From contig ML977002.1 of NCBI GenBank assembly GCA_010015675.1, positions 542,884-606,883 of the forward strand: a DNA stretch of 64,000 bases, read 5' to 3'. The notes beneath the pieces were generated by a model that was given only the letters and a program-made list of their open reading frames with translations, did no database searches and was not told the origin of the DNA. Below are positions 1 to 64,000 of the stretch, in pieces (the first letter of the stretch is position 1; each line of letters begins with the position of its first letter). A program made the translations under genes and the position numbers. The DNA comes from Byssothecium circinans. Taxonomy: Eukaryota; Ascomycota; Dothideomycetes; Pleosporales; Massarinaceae.

Positions 1-134
1 ATATCTATCTAGGTTTCAAATTTTAAAAGAAAATATTAAGGTTTAGCTTTGTTATTAAGATATCCTGTTTTGATTTTCTAATGCCAAGCTTTTGAGCGGT
101 TCGGTGGTGTGGGCGGTTCGGTGGTGCTTTACGT
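1..134. mobile_element. Right end of a TIR DNA element cut by the window edge
   Basis: Bases 1-134 match the reverse complement of the left end of the TIR element at 23042-25053, including the subterminal stretch around 30-70 and the terminal repeat with its two tandem GGCGGTTCGGTGG-like boxes (about 95-125). The end reads ..CTTTACGT followed by a TA dinucleotide (135-136), the expected target duplication of pogo/Tc1-type transposition. Only the terminus lies in the window. No coding capacity is visible. Confidence 0.75.
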
Positions 135-136
135 TA

Positions 137-1307
137 ATACTTTATTAGATATAAATTAGATATAGACTAATGCTCTTAAATCTCCTTAATTATTTATAGT
201 TAATAAAGCTAGCCTATTAACTTATTAAGGTTATTTATTCTACCTAAGCTCTAACTAATCTAAAATGCTGTAGCTATTACACTAACTATAAGTTAATTAA
301 TTAGTATAATCTTATTTATTAAATAACTTTACCTTTCTAGCTTCTAGACTATAGTTCTAAGCTAAATAACCTTATAAGCTTATTAGGTAGACGTCTTAGC
401 TTATTATAATAAACATAAGGTAATATTATATTAAGGCTGTGCGCACATAAGCATAGCTACGTAGTAATTCTAATGTAATATTAGCGTATAATATAACTAC
501 TCTCTTTAGGTATAAAGAAGACACTTTTTCTTTTAGTTTAGAATCTAGCTTATTAGTCTTCTTTACCTCTTCTACCTACTTAATTAATTCTTAGCCTATC
601 TCTTTATTTTACTATCTTAACTTTATTTTCTTACTTTAACTACTTTTTATCTATCCTCCCTAACCTTCTCTCTTGCTCTAATTATTTTTTAAACCTTAAT
701 TAGAACTACTAAAGCCTAAAATATTAACCTACGCGCTAGTAGTACTACTTCTAGTAGTATAGGTAGTAGTAGTAGTAGTAAGAAGCTTAATAATAACTAA
801 AAGGGTAGGTATAGGGAAACTAAGCTACTACTTTACCCCTATACTTTAATAACTATTAAATAGGTTATCTTAGAGTTTTATAAGTCTTTCCTTTATACCT
901 TTTAAGTTCCCTTTACTAATATATCTCTTAGTATACTTAAACTATAATAAGAAGATAGACTAATCCTTCTTTATTAAACTAGGCTATTATATTTTTAAGG
1001 CTAGCTAATGTAGTATCCCTCTTAGTCTTATTATTTATACTAGCTTAGTCTAGTATACTACTACTTATAATCTTATAATTATGCGTAATCTAGATATTAC
1101 CCTTAACAAGGTAATAGTTAGTAACTTCTTTAACTTAGCTTTAAAAGGCTTAAAGATACGCACTTTCTATCTTTCTAATATCTAGGTAAGTATATAATAC
1201 TATATAAGAGGCTCTTAAGCCTATAAGGGTAATAAAGTTTATAACTACTATAGTAATCCTTATACTATAAAAGTATTTTACACTTACTAATAGACTACTT
1301 AGAATAG
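137..1307. other. Degenerate AT-rich repeat remnant, left half (interrupted by Gypsy-A)
   Basis: AT-rich, RIP-mutated DNA with no open frame. It continues directly at 14414 once Gypsy-A is removed, because the AATAG duplication joins the two halves. A run of AGT/CTA-type triplets lies at about 729-782, as in a serine-rich coding segment. I could not recognise the parent element. Possible plus-strand reading is broken only by RIP-type stops in places, so it is probably an old transposon and not host sequence. Confidence 0.5.
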
Positions 1308-1798
1308 TGTTATAAATAAGTAGAATATAGGGTATCTAGAACTAGACGATCCAGCGCAGAAGGTATTAAGCCTAGGGGATAGCGACATAGAGGCGCGCAA
1401 GGTAGGATTAAGTTAGCAGGTTAAGTAATATGCTTAGTATGCTACGTGCCAAGAGGATATAGCAAGCATAGCACTTAGTACTCGGTCTGCTACGCCTGCT
1501 ACAGACGTAGCAGATGTAGCAGACAGAGCAGGATAGATTAAAGGAATAGAGTAAGTAGTATAAAGATAGAATAATTCTCTTTTATCTTTCTTATTCTAAT
1601 TCTTTATAGTTAACTTATTATAGTTTATCTCTTACCTAGATTAAGAGTTATTAGTTATTCTATAGTTTGTTATAGAATTAGTTACTTTGCATATTTAACT
1701 CTTAAACTACTAAAGCCTACTACTTAATATATATACCTTATACCTACTAACCTCCCTTAACATGGACTAGGATCTAGCAAGTATACTCTTTAGTAATA
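1308..1798 (+). repeat. Gypsy-A 5' LTR (491 bp)
   Basis: It starts TGTTATAAATAAG and ends GTAATA, a RIP form of GTAACA. The part from about 1537 to the end is shared with the Gypsy-C LTR. The first about 230 bp (U3) are unrelated to it. U3 carries short inverted GTCTGCTAC / GTAGCAGAC boxes at about 1486-1525, and a TATA-like GTATAAAG lies near 1558. Confidence 0.93.
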
Positions 1799-4700
1799 CT
1801 TTAACTACCTATAGGTTTAAGAACCTAAACGTACGTAATAGTAGCTCCTGCTACCCTACGTGCTATTAGTAGTAGTATTAGAATACCTGCTTTAAGTCTA
1901 GTATTAGTAATAGCTAACTAGGCTAACTAGATACAGCAATAGGCTAAGCAGATTAATAGGTTAATACAGGTAATTGCTTAACTCTAGGCTAAGGACACTA
2001 TACCCTATAGAAAGATTGCAGCGCTAGAAAAGTATAATAGAGGATAAGATAGCCTAAAGCTATTCCTTACTAATATAGATTTGTACTATTAGTTCAACTC
2101 TATAATAGAGGAATAAGATAAGATCCTCGCGGCTAGAATGTACCTAAAGGATAGGGCAGCTACCTAGATGCAACCCTTTATAGATAACTATCTTACAAAT
2201 AAGATAAAGTATTACAAAGATAACACAAAGGCTATCTTTAAAAGCTAGACAGTATTTAAGGAAGATATTTAGAAGGTATTTAGAGAACTTAACAAAGAGA
2301 CCTAGGCAGAGCAAAAGATATCTTAGATCTAGCAGGAGAAGTTAGTCACAAAGTATATAATAGAGTTTAAATAACTATAATTAAAGATTAATTAGGATAA
2401 TACGCTGTTGCGTATAGCCTTCTATAACAGACTAAAAGAGATAGTTAAGGATAAGATAATCTATTATAATAAGCTAGACGCCCTATAAGATATAATTAAC
2501 CTAGCTACCTAAATTAATAATCAGCTCTATAAATAAGCACTATAGAAGAAACAAAGGGATACGACAATTATTCCTTACTCTAGAAGGTATAGAAAACTAA
2601 AGACGCTATAGTATAACTAAGACAGTAATATAGTAATCATAGATAAAGTCTAATAAAAGAAGTAGTTTAATAAGGGCAAGAGAAGATAGCTAGACGGCCT
2701 AACCCACAAATAACGCTAAGAATGCTTTAAGAAGAAGGTATGTCTTTAATGCGGTGAAGTAAGACACTTCTATAGAGACTACCTAAAGAATTAAAGCTAG
2801 GCTAGTAAGCTTAAAGTAATCAAGATTAGGATAATTAAGTTTAAGGTAATAAGACCTAAGGAGGATAAACTAGAAGTGCCACGTTAGTAGCTTACTCCTT
2901 GCCTACCTTTAGAACTAGATTAAGCAATAAAACTATCTAATAATAATGTTAGTAATATAGATCTTACTCTACCCTCTAAGGGATTCTAGGAATTAGAAAT
3001 ATTACGCCTAAGCTAAGGTCTAGCTAAGAATAAAGTGCTAGACTAGGTAGTTTAACTATAACTAGATACAAAAGTATGCTAGAGGTGCGCTAGTACTACG
3101 CACGAAGGACTAGCTTACGTTATACCTATATTAGTGTACGGTAAAAGAGCTAGCAAAGTAGTAGTAAAAGCTATGCAACTCTAAGGCCTATACATTATAA
3201 GGGATTATATTAAGGTAGAGATACTAGAAAAGGATTTATACTAGGAAGTTAACTAGTATTACTACTAGGAAGATTAGTGTCTTTACTATAAGCATAAATA
3301 GGATAAGGTAAGACAATAACCTAGGCAGATATTACATATTATAATCCTAGATAAAGAAGACATATTAATTAGTTACAATTAGCTTAGGAAGCATAATCCT
3401 GCTATTAATTAGCAAAAAGAAATAATGTTTAGCTAAGAACCTACGCACAAGGTTGCTAGAATATGATATAAAAGATTAAGCCTAGCAATCTAGAGCTTAC
3501 CTAGTTAGACTAGATAGATTAGCAAGATATTGCCTTATAAGATTAGGAAGATCTATAAGAAGAACCTTTTATAGATAAGAGTTATCTAGATATAGAGAGT
3601 TGCGCCTATAAAGGATGAACCCCAATCTATAATACTACTAGAATATAAGGAGTTTTAAGATCTATTTAAGGAATAAGACAAAATCGTATTACTAGACCAC
3701 TAGAATTAGGATCACGAGATTCACCTAAAAGAAGGCACGAAGCTACGCCTAGGACTAATATATCTACTTATATAAGACTAGTAGAAGGAACTACGGGCTT
3801 ACATTAAAAAAAATATACAGTAAAGATATATATAGGAGAGTATAAGCCTAATAGCTTTACTAATTCTCTTTGTCCTTAAGAAGAATAGAAAGCTGCAACT
3901 CTATATAGATTTTAGACAGTTTAACTACGTTATAAGGAAGAACTATTACCTTCTTCCTTTAATTTAAGAACTTATAGACCGCCTCTAGGGAGTTAAGTAG
4001 ATTATAAAATTTAATATCGAAGATAGATTCTATTAAATATAAATAGCTAAGGGCTATAAATAGCTAACGGCTTTTAAGACCTAGTATAGTCTATACGAAT
4101 ACATAGTCATACTTTTTAGACTAATAAACGCGCCTACAACATTTTAGGCACTTGTTAATAGAGTACTTTATAAATACTTAGACGTTTTTATAACTACGTA
4201 CCTAGATAATATACTAGTGTATACCTTAAGGACGCTAAAGGATTATATTAAATATGTTAAAAAGGTGCTTAGGAAGCTTAAAGAGTATTAATTACCCCTA
4301 TAGCCTAAGAAATACAAATTCTACATTATAGAAATAGATTACTTAGGATTTATAGTCTTATAAGACGGCATTACTATAGACCCAAAGAAAGTCAAAACTA
4401 TAAGGGAATAGCTAAAACCTAAGATAGTTAAGGACGTATAATCCTTAGGATTTGCTAACTTCTACTAAAAGTTTATTAAGGGATACTTAAAAACTATAGC
4501 GCCTCTTACAGAGATTACTAAGAAGGATTACCTAGAATTTAGATAGGGAATAAATTAATAAAAAGCTTTTAAAAAACTTAGAGAGTTATTTCTATTAACC
4601 CCTATACTATAGATACACAACCTTGAATGGCTACTAAAGGTAGAAATAAATGTATTAGACTACGCCCTAGGAGCAATACTCTTATAGTAGGGCAAAGATA

Positions 4701-6535
4701 AAAAGTAGAGACTAGTATTTTACTACTCTTAAAAGTTCTTAGGAGCGGAACTTAACTACAATGTTTATATTAAGGAACTACTAGTAATAGTAGATGCCTT
4801 TAAATAATAGCAAGCCTAGCTAGTAGACGCTAAATACTAGGTAGAAGTATATTTAGGTTACTAGAATCTAATAAGTTTTATAATAACTAAGAAACTTAAC
4901 TAACAATAGGTTAGATAGGCTAAGATAATAGTAGACTATAACTTTAAAGTACACTATTACCTAGGATTGCTAAATAGAGTAGCAGATACTCTTAGCTAAA
5001 GATCTAACCTTTAGGAAACAAACTAACCTATCACGCATAATACGGTCTTATAAAAGCACAATAATAGTAGTCTAGGCTATAATTAACCTTAATTAACTAA
5101 GGTAGCTAGGATTAATTACTAGGGACTAGAGGTATACAACTTTATAGACTACAGTTAATTAACTCTAGAATAGAAGGTAGAATATAACTTAGTTAAGCAC
5201 CTTAGGGCGAGACTACCCTAGGATAAGGAATAATAAATTATACTAGACGAAGCTCACATACTAACCCTAATATAAAAATTATATAAGTCTAAGGAATACG
5301 GACACCTAGGGATTGACGAAACAGTTTAATAAATTTTAAACGAATACTTAATACCTAATGTACAAAAAATAGTTTAAAACACAATAGGCAACTATTTAGC
5401 ATATTCTAAGAACAAGCCTAAGAGATATAAGCCCTATAGGTTACTCTAATTACTAGAACCACCCGCACGCCTATAGATTAGCGTTATGATAAACTCTATT
5501 ATAAAGCTCCTAAAATTGTTAGAACCTAGATTAGTATAGCTATGCAACCTAATATTAGTAATTATTAATTAATTAACTAAAGCATTAATATTTGTACTAA
5601 CAGAAGAAATAGTTATAGCCGAAGAAATAGCCTATAAGGTAACTAAGGTACTTGTTAGCTAATATAGTGTGCTAGAATAGTTTATTACTAATTATAAGAC
5701 GCTATTTACCTTTAAGTATTAGAGCACATTCCTAGCGAAACTTAGAGTTAATAAAAGGCTTTTAACTAGCTTCTATCTATAAATAGACGGTTAGACGGAA
5801 CGAACAAACTAGACGCTAGAATAGTATCTAAGGATATACGCTAATAAGCTATAAGACAACTAGGTTGAACTCCTGCTAATAATATAACTAGCTTATAATA
5901 GTATAAAATCCTTAATAATAGGATACTCGCCACACTACGCGAATTACAGATATAAGCTAATTACTTATTAAAATCCTAAGGATGTTAAGAGTCTTTTAGC
6001 TAGAGCTAATAATAAGGCATAACTACTTCGTAAACTATACAACGAACTAAGCCAATAAATTACTTAAAGGAACCTTACAACAGCTAGGTTAGTAAATAAG
6101 AAAAGGCTTAAGGGACTAACCTTTAAAGAGGGGGATAAAGTTTTCTTATTATAAAAAAATCTAAAAACTAAACGGCTATGCAATAAACTAGACAACCTCT
6201 AAATAGGACTATTCTAGATCCTAAAAGCTAAGGGACTAGTAACGTTTAAGCTAGAACTTCCTAAAGGTATATGTATATACTTTATCTTTTATAAATTACT
6301 CCTTAAATTAGCACTACAGGACGCTAAAGTTAAGACGTAAGTTAAGCTTAAAAATAAAAACTACAAGGTTAAAGGGATAGTAGACCTATAGAAATTTAAA
6401 TATTAGTAGAAGTACTTAGTTAAGTAGAAGGACTAGCTAAATAGCTAAAATACCTAGGAACTAATACGGGATCTTATAAGCTATAAGGATTTAGTAAAGG
6501 AATATTACTAATAGTATCTAAAGGCAGCAATTCCG
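1799..6535 (+). pseudogene. Gypsy-A gag-pol (RIP-inactivated, with internal deletion)
   Basis: Gag carries a CCHC knuckle at 2741-2782 (C-X2-C-X4-H-X4, with the last Cys now Tyr). RT follows, with the catalytic YXDD motif read as Tyr-Leu-Asp-Asn at 4199-4210 (GAT to AAT, a RIP change). RNase H and an integrase core follow to about 6100. A chromodomain-like end at about 6360-6500 places it in the chromovirus branch of Ty3/gypsy. Compared with Gypsy-C, sequence around 3345 jumps from the gag end straight to the last part of the protease. The segment with the protease Asp-Ser-Gly site and the gag C-terminal linker is therefore missing. Many TAG/TAA codons stand where Gln or Trp is expected. It cannot make active protein. 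Confidence 0.9.
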
Positions 6536-6619
6536 AGCTTACTAGGAAAATAGAAAAGTTAAAGGATAAAAAAGGATTTAAAAAAGAATCTAAAATTAAA
6601 GGAAAATTAGCTTATAACT

Positions 6620-7130
6620 AGCCTAGGTTAGTTAGAGGTCTAGATTATAGTAATAAAGGAACCTTAGTAGCGACTATACTAGATTCTCTAGAAGAGCCTT
6701 TCTAAATACCTATCTTCTTTTTAAGAGCTTTTAGTTTAGTAATAGATACTTTCTTATTAGTAAACAGCTTTTATTCTTTATTAGTAGTTAAGTCTAACTA
6801 ATTTTCTAAATCTAGTTTTTAACAATTAAGCTTAACCTTGCGTTGCTTAACTTCTTAAAGCTTATGACAAAGCTATTAACACTTCTAAGTAAAGGTAGCA
6901 AACTTTTTTTTTAAAGGAAAGAGAGAATATTTTACCTTAGTAGAAACGTACTCCACACAGTTACCCTCTAGCAATAGAAGATAGCGCAAACTTTTCTTAT
7001 AGCAATAATAATACAGTTTAGCGACAGCGTAGTCTATAGCACGAATCTAGGTAATATAAGACTACTTATAATTAGTTAATAAGACCTTAGGTATAGTTAG
7101 GTAGAGAACTATAGAATACTTAAGGAGGAT
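6620..7130 (-). pseudogene. Antisense accessory ORF of Gypsy-A, Zn2Cys6-like plus coiled coil
   Basis: This lies between the chromodomain end of pol and the 3' LTR, on the strand opposite to pol. On the minus strand from 7013 down to 6927 the frame gives the spacing C-X2-C-X6-C-X7-C-X2-C-X6-C. Two of the six positions are still Cys (codons at 7004-7002 and 6959-6957) and four are Tyr, as expected from TGY to TAY RIP changes. The same frame continues to about 6620 as a Lys/Gln/Leu-rich, coiled-coil-like stretch whose only stops are TAA or TAG at likely Gln positions. The true start and end are not defined. It parallels the accessory ORFs of Gypsy-C and Gypsy-D. A DNA-binding role is inferred only from the cysteine pattern. 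Confidence 0.6.
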
Positions 7131-7245
7131 ATAACCTTATAGTTACTAAGAGGTACACACGCTTTATATGCTAGCTACGATCTAATATAGCGTAGCAGCT
7201 AGTCTTTAGAGGTTATTAAAATAATAATCCTAAAGAGAGGGATAA

Positions 7246-7659
7246 TATTATAAATAAGCAGGATATAGAGTATCTAGAACTAGACGATCTAGCGTAGAAG
7301 GTATTAAGCCTAAGGGATAGCAATATAAAGGCGCGTAGGGTAAGATTAGGTTAGCAAGTTAAGTAATATACTTAGTATACTACGTGCTAAGAGGACGTAG
7401 TAAGCGTAGTACTTAGTACTTAGTCTACTACGCCTACTACAAACGTAGTAGATATAGTAGATAGAGTAAGATAAATTAAAAGAATAAAGTAAGTAGTATA
7501 AAGATAAGATAGTTCTTCTTTATCTTTCTTATTTTAATTTTTTGTAGTTAACTTATTACAGTTTATCTCTTACCTAGATTAAGACTTGTTAGTTATTCTA
7601 TAGTTTGTTATAAAATTAGTTACTTTGCATGTTTAACTCTTAAACTACTAAAGCCTACT
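7246..7659 (+). repeat. Gypsy-A 3' LTR, first part (414 bp)
   Basis: It follows a purine tract (AAGAGAGGGATAA, 7233-7245) and starts TATTATAAATAAG, a RIP form of the 5' LTR start. It aligns with 5' LTR bases 1308-1721 and breaks at CTACT, where the Copia element inserted. Differences between the two LTRs are overwhelmingly C/T and G/A transitions. Confidence 0.93.
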
Positions 7660-7817
7660 TGTTAGACTAAACAGTACTTAACTATTCTAGACAGTTTAGT
7701 ACCGTTCCAGCCTAGCGTTAGCTCTTACTTATATAGTTACCTCTCCTAAGCTACACTACTAGACACATAATAGATCACTTTTCGCATTACATGCTTTTAG
7801 GTCTCAACTATCTAATA

Positions 7818-7830
7818 GTTATAAGCCTGG
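7818..7830 (+). other. Copia primer-binding site (half initiator tRNA-Met type)
   Basis: GTTATAAGCCTGG lies immediately after the 5' LTR. It is complementary to the anticodon arm of an initiator tRNA-Met with stem CCAGG and loop CUCAUAA, except for one G-to-A change. Priming from a cleaved half of this tRNA is known for Drosophila copia and yeast Ty5. The match is my inference from the generic tRNA sequence. Confidence 0.6.
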
Positions 7831-7899
7831 CTTAACTCTATCTACTTAATTATTATATACGAATAAGTAGCTATACTACCCCCATCTATACTAACTTAC

Positions 7900-10800
7900 T
7901 AACACCTTATTGTGCACCTTCTACCTACTTTAGCGTTACTCGTAATTAAGTAGCCTATAATAATGCTTCTACAAGCAATTATAATAGCCGCTATCACAGC
8001 GTCCAACACCGTTCTTAGTGGTCCAAAGACCTAGGATGCTTAGTTTACCATATTTAAAGGCAAAGCTATTGCTACTAATCTATAGCAATACCTTAATCTA
8101 GAGGCTATTAATAAGCCCTCGCTCAAACCACCACTACAGCTAACGGGCAATGAATCGAACGCACGCGCTATTATTTAGAAGGAACGTTACAAGGAATATA
8201 CTATTAAATACAAACTGTTATTAGACTTAGGCAACTACATGCTTAATACAATTAAAACTACGCTGTACGGGTAACTTGTCGACTATCCTAAGATTGCTAA
8301 GAAGCTTGAAATCCTTTATATCATGTTTAATCAAACACAAGTAGTAAAAATTAATAAAGCGCGTAACAAATACAACAACTATAAGAAGAAAATAGTAGGG
8401 CGAGATGCCTTTAAGAACTAGTCGCATGAATTCTAACTTACGCTAAACAAAGTAAAGGAACTTAAGCTACTAGAAGTTGACGGCTTTTAACTCTAATATA
8501 ATCTTTTTAAAGTGTGCTTTTACATTAACTACGCGCTCGCTACTAACATAATCCTTAAAGTTAATAAAGCTAAAACGGCTTACTAAGCTATACTAGCTAA
8601 AGCAAACACGCGCACTACGACAATTCCCGCCGTCATAGATAAAGAAGGCAATAAGATATAATGGAAAGAAATAGTTAAAGTTTCTACGGCTTTACTAGTA
8701 ATTTCTAACAAGTATACTATTAAGGCCCTTATAGCTAGATTTAATTAGTCAAACGCGTAGCTAGCCGTACTTATAGTTTAAACCTGTCGTACTACCTTTG
8801 CTACTTATAGTAGTAAATAGTTACTATACAACATGAATACTAACTAATAAGAAGCCGCGAACTAAAAGCGTACTAACTTAAAGGTTAATACAGACCCTAA
8901 CAACAAACTAAATAACAATAAATTAAAGAGGAAAAAACAGGACCGCAAACATAGTAGTAAGCCTTGCCTGTATAGTAACAGCAATTCCTATAAAAAGTTC
9001 TAAAGGAACTATCCTTACTTTATTCCTAAGGCCTAACCTTGAAACTAGCATCCTAATAAGCAAAAAAAAGAGACAGTAAATAAATAGCTTAATTCTAGTG
9101 ATACTAACAAGCGCTAGAGCATTATTAAATTAATCTAAACTAAAGCGCGCGATCTATCTTATCTAGCTAACTAGTTAGCTAATACACTAGATGCAGGCAA
9201 TTAAGCTTTAGACACTAAAACTAAGCACCATACGCTAGTTATAACTAGCTATACCGCTTTTAACACTTAGAAATAGAAGGACTCTTTTTTTTTAATGCTT
9301 TATTCATGGACCCTAGACCATGCTTTTAACGTACACGTCTGTAATAATCTATTAAAGTTAAAGTAGGAACGTCCAGCCTATAATAAGTTTATTAGAAGTA
9401 AAGATAGCGTCTCTTTTATTCTAGCTTATGGTAAATGCTACGTTATCCTTTTAACGCTAGCGAGTTCTTAGATATTTACTCTTCTTAACATCGCCTTAGT
9501 ACTAAATTACGCGACCTTATTAGTAGCTCTATTACATCTCTTAGATAGTAATGTTTACTTTAACTTAGGAAGACTAGTCTTATACTAGCTAAACTATAAG
9601 AAAAATCTAGTATAGTGCAACGTCTTTAAGAATAGCAGCTACTATATTCTTATTAGCTAAAAGGAAGAGTTTACTAAACCGTTAAAAATAGTTAAGTACA
9701 GTTTAGAACCGTCTAGTACTATTAATAGTTCCGAACTATTAAGTACTATTTAGAACTATTTTAACTAATAACTACAACCTACGCCTAGCTTATACTACTA
9801 TGCCATAGCTATATACAAACATCGACAACGTCATAACTAATAGAACTAATCCGAAGCTCCTCGTAAGCCACGTTAGCTTACAGGACTTAAAGCTTATATA
9901 CTACTTAGTTACCTAGGATTAGAGCCTCTTAAGCATCTTACTACTACTTTATTAGAGATCTATATTTTAACCCTACTACTAGCAACCAAAGACTGCCCTT
10001 AGTGCAGCGCTAACAAAGCAACTAAGCAAGTATTATGTCGCTTTGAATGCGAGCAGCCACTAACTAAACCATTTGAGTCAATTGCTATCAATATAATTGA
10101 GCTTAACTACCTTACATTTATTGGCAAACGTTACGTTTTCTATGCCTATGACGTATTCTTAAAGTTTAACTTCGTCATTATTATTAAGAAGAAGAACTAA
10201 AAGAGCTTGCTTGCGGCCTTTAAGAAGGTCGACTAACTTATTAAACGTTAATTTAATACTACACCTATCTTTCTCTATCTTAACAGTGGAAAAAGCTATA
10301 GATTTGAAGCCCTTAATAACTTACTAGTTTCCTATACTAAGTTAGAAAGAATACAGCTTTAACTCCGCTCTCTAGATACACTAGCATAATTAGGCCACGT
10401 AGAACGCTTAGGACGCAATTTTATTAAATAAGTCTAGTTACTTCGTATAACGTCTAGTCTTTTACTATATCTCTTAAGAGAGTTCTACTTATACGCTGCT
10501 TATCTACTTAACCGCACACTAACTAAAGCGCTTAGGTAGAAAATACTATTTAAAACTATCTATAACTATTAGCCGTTACTAGCCTATCTTTACATGTATA
10601 GTTGTCGCGTATACGCTCTACGCAAGAAAATTAACTGCAAAAATAAGCTTACTCCTCAAGCACTTATCAGCTATCTCGTTGGCCTTAATTCCTGCAATAT
10701 TTATCGTGTTTAGCTACTAAGAGCTACATCCTTTAGCTATAGAGGAAAGATTATCCGTACTAAGGATGTTACTTTTAACGAGCACCTATTCTACGGCTTA

Positions 10801-12890
10801 CATAATAGGGAAATGCTTAGGGGCCTTAAGCTTAACAACGTTATCTATACTATTAAACTTAATAATCCCCTTAATCTACTAGACAGTGACGCTTCTTTAG
10901 TTACAAAGGATAAAGCTAAACTAGAGCATAATAGTAGTGCTACTAATACGCATACTATTATAGTTAATTCTACTAAGGCTATGCTAGCTACTAATGCTTG
11001 CAATACTTCTCTAAATCTATGTCTAACTCCTATATTAATAGCTACTCTAGGACAACTATTAGAGTAACTAATACTATTCTAAACAGTGTTAAACCGTTAT
11101 AGAATAGTACTAAACCGTCACGGACGCTTAAGTAACGCACTAGTTACGTTATCGAACGTAATTAAGCTACTAAACTAGGGAAAGCGCAAGTATACTACTA
11201 ATAAGTACATTAAGCCTACTAACGTACTTAATCATTAAACCTAACCGCGTATTATAAACGCGCTAGTTACCTACTAGAGCTCTTTTGTATCCGTAGCTTT
11301 TATACTAAAGACTTAACTTTATTGCTTATAGCTTTTACCTGTGCTAAGGTTTTAGAATAATCTTAAGAACTTACTAACTAAAATCCGTAGTAGCTTTATA
11401 GCTGCATGTAGAGCAGAGATTGACACTATTACTTGAAAAGGCACGTATAGAGAGCTTGCTACGGATGAAATTAATTCCTTTTAGCTTGAAATCCTCCCTC
11501 TAATGTGGGTTTAGATATATAAGTTCAATAGAGATTACTTAATTAAGTTTAAAGCACGCATCTGTGTACGAGGAGATCTATAAATAATAGCTAAAGATAC
11601 TTAAGCAAGTACATTAGCTATACGCATATTCTGTACCCTTATAGCAATTGTAGCTTACTTTAACCTTAAAATTTGATAGTATAATGTAGTTAACGCTTTT
11701 ATTAATACGCTTCTACTACAACTTATCTATACATTTTAACTAGAAGGCTTTAGAGATAGCAACTACATCTAAGAACTACTTAGAGCCTTATACGGTCTTA
11801 AAATCTTTCCCTTTTTTTAGTATAATAACTTTATGGCTACCCTTCAATCTCTTAGCTTTTAACTTATCCTTGATGCTAACTGTCTATGGACCAATGATAA
11901 GATAGTTATGTTCTTTTACATAGATAATATTATTATAATAATGAAGCCTAGTTACACTAAAGCCCTTAACAAGTTTAAATAAAAGCTCTCTAGTTAATAT
12001 GAAATTACTAACTTAAAAGATCGTACTAAACAAACGTTCTACGGTATTACTATTTATTAAAACTGTAAGGACAGCGATCTCTAGCTTTTATAAATGGCCT
12101 ATATCAACACTATTTACTACAAATACTACGCACTTAAGCCGTGGAACAGGTGTCCTCTTACACTGCTACTATCTAAAGCCCTAATTCCATCCTTAGGCAC
12201 TAAGAATCTATCGAACGCTAAACGCTACGCACAGGTAGTTAGTTTAATAGGCTACGCTGTAGGTACGATGCGCCTAAACGTCTCTAAAGCTTACTTAAAG
12301 CTAGCTAAGTTCCTTACTAACCTATTAGGCAAACACATAGCTATAGCTTACTAATGCCTAGCTTATTTGTTTTATATATAGGACCTAAGCATTTACTACT
12401 TAGCTAACAATAATACCGCAATCAACTACATTAAAGATTAGGAAGAAGTTAATTTCTTCCTAGCTATAGACGCTTTATACGTTAACTATAAGAAGACTTG
12501 CTGCTCTACTTAAGGCTAAGTCTTTATGTTCTTTAGCGGACTTATAGACTAGAACTTAACTTTTTAACGGTGTGTTACTAAGTCTACTACTAAAGCTAAG
12601 CTTATCGCTGCCTTTGCTAGAGCTACATAGCTAATATAGTAGTAGCGCCTATTATACGACCTTAGTCTATAGTTCTAATATAACTAAATCCTACTATATA
12701 ATAACTAACAAACTATTAGCCTTCTTATAAAAGAGGTACTATAGCTTAAAATAATCTTACGCTACGTTGATATTTATTATCACTGGCTCCGTCAAGCCAC
12801 TCAAGACGGCACAATCCATCCTGTATATGTAAAAACGAAAGCATAACCTACTAATAGGTTTACTAAGCTACTCACTCGTTAGAAGTATAA
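7900..12890 (+). pseudogene. Copia gag-pol, RIP-inactivated
   Basis: The gag-like part occupies about 8050-9000. The integrase region at about 9985-10200 contains a C-X2-C pair followed by the start of the catalytic core. Reverse transcriptase covers about 11440-11960, with the copia hallmark reading KFKARICVRGDL at about 11550 and the catalytic Tyr-Ile-Asp-Asn (from YXDD) at 11917-11928. Two fragments stay open: 84 codons at 10813-11067, between integrase and RT, and 86 codons at 12094-12354, the RT-RNase H connection. The RNase H region at about 12530-12680 shows the usual KSTTKAKLIAA-type motif. The protein would be cytoplasmic VLP polyprotein in a live element; here it is a relic. Confidence 0.88.
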
Positions 12891-14173
12891 GGATTAGATA
12901 AAAGGTCTTAACCTCTTAATAGTCTTAATACATATTCTTAGACTATCTCTATTAGTACCTTCTACTAAGCCGTTTTTTATGCTATAGTAAGAACTTATCG
13001 TAACTCTATCTACTAAGTTGTTACTTACGCTCTAGTAAGCTCTATAGTCGCAAGCGCTATAGTTTATACCTATAGTTAAGCTCGCATACGCTATAGTCTA
13101 TACCTATAAGACCTTTAAAATACACTATTATATTTTACTACTAGGAAGACGTTCTTTAAGTACATAGGTTTACTACTGATATGGATTAGTTTTTATACTT
13201 AGCTTAGTAAAGAAGTAGCTACTTAAATCTAAACTATAACTAATAGTAAACCTATATTTAAGGCACTAAGAACTAAAGTGTTATTTACCTGCATAGTTAG
13301 TATTCCTAGTTTCTTACCTTACTAGAGACTAGATTATTGTTTGCCTATATAGTTAGCATTCCTAGTTCTTACCTATTAATAGAACTAGACTATAGTTTGC
13401 CCGTATAGTTGGCATTCCTAGCTTCTTACATACTTAGCCTTTTAAAAAGCCCTAATTAATTCTTTTATCTTATAAAAGACTTACTCTCTATCTTATAAAA
13501 GACGTACTATCTCTATTTAATCTCTTAAAAGGTCTACTATTATCTTATCTTTATAAGTAATCTACTGTTTATTACCGTCTCTAAACGGTTCTACACTATT
13601 CTTAAACTACTAATAGTTCTTGATAGTTCTATTCTATCTCTATACTACTAATAGTTCTTAACTATATATAACAGTTTAGTACGCTTTAGTAAGAAATCCT
13701 AATTTAATAAATAACTTAAGAGCAAGCTTACTACATAACTAGCAGAGCTTTACACCTTCGGCTTTAAAGCTTAGGAGGTAGAGCTTGTACGGATTAGAAC
13801 CATACTAGAACTATTCTATACTATTTCAATCTCTACTTAATTATCTTACACACTTTAGTACCTGTATACACTACACTGTACCACTCTTAATTAGATACAC
13901 CTTATCATTTTCCCTATCTATAGGTTTAAGGTAATTGCTAAACTATTTCTTTCATCTATTTGCTTTACAGCTCTATAAGAACCTGCTTAGCTTTAGAGGC
14001 TCCTTCTTTATACCTTTTTCCCACTAGGTTTAGTGCGTTTGCTAGGGTCGTCTTGTACCTATTACCGCTCTATTCTCTCTTTACTTATTTATCCTATACA
14101 TGTTAAGGGGGTAGGGATGCCTATACAGGGGCGTATATCTAGCGCATTAGCTTCCTGCTTTACTAAGGGGGTG

Positions 14174-14331
14174 TATTAGACTAAACAGTACTTAACTATT
14201 CTAGACGGTTTAGTACTATTCTAGCCTAGCGTTGGCTCCTACCTATATAGTTACCTCTCCTAAGCTACACCACTAGACATATAATAGATTACTTTTTGCA
14301 TTGCATGCTTTTAGGTCTCAACTATCTAACA
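14174..14331 (+). repeat. Copia 3' LTR (158 bp)
   Basis: Same length as the 5' LTR at 7660-7817. The start reads TATTAGACT (TG changed to TA) and the end CTAACA. It is followed by the CTACT target duplication. Confidence 0.95.
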
Positions 14332-14413
14332 CTACTACTTAATGTATATACCTTATACCTACTAACCTCCCTTAATACGGACTAGGATCTGGTAAGTATA
14401 CCCCTCGGTAATA
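14332..14413 (+). repeat. Gypsy-A 3' LTR, second part
   Basis: The first five bases are the duplicated CTACT. The remaining 77 bp align with 5' LTR bases 1722-1798 and end GTAATA. The AATAG target duplication of Gypsy-A follows directly. Confidence 0.93.
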
Positions 14414-15209
14414 AATAGCTACTTAATAAGTAATAGTACCTACTCTAACTATATTATTAATAGGAATATAAAGATATATTCCTTTTACTATAAGTTACTT
14501 TAATCCTTTATTAGTTCTTTAAGCTAATAATTCTAAGTAATAAGGCTAAAGTCCCTCTTTATAATATTAATCTAGTAAATATCTTATCTAGTAATAAAGT
14601 AATCTATACTTAAAGACCTTTTACTAGTTCCTTTACCTCCCTACTTTCCCCTTACCTTTTAGGTACTTAGGTACTTTTTAGGCTTATTAGTAGAGAGCTT
14701 TATAAGCTTTAGTTTACTATCTTTTACTCCTTTAGATATAGTCTAACTTTACTTTACTTACCTAACTTATAGAGCTCTAGAGAGACTAATTTCTATAGGT
14801 TTTTATTTAAGAGTTCTCTAATAGCTTCTTAGGCTACTTTCTAAGCTAGATCTCTTATAGATATTATCTATAATACTTTACTTAATCTCTTAGTTACTCT
14901 ACGCTATAGCACCTATTCTTAATCTAGTTTTAGAAATGCTAAATATATTATATCTAAAGGGTTAGCTAGCTATATATCCCCTACTATAACTATTTCTTTA
15001 ATAGGCTTTTAGCCTTATGCTATATCTAGACTCTCTATTATAGAAAGTATTAAGAGTACTATTACTTATAAGGAAACTACTTCTAAAGCTCTATTAGATA
15101 AGAAAGGTAAGAGCGCTTAGAGGAAAAGCCTTAAGGATCTTACTAAGTATAGTAGTAGCTAAGGTAGTTATAGAAGATATAGTAAGCGTAGTAGATATAG
15201 TAGTAGTAG
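14414..15209 (+). other. Degenerate repeat remnant, right half
   Basis: This is the continuation of the unit at 137-1307 after removal of Gypsy-A. A plus-strand frame ending in an Arg/Ser-rich stretch (AGT/AGA/CGT triplets at about 15140-15212) is interrupted mainly by TAG/TAA, so it may be a RIP-mutated coding region. I do not recognise the family. Confidence 0.45.
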
Positions 15210-15538
15210 TATAGCTACTTAATAATTAACTTAACTTTATTACTAGCTTTTTCTTTTTACTAACTAGTCTTTAGGCTTTTTCTTTTCTTTAAGTTCTTCT
15301 TTTTTCCTTTTATACCTAAATCTCTACTTACTCTTACCTCTAATTCCTAAAAGGTAGTTTCTAATTTATATCTTTTTTTATATCCTATAATTTCCTATGT
15401 AAATTTAGCCTAATGCGCTATTAAATAAATAAAAACCTAATAACTATAGTAAATAGTAAAGAACTATTCTAGAGCCCTTTTTATAATAAATAGTAAAGAA
15501 CTATAATAAACTATTCTAGAACTATTCTTAACTTAATA
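15210..15538 (-). repeat. Putative 3' LTR of Gypsy-B
   Basis: On the minus strand a purine tract (AAAGAGGGAGGAAG, about 15552-15539) ends where a TATTAAG (likely TGTTAAG) sequence begins. That is the layout of polypurine tract then 3' LTR. No second copy of this LTR was found in the window, so the left end at 15210 is a guess. Confidence 0.4.
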
Positions 15539-15552
15539 CTTCCTCCCTCTTT

Positions 15553-17323
15553 AACCTTATTAACTATCCCCTAGTTAATTACTTACTATTACTCCCTAAT
15601 AAGCTATTAGTATCCCTAAATATTACTAAAGATAGTAACCTTACTAGGATTACTATATATTGTAATAGTACTTATGGTTAATTTAGCTAAACTTCTATAG
15701 CTCTTTTTTTTTACTTAACTTCTTATAGCTACTATAGAGTTCTCTTTAACCTTTTTACTTTCTTTCTTAAGTTATTATTAGGCTCTTAGTAATAGGCGTA
15801 GTATAGCTTATTATATATTAATTAGTATATCCTTAGGGATTAACTTTAGCTAGGCTCTTATTAGTATAGCTTCTTTATTTGCAGGTCTTTAGTAGAACTT
15901 CTTAAGCTAATTCTTATATATAGTATATATAAACTATATACTATCTAGCTTAGTAAGTTAATAATAGCTAGTTAATATTTCTATAGTTAAAATATAGTAT
16001 AGTTTAAGCTATTAGTTATCTAGCTTTTTTTTTACTAACTTATTATTTACCTTAATAGTGTCCTAAACTAAAACTAAATTACTAGCTTTAAAATCTTTTT
16101 AGTTCCCTTTATTAAGATCTTACTATTTTGTAGCTTTAAGGCGTAATTAGATAAAGTATCTAATTACCTCTACTATCTTTTTACCTTTCTACTTAAGCTA
16201 TTTAGTTCTAAACGTAAGTAAATTAGATGTTAATTAAACTATATTTTATAGAAGTATTTACTATAACTCTAAAGAAAGCTTAATTAGTATTATAGGTTAA
16301 ATCCTTATTACTATTTCTACTAGTAAAAGCCCTATGCTATAGCGTACTATTACTTAATTAGCCTAAAGAATAGAAGGTAAATTATCTATCTATCTCTTAA
16401 AAAGCTTTACTAGGCTTATAATAAGTAGTTAATATTCTCTTTTAATTAGTCCTTATGCTTTAGAGTTATATAAAAAAGAGTAGATTTAATAAATACTATA
16501 GTACTTTACTAGTAATTTTATAACTAATTTATTTTTAGGTTTACTATTAATACTAAGTTAAGAGAATATACCCTAGTAGTAGATAATATCCTAATAAAGG
16601 AACTTTATAACTAATTTAGATATTACTACTTTAATAGCCATTACTTCTAGCTAACCTAAAACGTATTCACGCGTAACTATAAGGAATCTAATACTAAGGC
16701 TACTATTTAGTATATATATAATATTAATAGTCTAATATTTAAGGTATTTTTAGAGCTTTACAGCTATAGTCTTAAACTATCCCTCTTATTAGAACTAATA
16801 CTAAATTACTATATTAGTTCCTTAAACTTCTTAATAGTAGAGTTATTTATAAACTTCCTAAACTAATACGCGCTAAATATCTAGGTTATTAATAACACGT
16901 TAGATAGTAAGGTTATAAGTAGATTTCTTAAATAAATAATCTAACCTTTTAAAGAATATTTAAGCTTTATAAACTTAGTTACGCTTAGTACTTTTTAAGA
17001 GATAATTAGGCTTCTTTCTAAAGTAGAGAAACTATATAATTACTTTAAAATTATTTAAGTAGCTATTATAGAGGAGCTAACTATCTATAACTATAAAAAC
17101 TAAGCTATAATTGTACTTATTAATTATATAATTTATAAATAGTTTTAAATCCTTTTTAGGCTCTTTAGGTAGCGTTTACCCTTCTAGCTATAGGTATCTT
17201 AATAAGGCGTTAGTAATAATATTATACTTTTTAGGCTAGTATTAAATCTTAAAGTCTTAAAGAAAGATAGTAAAGAGCTATTAATTTATAATAAAACTAG
17301 AAAGATTAGTAGAAGATTAATTA
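15553..17323 (-). pseudogene. Gypsy-B integrase region (minus strand)
   Basis: The minus-strand reading gives a Ty3/gypsy integrase core. From about 16680 down to 16100 the order is a degraded catalytic entry region, an FL.QDII-type stretch, the glycine-lysine-rich D-containing segment and a Y-N-x-x-A-Q-G-x-I-x-R motif that precedes the last catalytic Glu. CAA/CAG/TGG-type stops are frequent. It belongs to a gypsy clade different from Gypsy-A, -C and -D, and no chromodomain was seen. The element is interrupted on its 5' side by pogo-1. Confidence 0.75.
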
Positions 17324-19175
17324 ACGTAAAGTACTACTAAACTGCGTACACTACTAAACTACGTAGAATTCCTTAGTAATACTAACTTACTTAACTTTAT
17401 CACTATTATCGTCTATATTACTACTTAATATAATAAACTAAGTACTAGCCTCTAACTTAGAAGAATCCTCTTTATCTATTTAATATGTTCTCGTGTTATG
17501 CTTAGCCTTACTATAGTTACTGTAGTAGCAAATACCTAGTTATTATACTTTACGTTTACTCTCTACCCTTGCCCTTTTATAGTTTTAAATAGTTTCTAAT
17601 AGTTTAGAACTATTCTAGTCTACTATAGGACTATACTCTATAGTACCACCCTTCTAAATATACTTGCGCTTACGTGTTTTTTGCTTAGTTACTACTATAA
17701 GTTGCTTTTTAAGCTCTTTAATATGCGCCTTTATAAGTACGCTACCTTGCAGCACTAACTTAGCGCCTTTAATAAGCTGCGAAAGTCCACTACGCGCTAT
17801 TTATAGTAACTAAGTAATAGAATCTTATATAAGCCTTAACTACAAGCTAAATTTGCGTATATATTACTTAGAGTTCTTAATTGCTATAGCGCCTCTAGTA
17901 ATAGGGGTCTTAGTAAGGTATATATATATATATTAAGGTAAGTAAGTACTACCTACGCATTTAGAGGGACTAGCCCTATTACCTTAAAAGCTTTTTAATA
18001 GTTCTAAACTATAAACACGCTTAAAAACGCGTCTTTAAAGGCTAGTAGGAATGCTTCCTTATTAATATAAAAATATATTAGCGTGCTAAGCTCTAAATAG
18101 TCTTAGAGTACTTATGCTTAAGTAGCGAGAAGTATACTATATCAAGCAGCTAGAGGATATGTGATAAGTATAGTAGTATATAGAGCGTAAGGATCTTATT
18201 ATTATAATAATAATCCTTAAAATCATAATTAAGGTAGCTTTTGTAGCTATCTAAAATTAGTAACTAATAGACGCTAATAGTTCTTGCCTTTATATACGTG
18301 TTAAAGTGCCTTAACTACGTAAGACTAAGCTTATTAGTTGTCTATCTATTCTTTAAGACTAAGAGCTTCTAATTATATAGTATATTAGCTTCTTAGTACT
18401 ACAAAGAGATATAGACGCATCCTTTATATATAATAAATAGTAGGGTGAATATACTATTTAAATATATACTCTAGATATCTGTTACCTACTCTTTATCGCC
18501 TAGCTAAATAATAGTAGGCCTTGCTTGCCTCTCTAAGCTAGTAACTACTTTTATAGAGCTAATAGTACCTATCTAAAAGCTAGTCTTATTAAAGTTATAG
18601 ATATTATTATTATATATATTATACTTTATTTTAGTGTCCTCTATAAGCTTAAACTATGTGCTAACTACCTTAAGATCTTCTTATAAAGCTCTCTAATAGT
18701 CCTTTATATAGTTCTAGATAGTTTATAACTATTTTAAATAGTTTATAAACTATTCTACCTAGTTCTTACCTACCCTTTCTTTACCCTACTTAGCTAGTAG
18801 TTTATTCGCTATATTAGATACTTCGCCTAGCGTAGGCGCAAATCCTTACAAATTAAAGTTAAGGATGTATTTAATAATTATCTTATACTTAGTTAAGGAT
18901 AGTTTTAAATAGTTTAGAACTATTTCTGCTTAAAAAGGTATTTCTCTAGTGCGTTTGTTAAGGACTTAGTCTTTAACGTTAAAGGCTTTAGTAGCATGTT
19001 AAAGGCTTAGAAATTAGCCTCTATTATATGTAGTAAGGGTAAGCTAAAGTCTACCTTTATATTAGAGTACTTTAGACTAATATTATTATAGCATTTTCGC
19101 GTTAAAGATAGTGATAGTGTTGCTAAGGAATTCTACGCGGTTTAGTAGTATGCGCGGTTTAGTAGTACTTTACGT
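17324..19175 (-). mobile_element. pogo-1: Fot1/pogo-type DNA transposon (1,852 bp)
   Basis: The ends ACGTAAAGTACTACTAAAC and its inverted copy ..GTAGTACTTTACGT are flanked by TA on both sides. The TIR contains two tandem boxes (RIP forms of ACCACCGAACCGCC). The minus-strand transposase relic is homologous to that in pogo-2 and pogo-3, and all open frames are destroyed. It is inserted in Gypsy-B between the RNase H and integrase regions. Confidence 0.88.
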
Positions 19176-19177
19176 TA

Positions 19178-20742
19178 AGTTAAGTAATTAAAGTTTATAT
19201 ATTAGTTTTAATAGTAAATTAGTATCTATATAGGTGTAATATAAACTTTTTTAAGGCCTAAAGAACTACTTTATACTTAAGCTTAGTAAAATACTAGTCT
19301 AATTCTACTATAAACTAAAGTATACTTTTAAAATCAACTAGATATCTTTTTTTATTTTCTTTAATTTATTCTATAACTGCGCTAGATTCTTAATAGCTTA
19401 TGTCTATATAAAAAAAGATTATATAGCCTAATTTATAGTTAATTATAATAAGTATAGGTGTAGAAGTAATATTATGCTTAAGGATCTCTATTACTTCCTA
19501 TTATACATTGCCCTAAGTCTATTTAAAGTCTTTATAGAGAAGGATAAATAGTAGCTTAGCCTTAAATATAAAATAGAAAACCTATTATTAATAATAAATA
19601 TAAATACTAATAAACTATTAGACCTCTTTTATATTCTTATATTCTAGCTAGTAGAGGATCTTAAGGACCTTTTTATTAGTAGGGAATTAACTATCTAAAT
19701 CTACCTTATAACCTATAATTTTTATTTAAATAACTCTTTAAAAAGACTTAGTTCTAGAGATAGTAGTATCTACGCGCTCTAAATCTAATATTATTACGTT
19801 AAGCTTCTTAATATATTTAAGGATATATTAATAGACCTTAGGTATGACTTCTTTATTATTATATTTTAATTTTAGACTAGTAACTATAATATTATTAATA
19901 AATAGTAAAGTATTAAGAAAGTAATATTTAAGAATCTTTATTACTACCCTAAAAAAAGCTACTACTAAGTTTATTATATCTATAAGAATTATATACTATT
20001 AAACTAATCTAATTAGTATTTAAAAAGCTATCTTATCCTTTAAAGAAGAATAAAGTAATATCTAATTATAGCTTAAGAAGAGATTAAATAAAAAGTAAAT
20101 AGCTCTCTCTATAAGGTATTCTAAGAACTTATTAGCTAATAGTAGAAGTATAGTATTATAGATAGTATATCTATTAAGGATTTAAGTGTTATTAATTAAC
20201 TAATAGCCCTTATCTTTTTTAGGAACTAAAAACTAAGGATTATAGTACTAGCTATTATAGATCTTAAGGGTTCCTTAGGTAATTTAGTCTTAGATTATTT
20301 TAATAACTATAAGCTTAAGCTTCTTAGGATATTAGAAGCCTTTAACTTACTAGGCTTTATATAGAATAGTTTAAATATAATATAGAGGTAATATATTATA
20401 GTAGATTCTAGTTATCTCAGAGAATTCCTAGGCTAATATAGCTTCTTAATAGAATATTAGCTTTTATATTAACTTCTTCTTAGTAGGCTATAAATTATCC
20501 TTAATCTTTATTACTAAGAGTTATTTAGGCGTAAGTTAAGTACCTCTAAGAAACTTAGTATATAAAAGCTTAAATATCCCTTTAAATAGATCTAATAAAG
20601 GCGCCTTAAGTAGTATCTTTTCCTACTATCTTATAATTACTCTTTCTTACTAATCCTTATATCTAAAATTTATTTTAATATCTTTTTAAGGGTTATTTAT
20701 AGGGTAAACCTTTTTATTAACTATCTTATACTATCTTATATA
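19178..20742 (-). pseudogene. Gypsy-B reverse transcriptase region (minus strand)
   Basis: The minus-strand frame from about 20700 to 19700 shows RT signatures of a fungal Ty3/gypsy clade. There is a YNPQFLVPKKDKGYQLIN-type stretch at about 20240-20190. The catalytic box reads Leu-Phe-Ile-Asn-Asn at 19905-19891 (both Asp codons GAT to AAT), followed by a KYNNKEVIP-type segment. The domain order fits the integrase at lower coordinates. It is interrupted by pogo-1 (left) and pogo-2 (right). Confidence 0.82.
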
Positions 20743-22592
20743 ACGTAAAGCGCTACTAAGACGGCTAACCTACTAAGACGGCTACTTTTCCTTAGCAATA
20801 CTAAATTACTTAACTTTATTATTATTATCATTTACATTGCTATTTAATATAATAAACTAAGTACTAGCCTCTAACTTAGAAGAACCTTCTTTATCTACTT
20901 AATATATTCTCGCGTTATACCTAGCCTTACCACAGTTACTGTAGTAGTGAATACCTAGTTATCGTACTTTATATTTACTTTCTACCCTTGCCTTTTTATA
21001 GTTCTAAACTATTTTTAATAGTTTAAAACTAACCTAGTCTACTATAAAACTAAACTCTATAGTGCTACCTTTTTAAAACTACTTATATTTACGTATTTTA
21101 CGCTTAGTTACTACTATAAGTTACTGTTTAAGCTCTTTAATGCGCGCTTTTATAAGCGTAGTATTATGCAGCACTAATTTAGTATCTTTAATAAGCTATA
21201 AAAGCCTATCCTACGCCGTTCATAGTAATTAAGTAATAGAATTACGTATAAACTTTAACTATAAGCTAAATTCGCGTATATTACTTAACGTCCTTAATAG
21301 CTATAGCGTCTCTAGTAGTAGGGGTCCTAGTAGAGTACGTATACGTATATTAAAGTAATTAAGTACTACCTACACGTTTAAAGGGACTAGCCTTATTACT
21401 TTAAAAGCCTTTTAATAGTTTTAAACTATAAACACGCTTAAAAATACGTCTTTAAAGGCTAGTAGGAACGCTTCCTTATTAATATAAAAAACGCGCTATT
21501 ACGCTAAGCCCTAAACGATATTAGAGTACTTACGCTTAAACGGCGAGAATAACACTATATTAAGCAGCTAAAGGATGTATAATAAGTGCAGTAGTATATA
21601 GAGCGTAAAGATCTTATTATTATAACAATAATCCTTAAAATCTTAATTAAGGTAGCTTTCGTAGCTATTTAAAATTAATAACTAATAGACGCTAATAGTT
21701 CTTACCTTTATATGCGCGTTAAAGTGCTTTAACTACATAAGACTAAGCTTATTAGTTATTTATCTATTCTTTAAGACTAATAGCTTTTAATTGCGTAGTA
21801 TATTAGCTTCCTAGTACTATAAAGAAATATAGACACGTCCTTTATATATAATAAATAGTAGGGTAAATGTACTATTTAAATATATACTCTAGATATCTAT
21901 TACCTACTCCTTATTACCTAGCTAAACTGTTGTAGGCTTTTCTTACTTTTCTAAGCTAGTAACTACTTTTATAGAGCTAATAATACCTATCTAAAAGCTA
22001 GTCTTATCAAAGTTATATATATTATTATTATATACGCTATACTTTGCTTTAGTATCCTATATAAGCTTAAACTACGCGCTAACTACTTTAAGATCTTCTT
22101 ATAAAACTCTTTAACAGTCCTTTAAATAGTTCTAGACTATTTATAATAGTTTTAAATAATTTATAAACTATTCTATCTAGTTATAGCTAACCTTCTCTTT
22201 ACTCTACTTGCTTAGTAGTTTATTCGCTATGTCTAACACTTCACCTAAGGTAGGCGCGAATCCTCGCGTATTAAGGTTAAGGATATATAAGATGATTGTC
22301 TCCTCTTTAGTTAAGGATAGTTTTGAATAGTTTAAAACTGTTTGGAGCTAAAAGGTAATTCTATTAATGCAGTTAAAGAGGCTCTAATAACGAACGTTAA
22401 AAGCCTTAGCAGCGTATTAGAGGCTTTTAAATTAGCCTAAATAGTAAGCTTAAAGGGCAAGCTTAATTCTACCTTCTTATTAAATAAGTATCACGTTTAG
22501 TAGTTAAGGTATTTTGTAATAAGTATAGTATTAGTATTACTAAGGAAAAGTAGCTATCTTAGTAAGTTAGCTGTCTTAGTAGTACTTTACGT
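20743..22592 (-). mobile_element. pogo-2: Fot1/pogo-type DNA transposon (1,850 bp)
   Basis: Starts ACGTAAAGCGCTACTAAG and ends AGTACTTTACGT, with TA duplications at 20741-20742 and 22593-22594. The internal sequence matches pogo-1 and pogo-3 over the whole length in the same orientation. The transposase frame is destroyed by RIP-type stops. It is inserted in Gypsy-B just upstream of RT. Confidence 0.88.
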
Positions 22593-22594
22593 TA

Positions 22595-23041
22595 TAGTAT
22601 TTACCTTTCTAAATATTACTCTATTCTAAAAATAGTTTAATCTTTTTTTATAATATATTAACTCTAATAGTACTACTTATATCTTATTCTTTTCCTTTAA
22701 ACCTATATCTAATAATTATCTATAATAGGTAAGCAAACTTTAGTCTAATTCTATAGTCTAATAGTTCTAAGCTTATAAAAAGAAAAGTATACTTCCTTAG
22801 TAAGTAAACTCTTTAAGCTTTTCTTAACTTATTATTATTATCCTTAAGCTTAGTAATAGGAGAAGGATTAAGGCTAAAAAAGAAAATAGTTTTAGAGCTA
22901 TTACTATTTATAATTTTATAATAGTAACACCCTATTAAACTAAACTAAAGTATAAGGTAAGTAGTAATATACTAAGGTATACCTAGTAAAATTAGTCTTT
23001 AAATCCTTCTTATAATTTTAAAATAAGTTAGAATTACTATA
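22595..23041 (-). pseudogene. Gypsy-B fragment upstream of RT (gag/protease side)
   Basis: AT-rich, with a minus-strand frame that has mostly Gln-type stops. By position it should be gag or protease of Gypsy-B, but no clear motif was found. It is bounded by pogo-2 on the left and the TIR element (23042-25053) on the right, both with TA duplications. Confidence 0.45.
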
Positions 23042-23362
23042 ACGTATTCTACTACCGAGACGGCTAAACCACCAAGACGGCCACTTTTGCTTGGCAGCGA
23101 AAACGAAAGAGTATTATCTTAATAACAAAGCTAAACCTTAATATTTTCTTTTAAAGTTTTAAAGCTAGATAGATATATATATATACCAATAGCTATTAAA
23201 TTCTTATAGCTATAGCTTACGTAATAAAATAGTTATTAACCTTTAAAGTATTAATAGCTAAAACCTACCTTATACTATAAATTAATACCTAAACGTTAGT
23301 AATATACTATATAACTTTAATGAATTGCTTATTAGTATATTAGTTAGTAGCTATTAAGTTAT

Positions 23363-23802
23363 TATAGCGTGCAGCCTAGGCTTAATGCTATAATAGTAAG
23401 TGTAAGGTAAGGGGTAAGAAAAATTAGAAAACCTTTTAAATAAAGTTATATATATTAGATATCTCTACTCTCTTCTTACGAAGAAGATAATATATACTAA
23501 ATAAAGCTATATATAAGTTTAAAGTAAGTAAATATCTCTAAAACTAAAAGATCTAGCTTAATAAGTGTAGGTTTTTATAAAAATCTTAACACTGCCTTAA
23601 AATATAGCTTATATTAGCTATTTTCTAGTAGTTAACTATTTATATTATTAATATATATATATATAAAGTTTATTAAAAGTTTATTAAAAGAAAAGAAGTA
23701 AGAATATCTAGCCAGATAAAATATTTAATTAAATTTTTCTAATTTTAGGAATTTCTATCCTCCCTGCGCTAATTCTCTAATAGGTCTAGGCTGCACGCTA
23801 TA
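23363..23802. mobile_element. MITE-like insertion inside the TIR element (440 bp)
   Basis: A near-perfect 17-bp inverted repeat TATAGCGTGCAGCCTAG lies at 23363-23379. Its complement ends at 23802. The outer TA may be the target duplication. The interior is AT-rich and non-coding and includes TA microsatellite runs (about 23659-23672). The ends differ from the pogo-type ends, so it is a separate small DNA-transposon family. Confidence 0.6.
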
Positions 23803-23968
23803 ATTTTAGTGCTAGTAGGTGTATTATATATATATAAAGTAGCTCTAAAGTTATTATAACTTATTTAGCTAGTTTAGTAGGTATTTATACGCTATATACT
23901 AAAAGTAGCCTAGAATTCTCTATACCTATATAGCTTACTAAGCTATTAGAAATCCTAGAATATTTTTT

Positions 23969-24808
23969 NNNNNNNNNNNNNNNNNNNNNNNNNNNNNNNN
24001 NNNNNNNNNNNNNNNNNNNNNNNNNNNNNNNNNNNNNNNNNNNNNNNNNNNNNNNNNNNNNNNNNNNNNNNNNNNNNNNNNNNNNNNNNNNNNNNNNNNN
24101 NNNNNNNNNNNNNNNNNNNNNNNNNNNNNNNNNNNNNNNNNNNNNNNNNNNNNNNNNNNNNNNNNNNNNNNNNNNNNNNNNNNNNNNNNNNNNNNNNNNN
24201 NNNNNNNNNNNNNNNNNNNNNNNNNNNNNNNNNNNNNNNNNNNNNNNNNNNNNNNNNNNNNNNNNNNNNNNNNNNNNNNNNNNNNNNNNNNNNNNNNNNN
24301 NNNNNNNNNNNNNNNNNNNNNNNNNNNNNNNNNNNNNNNNNNNNNNNNNNNNNNNNNNNNNNNNNNNNNNNNNNNNNNNNNNNNNNNNNNNNNNNNNNNN
24401 NNNNNNNNNNNNNNNNNNNNNNNNNNNNNNNNNNNNNNNNNNNNNNNNNNNNNNNNNNNNNNNNNNNNNNNNNNNNNNNNNNNNNNNNNNNNNNNNNNNN
24501 NNNNNNNNNNNNNNNNNNNNNNNNNNNNNNNNNNNNNNNNNNNNNNNNNNNNNNNNNNNNNNNNNNNNNNNNNNNNNNNNNNNNNNNNNNNNNNNNNNNN
24601 NNNNNNNNNNNNNNNNNNNNNNNNNNNNNNNNNNNNNNNNNNNNNNNNNNNNNNNNNNNNNNNNNNNNNNNNNNNNNNNNNNNNNNNNNNNNNNNNNNNN
24701 NNNNNNNNNNNNNNNNNNNNNNNNNNNNNNNNNNNNNNNNNNNNNNNNNNNNNNNNNNNNNNNNNNNNNNNNNNNNNNNNNNNNNNNNNNNNNNNNNNNN
24801 NNNNNNNN
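23969..24808. other. Assembly gap (840 N)
   Basis: Sequence just before the gap (about 23927-23968) is nearly repeated just after it (about 24857-24898), both ending in AGAAATCCTAGAATATTTTTT. The two flanks may be the same locus or a local duplication. Confidence 0.98.
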
Positions 24809-25055
24809 TAGGTGTTGTAGGGTATAAAGCTTAAGCGAGTAACTTTATTCTATACTAATATAGCTTACTAAGAAATTAGAAATCCTAGAATATTTTTTCA
24901 TAACCTTTTAGATCTATATTACATATATCTGTATTTAAAATTTCACCTTAATAGCTCTTATATTTAAATTGTTATTAAAGGTTGAATATTTGATTTTCCT
25001 TGCCAAGCTTTTGGGCGGTTCGGTGGTGTGGGCGGTTCGGTGGTGGAATACGTTA

Positions 25056-25473
25056 GTCCTAATATATTTATCTATAAACTTATTTACTCTAATTATCTTA
25101 GCTAAATCTCATAATAGAATACTACTCTAATTTTAATCTTAAATATAAATGTTTAATACTTAAGTAGTAGTATACTTTATTATATTTAGTTCTAATCTAG
25201 TATTAATAAGCCCTTTATAATATTTTTTAAAAATAGTAAGAAAGCATATAGGGATAGAAACCTTTAAAGAGGTAACCCTAAGTTAATACTTAAGCTTTAC
25301 TTAGTTACGTATAATTACCTTATCTAGCTTATTATTATAACTATCCTTTTGCTCTTTAATATAGTATTACTATTAATAACGCGCCTTAAAAACCTTACTT
25401 ATTTACTTATAAAGCATAGGGTTAACTAACTAAATAAGCTTTTCTTAGATTACGCTAGAGTTTTTAAGTTAAT
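25056..25473 (-). pseudogene. Coding-like relic, probably Gypsy-B 5' part
   Basis: Contiguous with 40178 after removal of Gypsy-C (TSD TTAAT) and with 23041 after removal of the TIR element. The minus-strand reading has a long frame broken mainly by TAA/TAG at Gln-type positions. No domain recognised. Confidence 0.4.
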
Positions 25474-25933
25474 TATTACTAAGGGGTATACTTGCCAGAT
25501 CTTAATCCGTGTTAAGGGAGGTTAGTAGGTATAAGGTGTATATGTTAGATAGTAAGCTTTAGTAGTTTAAGAGTTAAATATACAAAGCAACTAATTCTAT
25601 AATAAACTATAGAATAACTAAGTATTAATTTAGGTAAGAGATAAACTAAAGAGAGTTAACTATAAAGAATTAAAATTAAAAAGATAAAGGAAATCTGTCT
25701 AGTCTTTATACTACTTACTTTATTCCTTTAACGTATCTTACTTTATATGCTCTGTTAGAGTACATAGAGCACTACTACTCTCTTCGCTAAAAAGAAGCGC
25801 TCTATGCTCCGTCTGCTAAGAGGGAGTAAGGTTACGTAATTGCTAAGCCTGCTCTACCCTGCGCCTTATTATTTAATACTCTCCCTAAGCGTATTATTCC
25901 TGTGTAGCTACACGTAACTATTGTCTTATAACA
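25474..25933 (-). repeat. Gypsy-C 3' LTR (460 bp)
   Basis: Followed on its inner side by the polypurine tract CCCCCTTTTTAAG (complement), 25939-25951. U3 contains a large imperfect inverted repeat, with arms GAGTACATAGAGC at about 25767-25779 and GCTCTATGCTC near 25799-25809. Confidence 0.93.
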
Positions 25934-26165
25934 TTATCCCCCTTTTTAAGATTATTGTCTTAATAATCTAAGAGATCTAGCTACTATATCGCGTTCCTTT
26001 ATCGTGGCTAGTATATAAGGTTCACGCGTCCTTAGTTATCTATATTGTCGTATCTTCTTTTAAGATTTTACTAACTCTTTTTTAATTATACTTAAAGTTG
26101 CTGTCTTTTTATTTATAAAATGCTATTGCGACTAGGTTGCGGCCGTTCTATCTTCTAGTCCTAAG

Positions 26166-26567
26166 ATGCCGACTCCCTGCGGTCATTGCAAGCTAAAGAA
26201 CTTTTAATGCGTAGTAAAGCTATTAATAGGTTTCTATGCTTATTATATTTAAGCAAAAGCTTATTATGACCTAGTACTGACAAATACTAAGCGTTAAAAG
26301 TTATAAGTAGAATAGCGCCGTCTCCGTTGTAAAATCCTAGAGCTTTGTAAGCGTCTAGCAATCTGCAAGCAAAAGCTATTTAATCTAGAAAAGAAGGAGT
26401 GCTATTAGGTTTTAAATAATATTGCTTTAATCTAGGAGTTAAAGCAACTCGAGACTATAGCTAGTTTGCAAGAACTAACGCCTCTTACTTTTCTATCTAG
26501 GGGTATGGATGCTACTATTCCTCCTTTATCACTTTTACCTAGACTGCTGCTAACTAACTTTGGTTAA
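26166..26567 (+). pseudogene. Antisense accessory ORF of Gypsy-C, Zn2Cys6-like
   Basis: It lies on the plus strand, while Gypsy-C pol is on the minus strand, between the chromodomain end and the 3' LTR. It begins with ATG at 26166 and can be followed for 134 codons to TAA at 26565. Residues 5-34 show C-X2-C-X6-C-X8-C-X2-C-X6-C. The first three Cys are intact (the start reads MPTPCGHCKLKNF) and the last three read Tyr. In-frame TAA/TAG codons fall at probable Gln positions. A Lys/Arg/Glu/Leu-rich segment with heptad-like spacing follows (about residues 55-105). The six-Cys spacing is that of fungal Zn(II)2Cys6 clusters, which in GAL4 are followed by a coiled coil. Function unknown. Confidence 0.65.
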
Positions 26568-26679
26568 GTATAGGTTAAAGCTTTTCTAGGGCCTTTATTT
26601 AATCTTTCCTTATCTTTTAATCTTTTAGCCTTTCTAGTAAATTTAGAGCGGCCGTCTTTAGATATTATTAGTAATAGTC

Positions 26680-29600
26680 TTTTACTAAATCCTTATAGCC
26701 TATAAAGTTCCTTATTAGTTCTTAGGTATTCTAGCTATCTAGCTAGTTTTTCTACTTAACTAAGTACTTTTACTAACGTTTAAATTTCCGTAGGTCTTTA
26801 ATCCTTTTAACCTTATAGTCTTTATCTTCGAGCTTAACTCGCGTCTTGATTTCGGCGTCTAGTAGTGCTAGTTTAAAGAGTAATTTATAAAAAATAAGGT
26901 ATATACGCATGCTTTTAAAAAGTTCTAGTTTAAACGTTACTAGTCTCTTAACCTCTAGGATCTAGAATAGTCTTATCTAGAGGTTGTCTAGTTTATCGCA
27001 TAGCTATATAGTTTTTAGATTTTTTTATAATAGAAAAACTTTATCTCCCTCTTTAAGAGTTAGTCCTTTAAGCTTTTTCTTGTTTACTAATCTAGCTGTT
27101 ATAAGGTTCCTTTAAGCAATTCGTTAGCTTAATTTGTCGTGTAGTTCGCGAAGTAGTCATGCCTTATTATTAGCTTTAGCTAAAAAACGCTTAACGTCCT
27201 TAGGATTTTGATAAGCAATTAGCTTATATCTGTAATTCGCGTAGTGCGGCGAGTATCCTATTATCAAGAATCTCGTACCGTTATAAGCTAATTGCGCTAT
27301 TAGCAAGAATTTAACCTAGTTATCTTATAGTTTGTTAGCGTACATCCTTAGATACTATTCTAGTATCTAGTTTGTTTGTTCCGTTTAACCATCTATCTAT
27401 AGATAGAAGCTAGTTAAAAGTCTTTTATTAACTCTAAGCTTTGCTAGGAATGTACTTTAATACTTAGAAGTAAATAGTATCTTATAATTAGTAGTAAACT
27501 ATTCTAGCACGCCGTATTAACTAACAAGTGCCTTAGTTACTTTGTAAGCTATTTTTTTAGTAATAACCGTTTCTTTTATTAGTACAAATATTAATGCTTT
27601 AGTTAATTAATTAATAATTACTAGTATTAAATCGCATAGCTATGCTAATCTAGGTTCTGATAATTTCGGGATCTTTACAATAAAGTCTATCGTAACGCTA
27701 ATTTATAGGCGTGCGGGTGGTTCTAGCAATTAAAGTAATCCGTAGGGCTTATATCTCTTAGGCTTGTTTTTAGAACATGCTAAATAGTCGTCTATCGCGT
27801 TTTAAACTACTCTTCGTACATTAAGTATTAAGTACTCGTTTAAAATTTATTAAACTATTTTATTAATCCTTAGGTGTTCGTATTTCTTAGACTCATATAG
27901 CTTCTATATTAGGGTTAGTACATAAGCTTCGTATAGTATAATCTATTATTTTTTATCCTAAGGTAGTCCTGCTTTAAGGTGCTTAACTAAGTCGTATTCT
28001 ACTCTTTGTCTTAAGGTTAATTAACTATAGTCTATAAAGTCGTATACTTTTAGTCCCTAGTAATTAATTTTAGCTACTTTAGTAAATTAAAGTCTACTAG
28101 GCCCTTAGGTAAGTTCTTTAAGCTTTTTATCCTATAGCTACGCGACCTTAGCTACCTTAGCTAGTCGCTTAACTAAAGTTCTTTAGACTAATTATAGTTA
28201 GTTATAGACTAATTGTCTATTTAATTCTTTTCGTAAAACTACATCATGCGTAATAGGTTAATTTGTCTCCTAAAGGTTAGATTTTTAGCTAAAAGCGTCT
28301 GCTACTCTATTTAGCAATCCTAGGTGATAGTGTACTTTAAAGTTATAATCTACTATTATCTTAGCCTATCTAACTTATCGTTAATTAAGTTTTTTAGTTG
28401 TTATAAAACTTATTAAGTTCTAGTAGTCTAAATATACTTTTACTTAGTATTTAGTACTTACTAACTAGGCTTACTATTATTTAAAGGAGTTTACTATCAC
28501 TAGTAGTTCTTTATCATAAACGTCATAGTTAAGTTTTACTTTTAAGAACTTTTAAGAGTAGTAGAACACTAGCTTCTACTTCTTATTATTACCTTATTAT
28601 AAAAGGATTACTCCTAAGGCGTAGTCTAATGTATTTATTTCTACTCGCAGTAGCCGTTCTAGGTCGTGCATCTATAGCATAGGAGCTAATAGGAATAATT
28701 TTTTTAATTTTTTAAAAGCCTTCTATTATTCTTGTCTTTATTAGAATTCCTTTTCCTTTTTAGTAATTTTCGTAAGAGACGCTGTAGTTTTTAAATATCC
28801 TATAATAAACTTCTAGTAGAAGTTAGTAAATTTTAAAAAAAATTATACATCTTTTACTATCTTAGGTTTTAGCTATTTTTTTATAGTTTTAACTTTCTTT
28901 GGGTCTATAGCAATGCTATCTTGTAAAATAATAAATCCTAAGTAGTCCGTCTTTATAACGTAGAATTCGCATTTCTTAGGCTATAGAGGTAATTAATACT
29001 TTTTAAGCTTTTTAAGTACTTTCTTAACATATTCTATGTAATCTTTAAGCGTTTTTAAGGTATACACTAGTATATCATCTAGGTACGTAGTTATAAAAAT
29101 GTCTAAGTATTCGTAAAGTACTCTATTAATAAGCGCCTAAAATGTCGCGAGCGTATTTGTTAGTTTAAAGGGTATAACTATGTATTTGTATAGACTATAC
29201 TAAGTCTTAAAAGCTGTTAGCTATTTATAGCCCTTAGCTATCTATATTTAATAGAATCTATCTTGCATATTAAATTTTGTAATTTACTTAACTTCCTAGA
29301 TTAAAGAAAAAGAGTAATAGTTCTTCCTCATAGCGTAGTTAAGCTATCTAAAATCTATATAAAGTTATAGTTTTTTATTTTTCTTAAAGATAAAGAGAAT
29401 TAATAAAGCTATTAAGCTTATACTCTCTTATATATATCTTTGCTTTACGTTTTTTTTAATATACGTTCGCAGTTCCTTTTACTAGTCTCGTGTAAGCGGA
29501 TATATTAGTCCTAGGCGCAGCCTTACGCCTTCTTTTAAGTAAATCTTATAATCTTATTTCTAGTAATTTAGTAATACGGTTTTATCTTATTCTTTAAATA

Positions 29601-29803
29601 GGTCCTAAAACTCCTCATATTCTAGTAGTATTATAGGTTAGGGTTTATCCTTTATAAGCGCAACTCTCTATATCTAGATAACTTTTATCTATAAAGGGTC
29701 CTTTTTATAGATCATTTTAATCTTATAAGGTAATATTTTACTAATCCGTCTAGTTTAACTAGGTAAGATTTAGATTACTAGGCTCAATCTTCCGTAGCGT
29801 GTT
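26680..29803 (-). pseudogene. Gypsy-C pol, RT to chromodomain
   Basis: RT has an intact Tyr-Leu-Asp-Asp motif on the minus strand at 29085-29074. RNase H lies at about 28700-28350, integrase at about 28150-27200, and a chromodomain-like end with a KYLVKQK-type stretch at about 26850-26690. The frame contains many RIP stops. The N-terminal part of pol is displaced to 36552 and beyond by the Gypsy-D insertion. Confidence 0.88.
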
Positions 29804-30262
29804 TATTATAATCTAGAAGTGGGGTCGCCACACTTATGTAATAACTAGTCGCACGCCCTAACCAGACAGACGGTCACGAGTAGTAAGTAAGTCACGTGAC
29901 CATCCTAGCGTCCTAAGAATCCTAGAAGTCCTATGAGGGACTGGGACGAGTGAGACGGATAGGATGAAGGGACGTAACTAGTATATAGATGAACTTGACC
30001 TCTACATTATAGGAGTCGTGTTTAACCTTCTACTTAGGATTATAATCTATTCAGTATCTCATACTCTATGATTGCAAGCTTACCTAAGTTCACTAAGTGT
30101 ACGCCCTTTAGACGAACATTACCACGTACTGTTAGAGTACTACTGTGTGTCGCGAATTGATATCTCTTCTAGAGAACCAACTAAGCTCTAGAACCTTAAG
30201 CACCTTTGTTACCTAAAAGCTCTTTAAGCCATCTCTGGTAACAAACCCCCTAGACCTTAACA
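29804..30262 (+). repeat. Gypsy-D 5' LTR (459 bp)
   Basis: Starts TATTATAATCTAG (TG to TA) and ends CCTTAACA. Same length as the 3' LTR at 36088-36546. Confidence 0.95.
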
Positions 30263-30329
30263 TTTTAAATACCCTTAGAAGGATGTCTAAGACACATGAT
30301 ACCTAATCCTACGGTAACGCTAGCAAGGT

Positions 30330-33300
30330 CGCTAAACCAGATCTCTACCATGGAGATCGCGCCAAACTTAAAGGATAGCTCCTGTAAATTGACTTGTACT
30401 TCAAGTTTGCAGCCAGCACTATTAATGACGTAGACAAAGCCTCCTTTGTCACGACCTACATGCGTGGCGACGCTAAATGATAGATTAACCCTTACCTCGC
30501 TAAATACCTAGATAACAATAATAATGACGATGAAGTCATGATACTCTTTAAAGACTATACTTAATTTAAGACCTATCTCTGACAGGTCTTTAGAGTCTCA
30601 AACGAGGAATCCGTCGCAGGAAGGAAGGTGCAACGCCTTAGATAATAACGCTCGGCCACTGAATATGCCGCGGAGTTTCAACACTACGCAATCTAGACGG
30701 GCTAGGAAGATAAGGCACTCATGACAATATATAGATAAGGCCTTAAGGATACCATTAAAATAGAGCTTATGCAGTTAGGAGCATCTATTACTACCTTAGA
30801 GGAACTATACTAGGAATCCATTAGAATTAACGGACAACTATATGAGTTGACATCCAAACTACATAACAAGTGAAGTGGACTTAGCGTGGGCAAGACTAAG
30901 AGTACCTACACCTAACCTAGGTACTTCCCCGCTATAAAGCTACAGAAGCAGTACTTAGATCCTTATAGGTTGCAGCTAATGTAGCTTGATAACGTTAAGA
31001 AAGGGAAAGGGAAGGGCCACCGCTACGAGAAAGAAGCTAGGACGTGCTACTCGTGCGGAAGAACAGGCCACATCACTAGAAACTATCGCGCGAAGCTAGG
31101 AAGAGCTAAGCACGCAGTCCAACGACAGTTAAATATAATCACGGCATCACATGCTTTAGGCTGCCTCCCCGACGTTAAAGGAGATGATGAATGGGAAGTA
31201 ATTAATTCAGGCGAAGAAAGAGGAAACGCTATTAGACGAAGGCTATAGAAACTATCTATAAGAAAAAGGGTTAGCTAAGCCGCTAATCAGATATGGCATA
31301 ATAAGGAAGTTGATACTACGGACAACGAAGTCTAGGACTTCCTTAACAACCCTAACCAACCCCTTAACGCGAGAGAATAATAACTTTAGGACTACTTGCT
31401 TAGTGAACGAGCTAAGGACAATAAAGGACCATCATAGGCTAATAGGGCTCTTCAAATTATTAGTAGAAAAGAAGAATACCTTAGAAAAGAAAATCAAGAT
31501 CCCCATGACTCCAAACTACCTCATACCAAAGTCGCGCAAGGAAACTATCCACGATGGACGGATAAAGACCTAATGTGGTATAATAGTAAAGTCACATTAG
31601 ATAGTGACGAACTAATGGATTAAGGACGCTTAGGATACAATAACTAATACTAGAAGCCTAGCGCAGGACTTAATGATAAGTACCTATACGAAGATCTAAA
31701 CCCCAGGCCTAGGAAGCAACAGAAGCTAAGGCACCGGCAGAAGAAAGCCTATGAAAGGCAGGCCAACTAGGTGGACTAAGAGCTCGCAGAAGGAAGCATC
31801 TAATAAGCGGCATAGTAGAAAGAAATGACTAAAGAATTGCAGTACGATATAGACTATTAAAATGGAAACTACGGAAAGCTTAGCTTCACCTAGTGTAACA
31901 ACGACGGTTATCTCACCCACTATAATGTGAAGGTGAAAGTAAACTATTTCCTAACTATTAAAAAGGATTATAAGTTTAAATAGTATGACTGCTATGATGA
32001 CAAATACCTAACACACTTATATGATAAACGGGCATGACTATAGTTCCTAGGGAAAGAAGATCCCATGGAACTAATAAAGATGAATATGATCGTTAATAAC
32101 ATCTGCACTTAGAGTAAGTAGCAGACATGTCTACATACCAGGTGCAAGAGGCACGCCAAAGAAAAGGAAAAGAATAGATTTAGAGCATCTTTTTTAGACC
32201 CTTACCTGACACTGCTAAAGGGTTGCACACCTTAGAAGCAGTAGGTGAACGCCTAATCAAAATCCTAATCCATCTTGGTAGCAGAAAAATGAAGGCATTA
32301 GTGGATTCAGGATTATAAGCAAATTACATCTTAATAGCAATAGCGCTCTTAGCGGGACTAAGGCCACTATTAAAGAAGGATCCCTACCTACTACACGTAG
32401 CAAATGGACAAGTCATGCTAGAGCAACCTAAGATCTAACATGAAATCACTTTAGCACTCATGAAAATCCACTACTATAGCGAACGAATCACCCTAGACTA
32501 TTTTGAGATAGCCACTCACGACGTCATATTAGGGATCCCTTGGCTAAAGAAACACAACCTAGTAATTAACTAGAAGAACGACACAATATTATTAGTAAAC
32601 TGCGCCTACTAACGCACTTTAAAGCCTACACACCAACGGCGTTTAATAGTAGATGAGAAGGCAATCAATAACATTGCTTTAACAAAGACGTGTTTAGTGA
32701 GAACGGTCAACTCTACAGATGCTACTCAGTTAATAGATTAACAAGTAAGAGTAAAGGAGAAAAAGGCACCTCCAGAGATCCCTAAAGAGTATAGAGAATG
32801 GGAGCACCTCTTTTAGGAAGACGTAGGCGCTACAGCGCTACCTAAGCATTAACCCTAGGACTGCGAAATTACGCTATAGGAAGGAAAGCAACTAACTTTC
32901 AGACTAATCTATTAACTATTAGAGAAAGAGCTAAAGGCTCTATAAGAATACATTAATAAAAGCTTAGTAAAGGGCTATATATAAGAATTAAAGTTACTAG
33001 TAGGATACCTAGTCCTCTTCGCCCTAAAGAAGAATGGATCGCTGCGACCATGTATAGACTACTAGAAACTAAACGAAATTATAGTTAAGAATTATTATCT
33101 ATTACCTAATATTAGAGAACTATAGGATTGACTAGCGCGTGTAAAGATATTCATGGCTCTTAACCTATAAGACGGATACCATCTTATCCGCATAAAGGAA
33201 GGCGACAAATGGAAGACAGTATTTAGGACATGATATGGACACTATAAATACACCGTGATGCCTTTTAGTCTTACTAACGCCCTAGTGACTTTCCAAGCAT

Positions 33301-35535
33301 TAATTAATAACGTGTTGTAGACATACCTGGATATCTTTGTAATTACATACTTGGATAATATACTTATCTATTTAGAAAACGTCGAAGAACATGTAAGACA
33401 TGTTAAGCAAGTACTTTCGTGCTTAGATGCCGCAGACCTGCACCTTAAGCCAGAAAAATGCGAATTTCATAAGGAAGAACTTAACTTCCTAGGATTCGTA
33501 GTTAACACCACAGGGGTTAAGATAAGCCTAAAGAAAATATAAGTGGTATAGGACTAGCTAACACTAACAATGGTTAAAGGAGTGTAGGAATTCCTTAGAT
33601 TCTGCAACTTTAATAGGAGGTTTATTAAAGAATACGCCTTAATAACCTTACCCCTAGTAGGACTCACTAGGAAGGACGTACTCTTTAGATGGTTAGAAGT
33701 ATAAGAAAAGGCATTTAAAACCTTAAAAGAAAAATGTATAAGCCCACTAGTACTAGTGGCATTTAGGAGTAGAGAACTAATGAGAATTAAAACGGACGCA
33801 TCTAATCTCGCACTTGGAGCAGCAGCTAGTCAGATGAGAAATGGCTAATGGCACCCTATTGCCTACTACTTAAGAAAGTTCTTAGGACTAGAAGAACGTT
33901 ACGACGTACATGATAAGGAACTAATGGCTATTGTGGATTCATTAAAGCACTAGAGGGTATACGTAGAAAGCTGCTCTAAACTCACCGTCTTTACTAACTA
34001 TAAGAACCTACTCTACTTTATGATAACTAAACAACTTAATAGAAGACAAGTTAGATAGTCTAAGTTACTTAGATAATACAAATTTAAGATCATGTATATA
34101 CTAGGCAAGGAGAACGGACGGGCTGATGCCCTCAGCTGACGAAGCGATATCGCAGGAACAAAGGAAACCATTGAAGCACTGATACTATGAGCTAATAAGG
34201 ACGGGACCTTAGGACCAACCCAATAGCTAAATGGCATCCTGCGAATTAACAATGAAGTACTAGAGGAACTATAGGAAGAGATCATATAACAACATTATGA
34301 TGACCCTGTACACGGACACCCTAGCATTTAAAGGACTATTAAACTAATTTAGAGAAATTATAAGTTTAAGGGCATAAAAGAAAAGGTTACACACTTTATC
34401 AGTAGATGTGCGGACTGCTAGAAAAACAAACACAGCATGCACGCATCCTATAGAGAAATGCAACCCATTAAGCTACTAAAGACGCTATAGGAAGACATCT
34501 CTATAGACTTTATAATAGGTCTACTAGTGTTAAGGGACCTTACGACTAGGATAACCTATAACGCCATCTTAGTAATCGTTAATAGATTCACGAAATACGT
34601 AGAAATAATACTATTTAGAAATGACTATAACGTGGAATAACTTGGACACGTGATCCTAGATTGACTTATTAGATACTATAGCATGCTAAAGTTAATTATT
34701 AGTGATAGAGATAAGCTCTTCACATTAAATTACTAGAAAACGCTAATAGCTGCAATTAGAATAAAACGCAAGCTATCCACAGCATACCATCCATAAATGG
34801 ACGGACAGACAGAAAGGACGAACCATATAATGAAGACATATCTGCGAATCTATAGTAATACCTAGTAGAATAATTAGGTTTCCCTTTTACCTATAGCTTA
34901 ATTAGCGTACAATAATAAAATATTAGAATCTATAGGACAAACACCATTCTACGCAAACTATAGGAAATACCTAAATCTCTTTAAACGCACACTGCCAGGA
35001 GGCAAGGCAGCGGCAGCTTTAATAATAATAGAGGACTTAAAGAACGTACACTAATAGTTATGGGTCAGCCTTAAAATGGCATAACGCAAAAGCATTTCAT
35101 ACGTAAACACAAAATGAAAAATGGCACCTCAGCTAGAAAGGGGGGATAAAGTATACCTACTTATGAAGAATCTTCGCATAAAACGACTAAGCAAGGGACT
35201 AGACAACGTTAAAGTTAGACTATTTTTAATATAAGCTAGGACAAGCCCTGTCAACTACTAACTCTAGCTACCTAAAGAAGCTAAGATACACCTAGTATTC
35301 TACGTATCTAGATTAGAACTAGTAGACCCTAAGACACTATTACAAAAAACATTCCATTATAAAGTTAAGGAAGAAAATGAATTTAAAGTTAAAAAGATCA
35401 TGGACTAGAGAGATTGAAAAGGCAGAAGAGAATACCTAATTAAATAGAAAGGTTACCTAGAGAATGAAAACACATAGGAACTAATTACACACCTTACGGG
35501 TTGCAAGTATCTCCTAAAGAACTAGCATTAACATT
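30330..35535 (+). pseudogene. Gypsy-D gag-pol, RIP-damaged
   Basis: A retrotransposon gag domain occupies about 30330-30880 (start reads YHGDRAKLKD). The CCHC knuckle is at 31045-31086 (TCYSCGRTGHITRN, last Cys now Tyr). A gag C-terminal motif of the form D-D-X-Y-X-T-H-L-X-D-K lies at about 31993-32025. The protease Asp-Ser-Gly is at 32304-32312. RT has the catalytic Tyr-Leu-Asp-Asn at 33349-33360, and 63 codons from 33351 remain open. RNase H spans about 33780-34140, the integrase core about 34490-34870 (with a STAYHP.MDGQTERTN-type stretch), and the chromodomain about 35380-35510 (EYLIK.KGYLENENT). In places only TAG/TAA at Gln/Trp sites break the frame. Not functional as it stands. Confidence 0.92.
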
Positions 35536-36052
35536 CTAAAAAGGCAACTAATCAATGGTAGCAGCACTAAGCGCGGCCTCTAGATTTACTAAAGTAATAT
35601 TCTAAAGCAGAGCCTCCTGCGCTTCTAACGCCTCTAACTCCTCTACAGACGATATTCCTTTATTAAACATTTCCTGCTCCTTCTAACGAAGTAGTTTCTT
35701 TTGTTTACAAAGCCTTAAAAGCTTCTCCCTCACTAGACGGGCGCGCTGTAGAGCGGCCTTAGTAACATCCTCTTCCACACGTAGGTAAGCCTCCTCTTCT
35801 TCTTCTAACGCCTTGAGACGACCCATCTCCTTATCAATTTTCAAGAAATCTGGCAAGGGTAAACCCGCAGGTTCATATAAGCCGCGCCCGACGCGAGTAC
35901 AGTTGTTGCAACGCTTGTGAAGGGACGACAGTTTGTAAGGGAGCTAGTAGTTAGCGTAGTAAGAATAAGTAACTATGGCGAAAGAACCGCGACTATCAAT
36001 ACGGTCGGCAAGCTAATAGTGGTAATAAATAGAATAAGAGGGTAATTATTAA
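35536..36052 (-). pseudogene. Antisense accessory ORF of Gypsy-D, Zn2Cys6-like plus coiled coil
   Basis: On the minus strand, opposite to pol, filling the space between the chromodomain and the polypurine tract. The frame shows C-X2-C-X6-C-X8-C-X2-C-X7-C. The fourth and fifth positions are still Cys (HKRCNNCTRVGRG) and the others are Tyr, the RIP outcome of TGY. After an AGLPLPDFLK linker comes a strongly charged Glu/Arg/Leu-rich region (about 35850-35690) typical of a coiled coil. From 35955 to 35551 only about two stops occur in about 135 codons, far fewer than in pol. TAG at 35538-35536 is a likely end. The start codon is not resolved. Shared position, orientation and layout with the ORFs in Gypsy-A and -C argue for a real gene. 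Confidence 0.65.
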
Positions 36053-36087
36053 CTTATAAGGACATTAAGCTCTAAGAGGGGGGATAG

Positions 36088-36546
36088 TGTTATAATCTAG
36101 AAGTAGGGTCGCTATACTTATGTAATAACTAGTCGCACGCCCTAACTAGACAGATGGTCACGAGTGGTAAGTAAGTTACGTAACTATCCTAGCATCCTAA
36201 GAATCCTAGAAGTCCTATGAGGGACTAGGACGAGTGAGACGGATAGGATGAAGGGACGCAACTAGTATATAGATGAACTTAACCTCTACATTATAGGAGT
36301 CATGTTTAACCTTCTACTTAGGATTACAATCTATTTAGTATCTCATACTCTATGATTGCAAGCTCACCTAAGTTCACTAAGTGTACGCCCTTTAAACAAA
36401 CATTACCACGTACTGTTAGAGTACTACTATGTGTCGCGAATTAACATCTCTTCCAGAGAACCAACTGAGCTCTAGAACCTCAAGCACCTTTGTCACCTAA
36501 AAGCTCTTCGAGCTATCTCCGGTAACAAACCCCCTGGACCTTAACA
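36088..36546 (+). repeat. Gypsy-D 3' LTR (459 bp)
   Basis: Starts TGTTATAATCTAG with the TG intact and ends CCTTAACA. It aligns end to end with the 5' LTR. Confidence 0.95.
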
Positions 36547-36551
36547 GTGTT

Positions 36552-39500
36552 CTAGCAATTTTGCGCGCTAGTTTTTAGCTAAACATCGTGCCTTTCTACT
36601 AATTAATAGTAAGATTATGCTTTTTAAGCTAATTATAACTAATTAACATGTCTTCTTTACTAAGATTTATAATATTAAGGGAAGTTGTGTCCTTAATTTT
36701 AAGTACGTAAAATAACACTTCTTAGGTTTCTAACCTTAAAAATCCGTTGCCGTAGGACATTAGTCCGTCGTTAGCTAATACTACTTATATTAAACGTTCC
36801 TTATCTTAATAGAGTATATTGTATCTTTTAACTACTTATAGAGAGATAATCATTTATATAGCTCTACTATCTATAAGTACTATAAGCTTGCATCTGTGTA
36901 CGTATACCTTTACCTTTAACTAATAAACTAGTAGATCTAGGTGTCATACGTTATATAAGGTTATTGTAGAAATGCTTCTACTAGCGTGACTTTATCTTTA
37001 GTAACATTCTAGTTTTTTAACCCTTATAGCTTCCTTAGAAACTATCCTAATCCTTGTTTATCAGATAGGTGTGTGTAGTAGCTATCGTCATAATATGCTA
37101 TCTATAATAAGTATTTATACTTTACCTTATTAGCGTTACTAGGGATTAGGGCCTTTGTCCCTATAGGGTCCTAAGGTACTACCGCTAGCTCGTCGCCGTA
37201 GGCTACCCGTTCTTAATACTAATTATCTAGCATTATTTGCTAATATTGCATAGAATTGCCTTGCTTCCTCTAGCAAGCATCTTTTTTAGATTCGCAAAGA
37301 AGAGTAGGGAGTGCATAGCGTCTATAATCCTCGTCTAGGTATTCCTCTAAGGTAAGTAAGTCGTAATCTTGACCTTTTTTATCCTACGCGGCTTTTTCCT
37401 TATAGAGCGTGTGGTACATATAATTAAAAATTGCCTTGTATTATGCCTAGTCTACCTTCTCGTACTTATGGTCCATAGGGTATCCTAGAGGGTGTTAATA
37501 TTAGTAGTTTTTAATTTTATAGTCTAGTGCATTACTATCTATTAGTCCTACTAGCTAGTATCTTATAATATGCTTGCTTAGCTAATACGTCTAGTAGTGC
37601 TAGTCGTAGTACTTATACTATCTATAAAAAAGTAATAGAGATATAGTAGAGATAGTCAAAATAGTAGTAGATTAATAGTAGATTGTGTCGTATGTAGTTT
37701 AGAGTTTAATCAAAGATAGAGCACTTACTTATACCTTTCTTTAGCCTATTCCTACTAGCCTGTATACGGTAGATAGTATAAAGAAAGGCTGCAAGCGTTC
37801 TTACTTTTCTGCAAACGTCTTAGCTTAATATTGTTTCTTTATTTAATAAAGAACCAATAACGCCACAATATTGGCTAGACCTTTGGATCGGTCAATTGAT
37901 CGATTGCTTGATCGATCGATCGATCTAGGATAGTTCCATCCGATCTATAGTCAACTGCCTAGGTGGTAGTAGTCTAGGATAGCCTAGATTACTAACCTAT
38001 AGTATTTAACTACTAGGTAATAAGGAGTATATATAGAAATAAGAGTAGATTAATATAAGTATTAAATATACTCTTATATTCTAACACTATCTAACGCGTT
38101 TGTATTGCTATTGCTAATTGCTAAAGTAATAAGTATAGTAGGCTGCTACTAGATAGTCTCTATCTAGGATTATAATATATAATATCTGCTTAGGTTATTA
38201 TCTTACCTTATCGCATTCGCGCTTATAGTAGAGGCACTAGTCCTTTTAGTAGTAATACTAATTAACCTCTTAGTAAGAATCCTTCTTTAGTACTTCTACC
38301 TTAATGTAATCCCTTATAACGTATAGGCTTTAGAGTTGCATAGCTTTTACTACTACTTTACTAGCCCTTTCACTATATACTAACATAGGTATAGCGCAAG
38401 CTAGTCCTTTGTGCGTGGTGCTAGCACACCTCTAGCATAGTTTTACATTTAATTATTATTAAATTACTTAGTTTAGTACTTTGTTTTTAGCTAGACTTTA
38501 GCTTAGGCGTAATATCTCTAATGCCTAGAATTCTTTAAAGGGCGGGATGAGATCCATGCTACTAATGTCGTTATTAAATTATTTTATTACTTAATTTAGT
38601 TTTAAAGGTAGGCAAGAAGTAGGCTGCTAACGTGGCATTTCTAGTTTATCCTCTTTAGGTCCTATTTCCTTGAACTTAATTATCCTAATTTTGATTGCTC
38701 TAAGCTTGCTAGGCTGGCCTTAGTTCTTTGGTCAGTCTCTACGGAAGTATCCTACTTCGCTGCATTAGAGGTATGCCTTCTTCTTAAAGCGTTTTTAGCG
38801 TTATTCGTAGGTTAGGCCGTCCGGCTATCTTTCTTTACTTTTATTAAACTACTTTTTTTATTAAATTTTGTCTATTATTACTATATTGCTATCTTGGTTG
38901 TAACGTAGTGTCTTAGGTTTTCTATATCTTTTAAAGTTAAAAATAATTATTATATCCTATTGTTTCTTTTATAATGCTCATTCGTAGAGTCTGTTATTAA
39001 TTTAGGTATCTAAGTTAATTATGTCTTATAAGTCGTTTAGCTTATTATAATAGATTATCTTATTTTTAACTATTTCCTTTAATCCGTTGTAGAAGGCTAT
39101 GCGCAATAGCGCATTATCTTAATTAATTTTTAACTGTAGTTGTTTAAACTTTATTATATACTTTGCAACTAACTTTTTGTACTAGATCTGAAATATCTTT
39201 TACTTTGCCTAAGTCTCCTCGTTAAGTTCTTTAAATACCTTTTAAATCTTTTCCTTAAATGCTATCTAGCTTTTAAAGATAGCTTTCATGTCGTCTTTAT
39301 AGTACTTTATTTAATTTATAAAATAGTCGTCTATAAAGGGTTGCATCTAGGTAGCTACTCTATCCTTTAGGTGCATACTAGCTGCGAGGATCTTGTCTTG
39401 TTCCCTTGTTATAGAGTTAAACTAATAGTATAAATCTATGTTAGTAAAGAATAGCTTTAAACTATCTTATCTTTTATTATACTTTTCTAGCGCTGCAATC

Positions 39501-39712
39501 TTTCTATGGGGTATAGTGTCTTTAGCCTAAAGTTAAGCTATTGCTTATATTAACCTATTAATTTGTTTAGCCTATTGCTGTATCTAGTTAGCCTAGTTAG
39601 CTATTACTAATACTAGACTTAAAGCAGGTGTACCAATGCTGCTAGCGGCACGTAAGGTAGCGGGAGCTGCTATTACGTACGTTCAGGTTCTTGAACCTGT
39701 AGATAGTTAAAG
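36552..39712 (-). pseudogene. Gypsy-C gag and protease region
   Basis: Reading on the minus strand from 39712: gag, then a CCHC knuckle at about 38795-38750 homologous to that of Gypsy-A, then a gag C-terminal segment with the D-D-X-Y-X-T-H-L-X-D-K motif (about 37100-37054) also seen in Gypsy-D. The protease active site reads Leu-Ile-Asp-Ser-Arg, with the Asp at 36871-36869 (Gly changed to Arg), and the protease end joins Gypsy-A homology at about 36660. The interval from about 36662 to 38155, apart from the solo LTR, is absent from Gypsy-A. All frames carry RIP-type stops. Confidence 0.8.
37623..38086 (-). repeat. Solo LTR of another LTR family inside Gypsy-C (464 bp)
   Basis: Perfect 5-bp direct repeats CTATC at 37618-37622 and 38087-38091 flank a segment that on the minus strand starts TGTTAGAATATAAG and ends in TATA (mutated TG/CA end). 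It holds a TATA-like CTATATATAC and a run of GATC palindromes at 37886-37925. No internal region of this family is present, so it is a solo LTR left by LTR-LTR recombination. Family unknown. Confidence 0.75.
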
Positions 39713-40172
39713 TATTACTAAAGGGTATACTTGCTAGATCTTAATCTATGTTAAGGGAGGTTAGTAGGTATAAGGTGTATATGTTAAGTAGTAGGCTTTA
39801 GTAGTTTAAGAATTAAACGTGCGAAGCAACTAATTTTATAATAAACTATAGAATAACTAAGTATTAATCTAGGTAAAAGATAAACTAAAGAGAGTTAACT
39901 ACAAAGAATTAAAATTAGAAAGATAAAGGAAATCTGTCTAGTCTTTATACCGCTTACTTTGTTCCTTTAATGTGTCTTACTCTATATGCTCTATTAGAGC
40001 ACATAAAGCACTGCTACTTTCTTCGCTAAAAAGAAGCACTCTATGCTCCGTCTGCTAAGAGGGAGTAAGGTCACGTGATTGCTGAGCCTGCCTTACCCCG
40101 TGCCTTATCGTTTAATACTCTCCCTAAGCGTATCGTTCCTGTATAGCTACACGCAACTATTGTCTTATAACA
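39713..40172 (-). repeat. Gypsy-C 5' LTR (460 bp)
   Basis: On the minus strand it begins TGTTATAAGACAATAG at 40172 and ends GTAATA at 39713. Its U5 side (39713 to about 39971) is homologous to Gypsy-A. Its U3 (about 39972-40172) is not. Confidence 0.93.
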
Positions 40173-40177
40173 TTAAT

Positions 40178-42669
40178 CTTACTTTTACTTCCTTACTCTA
40201 CTCTAAGTATAGGTTCTTATAAATATATTACCTAACTAATTCTTAGCTTTTATAGTTTCCTTCTTCTTCTTTATATCTTAAAGGAGCTTTAATATAGCTT
40301 TAATAATAGAGTCTTATAATAATAGTAAGGCTATTATTAAACTATAGACTTCCTACTATAAAGAAGTAGAGAGAATTAAATTTAAACTAGGTATATTAAG
40401 AAGCTAGACTAACTTATTATTAGAAGGAGAAGTAGTAGAACTAGCTTTAAAAGCCTTTTTTTTTTAGTTATAATACTAATTTAATATTACCTTAGACTAT
40501 TTAAGAACTAGGTATAAGAGATAAAGATAGCTAGCATTACTATAATCCTAATTAGGCTTCTTTAAATATATAGCTTTATTTTATCTCTTTATCCTTTAGT
40601 ACTATTAATAGGAACTATCTAATTACTAGTTAATCTAAAGACTCTAGCTATTTATCTTCTCTTAAAATTTTAATTAATTATAGGTCCTTTACTTTAGCTT
40701 TAGATAGAGGTTTAGTAATATAGCCTCTAGTAACTTTTTTAATATTCCTTTAGTTTCTACTATAGGTTTTAATGCTATATGCTTTATCTATAATAGTTAA
40801 AATATTACTATCTTATATATAGTCTTTTTAAAGAGAGTTATAGAACTATTCTACTTTTATAATTACCTTTTATTCTAGTTCTAAGTTCTCTACTAATCTT
40901 TTATTATAACTAAAGTTAATATTGCCTAATTAAGTATTATTAACTACCTTCTTTCTATCTAAGCCCTTAATATTAGAGAAGTTTAAGTTTAAATCTTAAT
41001 TAGTAATATTAAAGTACTAAGTAATTTCCTTTACTATAAACTTCTATAGGTTATTACCTTAAGATTAAAGGAAGTATCCTTAGAAGGTTTCTAAGTTTAT
41101 ATAGTATAGGCTATAATACTAGTTAGAGTAGCCTATTTTAGGGTTCTTATACTTATAGTACTAGCTATTCTTAAGTAACTTTTTTCTATAGATATAATCC
41201 TTAATTTTATGTTTAACTAACTTATATATATATTAGCTATGCTTCTAAACTTTTTAATCTCTAATCTACTAAATATTAGCCCTTAGGTTAACTATAGGTA
41301 GATAGGAACTTAAGAAAGACCTATTATTCTTATCTAAATAAAGTATTAAGCTAACTAGCTTAGCGTACGTATATTAGTAATTCCTAGGCTTAGTTAATAT
41401 TATATTAGTAGTAAGGTAACCTATTTTCTATTTATTAAACTCTTAGATATTTAATAAAAAGCTTTTTATACTATTAATAAGGTCTTAGACATATAGCTCT
41501 AGTTTAGGCTTACTTTATTATTACTAACTAGTTATAACTATTAGTATATTAGAAAGCTAATATTTTAAAGGTATAGGGAGAGGAATTATAGGACGTAATA
41601 GCTATTTAGCTTCCTTTTAGGCTAGAAAGTTAGTACTCTAAGTAGTAGATAGTACTAAGATGTATATAGCCTCCTATTATTTATAGATCTCTTAAAGAAA
41701 CTTATATATCTCTTTTATATTATACGTCTAAATATTACCTCTAACTAGCTAATATTCCTTTAGTATACTAAATATAATTAACCCTTAATCCTCTTATAAG
41801 AAACTTTTAAAAAAAAAGCTATCTAACTTTTATTTTACTAATCTAGTATTAGTTAATTATACCCTAGATAAAGTTAGTAAACTAATAGTAGTATTTATTT
41901 AATAAGAAAGGATTATAGTATATAGTAGTAAGCTAGGATTTAAGAAAGGCTTAAGTAGTTTTCTATTACTTAAGATTAGACTAAGAGTATTCTTTCAGTA
42001 AATCCTTCTTAAAAGTCTTATATAAGACTAATAAGAGTTTAAAAGATAGTATTTAATAGATATACTAGCATTAAGCAAGCTTATAGAAGTATAGAATTAA
42101 TTACTTTTTTACTTTATTATTCTAACTAGCTTTATATACTCTAAACTTATAGTCTTTAATAAACTAACTAATATTCTTACTATTAAACTAAGGGGTATTT
42201 AAGTTACTTAGTAGCACAGGAAACTAAATAGTAGACTTAAAGTATAGGAAACCCTATAGTAGCTCTTTAATTACTTCTTAAGCTTATTTTTTTTTCTCTT
42301 CTTTCTTTACCCTTTTAGGAGTCTAAGGATAGATTAAGTAATAGTAGCTTTCTTAATTTTTTTACTTAGCTTATTATTAGAATTACTTTTACTATCCTTA
42401 GGATAAAGATCCCTTATTTTTTACTTCTTTTATAATTCTACCTATAAAGTAGTAATCTACTACTTAAGCTTAGCTTAAGATTTTTTATCTTTTACTTTTA
42501 TACTCCCTCTTAAAGAACCCTTAGGCTTATTATAAACTATAGTAATTATTAGAGGTAGGCTAAAGTTAACTTAGGCTTTTCCTTTCTAATTATTAATAGG
42601 TGTTAGCTAATAAGAAGGTATAGTTTCTAGTGTTATAATATCTTTAAAGCTTAATATTATATTAGTATA
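40178..42669 (-). pseudogene. Long unrecognised coding-like relic (minus strand), possibly Gypsy-B gag
   Basis: A minus-strand reading of about 2.5 kb is coherent in composition (Lys/Gln/Leu-rich, with a coiled-coil-like stretch at about 42480-42400). It is broken mainly by TAA/TAG at Gln-type positions. It is contiguous with 25056-25473 and lies upstream of Gypsy-B RT in the right orientation, so it may be the gag side of Gypsy-B. I found no diagnostic motif, and 2.9 kb is long for gag. A different transposon family is also possible. Confidence 0.4.
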
Positions 42670-42671
42670 TA

Positions 42672-44522
42672 ACGTATTCTACTACCAAACCGCTTAAACT
42701 ACTGAACTGTTTAAAATTCCTTAGCAATACTAACTTACTTAACTTCATCGTTATTATCGTCTGCATCGCTATCTAAAAAAATATACTAAGTACTAGCATC
42801 TAACTTAGAAGAACCCCTTTTATCTACTTGATACGTTTTCGTGTTATGCCTAGCCTTACCGTAGTTGCCGTAGTAGCGAACACCTAGTTATCGCACTTTG
42901 TATTTACCCTTTACTCTTGCCCTCTTATAGTTCTAAATAGTTCTTAATAGTTTAGAACTATTCTAGCCTACAATAGGACTATACTCTATAATGCTACCCT
43001 TTTAAATATACTTGCGCTTGCGTGTTTTACGCTTAGTTATTACCTTAAGTTACTTTTTAAGCTCTTTAATATGCAACTTTATAAGCGCAGTACTATGCAG
43101 CACTAACTTAGCGTCTTTAACAAGCTGCAAAAGCTTACCTTGCGCCATTTGTGGTGATTAAGTAATAGAATTACGTATAAACTTTAACTATAAGCTAAAT
43201 TCGCGTACATTACTTAGTATTCTTAATTGCTATGGCGTCTCTAGTAGTAGGGGTCTTAGTAGGGTACGTATACGTACATTAAAGCAATTAAGCACTACCT
43301 GCGCGTTTAGAGGGACTAGCCTTAATGCTTTAAAGGCCTTTTAATAGTTCTAAACTATAAATACGCTTTTAAACGCGTTTCTAAAGGCTAGTAGAAACGC
43401 TTCCTTATTAACGTAAAAAACGCGTTAGCGTACTAAGTCTTAAATAATCTTAGAGTACCTACATTTAAGCAGTAAGAATAACACTATATCAAGTGGCTAG
43501 AGGATGTGTAATAAGTGCGCTAGCATATAAAGCGTAAGGATCTTATTATCTTAATAATAATCTTTAAAATATTAATTTAGGTAGCTTTTATAGCTATCTA
43601 AAATTAGCAACTAATAGACGCCTACTACGGTATCTTTTGTATATGCATTAAAGTGCTTTAACTATACAAGGCTAAGCTTATTAGTCGTCTATCTATTCTT
43701 TAAGATAGAGAGCTTTTAATTGCGTAGTATATTAGCTTCCTAATACTATGAAGAGATATAGATACGTCCTTTATAAATAATAAATAATAGGGTATATTTA
43801 CTATTTAAACGTATACTTTAGATGTTTATTACCTATTCTTTATCGCCTAGCTAAACAATAGTAGGCCTTGCTCGCCTCTTTAAGCTAGTAACTACTTTTA
43901 TAGAACTAATAATACCTATCTAAAAGCTAGTCTTATTAAAGTTATAGATATTATTATCGTGTATACCGTACTTAATTTTAGTATTCTTTATAAGCTTAAA
44001 CTACGCACTAATTACTTTAAGATCTTTCTATAACATTTTTTAATAGTTCTTTAAATAGTTCTAGGCTGTCTTTAATAGTTCTAAATAGTTTACAAATTGT
44101 ACTAACTAGTTAATGCCTACTTTGTTACTACCCCGCTCGCGTAGTAGTTTATTCGCCATATCCAATACTTCGCCTAACGTAGGCGCAAATCCTCGCGAAT
44201 TAAGGTTAAAGATGTATTAGACGATCGTCTCCTCTTTAGTTAAAGATAGTTTTAAACTATTTAAAACTATTTCTAGTTAAAAAAGTACTCCTCTAGCTCG
44301 TTTAGATAGGACGCGATGTTTGACATTAAAGGCCTTAGTAGCGCGTCGGTAGCTGTTAAATTAGCCTCTATTGTATGCGGCAAGGGTAAGCTGTAGCCTG
44401 CCTTCGTGTTGGTCTTGTTCTGATTGGTATAGTTAAGGTATTTTCGCGTTGAAGATAGTAATGGTGTTGCCAAGGAATTTTAGGCAGTTTAGTAGTTTAG
44501 GCGGTTTAGTAGTAGAATACGT
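42672..44522 (-). mobile_element. pogo-3: Fot1/pogo-type DNA transposon (1,851 bp)
   Basis: The ends ACGTATTCTACTACC and GTAGTAGAATACGT form TIRs with two tandem boxes and lie between TA dinucleotides (42670-42671 and 44523-44524). The minus-strand transposase relic reads, in order, the N-terminal segment, a NFNKTSFQIG box at about 43950-43920 (NFDETGFQMG in the family, carrying the first catalytic Asp), and a PLKR-type box nearer the C-terminus. This is the DDE layout of Fot1/pogo. It is the least RIP-damaged of the four copies. Confidence 0.9.
44273..44473 (-). pseudogene. N-terminal fragment of the pogo-3 transposase
   Basis: A 66-codon open stretch begins just inside the right TIR of pogo-3. 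It reads LATPLLSSTRKYLNY at the start and stops at a TAA, after which transposase homology continues in other broken frames. It is the remaining open part of the transposase N-terminus and not an independent gene. The first codon is TTG, so the natural start is not defined. Confidence 0.6.
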
Positions 44523-44524
44523 TA

Positions 44525-45372
44525 TATATCCTCTAGCTACTTAATATAGTATACTTCTTACTACTTAAGCGTAAGTACTCTAAGATTATTTAGGGCTTAG
44601 TATAAAAGCGCGTTTTTTATATTAATAAAAAAGTATTCTTACTAGCCTTTAAAGATACGTTTTTAAGTATATTTATAGTTTAGAACTATTAAAAGGCCTT
44701 TAAAGTAATAGGGCTAGTCTCTTTAAATATATAGATAGTACTTAATTACTTTAATATATATATATATATACCTTACTAGGACCCCTACTACTAGAGATAC
44801 TATAGCTATTAAGGACTCTAAGTAATATACGTAAATTTAGCTTATAGTTAAAGCTTATATATAATTCTACTACTTAGTTACTATAAATAGCACATAGTAG
44901 GCGTTTATAGCTTATTAAAAGTACTAAGTTAGTACTATAAGGTAGCGTACTTATAAAGGCGCGTATTAAAGAGCTTAAAAAGTAACTTATAGTAGTAACT
45001 AAGTAAAAAACACGTAAGTATAAGTATATTTAGAAGAGTAGTACTATAGAATATAATCCTATAGTAGACTAAAATAGTTCTAAACTATTAAGAATAGTTT
45101 AGAACTATAAAAGGGCAAGGATAGAAAGTAAAGGTAAGGTATAATAACTATAATAACTAGGTATTTAGTGCTATAGTAACTATAGTAAGACTAGGTATAA
45201 TATAAAAATTTATTAAGCTAATAAAGAGGGTTCTTCTAAGTTAGAAGCTAGTACTTAGTATATATTTTTAGATAGTAATATATATAATAATAATAATATA
45301 GTTAAGTAAGTTAGTATTACTAAGGAATTCTAGGCTATTTAGTAGTTTAGGCTATTTAGTAATAGAATACAT
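44525..45372 (+). mobile_element. pogo-4: truncated Fot1/pogo element (848 bp)
   Basis: Homologous to the right part of pogo-1 to -3 in inverted orientation. The right TIR ends AATAGAATACAT followed by TA. The left side is cut inside the transposase region, exactly where pogo-3 ends. Strongly RIP-mutated (CTATTTAGTAGTTTAGGCTATTTAG for the tandem boxes). Confidence 0.82.
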
Positions 45373-45374
45373 TA

Positions 45375-45906
45375 TCCTCATTATAATAATAACTTGTTAG
45401 TTTAGATAAGCTATAAGTTTCTTAGTTAAGTAAATAAGAAGCAAAGTTTACTTATTCTTACTTTAAGGGGCCCTTAAAATTTAGATGCTATAACCTATAT
45501 ATAGTAAGGGCTATAGACCTACCTCCTAGCAACTAAGGGGAATTATAGAGCTAATATAGCAATATATCTAAAATATGCCTTATTAAGTATTTACCTACCT
45601 ACCTCTAGTACTAATAGCTATATTATAGATCTTTTTATTCTTTTAGCCTAATAATTTTATTATAATACCTCTAATAAAGCTAATATAGATTAGACCCTCT
45701 ACTAAAGGAGGAGCTCGTAAGAGGAGAGACTATTAAATATAAAGGGGGATATATAGTGTCTAGGTGCTAAAGGCTAGGGAGTAATTTACTCTACGCTGTA
45801 AGGTATTATAGATAAGCGCTGCTGTTAGTATAGAATAAGTTTTCATAGTTTTTCTTAGCTAGTAGGCTCCTCTTAGCTTAAGACTAAGAAGTAAAATAAG
45901 GAGCCT
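45375..45906. other. AT-rich edge of the transposon block
   Basis: AT-rich sequence with RIP-like composition and no recognisable element end or gene. The change to balanced composition occurs at about 45,900. Confidence 0.6.
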
Positions 45907-47021
45907 AGGTGAACGCTACTGCAGTAGCTCTAGATCGCTGGTCAAACACCCCAAAGGGGTGCTCAGAAGGCGTTAAAATTGAAATTCTCTCACTCACTTC
46001 AAGGAGCGATCCCGATCCACATGCGCTTGAGCACTATTTGGAGACTCTTTGCTCTGATCTCCAGAAGAAAATCTAGAATAGGTACTATGCTGTTCTCTTT
46101 GCCCTAGATGGACTTCTCGTCGCACTTGGAGGGAAGAGTCTTGTGCAGTTGCATTCGACACAGTGTTTTCAACCACATGGACTGATGTGTGGGGATTTCA
46201 TACCAAAAGTTGGATGCTAGGATAATTGGATTAGACAGGCCATAAGGGCCGATCCCATGGAAGAACCAAACTTAAGGGACCTTTATGGGTAGTCCGACTC
46301 ATGACTGGTGATGTGATAGTGCTGTCGGTAATTTAGCTGGCGTTTACGCGCTAGGCAATCGCTCCTATCAGAGTCCACCGCGTGTTAGAGGGAAGTCCCA
46401 CGTGATGGAATAGCTGGAATGTACCTGGGTAGTAACTGTCGTCATGTGGCTAATTCAGGCGTTGAAAGCGGAGCCTTTGCACTGAGGACGATGTGCACAT
46501 TGAGCCCTTGAGCCCGAACGCGTCCATGAATTTTGGGATGAATATGAAAGAGATACAGAAAGCCGTCAAAGTGATCATGTGTTGTGCGTCCCTCCCGTGG
46601 CGCATAGCTGAGCTCGGAAGGCGTACAGCTGAGCTCGGAAGGCACACAGCCGCAGACTCGGCGGCGCTTAACCGCATTGAACCAGCTGGCGTCATCCAAA
46701 AGCTCAAACTGAGTTGCGGCGCAACAGGTTTAAGACTCAGCCTCTCATACAAAATGAGATGCTACTGACTTCTGATCGTGGACTAGCAACTCCTTCTGTA
46801 TCTGAATATAATGGCTTGTAGTTTCCTGAGGATCCAGACCATTCAATGTTCATTCCAAGGTTGTTTCAGCCCGGTTTTCACGTGTTAATTTCTTTATCGT
46901 ATTTTTGGAGGGGCCTATAATTACATATTCTCTCTGTTTATTTGGTCAAGACGACGCCCGAGTCCTACCAAACTTTTGAATCGAGAACCTCCTACAAATT
47001 GAGTAAATTCCTGTATACACA
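45907..47021. other. Intergenic, balanced composition, no gene recognised
   Basis: Short open frames occur on both strands (up to 100 codons at 46450-46752), but they overlap each other and match no family I know. A 15-bp perfect palindrome CACCCCAAAGGGGTG lies at 45947-45961. A 17-bp direct repeat AGCTGAGCTCGGAAGGC occurs at 46606-46622 and 46627-46643. The last few hundred bases probably hold the promoter and 5' UTR of the gene at 47022. Confidence 0.6.
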
Positions 47022-48302
47022 ATGGGAATGGGAGGCTCAGAAGGCAGCGCAGTCGACCCAGCGGCTCGCGACAAATACCTCCTCCGCGTCACAGCAGGAC
47101 CTTCATACGACCCTTCAACGCACCAGGAGGTTGCCGTCAATGGAGAAGAGCCAACTCTTATCGAAAACGACATCATGACCTGCTATCTCAAAGTAAAGAT
47201 ACGCGACTACCATGGCCTGCCGCGAGGATCGCCAGTCTCATCAGATTACTTTTCCCATCCGCTCCACACATCTGACCGCTATTCGATCGGATTTTCTTTC
47301 ATCCCAAAGAAGAACATCAAGGGGAGCGATTTGCTCACTGGTTTCGACTTTGACCATTCGATAAGAGACAGATTACCGCCGGGGTTCCGGTATGCGATGA
47401 AGATTGTTACCACGATTGTGGATCCCGGAATCTTTTCGGACCCCTATTCCGATAAGCCGTATCTCTATGGACCTGGACTGAGTTCATTTTTCGCATTCCG
47501 GATTGGCGAGCACACGTCAGAAGTACCAGCAGAAGAGCAGTTGATGACGCACGATTCAGACATGAAGGGTGTCATCGAAGAAGGCGCTCACGGAAGCGGC
47601 CAGCGTATCCGCGCAGACCAGAAAATCCCCGCCAAGGCGTCAAAGAGGAGGAAGAACTTTTTGGATCAGAAGAACATGGATGACTTTGTTTTTGAAGCTG
47701 GGCGAATGTACCAGGCCGACTTCTTCAATCCGTATCTCGACTTTGCGAACTTTGCGTTGAGGATACCGGGGTTTTCGATCTCGGTGGTGCGATATATCGA
47801 CGATAAAACGCATGCGCTGCGTTTTGTGGTGAAGGACAAGAGTACGAACGAAGTCCTGTTTGTAGTCATTTTCAACCTGCTGTTCGGACAGCAGCTGGCA
47901 GAGACGTTGGATGGGGAGAAGGCCGAGGACACGAAACGAGTACCAGCCGATGGCGAAGATGAGAATACGCTGGAACGCCCGGACACCTCATCCTCATACG
48001 AAACGCCTCGGTCATCGGGGTCTCGTTCGTCGTCAGTACCACAGTCAGATGTGGAAGACGCAGATCGGGAGTCGAGGCAGGACAAACAAACTGCTGCAAC
48101 TACGCTAGTGAGCTCCATCTATTCCGGATTTGCTTCGTTAGGGTTCGGTAGGGCTTCTAGCAGCTCGGGGTCTGATGCGACGAGCAAGAGCGCCTCTCCG
48201 ACAAGGACGGAGGATAACAAATCGCTTGAAAAGAAAGTGGAGGAGTTGGACGAAGTTGCGGTGGAATCATATTTGCAAAGCAAGAACAGTAATATTGCAT
48301 GA
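47022..48302 (+). CDS. UPF0590/DUF1769 family protein
   Basis: A single uninterrupted exon of 426 codons, with a fair start context (ACACAATGG). The protein matches the fungal UPF0590/DUF1769 family, of unknown function. The N-terminal half has the family pattern of a LLRVTAGPSYD entry, a conserved SDYFSHPLHTSDRYSIGFSF stretch (about residues 75-95), FDFDHSIRD.LPPGF (about 109-123), and an aromatic IVDPG.F.DPYSDKPYLYGP segment. A Lys/Arg-rich loop (about 205-215) precedes the MDDFVFEAGRMYQADFFNPY block and a beta-rich region to about residue 292. The last about 130 residues are Ser/Glu-rich and probably disordered. No signal peptide or membrane segment. It is the first intact host gene next to the transposon block. 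Confidence 0.9.
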   Translation: MGMGGSEGSAVDPAARDKYLLRVTAGPSYDPSTHQEVAVNGEEPTLIENDIMTCYLKVKIRDYHGLPRGSPVSSDYFSHPLHTSDRYSIGFSFIPKKNIKGSDLLTGFDFDHSIRDRLPPGFRYAMKIVTTIVDPGIFSDPYSDKPYLYGPGLSSFFAFRIGEHTSEVPAEEQLMTHDSDMKGVIEEGAHGSGQRIRADQKIPAKASKRRKNFLDQKNMDDFVFEAGRMYQADFFNPYLDFANFALRIPGFSISVVRYIDDKTHALRFVVKDKSTNEVLFVVIFNLLFGQQLAETLDGEKAEDTKRVPADGEDENTLERPDTSSSYETPRSSGSRSSSVPQSDVEDADRESRQDKQTAATTLVSSIYSGFASLGFGRASSSSGSDATSKSASPTRTEDNKSLEKKVEELDEVAVESYLQSKNSNIA

Positions 48303-49300
48303 GCGGCTGGTGTGATGAGTCGTGTATTTGACATTAGAAGGGTCCTGCTACCATAGAGTCATAGACGATATCGTACTTTGGGCGATTTTTGCCGTAATTC
48401 ATAGTAATAATATACCCTTGACACTCATGACCTCAAACGTATCGCATGGCACATGCATCTCATCTGATTGTTTCTGCATTCTGTGCATAGCGCTAGCAAA
48501 CCAGCACTGTGATGATAGTGCAAGTGGACGCGACAACACCCCAACCCATGCGACCAGCATAACGAGTTCAAGGAAGGTTACCATGTCGTGAACCTCCGGC
48601 CGGCTTTACTTATTCTCACTAGGCCTCGACCACAGCGATGTCTCAGTGATTCTCAAGGGTTGGGCACGGGGAGTTCACCGAGTGCACAGCATTGGGTCTA
48701 GCGGCAGCCTCAAAACTGCGGGAATGCTTGAAACTCTGCCTGACACATCTCACGCTTCTGTCGACAACTCAAGGGCAACTGCACACGCATGCTTGAGCTG
48801 CAGAATACCCGGAGAGTAATTATACTCGAAATAATGGAGATCTGGCGGCTGTCTTGTCTCGGCGCGAGTGCAAACCGTCGCAAGCCACTTTCCCGTCCAC
48901 AACCATGATATCCCGTCTTTCGGAGCTAGAAGTTCCATGCGGGACACAACAACGGCGACGCACGGCCGTGAAAATGTATGTCACAGGGCACACTGGAAGC
49001 CCTGTGTTTCGGGGGAGACGCGTTCCGTTGGAGTGCGCATCTCCTTAGTTCTGTGTGGGCGTTCGAGAGCGAATCAGATCAGTCGTACTTCCGGCTCATG
49101 GAGTTTCCGACTATGTCTTTATATCCCACACACCGCTCGCTGTATTGTATGCCTCCACACTCTCTTGTTGCCTCTGATATTTCAACTAGAGAGCCACATA
49201 CATTTTTATCCTCTCTATCATAATGTTCAGTACATATTATCTGGACGTTGCGCTGCTTTCGCATCCTATCCTCGCTTTTATCACCGTTCATCACCCCAAG
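48303..49300. other. Intergenic, no gene supported
   Basis: Open frames of up to 181 codons (48868-49413, plus) overlap the start of the next gene and resemble nothing known. The last about 150 bases probably contain the promoter and 5' UTR of the secreted protein gene. A CAAG/TATA-poor, mixed-composition stretch; nothing else seen. Confidence 0.6.
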
Positions 49301-50273
49301 ATGAACGCGAAGACGTCGAATTTGCAGTATTTCGTCTTCTCTTTCCTCTCGCTACTCATGCTGCGGTATGCATCGTCTACGTACTTTTCATCGCCAAATC
49401 AGTTCGTGCTTGATACATGCACGAGTATCGACCAGCCGAATCCGATCGCTTCTTTGTATCCAAACAATGCCACTGGTACTTTGAATGGGACGATAGCAGT
49501 CCTCCCGATATCGCTGAAGCTGGCGCGGAAACTCATTCCATCACAATACGGTATTCTGGAACATGCATACCGAGCTCTTCTTCCGTCATTCCCTGAAGGA
49601 ATGTACCCTGCGATTGTGCAAGCAGTACACGATCATGAGGTCCAAGCGTTTGGGTACAAGATTGATGACTTCTCTGTACGTCTCCTCCTTTAAATGTACA
49701 ACGCAAAACTAATATGCGCAGCGTACCGGGATCGAGTTCCCTTTCGTCGATCTTCTTGGCGACGGCCACACATCCTTCAAATGGGCGCCATCACTCCTCA
49801 TGACTGCCGGCCATGAAATCGCCCTCAAAGGTGCTGGCGACTATGGTACCAATACCTTCCCCGCCTCTTTCGAACCCGGCTGCGATGCCTACCGCGCAGT
49901 CCCCAACTCCAAGAAGCCCGGCACCACCTACTTCAGCGCCAGCAGTCTAACCGGCGCCGAATCACTGACTACTCTTTTTGCATCTACCACTGAAGCAATG
50001 TTTCCTCTCTCTTTCTTCAAGAACTTCACCAACCAGCCGACGTTCGCCGATGGCAAGACCTGCGACAACATGATCCGGTTGTTCGATACGTCTGTGTCTG
50101 CGGCCGGAAAAGGCATCGAGCGCGTCAAGGGTACCGTGCGAGCCAACATTCACCCGTTTGCTGAAGAGCAGGAATGGAGGAATGTTTATGGTCTACGGCT
50201 AGACTCGGCCTTTATCGAAAACAACTACCTCCCTTGTAGTAGCTTCCAAGGATATACTAGCGACTACGAATGA
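49301..50273 (+). CDS. Secreted protein, acetoacetate decarboxylase superfamily-like
   Basis: Two exons, 49301-49675 and 49722-50273, joined across a 46-bp intron (GTACGT..GCAG, branch CTAAT). The splice keeps the frame DDFS|RTGIEFPF. The product is about 308 residues. From ATG 49301 the N-terminus is a clear signal peptide (NLQYFVFSFLSLLMLRYASS). An in-frame ATG 26 codons upstream (49223) is possible but would bury it. Family-like blocks are LYPNNATGTLNGTIAVLPI, LIPSQYGILEHAYRALLPSF, FPEGMYPAIVQAVHDHEVQ, FPFVDLLGDGHTSFKWAP and FADGKTCDNMIRLF, with several Cys and N-glycosylation sites (NNAT, NGT, NFT). I assign it to fungal secreted proteins with an ADC-like fold by recall. Its substrate is unknown, and enzymatic activity should not be assumed. 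Confidence 0.7.
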
Positions 50274-50634
50274 GAAACGTCGAACACAACGGCTTACAAC
50301 ACGTCAACGTGAAGACTATACCACTGACGATGCAGACCTGGAGTATCAAGGCAAGACACGTCAAATGCAAGTCTGTTAGCTGCTCTCAATCAAACGAATC
50401 AACGGGTGCGAAATGGTCGACCAGTCTCAATACCCATGAGCCACACTTGCAGTTATATCTGCAGCAAGGAGGCCGATAGGTGTGAATACTTCGGCACAAG
50501 CGTACGCCGCTCGATTAGGTAACCAACTACCCACGTATGATTGATCATCAGGCCGAATGTTGCCTCACCTCATAACTTCCCCATCTCTCAACCCACCTCA
50601 CCGTCTCAACGCCAACACCAACACCACCACCAAA
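50274..50634. other. Intergenic between the secreted protein gene and the MetE-like gene
   Basis: 361 bp. The second half is rich in CAAC/ACCA and C-runs leading up to the start at 50635, typical of a fungal 5' UTR. No gene seen. Confidence 0.6.
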
Positions 50635-51665
50635 ATGTCTCCCCAAACCCGCGGCGTCCACTTCGTCGGCTCAGTCAATCTATCACCTCTGAAGTATTCT
50701 CCAAACTCGCCACACTCCTCCCTCATCACCCCCCGCCGCCTTCCGGACGGCGAAACGGGCAAACCGCCAGCAGTTTGTCATGTGGCAAGAGGACATCGTT
50801 TCCGCCGCGCCCGAAGTCCTCGTCTCGCGCACTGCCTCCAGCGGACCCATGAGCCTCACTCCCGCAGAACACCAAGCCGCTCTCGACAAGCTCAAAGTCC
50901 TGCATACGCACTACGAAGACGCGGCTCTAGAAATCCTATGCGCTTTTCAAGCAGCGGAAAGACGAAGGAGTTATCCCCAAGCATGTAAAGTTCCAGGTTA
51001 GTTTACCAGGGACGCTGAATGCGCTGGGGTTGTTCAGATTGGAGTTCCAGGAGGAGATGGACCCGCAGTATGAAGATGCTCTGTACCGTTCTCTGCAGAA
51101 GATCGTGGATGGGACTCCGCATTGCGAACTTGCTGTTCAGGTCGACGTCGCTTCAGAGTTTGCGTTCTTGGAAAGCGCGGATGGTGTGTTTTTTAATTGT
51201 TACCTTGAGCCTCCTCTCTTTCCTAAGATCATCTCCCGTTTGGCTAGGTTGGCGAATCGCGTCCCGAAAGATGTGGAGTTGGGGTTTCATCTCCGCTACG
51301 GCGATATAGGTCATCGGCACTTCGTTGAACCGAAGGATGTGGGGTTGATGGTTGAGGTGGGGAATGCGTTGCACAAGTGTGTGCAGAGGGAGATTCAGTG
51401 GCTGCATCTGCCTGTGCCGAAGGAACGGAAGGACGTGGAGTATTTTGAACTGCTGAGGGGGCTCAAATGGGAGGTTCCGGAGCTTTATTTGGGGTTGGTG
51501 CATGAAGGGGATGAGGAGGGGACGAGGGAAAGGATAGCGGCGGCGGGGAAGGTATTAGGGGAGAGGGAGTTTGGGGTTGCGACGGAGTGTGGGATGGGAA
51601 GGATATCGAGTGAGGATGTCGAGGACATAATCAAGATTATGAAGACAGTGAGCGCGGAGCTCTAG
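50635..51665 (+). pseudogene. MetE/UROD-like superfamily gene with apparent frameshifts
   Basis: About 340 codons in total, resembling fungal cobalamin-independent methionine synthase/uroporphyrinogen decarboxylase-like proteins of unknown substrate. It starts MSPQTRGVHFVGSVNLS, then runs through RRLPDGETG and a beta/alpha-barrel-like body, and ends FGVATECGMGR (the site of the metal-ligand Cys in MetE relatives) before a DIIKIMK tail. The match moves through frames at four points: about 50695, in a C-run at about 50731, in AAA at about 50761, and in AAA at about 50932. Three look like one extra base, and the first like one missing base or two extra. None fits an intron. The rest (50945-51665) is open. 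Either a recent pseudogene or homopolymer sequencing errors. Confidence 0.75.
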
Positions 51666-51805
51666 TTAGTGTTCGTATTGGACAAACATCAAAAGAATGG
51701 AGCATAGGTCTGAACAATTTCCACCCCCCCCCCCCCCCTAAAACAAAGCTTCCAGAACCCCTCTCTCTCTGTGTGTGCGTGTGCTTAAACCCCTTTTCAA
51801 ACAGT
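51666..51805. repeat. Homopolymer and dinucleotide tracts between convergent genes
   Basis: A run of 15 C at 51724-51738 and a CT/GT-rich tract at about 51762-51783 lie between the 3' ends of the MetE-like gene and the protease gene. Confidence 0.9.
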
Positions 51806-53608
51806 TCAATACTCCTCCCTCCCCGAAAACCTCATCTCATTCGCCCCCAAATCAAAAACAGCAAGAACATTCTTCAACCAACTATCCCCCAACACCGCAT
51901 CCCCACCCCCCCGCCTCTGCACCGCAAGCGTACACATTCTCCCCTCTCCAAACCTAACCCCCCCACCGTCCGACCCCCCAACAACACCTCCACCCCCCAC
52001 CGCCCCCGGTGCCTTATTCATCAAATCATCCGGATGCACGTAAAAACTACGTCCAGCCACCACAACACCCACGCGCGGCGGAGCCGCAGAGCAAGGCACG
52101 AGGTACGTATTCGAATTCTCGGCGAAGACTGCCTTAGGGACGAAGAGCGAGGCGATGCGGTCGGCGATGTCGTCGGGGAAGTAGAGTAATGTGCAGCCGG
52201 AATCGATGACCATTGTGAGGTTGGGGACGAAGATGATTGTGGAGTTTGGGTCCGAGTTGGAGGGGCGGGTTGCTTGACGGGGGCGAGGCTGTGCATGAGA
52301 GTGAGAGGAGGGAGATGGGGTGTGTGAGGGGTGTTTGGGCTTTTTGGTGGGCTTTTTGGTTGGTTTCTTTCGTGGTGTGGAGGTTGAGGTGGATGTCGAC
52401 GTGGAGACGGATTTGACTGAGGTGGAGGAAGTTGGCATGTGTATCGGTATGCTATCTTCAACTCCTAACGCTAATAACGGTGCGTCAGACGAGGCATTGG
52501 GTTCCCAAGACGATGCTCCAGGGGATGAAGATGGGTCGGCAGGCGGCGCGATATCAAAGCCCTCGACCTCGATGCTGTAGAAAGCATATGTATCCTGCTC
52601 CACGGGCTTAATCGGCGTACTGACAAACTCGCCATCATGCTGTACATCCGGTATGCCTCCGATAGCAAGAAGACCACCAGCAACGGGATTCTGAATCGTC
52701 GGTCTACTGAGAGCGAGGCTGAAGATAGGTGGAACGGTGCGATCTTTGAACCTACAAACACGCGGATACCTCGTTAGCTCAAGTCGACCAAGTTTCGAAG
52801 TTGGAAGGAGAAGAAAGAGGAGGGAAGGAAGCGGGAGGGGAACTCACAAGCTGAACACGACGCTCGTATAATTCAACTCCCTAGCATTACTCGCCAATGC
52901 CGAATACGCCAACCCCATCAACCCACTACTAATCTCATCACCACTCCACCACCCTCGTTCCACGACCCCAATCGTCTGTTCAATCTTCAACTCCTCTCCT
53001 TTATCCCCGACGCCCAAAACCTCTTTTCCCAGCTCGCCTAGCAAGAACTCGCCATCCGTGTATCTTACCCCAAATGTATGTGTAGGTATCGAAGCAAACG
53101 TACTGCTGTCTTCTTTATCGTACAGTTTTCCAAAACCACATGCTTCCTGTGGTAGCGGGGCACGCGACAGTTTTGAGAGACATTGGAATGTGGATGAAGC
53201 GATCCAGGTGTCGGAGCTACCAGTATCAATGACGAGGGTGTAGGGTTTGCCAGCCAAAGTGACGTTGATCATGTAGACGCGGCCGCCCAGAGTGAGGACA
53301 TCTTGTTGGATTTTGGAGATGGTATCATCGTCAGAGGCGGTGGAGGAAGTGTTTAGAGGTAGGATGGCAGTTTTGAATGGGCGGCGCTTGTGGAGGTGTT
53401 TCGACGAGGGAATAACGGGGTAGGGGCGAGAGGCTGCAACAAGGGGAAGAACATTTTTGGTCACTGCTATGCTTAGCATGGGAATGTTCTGTCGAGTTAC
53501 TGCAGAACACTCACCTGCTATTCGCGATGGTGCTCTACGCTCTTGAGGTGAAGTTTCTACGCATGTGGCGAGCGGGATGAGGAAGGCCAAGTAGCTGAAG
53601 ACGAACAT
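51806..53608 (-). CDS. Secreted aspartic protease (pepsin-like, family A1)
   Basis: Two exons, 53608-52848 and 52751-51806, with a 96-bp intron (GTGAGT..TTGTAG); the product is about 568 residues. An N-terminal signal peptide (about 1-17) and a dibasic site (HKRRPF, about 74-76) suggest a propeptide. The first catalytic motif is VIDTGSSDTW (Asp about 128) and the second VIDSGCTLLYFP (Asp about 437), so both Asp are present. A flap-like region (VRYTDGEFLLGELGKEVL) follows the first lobe. Between the lobes is an unusual low-complexity insert of about 60 residues: a Ser-Thr repeat followed by a Lys/Pro repeat (PRKKPTKKPTKKPK) and a Ser/Pro/His stretch. This makes the protein longer than the usual about 400-residue enzymes. 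No clear C-terminal GPI signal. Probably secreted or cell-wall associated; substrate unknown. Confidence 0.88.
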
Positions 53609-54488
53609 AGCAAGAAGAAAGTACTATCACGGAGAAAGATCTGAGCGGGAAAGGATAAAAGAAGATATATATTGCCGAATGGAGCAGCCCTTGCTTGGCG
53701 CGCGGCTGTTATATTCAAGAAAGGGAGGTATGTGTGAGTGACGAACGGAGTCACCACGCTACATTCCTGTGGCTCAGTGTACGAAAATCGTTACGAATTA
53801 TTAAGTCAGACGTTCTTGTGCAAGAGAAGTTGCTGACAGATGGGCTCTTGTGCGCTGCTGCTGCCAGTCGTAGCAAAGATTGACCACCAATCGAGCAGCG
53901 GACGAAATCAAGCAGCGTGTTTGACAAAATGAGACGAGAGCAAGGGAAATTTGACTCACGTGGACCTCCACAGACTACGGTTGAGTATCACGATGTGCAC
54001 AAGGTTGCACTAAAGCCTAAAAGGCTCGACGACGAAGAACTGTACTCACCTCCTCCCTTCCCAAAGTGAATGTACATGACGACGAGGACATGGTTCAAGC
54101 AACAAGCGCATCCCTTGATCATCGTTAGAGGCGGATCAGTGGAATCAAGGTGTAGCGTACATGTCTGGATTGACTAGAGAGCAGCAGAGCGCCCAAAGCT
54201 TCTACTGTTGACGGCCAGCGTGTTCCTCCTGATGCGCCTAGAGATTCTCCTAGTGACGGGCCAGGGTATTCTCATGTTGAGAAGCTTCTACTGGTGGCGA
54301 GGCAGTGTGCTTCCCCTCTTTTACACATCCAGGACCCATGCAGTTCTTGAGCAACTCTTGTCGGATGGTTTTCGTGGGTTGGAGCTGTGCGAGAGCTGCA
54401 CCTAGAAGGCATTCAATCAATGCTGAAATGAGCCGGACTGATCGAATGATACCATCGACAAACCTTGAACGCCAAGTTGAATATGAAT
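53609..54488. other. Intergenic upstream of the protease, with a degenerate tandem repeat
   Basis: 880 bp between the protease start and the LUC7 stop. Three imperfect units of about 41-45 bp start at about 54197, 54242 and 54283 (AGCTTCTACTGTTGACGG, AGATTCTCCTAGTGACGG, AGCTTCTACTGGTGGCG). Short open frames here match nothing known. The part next to 53608 is the likely protease promoter. Confidence 0.6.
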
Positions 54489-55436
54489 TCACCAACGACC
54501 CCTTCCGCGCCCGCCGCGCCGTCCGCCTCGGGGGGCGCCGTAACCTCCCCAGCTTCCTGCTCCGCGGTTTCCGTTCATGTCGTCGTGTCCATAACTGTTG
54601 TATGTGTCGCGTGACGGCGGGGGTCGACCCTTGAGATTCTTCTGAAGCTCTTCGTACGATTTCCGCATCTGCGCGTACCCAAGGTGCATTTTCCCATAGA
54701 AATGGTCGGCCAAGCGGCGGTCGTTGTCCAGACGACTGAGGTACGCACCGCACACATCACAGACTTGGAGCTTCTGATGGCCTGACGGACCACCCGTATC
54801 TGAGAGATTGCGCAGATTCCTCTCAGCCTCGGCCTTTTCCGTCTGCTTCACCTGCACCTTGTACATCTCTTGCACAGCCATGTTGACCATGCCCTCTTCG
54901 CCCATGATCTGGATCTCGTGGAGGCCCGCTTCGATAGACTTGGACAATTCGTTGATCTGCGAGAGCTGGGAACAGTTAGGACAGCCGCCGAGAGGAGAGT
55001 GACACGGTTACTTACATAGACATTTGTCTGGCGAATCTCCTCGGGCGTCTTCTCCAGTCGTCGCTGAGCGCCTTCTATGCGCCGGTCACAGTCACTGACA
55101 TATTTCTGCATGTCTCGCAAGTAGTCGAACTCGAAGCCCCACCGCTCCTTGTCCTGCTCGGAAGCAGCTTGGTACTCCTGCTTCAGCGCCTCGTTGTGGG
55201 CTTTGGGGCAGGGGCCGAAGTCCTGTTTCGTATTCGTGAAGAGATCGTGAGGGCAATTTCCGACAAGGTAAGAACGGCAGACTTTGGGGTCGTCGATCTT
55301 GAGCTGCGGCGCACGCTGGTCACTGCCGCTCATGGACTGCTCGCCCATGAGCTGCTCTGTTGGTTGTCAGCACTGCGCGTATTGATAGGAGTAGAGGGAG
55401 CGTACCTAGCAGCCTACGTGTCTCAGCAGCGGCCAT
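54489..55436 (-). CDS. LUC7: LUC7-family U1 snRNP-associated splicing factor
   Basis: Three exons, 55436-55406, 55356-55016 and 54956-54489. The introns are 49 bp (GTACGC..AACAG, branch CTGAC) and 59 bp (GTAAGT..CGCAG, branch CTAAC). The product is about 279 residues, close to other fungal LUC7 proteins. After a MAAAETRRLLEQLMG start, the first zinc finger has the CCCH form (DPKVCRSYLVGNCPHDLF.., then CPKAH, about residues 30-65). A coiled-coil helix (about 80-150) leads to the second, C2H2-type finger (VCDVCGAYLS.. with HFYGKMHLGY, about 190-225). The C-terminus is Gly/Arg-rich (RGG-like). LUC7 stabilises U1 snRNP at 5' splice sites in the nucleus. It is divergent from GPI16. Confidence 0.93.
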
Positions 55437-55633
55437 GTTGAGTGCACTCTAGTGTTGTCGCTGTCGAGTGTTGTGGTAGAGTCGATGGTCCGCCCAAAGA
55501 AATCGCGATAGACGTAACCGCGCCGCCAAGGCCCACCTTACTAAGCACACCTCCGAACCTCACCTCACCTCACCACCGACGGCCATCCCAAGTGCTCCCG
55601 CTATAGACGCTTCCCGGCTGGTGTCATGTTGCA
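55437..55633. promoter_or_regulatory. Shared divergent promoter region of LUC7 and GPI16
   Basis: 197 bp separate the two start codons. It is GC-rich, with CCTCACCTCACCTCACC (about 55557-55573) near the GPI16 side and no obvious TATA box, consistent with a housekeeping bidirectional promoter. Function is inferred from position only. Confidence 0.5.
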
Positions 55634-57432
55634 ATGCTTTCTTTTCTGTTATTCCTGCTCCTCCATACCCTCTTAGCGCCCGTGTCTGCGAATTACGACT
55701 ATCACGAGCGCCTCCTTCTCCGTCCTCTACCTCAGTCCCTCCTTGCCTCCTTCAACTTTCGTAGCCACGAGGCTTCCGCTGCATTTGACCAGCAGAATTT
55801 CCGCTTCTTCCCGAGGTCTTTGGGCCAGATCTTACAGCATGCCCATACAAAAGAGCTGCATTTGAGGTTTAGTGTAGGGCGGTGGGATGCGGAGAACTGG
55901 GGGGACCGACCATGGCATGGTGCACGAGAAGGGGGCAACGGTGTGGAGCTGTGGGCGTGGATAGAGGCACAGAGCGAGGAACAGTATGTCTACTATTGGA
56001 CTATCCAGAATTTGGGCTGATCCTGTACAGAGCCTTCTCGCAATGGCTGACCCTCGTCAATTCACTCTCTGGCCTGTTCTGCGCCTCATTGAATTTTATA
56101 GACGCCACGAGGACGATACGCCCCGTAATGGCTTTTGAACCCGAAGGCGACCATCGAAATGCCTCCAACTTGCATCTTCTACACGGAATGCTGCCCCACG
56201 AGGTCGTCTGCACCGAGAACCTGACACCTTTCCTGAAACTGCTCCCTTGCAAGGGCAAGGCTGGTATCTCCAGCTTGTTGGACGGACACAAGCTCTTTGA
56301 TGCGTCTTTCCAAACCATGGCCATAGATGTACAGCCGGTGTGCGACGAAAGCGGCGAGCATTGCATGGTCGAGATGGAGCAAAGCGTGGATATGGTGCTG
56401 GATATCGACAGGTCGAAACGCCCTCAGAATAACCCCATACCGCGGCCCCTTCCTATTGAGGAAATTGAGTGTGACGCTTCAAAACCCTATCACGGAGACG
56501 ACACCTGCTACCCACTCAACAAGCGCGCCGAGCCATCTTGGACACTCAAGGAGCTGTTCGGCAGACCACTCAGAGGCGCTTGCCCCTTGACCGTGGAAGA
56601 AGGCCCAGGCTCAGAGACTCTCTGCATTAACGCTCCTCCAGAGAGAACAATAGATGTCACAGCAACCGGAGATTACAGAGAAACTAAATCTAGAATGGAC
56701 ACTCTCCGATGCTACAAACCACCCGTGGGCACCGAGTTCGATCTTGTTCTCCCAGAGCAGCAGATGACGACCGGTCTCGTACATGCAAAACCAGGACTGT
56801 ATGCTGCTCGTACCATCAACGGCCACGGGCAAGAGCGTGGAAGCGCACAGTCTGTCATCACGAACCCCTCCGCCACCGATGCCGTGGAGTTTGTCTATCT
56901 CGAATCACTGCCGTGGTTCATGAAGCCGTATCTGCACACTCTCCGCGCTCACGTCGATACTTCATCCGATAATCCAATCAAGGAAACGTATTACCGCCCA
57001 GCCGTGGACAGACAGCGCGGGACCCATCTCGAGATCAGGATGGTCATCCCACCAGCATCAACGCTGACTCTGACCTACGATTTCGAAAAGGCTATCCTAC
57101 GGTACACGGAATACCCGCCCGATGCAAATCGAGGATTCGATGCCGCTCCTGCGGTCATACGCATTCTCTCGCCAGCCCAGGGTGGTAGAAAAGGCGCTTA
57201 CGTGCGAACAACCCCACTCTTACTGCCGCTGCCAACGCCGGATTTCAGTATGCCGTACAACGTCATTATCCTGACCAGTACGGTGATGGCGCTCGGCTTC
57301 GGGAATATCTTCAACCTGCTGGTCAGGCGGTTCGTTGGCGCAGACGAAGTTCCTGCGATCGGCGCTGGAGGATTGAAAGGCAGGTTGGCTGCGAAGCTGG
57401 CTGGCATCAAGGCGAAGTTTGGGAAGACGTAG
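55634..57432 (+). CDS. GPI16: GPI transamidase subunit GPI16 / PIG-T
   Basis: Two exons, 55634-55983 and 56031-57432, with a 47-bp intron (GTATGT..TACAG, branch CTGAT). The product is 583 residues, against about 610 for the yeast protein. The signal peptide at about 1-19 is followed by YHERLLLRPLP, the family's opening motif. Further PIG-T blocks are LHLRFSVGRWD, a WLTLVNSLSGLFCASLNFID region, LPHEVVCTENLTPFLKLLPC (about residues 175-195) and LPWFMKPYLHTL (about 415-430). A TM helix near the C-terminus (YNVIILTSTVMALGFGNIF) has a short basic tail. The Cys in the CTENLTPFLKLLPCK block fits the region linking to the GPI8 catalytic subunit in yeast. It acts in the ER membrane, attaching GPI anchors. 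Confidence 0.95.
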
Positions 57433-58803
57433 ATCGATCAAGTATAATGATACCATGTACTACTCTATATTACTTTGAGCGCTTGCCTATGTCCTATGCT
57501 ATCCACCTGATTGGGCTTTAATCGCGCCCTACGCCGCTCATGAACGGATGTCTCCAACAACTACTAGCTTTCAGTCCCGTGCCTGCATCGTCTGTGGAGC
57601 TCCTACATGCAATGGAAGGGCTGCTGCAGCGTCGCTCAGCTTACTCTACCACCTTCTACCGTTGCGTATTCACATGATCACCGAAATCGACATCTCTACG
57701 GCATGACGGGGTGTTGAACCTGTTACCCATTCTCTCACCGCATCGCCGATAGTTAGCTCTTATTCTATTGGGGAACGGGCACGAACCTCATTGGCTCTCA
57801 TTAAAGGGCCTTTATCCTCTCTCACATCACGATGCTTCTCAACTCATCGTATCGAGCATGCGCCCAGGTGGATAATCCATCCGAGCCGCACCAGTGAGGT
57901 ATGATCTAGCATGCAAAGTGTTGGCCGCCCAGCTTGATGTCTCTAACACCTTACCTCCTTACCGGGGATATGCGACTTGCGGATTCACTATTTTCTCAAC
58001 ATCCTCAAAAGGAGCTTTTATACCATCCCAATCTGCGCGCTACAAGAGCCGTCTGCTCACGTGACTCTACGTCGCTACTGCATGTGGTTGCTTTCTGACC
58101 TTTTTTTTTTTTTTTTTTTTTTTTNNNNNNNNNNNTTTTTTTTTTTTTGGGCAGGACGCACTATGGGCGGAACTCCCTAATTCAGGGGCTTTTTTATTAG
58201 CCCCTATTTTGTAGGCATTTTTTTGTTGTTTTTAGGGGCTTAAAAGACTTTAGCAGAAAAAAAATTATTTTAGTAGCTTTGTTTACTATTTTGTTACTTT
58301 AAAATACTATTAAATAGGGGTCTACTAATTAGAAGAAGTATGCGCCGCTGATACAGTAGATAGAGAATTCATGCTTGTAGATAATTGGGTTGTGACTGAC
58401 GGAAGGCTGTTTCCAGGGACAACTTTAGTTGCACACGGACTACTAACATCCAAGAATACCTCTAGCGTGAGTCTAAGGGCACTAAAATCCATGATTCGGT
58501 GAGTGTAGACGTTAGTGCTTCACCACGTCGTCTTAAGTCGTGTACTGAAGGAGACTCTTCTATCGTGCCTTGATGTTTAGACGACTCATTCAAGCTCGCT
58601 GTTGATAGGCCCGCATCCTTTGTGCAATGAACGAAAAATGAGCTGCGATGCACGAAGATGCATGTGTGAGCAGCAATTTGAAGTACTTGTCAACGGAATG
58701 GTTAATGATGATACTGTCTACAGAGCAGCGGCATTGCGAGCACCATATGTCCGAACTTCCTGGAAATTTGAGAAATGGAGTATATGGAAGTGTGTTGAGA
58801 ACT
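57433..58803. other. Convergent intergenic region with poly-T tract and small gap
   Basis: 1.37 kb between the 3' ends of GPI16 and the NLR gene. A T-run with 11 N (58101-58148, N at 58125-58135) is followed by an AT-rich insert containing a perfect 7-bp-arm inverted repeat AGGGGCT/AGCCCCT (58184-58190 and 58199-58205). No coding region recognised. Confidence 0.65.
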
Positions 58804-61800
58804 CTAGTCTACTTCGGTTGACACTGGCTCAGCCTTCCTCAGAGTATCCCACAAGCTTTCATACCCTTCGAATTTAGCAATCTCCCATATAGTCAATCCA
58901 TTCGCGATGTCGCGCACATCAGCGCCGTAATCGATGAGCAGCTGAACGACAGCAAAGAAGTCAGGCAGATACTCGGCGCCCCATGAGAGGCTCCATGAGC
59001 GAAACAGAATTTGAAGTGGCGAGGCGTCTTCCCAAACGCAGCAGTTCTGCAGACCACGAACATGCATAGCCTTTGCATTCGGGTTCATTCCGTTCTCGAG
59101 GAGTAGTCGCACGATTTCTGGAGACACCCGGTTACTGGTCCCATAACGCGCTCCGTATATACCCACGGCAATGTGCAACGCGTTGATAATCGGTATCGGT
59201 TCGTCCGGATCTGGCGGCACGGAAGAGGTGACGGAATATGGTGCTGTAGTCTCTACTGGCCACCTCACGTCAGACCCTTGGTTGATCATGAGCTCTATCA
59301 AGTCGTGTCGATAGGTTCGCACTGCTTCATGAAACGGCGTCCAGCCAGTATAGTCTGCAGACCCGACGTTAGATCCAAGCATGATAAGCTCATGCGCTAG
59401 GGTCAGATTGCCTTCACTGACAGCGTGGAAAAGGAGCGTGTGACCGTCGCGATCGTTCGTCTGATAGGCTCCAGAATGACCAATTGCGGCAACACAAGCT
59501 TCGAAGCACTCTTGCTCGCTTTGTGGCATTGTGCCAGACTCTCGGAGGAAATTGGTAAGCCAATGATCGCGTGATATATCCTGAATGGCGTGCTGAACGA
59601 GGATAGCCAGATTGTCGAGCTTTCCACAGAACAGTGCAAGATAAAATGAATCGAATCCGTTGTCTCGATGCATATAAGGATCTGCGCCGCCTTCAAGGAG
59701 AGCGACAAGATATGTTCCGTCTTCGATGCCTCTCTCCGCGGCGAGCTGTATTGCTGTCGATCGAGGGTAGGAATCTTGAAAATTGATATCAATTCCGAAG
59801 GCGGAGAGCTCTTTCAATACCTGCACATAGTCGACGCGAGGACATGATTCGCATCCAAAAATGTTGATTTCGTCCTCGTCCCATTCATACTGTTTCTGTG
59901 CAGGCTGCACAGTGGACATGCCGACAATCAAACTGCCGTCCGTGGGAGGAACGCCGCCAGCTTCAATGACTATTCGAACAAGCTCATAGAAACCGCAGAC
60001 TGCGACGAATTCAAATTCACCCGAAAGGTCTCCATCGCAGCTGAATGGAGCTTGAGAAGCGTGGAGAGCCTGGGGGAGGATCCAGTTGCGATTTCTGATC
60101 GCCAGCGTGAATGCAGTGGTATTTGTAGCTGTCTCAGCTGCAAGCACCCGCGGAGGTGAGATACGAAGCACCACTTTAGCCATCGCTTCAACAAGTTCCA
60201 ATGGTGTCTGGTATGCGTGATACTTTTCTGAGTATCCTTCTGACTTCAATTCATCTTTTTCGAACCCAAGATCGCCATGCCGTAAGCTGCTAATCTTACC
60301 ATCTGCAAACACGTGAAGAGGTGTCTTCAGCTCTTCCGCAAGTACACCTGGATCCGCTCCGAGGTCAAACAAAGTCTGGAGTATGACTGGGTCCATGGCA
60401 ACCATGCCATAGTGCACGGGTCGATATCCGACCGAATCTTTGGCGTGAATTGACGCACCCTTAGATACGAGCGCATTGAGCATCAGCACAGCATCACCCG
60501 GGGTATGTCTTGTTCGCCACTTGGTAAAGGCTAGAAGAAGCATCAATGGTGTACGCCCGTATTGGTCGCGAGCATCTACATCAATGTCAGACTCCAGGAT
60601 CACCTCAAGCACCTCCCGAACACCTGAGCGGCACGCATAGTGAAGGGGGGTGAATCGTCTCGAATCGGTAGCTCTCAAGGATAGCTTTGTGTCAACTAGC
60701 AGGCGCATTACCTCTGGACTGCCACTGCGCGCAGCAAAGTGCACGTAGCCAGCACCAAAGGTCGACGCAACATCGCTATCGAGATTCTTGCCAAGATCGC
60801 GGTTCAGAATCAGCATTGACTTGACCAAGCTAGCGTCCTTGCATTGAATCGCATGGCTAAGAATACCCCGCCTGATACGCTCGAATGGTGGTTCTGGCAC
60901 ATGATCGGCCCGAGTGTTGCCCTTAGTCCCGACGACCTTAGTCCGGTCATACAACGAGCTTATGCTAATCTCAGTTCCGATGTCGAGGATATTTACACGG
61001 TTGTATGATTTTGCCAGTTTTTCGAAAGCAGCGGCGTCCGAAATGTCGATCACCAGCTTGAATAAGTTCCTAGACAGCTTGGGCACGTTCCGCAATTTGG
61101 CTTCCTCAACTGTCAGCTGACACGTCGAGAACGATAGCTCATGTGGTCCTCGCCGATGGTGACGATCCAGGATCTTCCCACTCTCAAGAAGTAAGGAGGT
61201 CATATCGCTGTCACCAGCTAGAACGGCCCAATGGACCGCAGTGAAGCCGGTAGAATCTGATTCAAATGGGGTCGAGCCGCGGTCCAACAGCAAGCGTACA
61301 ACAGAGATATGGCCACGCACAACAGCCCAGAAAAGCGGTGTCCAAAGAGCTTTGTCAACGGCGTTGATGTCAGCACCAGCTTCAATCAGATTTGCAACCA
61401 ATTGAGAATGACCATTCGATGAGGCCCAGTGTAGAGCAGTCCAAGCATGCGAGTCAGTCTTAGAGAGCAGTAAGTGGCCAACTGGAGTGGCGAGCAATCT
61501 TTTGAGTAACGAGCCGAATCCCCAGTAGCAAGCAACGTGGAGGATGGTCGGCTGACTCGGACCGCCAGCGAGCAGTTCATGGGCTGACTGGCTCTCAGTG
61601 TCGACAACCATGTGTAGCATTTGCCAGGTGCTTTCCCGGAGTTCCTCATCTTAGAGAAGATCGACTAGATCAATGAGTAGATCATCTTCGACTGCAAGAA
61701 CGTGGTAGCCGTAGTACCGTGTCGCGTAGTCCAAAAATGGCATGTCCGCAATTCTGGTTTTGAGTTCATCCAGTGACTGACATCGACCTTTAGCCATTGT

Positions 61801-63800
61801 TGGCACCGACAAGTATCTTATGCATGCACGGCCAACAGCAACGTTGGAGTACTGCGACTCTAGGCTGAGCTGTTTGAAGACAAAACCTCGCGCGGATGTG
61901 TGAACCAATCCAACGCTATGGTTGGACTTCGAATGCACGAGAAGGCCCAAACATGATGTCAGAATGACTGTTGCAGGTTCCAGACTCTCGGGAGTATACT
62001 CGGGGATCTCTTCCATGCTTGCAATCGCGTGCTGTAGCTCAACCATGTCTAAAGGGCGCTTTGCATTGCAAACCCAACATAGTGCGGCCAAAGCCAGGGC
62101 CCGCCGGTCTTGGCCAAGCCTAAGAATTCTGTCATATGTGTTCCTATAGGCTTCCTCAAAGGTTGAGGGCATGTGGTCAAGCACGTTGCGTATCTTCTTA
62201 AGGGTCGTGGCGTCACACACAGCATTCATGACGAGACGAGCTAACAGAAAGCTATTACTTGTCAGTCTCAATCGGCCAGCAACTCGAAGCGCAGCTAGAG
62301 ATGTCTCTCATGGAAGGAGAATGATCATGAAGACGTAGTGCAGGAGGTGAACTCACGATCCTTTGCTCTGTTCAGCGACTTTGACAGCCACATCTTTTTG
62401 GAAGGCATCGGTAAGGAGGACTTCGTCGATGTCGGAGTCGTCCTCGAGTCGCCATTGCGCATATAGCTCGATGTCATGCGATTCCGCACGCGCATCGATC
62501 AGCTTTGCGTTGGACATATGGGTTGCAATACTCGGCAAATCGCGACTTGAAATGATGATCTTTGCCTTTGCGGCTACAAACTGTGGTAGGTACTTTAGTA
62601 ATTTCGCAGATTGTGTGAATTCATCGAGGCCATCCATGACCATGTAGACTCGGCCAGAGGTAGATGCAATGTCACAGATAACATCCAATAGATCCTTTGG
62701 TAGAAGGGATGCATTGCGCGCCATTTTCTTCTCGCAAATGCTGACCGCTACTTGAGACACTGCTGTTGGCTGTGACAAGAGCTGGTAAGCGATGTGTCGC
62801 AGCACATCCTGCAATGTCTCTTCTTGGCTGTCTCTAAAGAAATGATGAGCGACTAATGTGTTCGATTGATTCGAGATGTCGTTCGCAATAAGTGCACTTC
62901 TGGGGTCAGCAGTCATTCCTCTATAATTTGAGAGTCTCACGAGAGGACACTCTTGCCGGCACCAGCTGAGAGACGGTTAGTTTATGTGACATACGAGAGC
63001 CTATCGTTACTACATACGCAGCCCCTTGATCCACATGGGCTGATGTGTTGTCGCTCCGGTTGAGTCTCTCCATTCCACATATGTCCTCGAGCTGAGGAGG
63101 TCCGCTCGAGAACCTGGGCATGTAGATTCGAGAATGGTATCGGAAGAGAGCGGCAAAGAATCGTACTTGGGTTTAAACCAGTTAAGAAGCTCGTTGAAGT
63201 CCTTAACTGTGAAACATATGTCAATGACACCGCGTCGTACAGATCGGGGCCGAGCACGTACTTGCTCTCTCATTCTTCAGATGACAGTAGCTTTCCACGG
63301 ATACGGTCCTAGGAGGAATTAGCAGCGATCCAGGTCAAACATTATCTTAACAAGTCCGTTGCTACTTACAGACTGTCGGCAACGAGTGCAGATCCGAAGA
63401 GACTACTGAAATGATGCAACATCAAGACCTTTTTCTCTGTCTCAGGTTCAGAAAAAGGCCAGGCAAGCATCTCGAGCTTCCTGCGCAAACCTCGCTTCAC
63501 TAGTTTCTCCGATAGTGCAGACTTGAGGCTGTCGAGCTCCTTGTGACATTCCTGGATACTATCGGCCGGCACTCCAGGCGATGGCAAAATATGCGAGATA
63601 GTTTGAGCATCGGCATGTTCGCTTGCTTGCTGCAACTTCAGAAGAACCGTGATGAGCGTCGAAAGCTCTTGAATGTAAGCGCTCCATGCTTTGGAGGAGC
63701 CTTTTACGCCTGAGACATACTGGAAGCTCAATTGCGACAGCTGGATAGCGAGACTGACCAGTCCGGCTACGGAACCTACTGCGCTCAGAGGGTCTGCCAT
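58804..63800 (-). pseudogene. NLR (Helo-like N-terminus, NACHT, ankyrin repeats) with an in-frame stop
   Basis: Six exons: 63800-63370, 63308-63262, 63206-63018, 62965-62941, 62899-62357 and 62251-58804. The introns are 61, 55, 52, 41 and 105 bp, all GT..AG and frame-keeping. The N-terminus (MADPLSAVGSVAGLVSLAIQ) is the Helo-like domain seen in fungal STAND proteins. A NACHT region follows, with the P-loop GLPGAGKSVLS formed across three exons, a Walker B-like MVMDGLDEF and IIISSRDLP. A winged-helix-like region follows (LCWVCNAKRPLDMVELQHAI). The last about 940 residues are many ankyrin repeats (for example TALHWASSNGHSQLV). One TAA at 61653-61651 falls in an otherwise continuous frame (VDLL*DEELREST), giving 611 residues without ankyrins, instead of about 1,560. 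Such proteins act in non-self recognition and cell death. May be a pseudogene, a read-through gene or a sequencing error. Confidence 0.88.
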
Positions 63801-64000
63801 AGCTTCATCTCATCGAATTCGAGGATCAAACTGTCGTTGTTGAGCTGGGTGCAGATGCAGCTGCCTTCAGCTCCTCCCCCTTGAGCCGTAGAAGGCTGAA
63901 ACCGCCACGCCAGCAGCTTAGCCTGATGCAGCTCAATTTGGCGAGCCATCTTCGAGCTCTGTGAAAAGGTCACAGGGCAACAGCTTTCGTCTGCGCCAGA
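63801..64000. other. Upstream flank of the NLR gene
   Basis: The 5' region of the NLR. A 62-codon minus-strand frame at 63785-63973 overlaps the NLR start in another frame and resembles nothing known. It could be an upstream ORF, but there is no support for it. Confidence 0.4.

What the first reader, a model, noticed from the sequence alone, without database searches (positions are those of the whole stretch)
35536..36052. Third antisense Zn2Cys6-like ORF in Gypsy-D, with very few stops
Seen: C-X2-C-X6-C-X8-C-X2-C-X7-C on the minus strand, then a Glu/Arg/Leu coiled coil, and only about two stops in about 135 codons. Gypsy-D is a different chromovirus lineage from Gypsy-A/-C, so three elements in two lineages share position, orientation and cysteine spacing. 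Inference: a conserved antisense gene module of fungal chromoviruses, possibly a self-regulator binding LTR DNA or an anti-silencing factor.
Basis: partly seen in the sequence, partly recalled or inferred. Interest (0 to 1): 0.88.

Follow-up and report, generated by a model that had tools for sequence, protein, structure and literature searches.

The report
Swappable antisense regulator gene in retrotransposons
A decayed fungal jumping gene carries, on its back strand, the remains of a real gene for a zinc-cluster protein that looks like a DNA-binding regulator, and in this genome that gene and the neighbouring control DNA differ together, as one block, between otherwise near-identical elements.

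Summary
The antisense gene is real. In Gypsy-D it runs on the minus strand, 36057 to 35494 (187 codons), tail-to-tail with pol, its start 30 bases from the 3' LTR. Here it is RIP-mutated: 8 internal stops, start read as Ile, four of six Cys read as Tyr. One of 22 genomic copies has no stop in this frame. A profile of unbroken relatives hits it at E 2e-65; two searches list 98 distinct relatives, none named for function beyond 'hypothetical' or (two) 'TolA-binding', some from Botrytis and other Pezizomycotina. Six Cys and a long helix recur; models resemble Zn2Cys6 DNA-binding domains, but Pfam scores stay below cut-off. Antisense genes in this slot are known (brtn of Boty). New here: on one pol/R-U5 backbone (36 places) two non-homologous blocks occur, 22 and 11 copies, replacing antisense gene plus U3 as one unit, from the gene's stop codon to the TATA box. 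Gypsy-A, -C and a third type do much the same in a second lineage. Three of four U3 types tested carry repeated short motifs of their own. I infer an element-encoded regulator exchanged with its U3 target; DNA binding and expression are untested.

The parts
29804..30262 (+). 5' LTR of Gypsy-D (459 bp)
   Evidence: 426 of 457 identical to the 3' LTR; 32 transitions, 0 transversions over 459; 24 of 32 in CpA context
36088..36546 (+). 3' LTR of Gypsy-D (459 bp); 5-bp target site duplication GTGTT at 29799-29803 and 36547-36551
34302..35561 (+). 3' part of pol: integrase zinc domain (PF17921), Tf2-1-type SH3 (PF24626) at 35142-35318, chromodomain (PF00385) at 35382-35519, in-frame stop at 35559-35561 shared by the six copies printed
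35494..36057 (-). antisense gene: 187 codons plus stop; here with 8 internal stops and start codon read as Ile; overlaps the pol end tail-to-tail by 68 bp
35875..35967 (-). six-Cys (Zn2Cys6-like) stretch; 2 of 6 positions read Cys and 4 read Tyr in this copy
35659..35844 (-). stretch matching the long helix (residues 72-133 of relative P0002), possible coiled coil
35375..36261 (.). block that differs between D and E elements: chromodomain end (11 fixed transversions 35375-35490), antisense gene, polypurine tract, U3 up to the TATA box; no nucleotide match to E from about 35497 to 36261
36088..36261 (+). U3 upstream region, exchanged together with the antisense gene; the stretch matching 36229-36253 is a 9-bp tandem repeat (2.8 copies) in the less mutated copy L016
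36262..36272 (.). CTAGTATATAG, TATA-like core at which D/E homology resumes; exact motif in 19 of 22 D and 9 of 11 E stretches
26178..26267 (+). six Cys/Tyr stretch in the antisense slot of Gypsy-C (Gypsy-C lies on the minus strand)
6927..7013 (-). six Cys/Tyr stretch in the antisense slot of Gypsy-A

Best explanation
It is an element-encoded transcription regulator. Shown: a conserved antisense protein gene sits between pol and the 3' LTR; it encodes a six-Cys zinc-cluster-like domain followed by a long helix; gene and U3 differ jointly between elements that share pol and R-U5. Inferred: the protein is made from an antisense transcript starting in the 3' LTR, binds zinc, dimerises through the helix like Gal4-type factors, and binds repeated sites in U3 just upstream of the TATA box. 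There it tunes sense transcription of elements with the same U3 type and perhaps its own antisense promoter. Because regulator and target lie side by side at the 3' end of the genomic RNA, template switching during reverse transcription (strand transfer in R, switch back near the pol end) can move both together. Matched pairs are then kept, much as phages keep repressor and operator together.
For: Coding: E 2e-65 profile match. Of 22 copies 1 has 0 stops in this frame over the searched stretch. Transversion columns 8 of 492 in the gene against 24 of 331 in the LTR (p 6e-5) and 34 of 889 in pol (p 0.02); by codon position 0/2/6 in the gene (p 0.03), 10/6/18 in pol as positive control, 8/11/5 in the LTR as negative control; type E gene 1/3/7; D and E pooled 1/5/13, p 0.003. 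Protein: of 98 distinct relatives, fragments included, 68 have a strict and 84 a slightly wider six-Cys pattern. Zn_clus is the Pfam model touched by most members (21 of 35 at E <= 10, best 0.012). 10 of 26 PDB profile rows are Zn2Cys6 proteins. Mean pLDDT per ten residues is 87-98 over cluster and helix of both models. 13 of 16 and 8 of 10 structural rows shown are Zn2Cys6 DNA-binding domains, e.g. Leu3 1.5 A over 37 residues. Joint exchange: 22 D and 11 E blocks on one backbone. Homology stops at 35496-35498 and resumes at 36262-36263 in 11 of 11 E stretches compared with L001. 0 fixed transversions in 1068 pol sites examined and 0 in R-U5, but 11 from 35375 to 35490, within 121 bp of the gene's end. 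9 of 11 E elements show an E-type U3 also about 6-7 kb away in 5' LTR position. Gypsy-A/-C and C/F do much the same. Repeated heptamers exceed shuffles in the U3 of D, E and A, and not in the stretches after the TATA box.
Confidence: 0.56

Rival explanations
1. The antisense protein acts on the host (chromatin, silencing or RIP machinery, or integration targeting), not on U3. It varies because host counter-defence or target choice changes, and U3 travels with it only because it is next door.
For: Block and chromodomain end are exchanged together, and a chromodomain reads chromatin. Adjacency alone explains joint exchange. U3 variability is described for elements without mention of an antisense gene in the passages I saw (PMC10787394, PMC1838419).
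Against: A Zn2Cys6-like domain followed by a long helix is the layout of sequence-specific DNA binders. The break is sharp at the TATA box, and U3-specific repeats lie beside it.
Confidence: 0.22
2. The protein helps replication or packaging, for example as a nucleic-acid chaperone or nuclear-entry factor, and the zinc cluster binds RNA or cDNA without sequence preference.
For: Arg/Lys-rich helix. The review PMC7264820 (passages) proposes accessory roles of this sort for plant antisense genes.
Against: Six-Cys spacing is not the CCHC knuckle of Gag (spacing recalled). Extreme difference between versions on near-identical backbones is unexpected for a general chaperone.
Confidence: 0.1
3. Only the antisense RNA matters (dsRNA control); the protein is incidental.
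For: Antisense RNA control is discussed for other elements (PMC7264820, passages).
Against: Protein-level conservation: six Cys, codon-position bias, many unbroken frames in other organisms.
Confidence: 0.04
4. Chance open frame or RIP artefact.
For: The window copy has 8 stops and lacks four of six Cys.
Against: E 2e-65 to unbroken relatives; 22 of 22 Gypsy-D loci show the Cys/Tyr pattern.
Confidence: 0.01

Closest known systems
brtn, antisense gene of Boty-like Ty3/gypsy elements of Botrytis cinerea (Zhao et al. 2011, Virology 417:248; not held, known to me only from citations and passages in PMC8365987, PMC7264820, PMC4227169, PMC5987419)
   Same: Antisense gene of a fungal chromodomain-bearing Ty3/gypsy element, between pol and 3' LTR. 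A Botrytis cinerea protein, P0085, is a relative of the Gypsy-D protein (30.5% over 154 residues, E 2e-14 in a two-sequence comparison).
   Different: Whether P0085 is BRTN could not be checked. In the passages read I saw no zinc cluster, fold or joint exchange with U3. [quoted passage not shown] review PMC7264820, passages)
   Same: Position and orientation; nuclear protein reported for Grande.
   Different: The review says no clear similarity of those proteins to others in databases; the word zinc occurs 0 times in it.
HTLV-1 HBZ (PMC3185765, abstract start in listing and passages; PMC6950816, abstract start in listing)
   Same: Antisense gene started in the 3' LTR whose protein regulates sense transcription of the same element.
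   Different: HBZ is a bZIP protein; here a zinc cluster with a long helix. The antisense promoter is untested here.
U3 hypervariability: crapaud of Podospora (PMC10787394, passages), Tnt1 (PMC1838419, passages), Ty1/Ty2 hybrids (mentioned in PMC10787394)
   Same: U3 variants, in crapaud preceding the TATA box, on a largely shared internal region; recombination at the reverse-transcription template switch suggested.
   Different: The word antisense occurs 0 times in the held crapaud main text. Here the variable unit includes an antisense regulator-like gene.
Fungal Zn2Cys6 transcription factors (Gal4, Put3, Leu3, Hap1; PF00172)
   Same: Six-Cys spacing, predicted fold, helix after the cluster.
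   Different: Below the Pfam cut-off; antisense in a retrotransposon.

Membership tests
[quoted passage not shown]
[quoted passage not shown]
   22 of 22 D loci; 11 of 11 E stretches align over the gene; of 36 pol places 34 have a D or E-like gene downstream
brtn of Boty | sequence homology to BRTN itself | tested here: inconclusive
   relative P0085 is from Botrytis cinerea, but the BRTN sequence is not held
[quoted passage not shown]
   no RNA data; a Monilinia transcript similar to truncated Pol and BRTN is mentioned in PMC5987419 (passage)
Zn2Cys6 binuclear cluster (PF00172) | six-Cys spacing C2C6C5-12C2C6-8C (recalled) | tested here: met
   68 of 98 relatives strictly, 84 of 98 with a slightly wider pattern; 11 of the 14 misses are 147 residues or shorter
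Zn2Cys6 binuclear cluster (PF00172) | Pfam score at or above the curated cut-off of 21 bits | tested here: not met
   best bits shown 13.9; best E 0.012 among 35 members
Zn2Cys6 binuclear cluster (PF00172) | fold of the cluster | tested here: inconclusive
Zn2Cys6 binuclear cluster (PF00172) | zinc and DNA binding | not testable with these tools
   needs the bench
HBZ-type antisense regulators | bZIP domain | tested here: not met
   no bZIP model among the rows shown for 19 scanned proteins (9 at E <= 10; 10 at E <= 1); zinc-cluster pattern instead
Ty3/gypsy chromovirus (host element) | LTRs, target duplication, integrase and chromodomain in pol | tested here: met

The most novel reading that the evidence does not exclude
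Fungal chromoviruses carry regulator-plus-target cassettes that act like phage immunity regions. Each antisense zinc-cluster protein recognises only the U3 of its own type, so elements fall into cross-regulation groups. Swapping the cassette lets an element escape control by resident copies, and this frequency-dependent pressure drives the known but unexplained hypervariability of U3.
Probability: 0.3. Interest if true: 0.92.

Novelty: new variant of a known kind. Interest (0 to 1): 0.8.

Why it matters
Antisense genes in retrotransposons have no settled function, and U3 hypervariability has been described without a partner. A zinc-cluster gene exchanged in one block with the U3 links both and gives a test that any laboratory with protein-DNA binding assays can run. 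If right, elements carry self/non-self transcription control. For annotation, many small fungal 'hypothetical proteins' would be retroelement regulators.

Tried and rejected
Chance or RIP artefact: rejected. Literal six-Cys pattern in the window: absent. Type D profile and a wider profile against Gypsy-A and -C: no significant match in the window; the link rests on the Cys/Tyr pattern and on other copies. Relatives in viral contigs and in prokaryote genome contigs: none, so the DNA around relatives in other species could not be read. Foldseek: best row Leu3 domain, E 3.5, not significant. NikR, nucleoporin, spliceosome and conoid rows: taken as chance or long-helix matches. Nucleotide pol tree: D and E intermixed, but RIP distorts it, so I rely on transversions. 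Bacterial-type promoter scan of the LTR: nothing, and not informative for a fungus. Of ten paper searches, nine bore on antisense genes, zinc clusters or U3 in retroelements; in the listings (capped) and passages that I saw, no paper describes a zinc-cluster antisense gene or its joint exchange with U3. The key 2011 paper is not held.

Full report
What is there. The window is a RIP-mutated, AT-rich stretch followed by gene-bearing DNA of a 48.4-Mb genome in 109 contigs. Gypsy-D runs 29804-36546 on the plus strand with 459-bp LTRs, a 5-bp target duplication GTGTT, and LTRs that differ by 32 transitions and no transversion, 24 of them in CpA context. It is nested in Gypsy-C, which lies on the minus strand; Gypsy-A lies on the plus strand. 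Gypsy-D pol ends with an SH3 of Tf2-1 type and a chromodomain, stop at 35559-35561.

The antisense gene. On the minus strand a frame runs from 36057 to 35494, 187 codons and a stop, overlapping the end of pol by 68 bp and starting 30 bases from the LTR. In this copy it has 8 internal stops, the start codon reads Ile, and four of the six Cys read Tyr. A search with X at stops found 10 relatives at E <= 0.01, the best about 60% identical over 98-100%. A profile of these hits the window at E 2e-65 and nothing else there significantly. Two profile searches listed 45 and 56 proteins at E <= 0.001, 98 distinct, query members among them; both scored only the roughly 8000 candidates sharing most words. 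Most have no name or are 'hypothetical', two are called 'TolA-binding protein'. Organisms named are Didymella, Botrytis, Monilinia, Pyricularia, Cytospora, Gaeumannomyces, Cryphonectria, Corynascus and Drechmeria. Of the 98, 68 have the strict six-Cys pattern and 84 a slightly wider one; 11 of the 14 without are 147 residues or shorter. I aligned 35 of the 45 (A4; the 10 left out are short, 58-160 residues) and, as A5, 50 of the 56 plus two more of the 45.

Coding evidence in the genome. A DNA search gives 22 copies, 75-100% identical. One has no stop in this frame over the searched stretch and over the full 187 codons; a second has none over 35566-36057 but two further on. In these copies the start is Met (8) or Ile (14) and each of the six positions is Cys or Tyr. 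Transversions, which RIP does not make, mark 8 of 492 columns in the gene, 34 of 889 in pol and 24 of 331 in the LTR (p 6e-5 gene against LTR, 0.02 gene against pol). By codon position they are 0/2/6 in the gene (p 0.03), 10/6/18 in pol (p 0.04) and 8/11/5 in the LTR (p 0.3). The type E gene described below gives 1/3/7; D and E pooled p 0.003.

Three elements, two lineages. With Cys or Tyr at the six places the pattern occurs 3 times in the window, all in the antisense slot of Gypsy-A (7013), -C (26178) and -D (35967); the control mean was 0.42 per 46 kb, with 3 or more in 1 of 100. The spacing was widened after seeing Gypsy-A; the narrower form found -C and -D only, control mean 0.07. Among 30 loci found with the Gypsy-C stretch, 20 show the narrower form; several of the 10 others matched only LTR parts. 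L054 and L058 show two matches each, and L068 an extra one that belongs to a neighbouring type E gene. Of the 22 Gypsy-D loci all 22 show it; L004 and L019 have one further match elsewhere.

Exchange with U3. The pol of Gypsy-D occurs in 36 places. Matching places by eye, 22 have the D gene, 11 a different gene E and one a diverged E (C56, 68%), one has neither (L089) and one is truncated (L090). E carries a six-Cys, long-helix protein of the same family (profile E about 6e-18 for L046) that is only 25% identical to the D protein (E 1e-8), whereas the D protein is 62-70% identical to P0002, P0003 and P0008 of other sources and 30.5% to Botrytis P0085. Between D and E, nucleotide homology stops at 35496-35498, the antisense stop codon being 35494-35496, and resumes at 36262-36263, the TATA-like CTAGTATATAG, in 11 of 11 E stretches compared with L001. 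Within D (L016 against L013) the same block is 86-94% identical per 100 bases. Transversion distances in pol are 0.0056 D-D, 0.0082 E-E, 0.0089 D-E with 0 fixed differences in 1068 sites that had enough rows (L020 too short, L088-L090 left out). In 14 of 25 informative sites both states occur in both groups. With pol taken further, 11 fixed differences appear from 35375 to 35490, in the chromodomain stretch, and one nearly fixed; six sites between 34526 and 35306 differ in frequency at p < 0.05. R-U5: D-D 0.019, E-E 0.022, D-E 0.026, none fixed. Nine of 11 E elements show an E-type U3 about 6-7 kb away in 5' LTR position, so the mosaics went through retrotransposition.

The second lineage. Gypsy-A and -C share pol (80%) and R-U5 up to 25746, where a TATA-like stretch of Gypsy-C lies (read by eye), but no U3 or gene body; a leader stretch of 79 bases matches. 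Types C (9 copies) and F (12 copies examined) have about equal transversion distances within and between types in R-U5 (0.039 C-C, 0.038 C-F, 0.030 F-F; found in 11 of 12 F) and pol (0.020, 0.022, 0.012; 10 of 12 F). The gene body matches in 0 of 12 F copies and U3 in 1 of 12 by a half-length criterion; the leader distance is 0.050 C-F against 0.013 within C and 0.004 within F. In longer alignments LTR and leader of F still align to C at 69-77%, so in this pair the gene has changed more than U3.

U3 motifs. D has a 9-bp tandem repeat (CGTCCCACC, 2.8 copies in L016; 7 of 1000 resampled sequences reach its score), E 10-bp repeats (TAGTAATTAG and ACTAAGCACC in L046, like ones in L048), A repeated CGTAGTA. 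Repeated heptamers exceed shuffles in D (7 and 18 of 500 reach the value), E (0, 0 and 5 of 500; L081 lacked the exact motif and was not tested) and A (12 of 500), not in C (102 of 500); six stretches after the TATA box show no excess (159 to 456 of 500 reach the value). F was not tested. These tests were made after seeing the sequence.

Interpretation. Shown: a real antisense gene, its zinc-cluster-like and helical make-up, its difference as one block with U3. Inferred: transcription from the 3' LTR, dimer, zinc, binding to U3, and regulation. The strongest caveat is that gene and U3 are neighbours without homology between types, so homologous breakpoints cannot fall between them; joint exchange is expected from adjacency even without co-function. 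What adjacency does not explain is why the block has become so different at all while its flanks are near identical, why it ends at a TATA-like stretch in two lineages, and why three of four U3 types tested have repeats of their own.

Known and new. Antisense genes in this slot are known (brtn; plant aORFs), U3 hypervariability preceding the TATA box is known in Podospora crapaud, and recombination at the template switch has been suggested for it (passages). In the listings and passages seen I found no paper that joins the two or names the zinc cluster, within a library that lacks the 2011 brtn paper.

Noticed in passing
window 17318-18588, 20737-22006, 42666-43935 (direct), 44522-45375 (inverted): A repeat family of about 1.3 kb, 78-89% alike, not identified.
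   Followed up: no
window 14176-14413: LTR-like stretch similar to the Gypsy-A LTR, perhaps part of another element.
   Followed up: no
L089 (G000:C1:635005-637500): Gypsy-D-type pol and R-U5 around a shorter, unrelated middle without a detectable antisense gene: a third kind of block.
   Followed up: partly
window 35382-35519: The end of pol coding for the chromodomain belongs to the diverged D/E block (11 fixed transversions 35375-35490), so a chromatin-reading domain may be exchanged together with the antisense gene and U3.
   Followed up: partly
relatives P0002-P0009, C-terminus: Conserved acidic-aromatic tail (DWS, mostly VDW) of the antisense proteins, possibly an activation domain.
   Followed up: no
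window 23969-24808: Run of 840 N inside the AT-rich stretch.
   Followed up: no
window 46000-64000: GC about 50% and, from about 48 kb, no RIP signature, with long frames such as 58804-61650 on the minus strand: gene-bearing DNA beside the repeat block.
   Followed up: no
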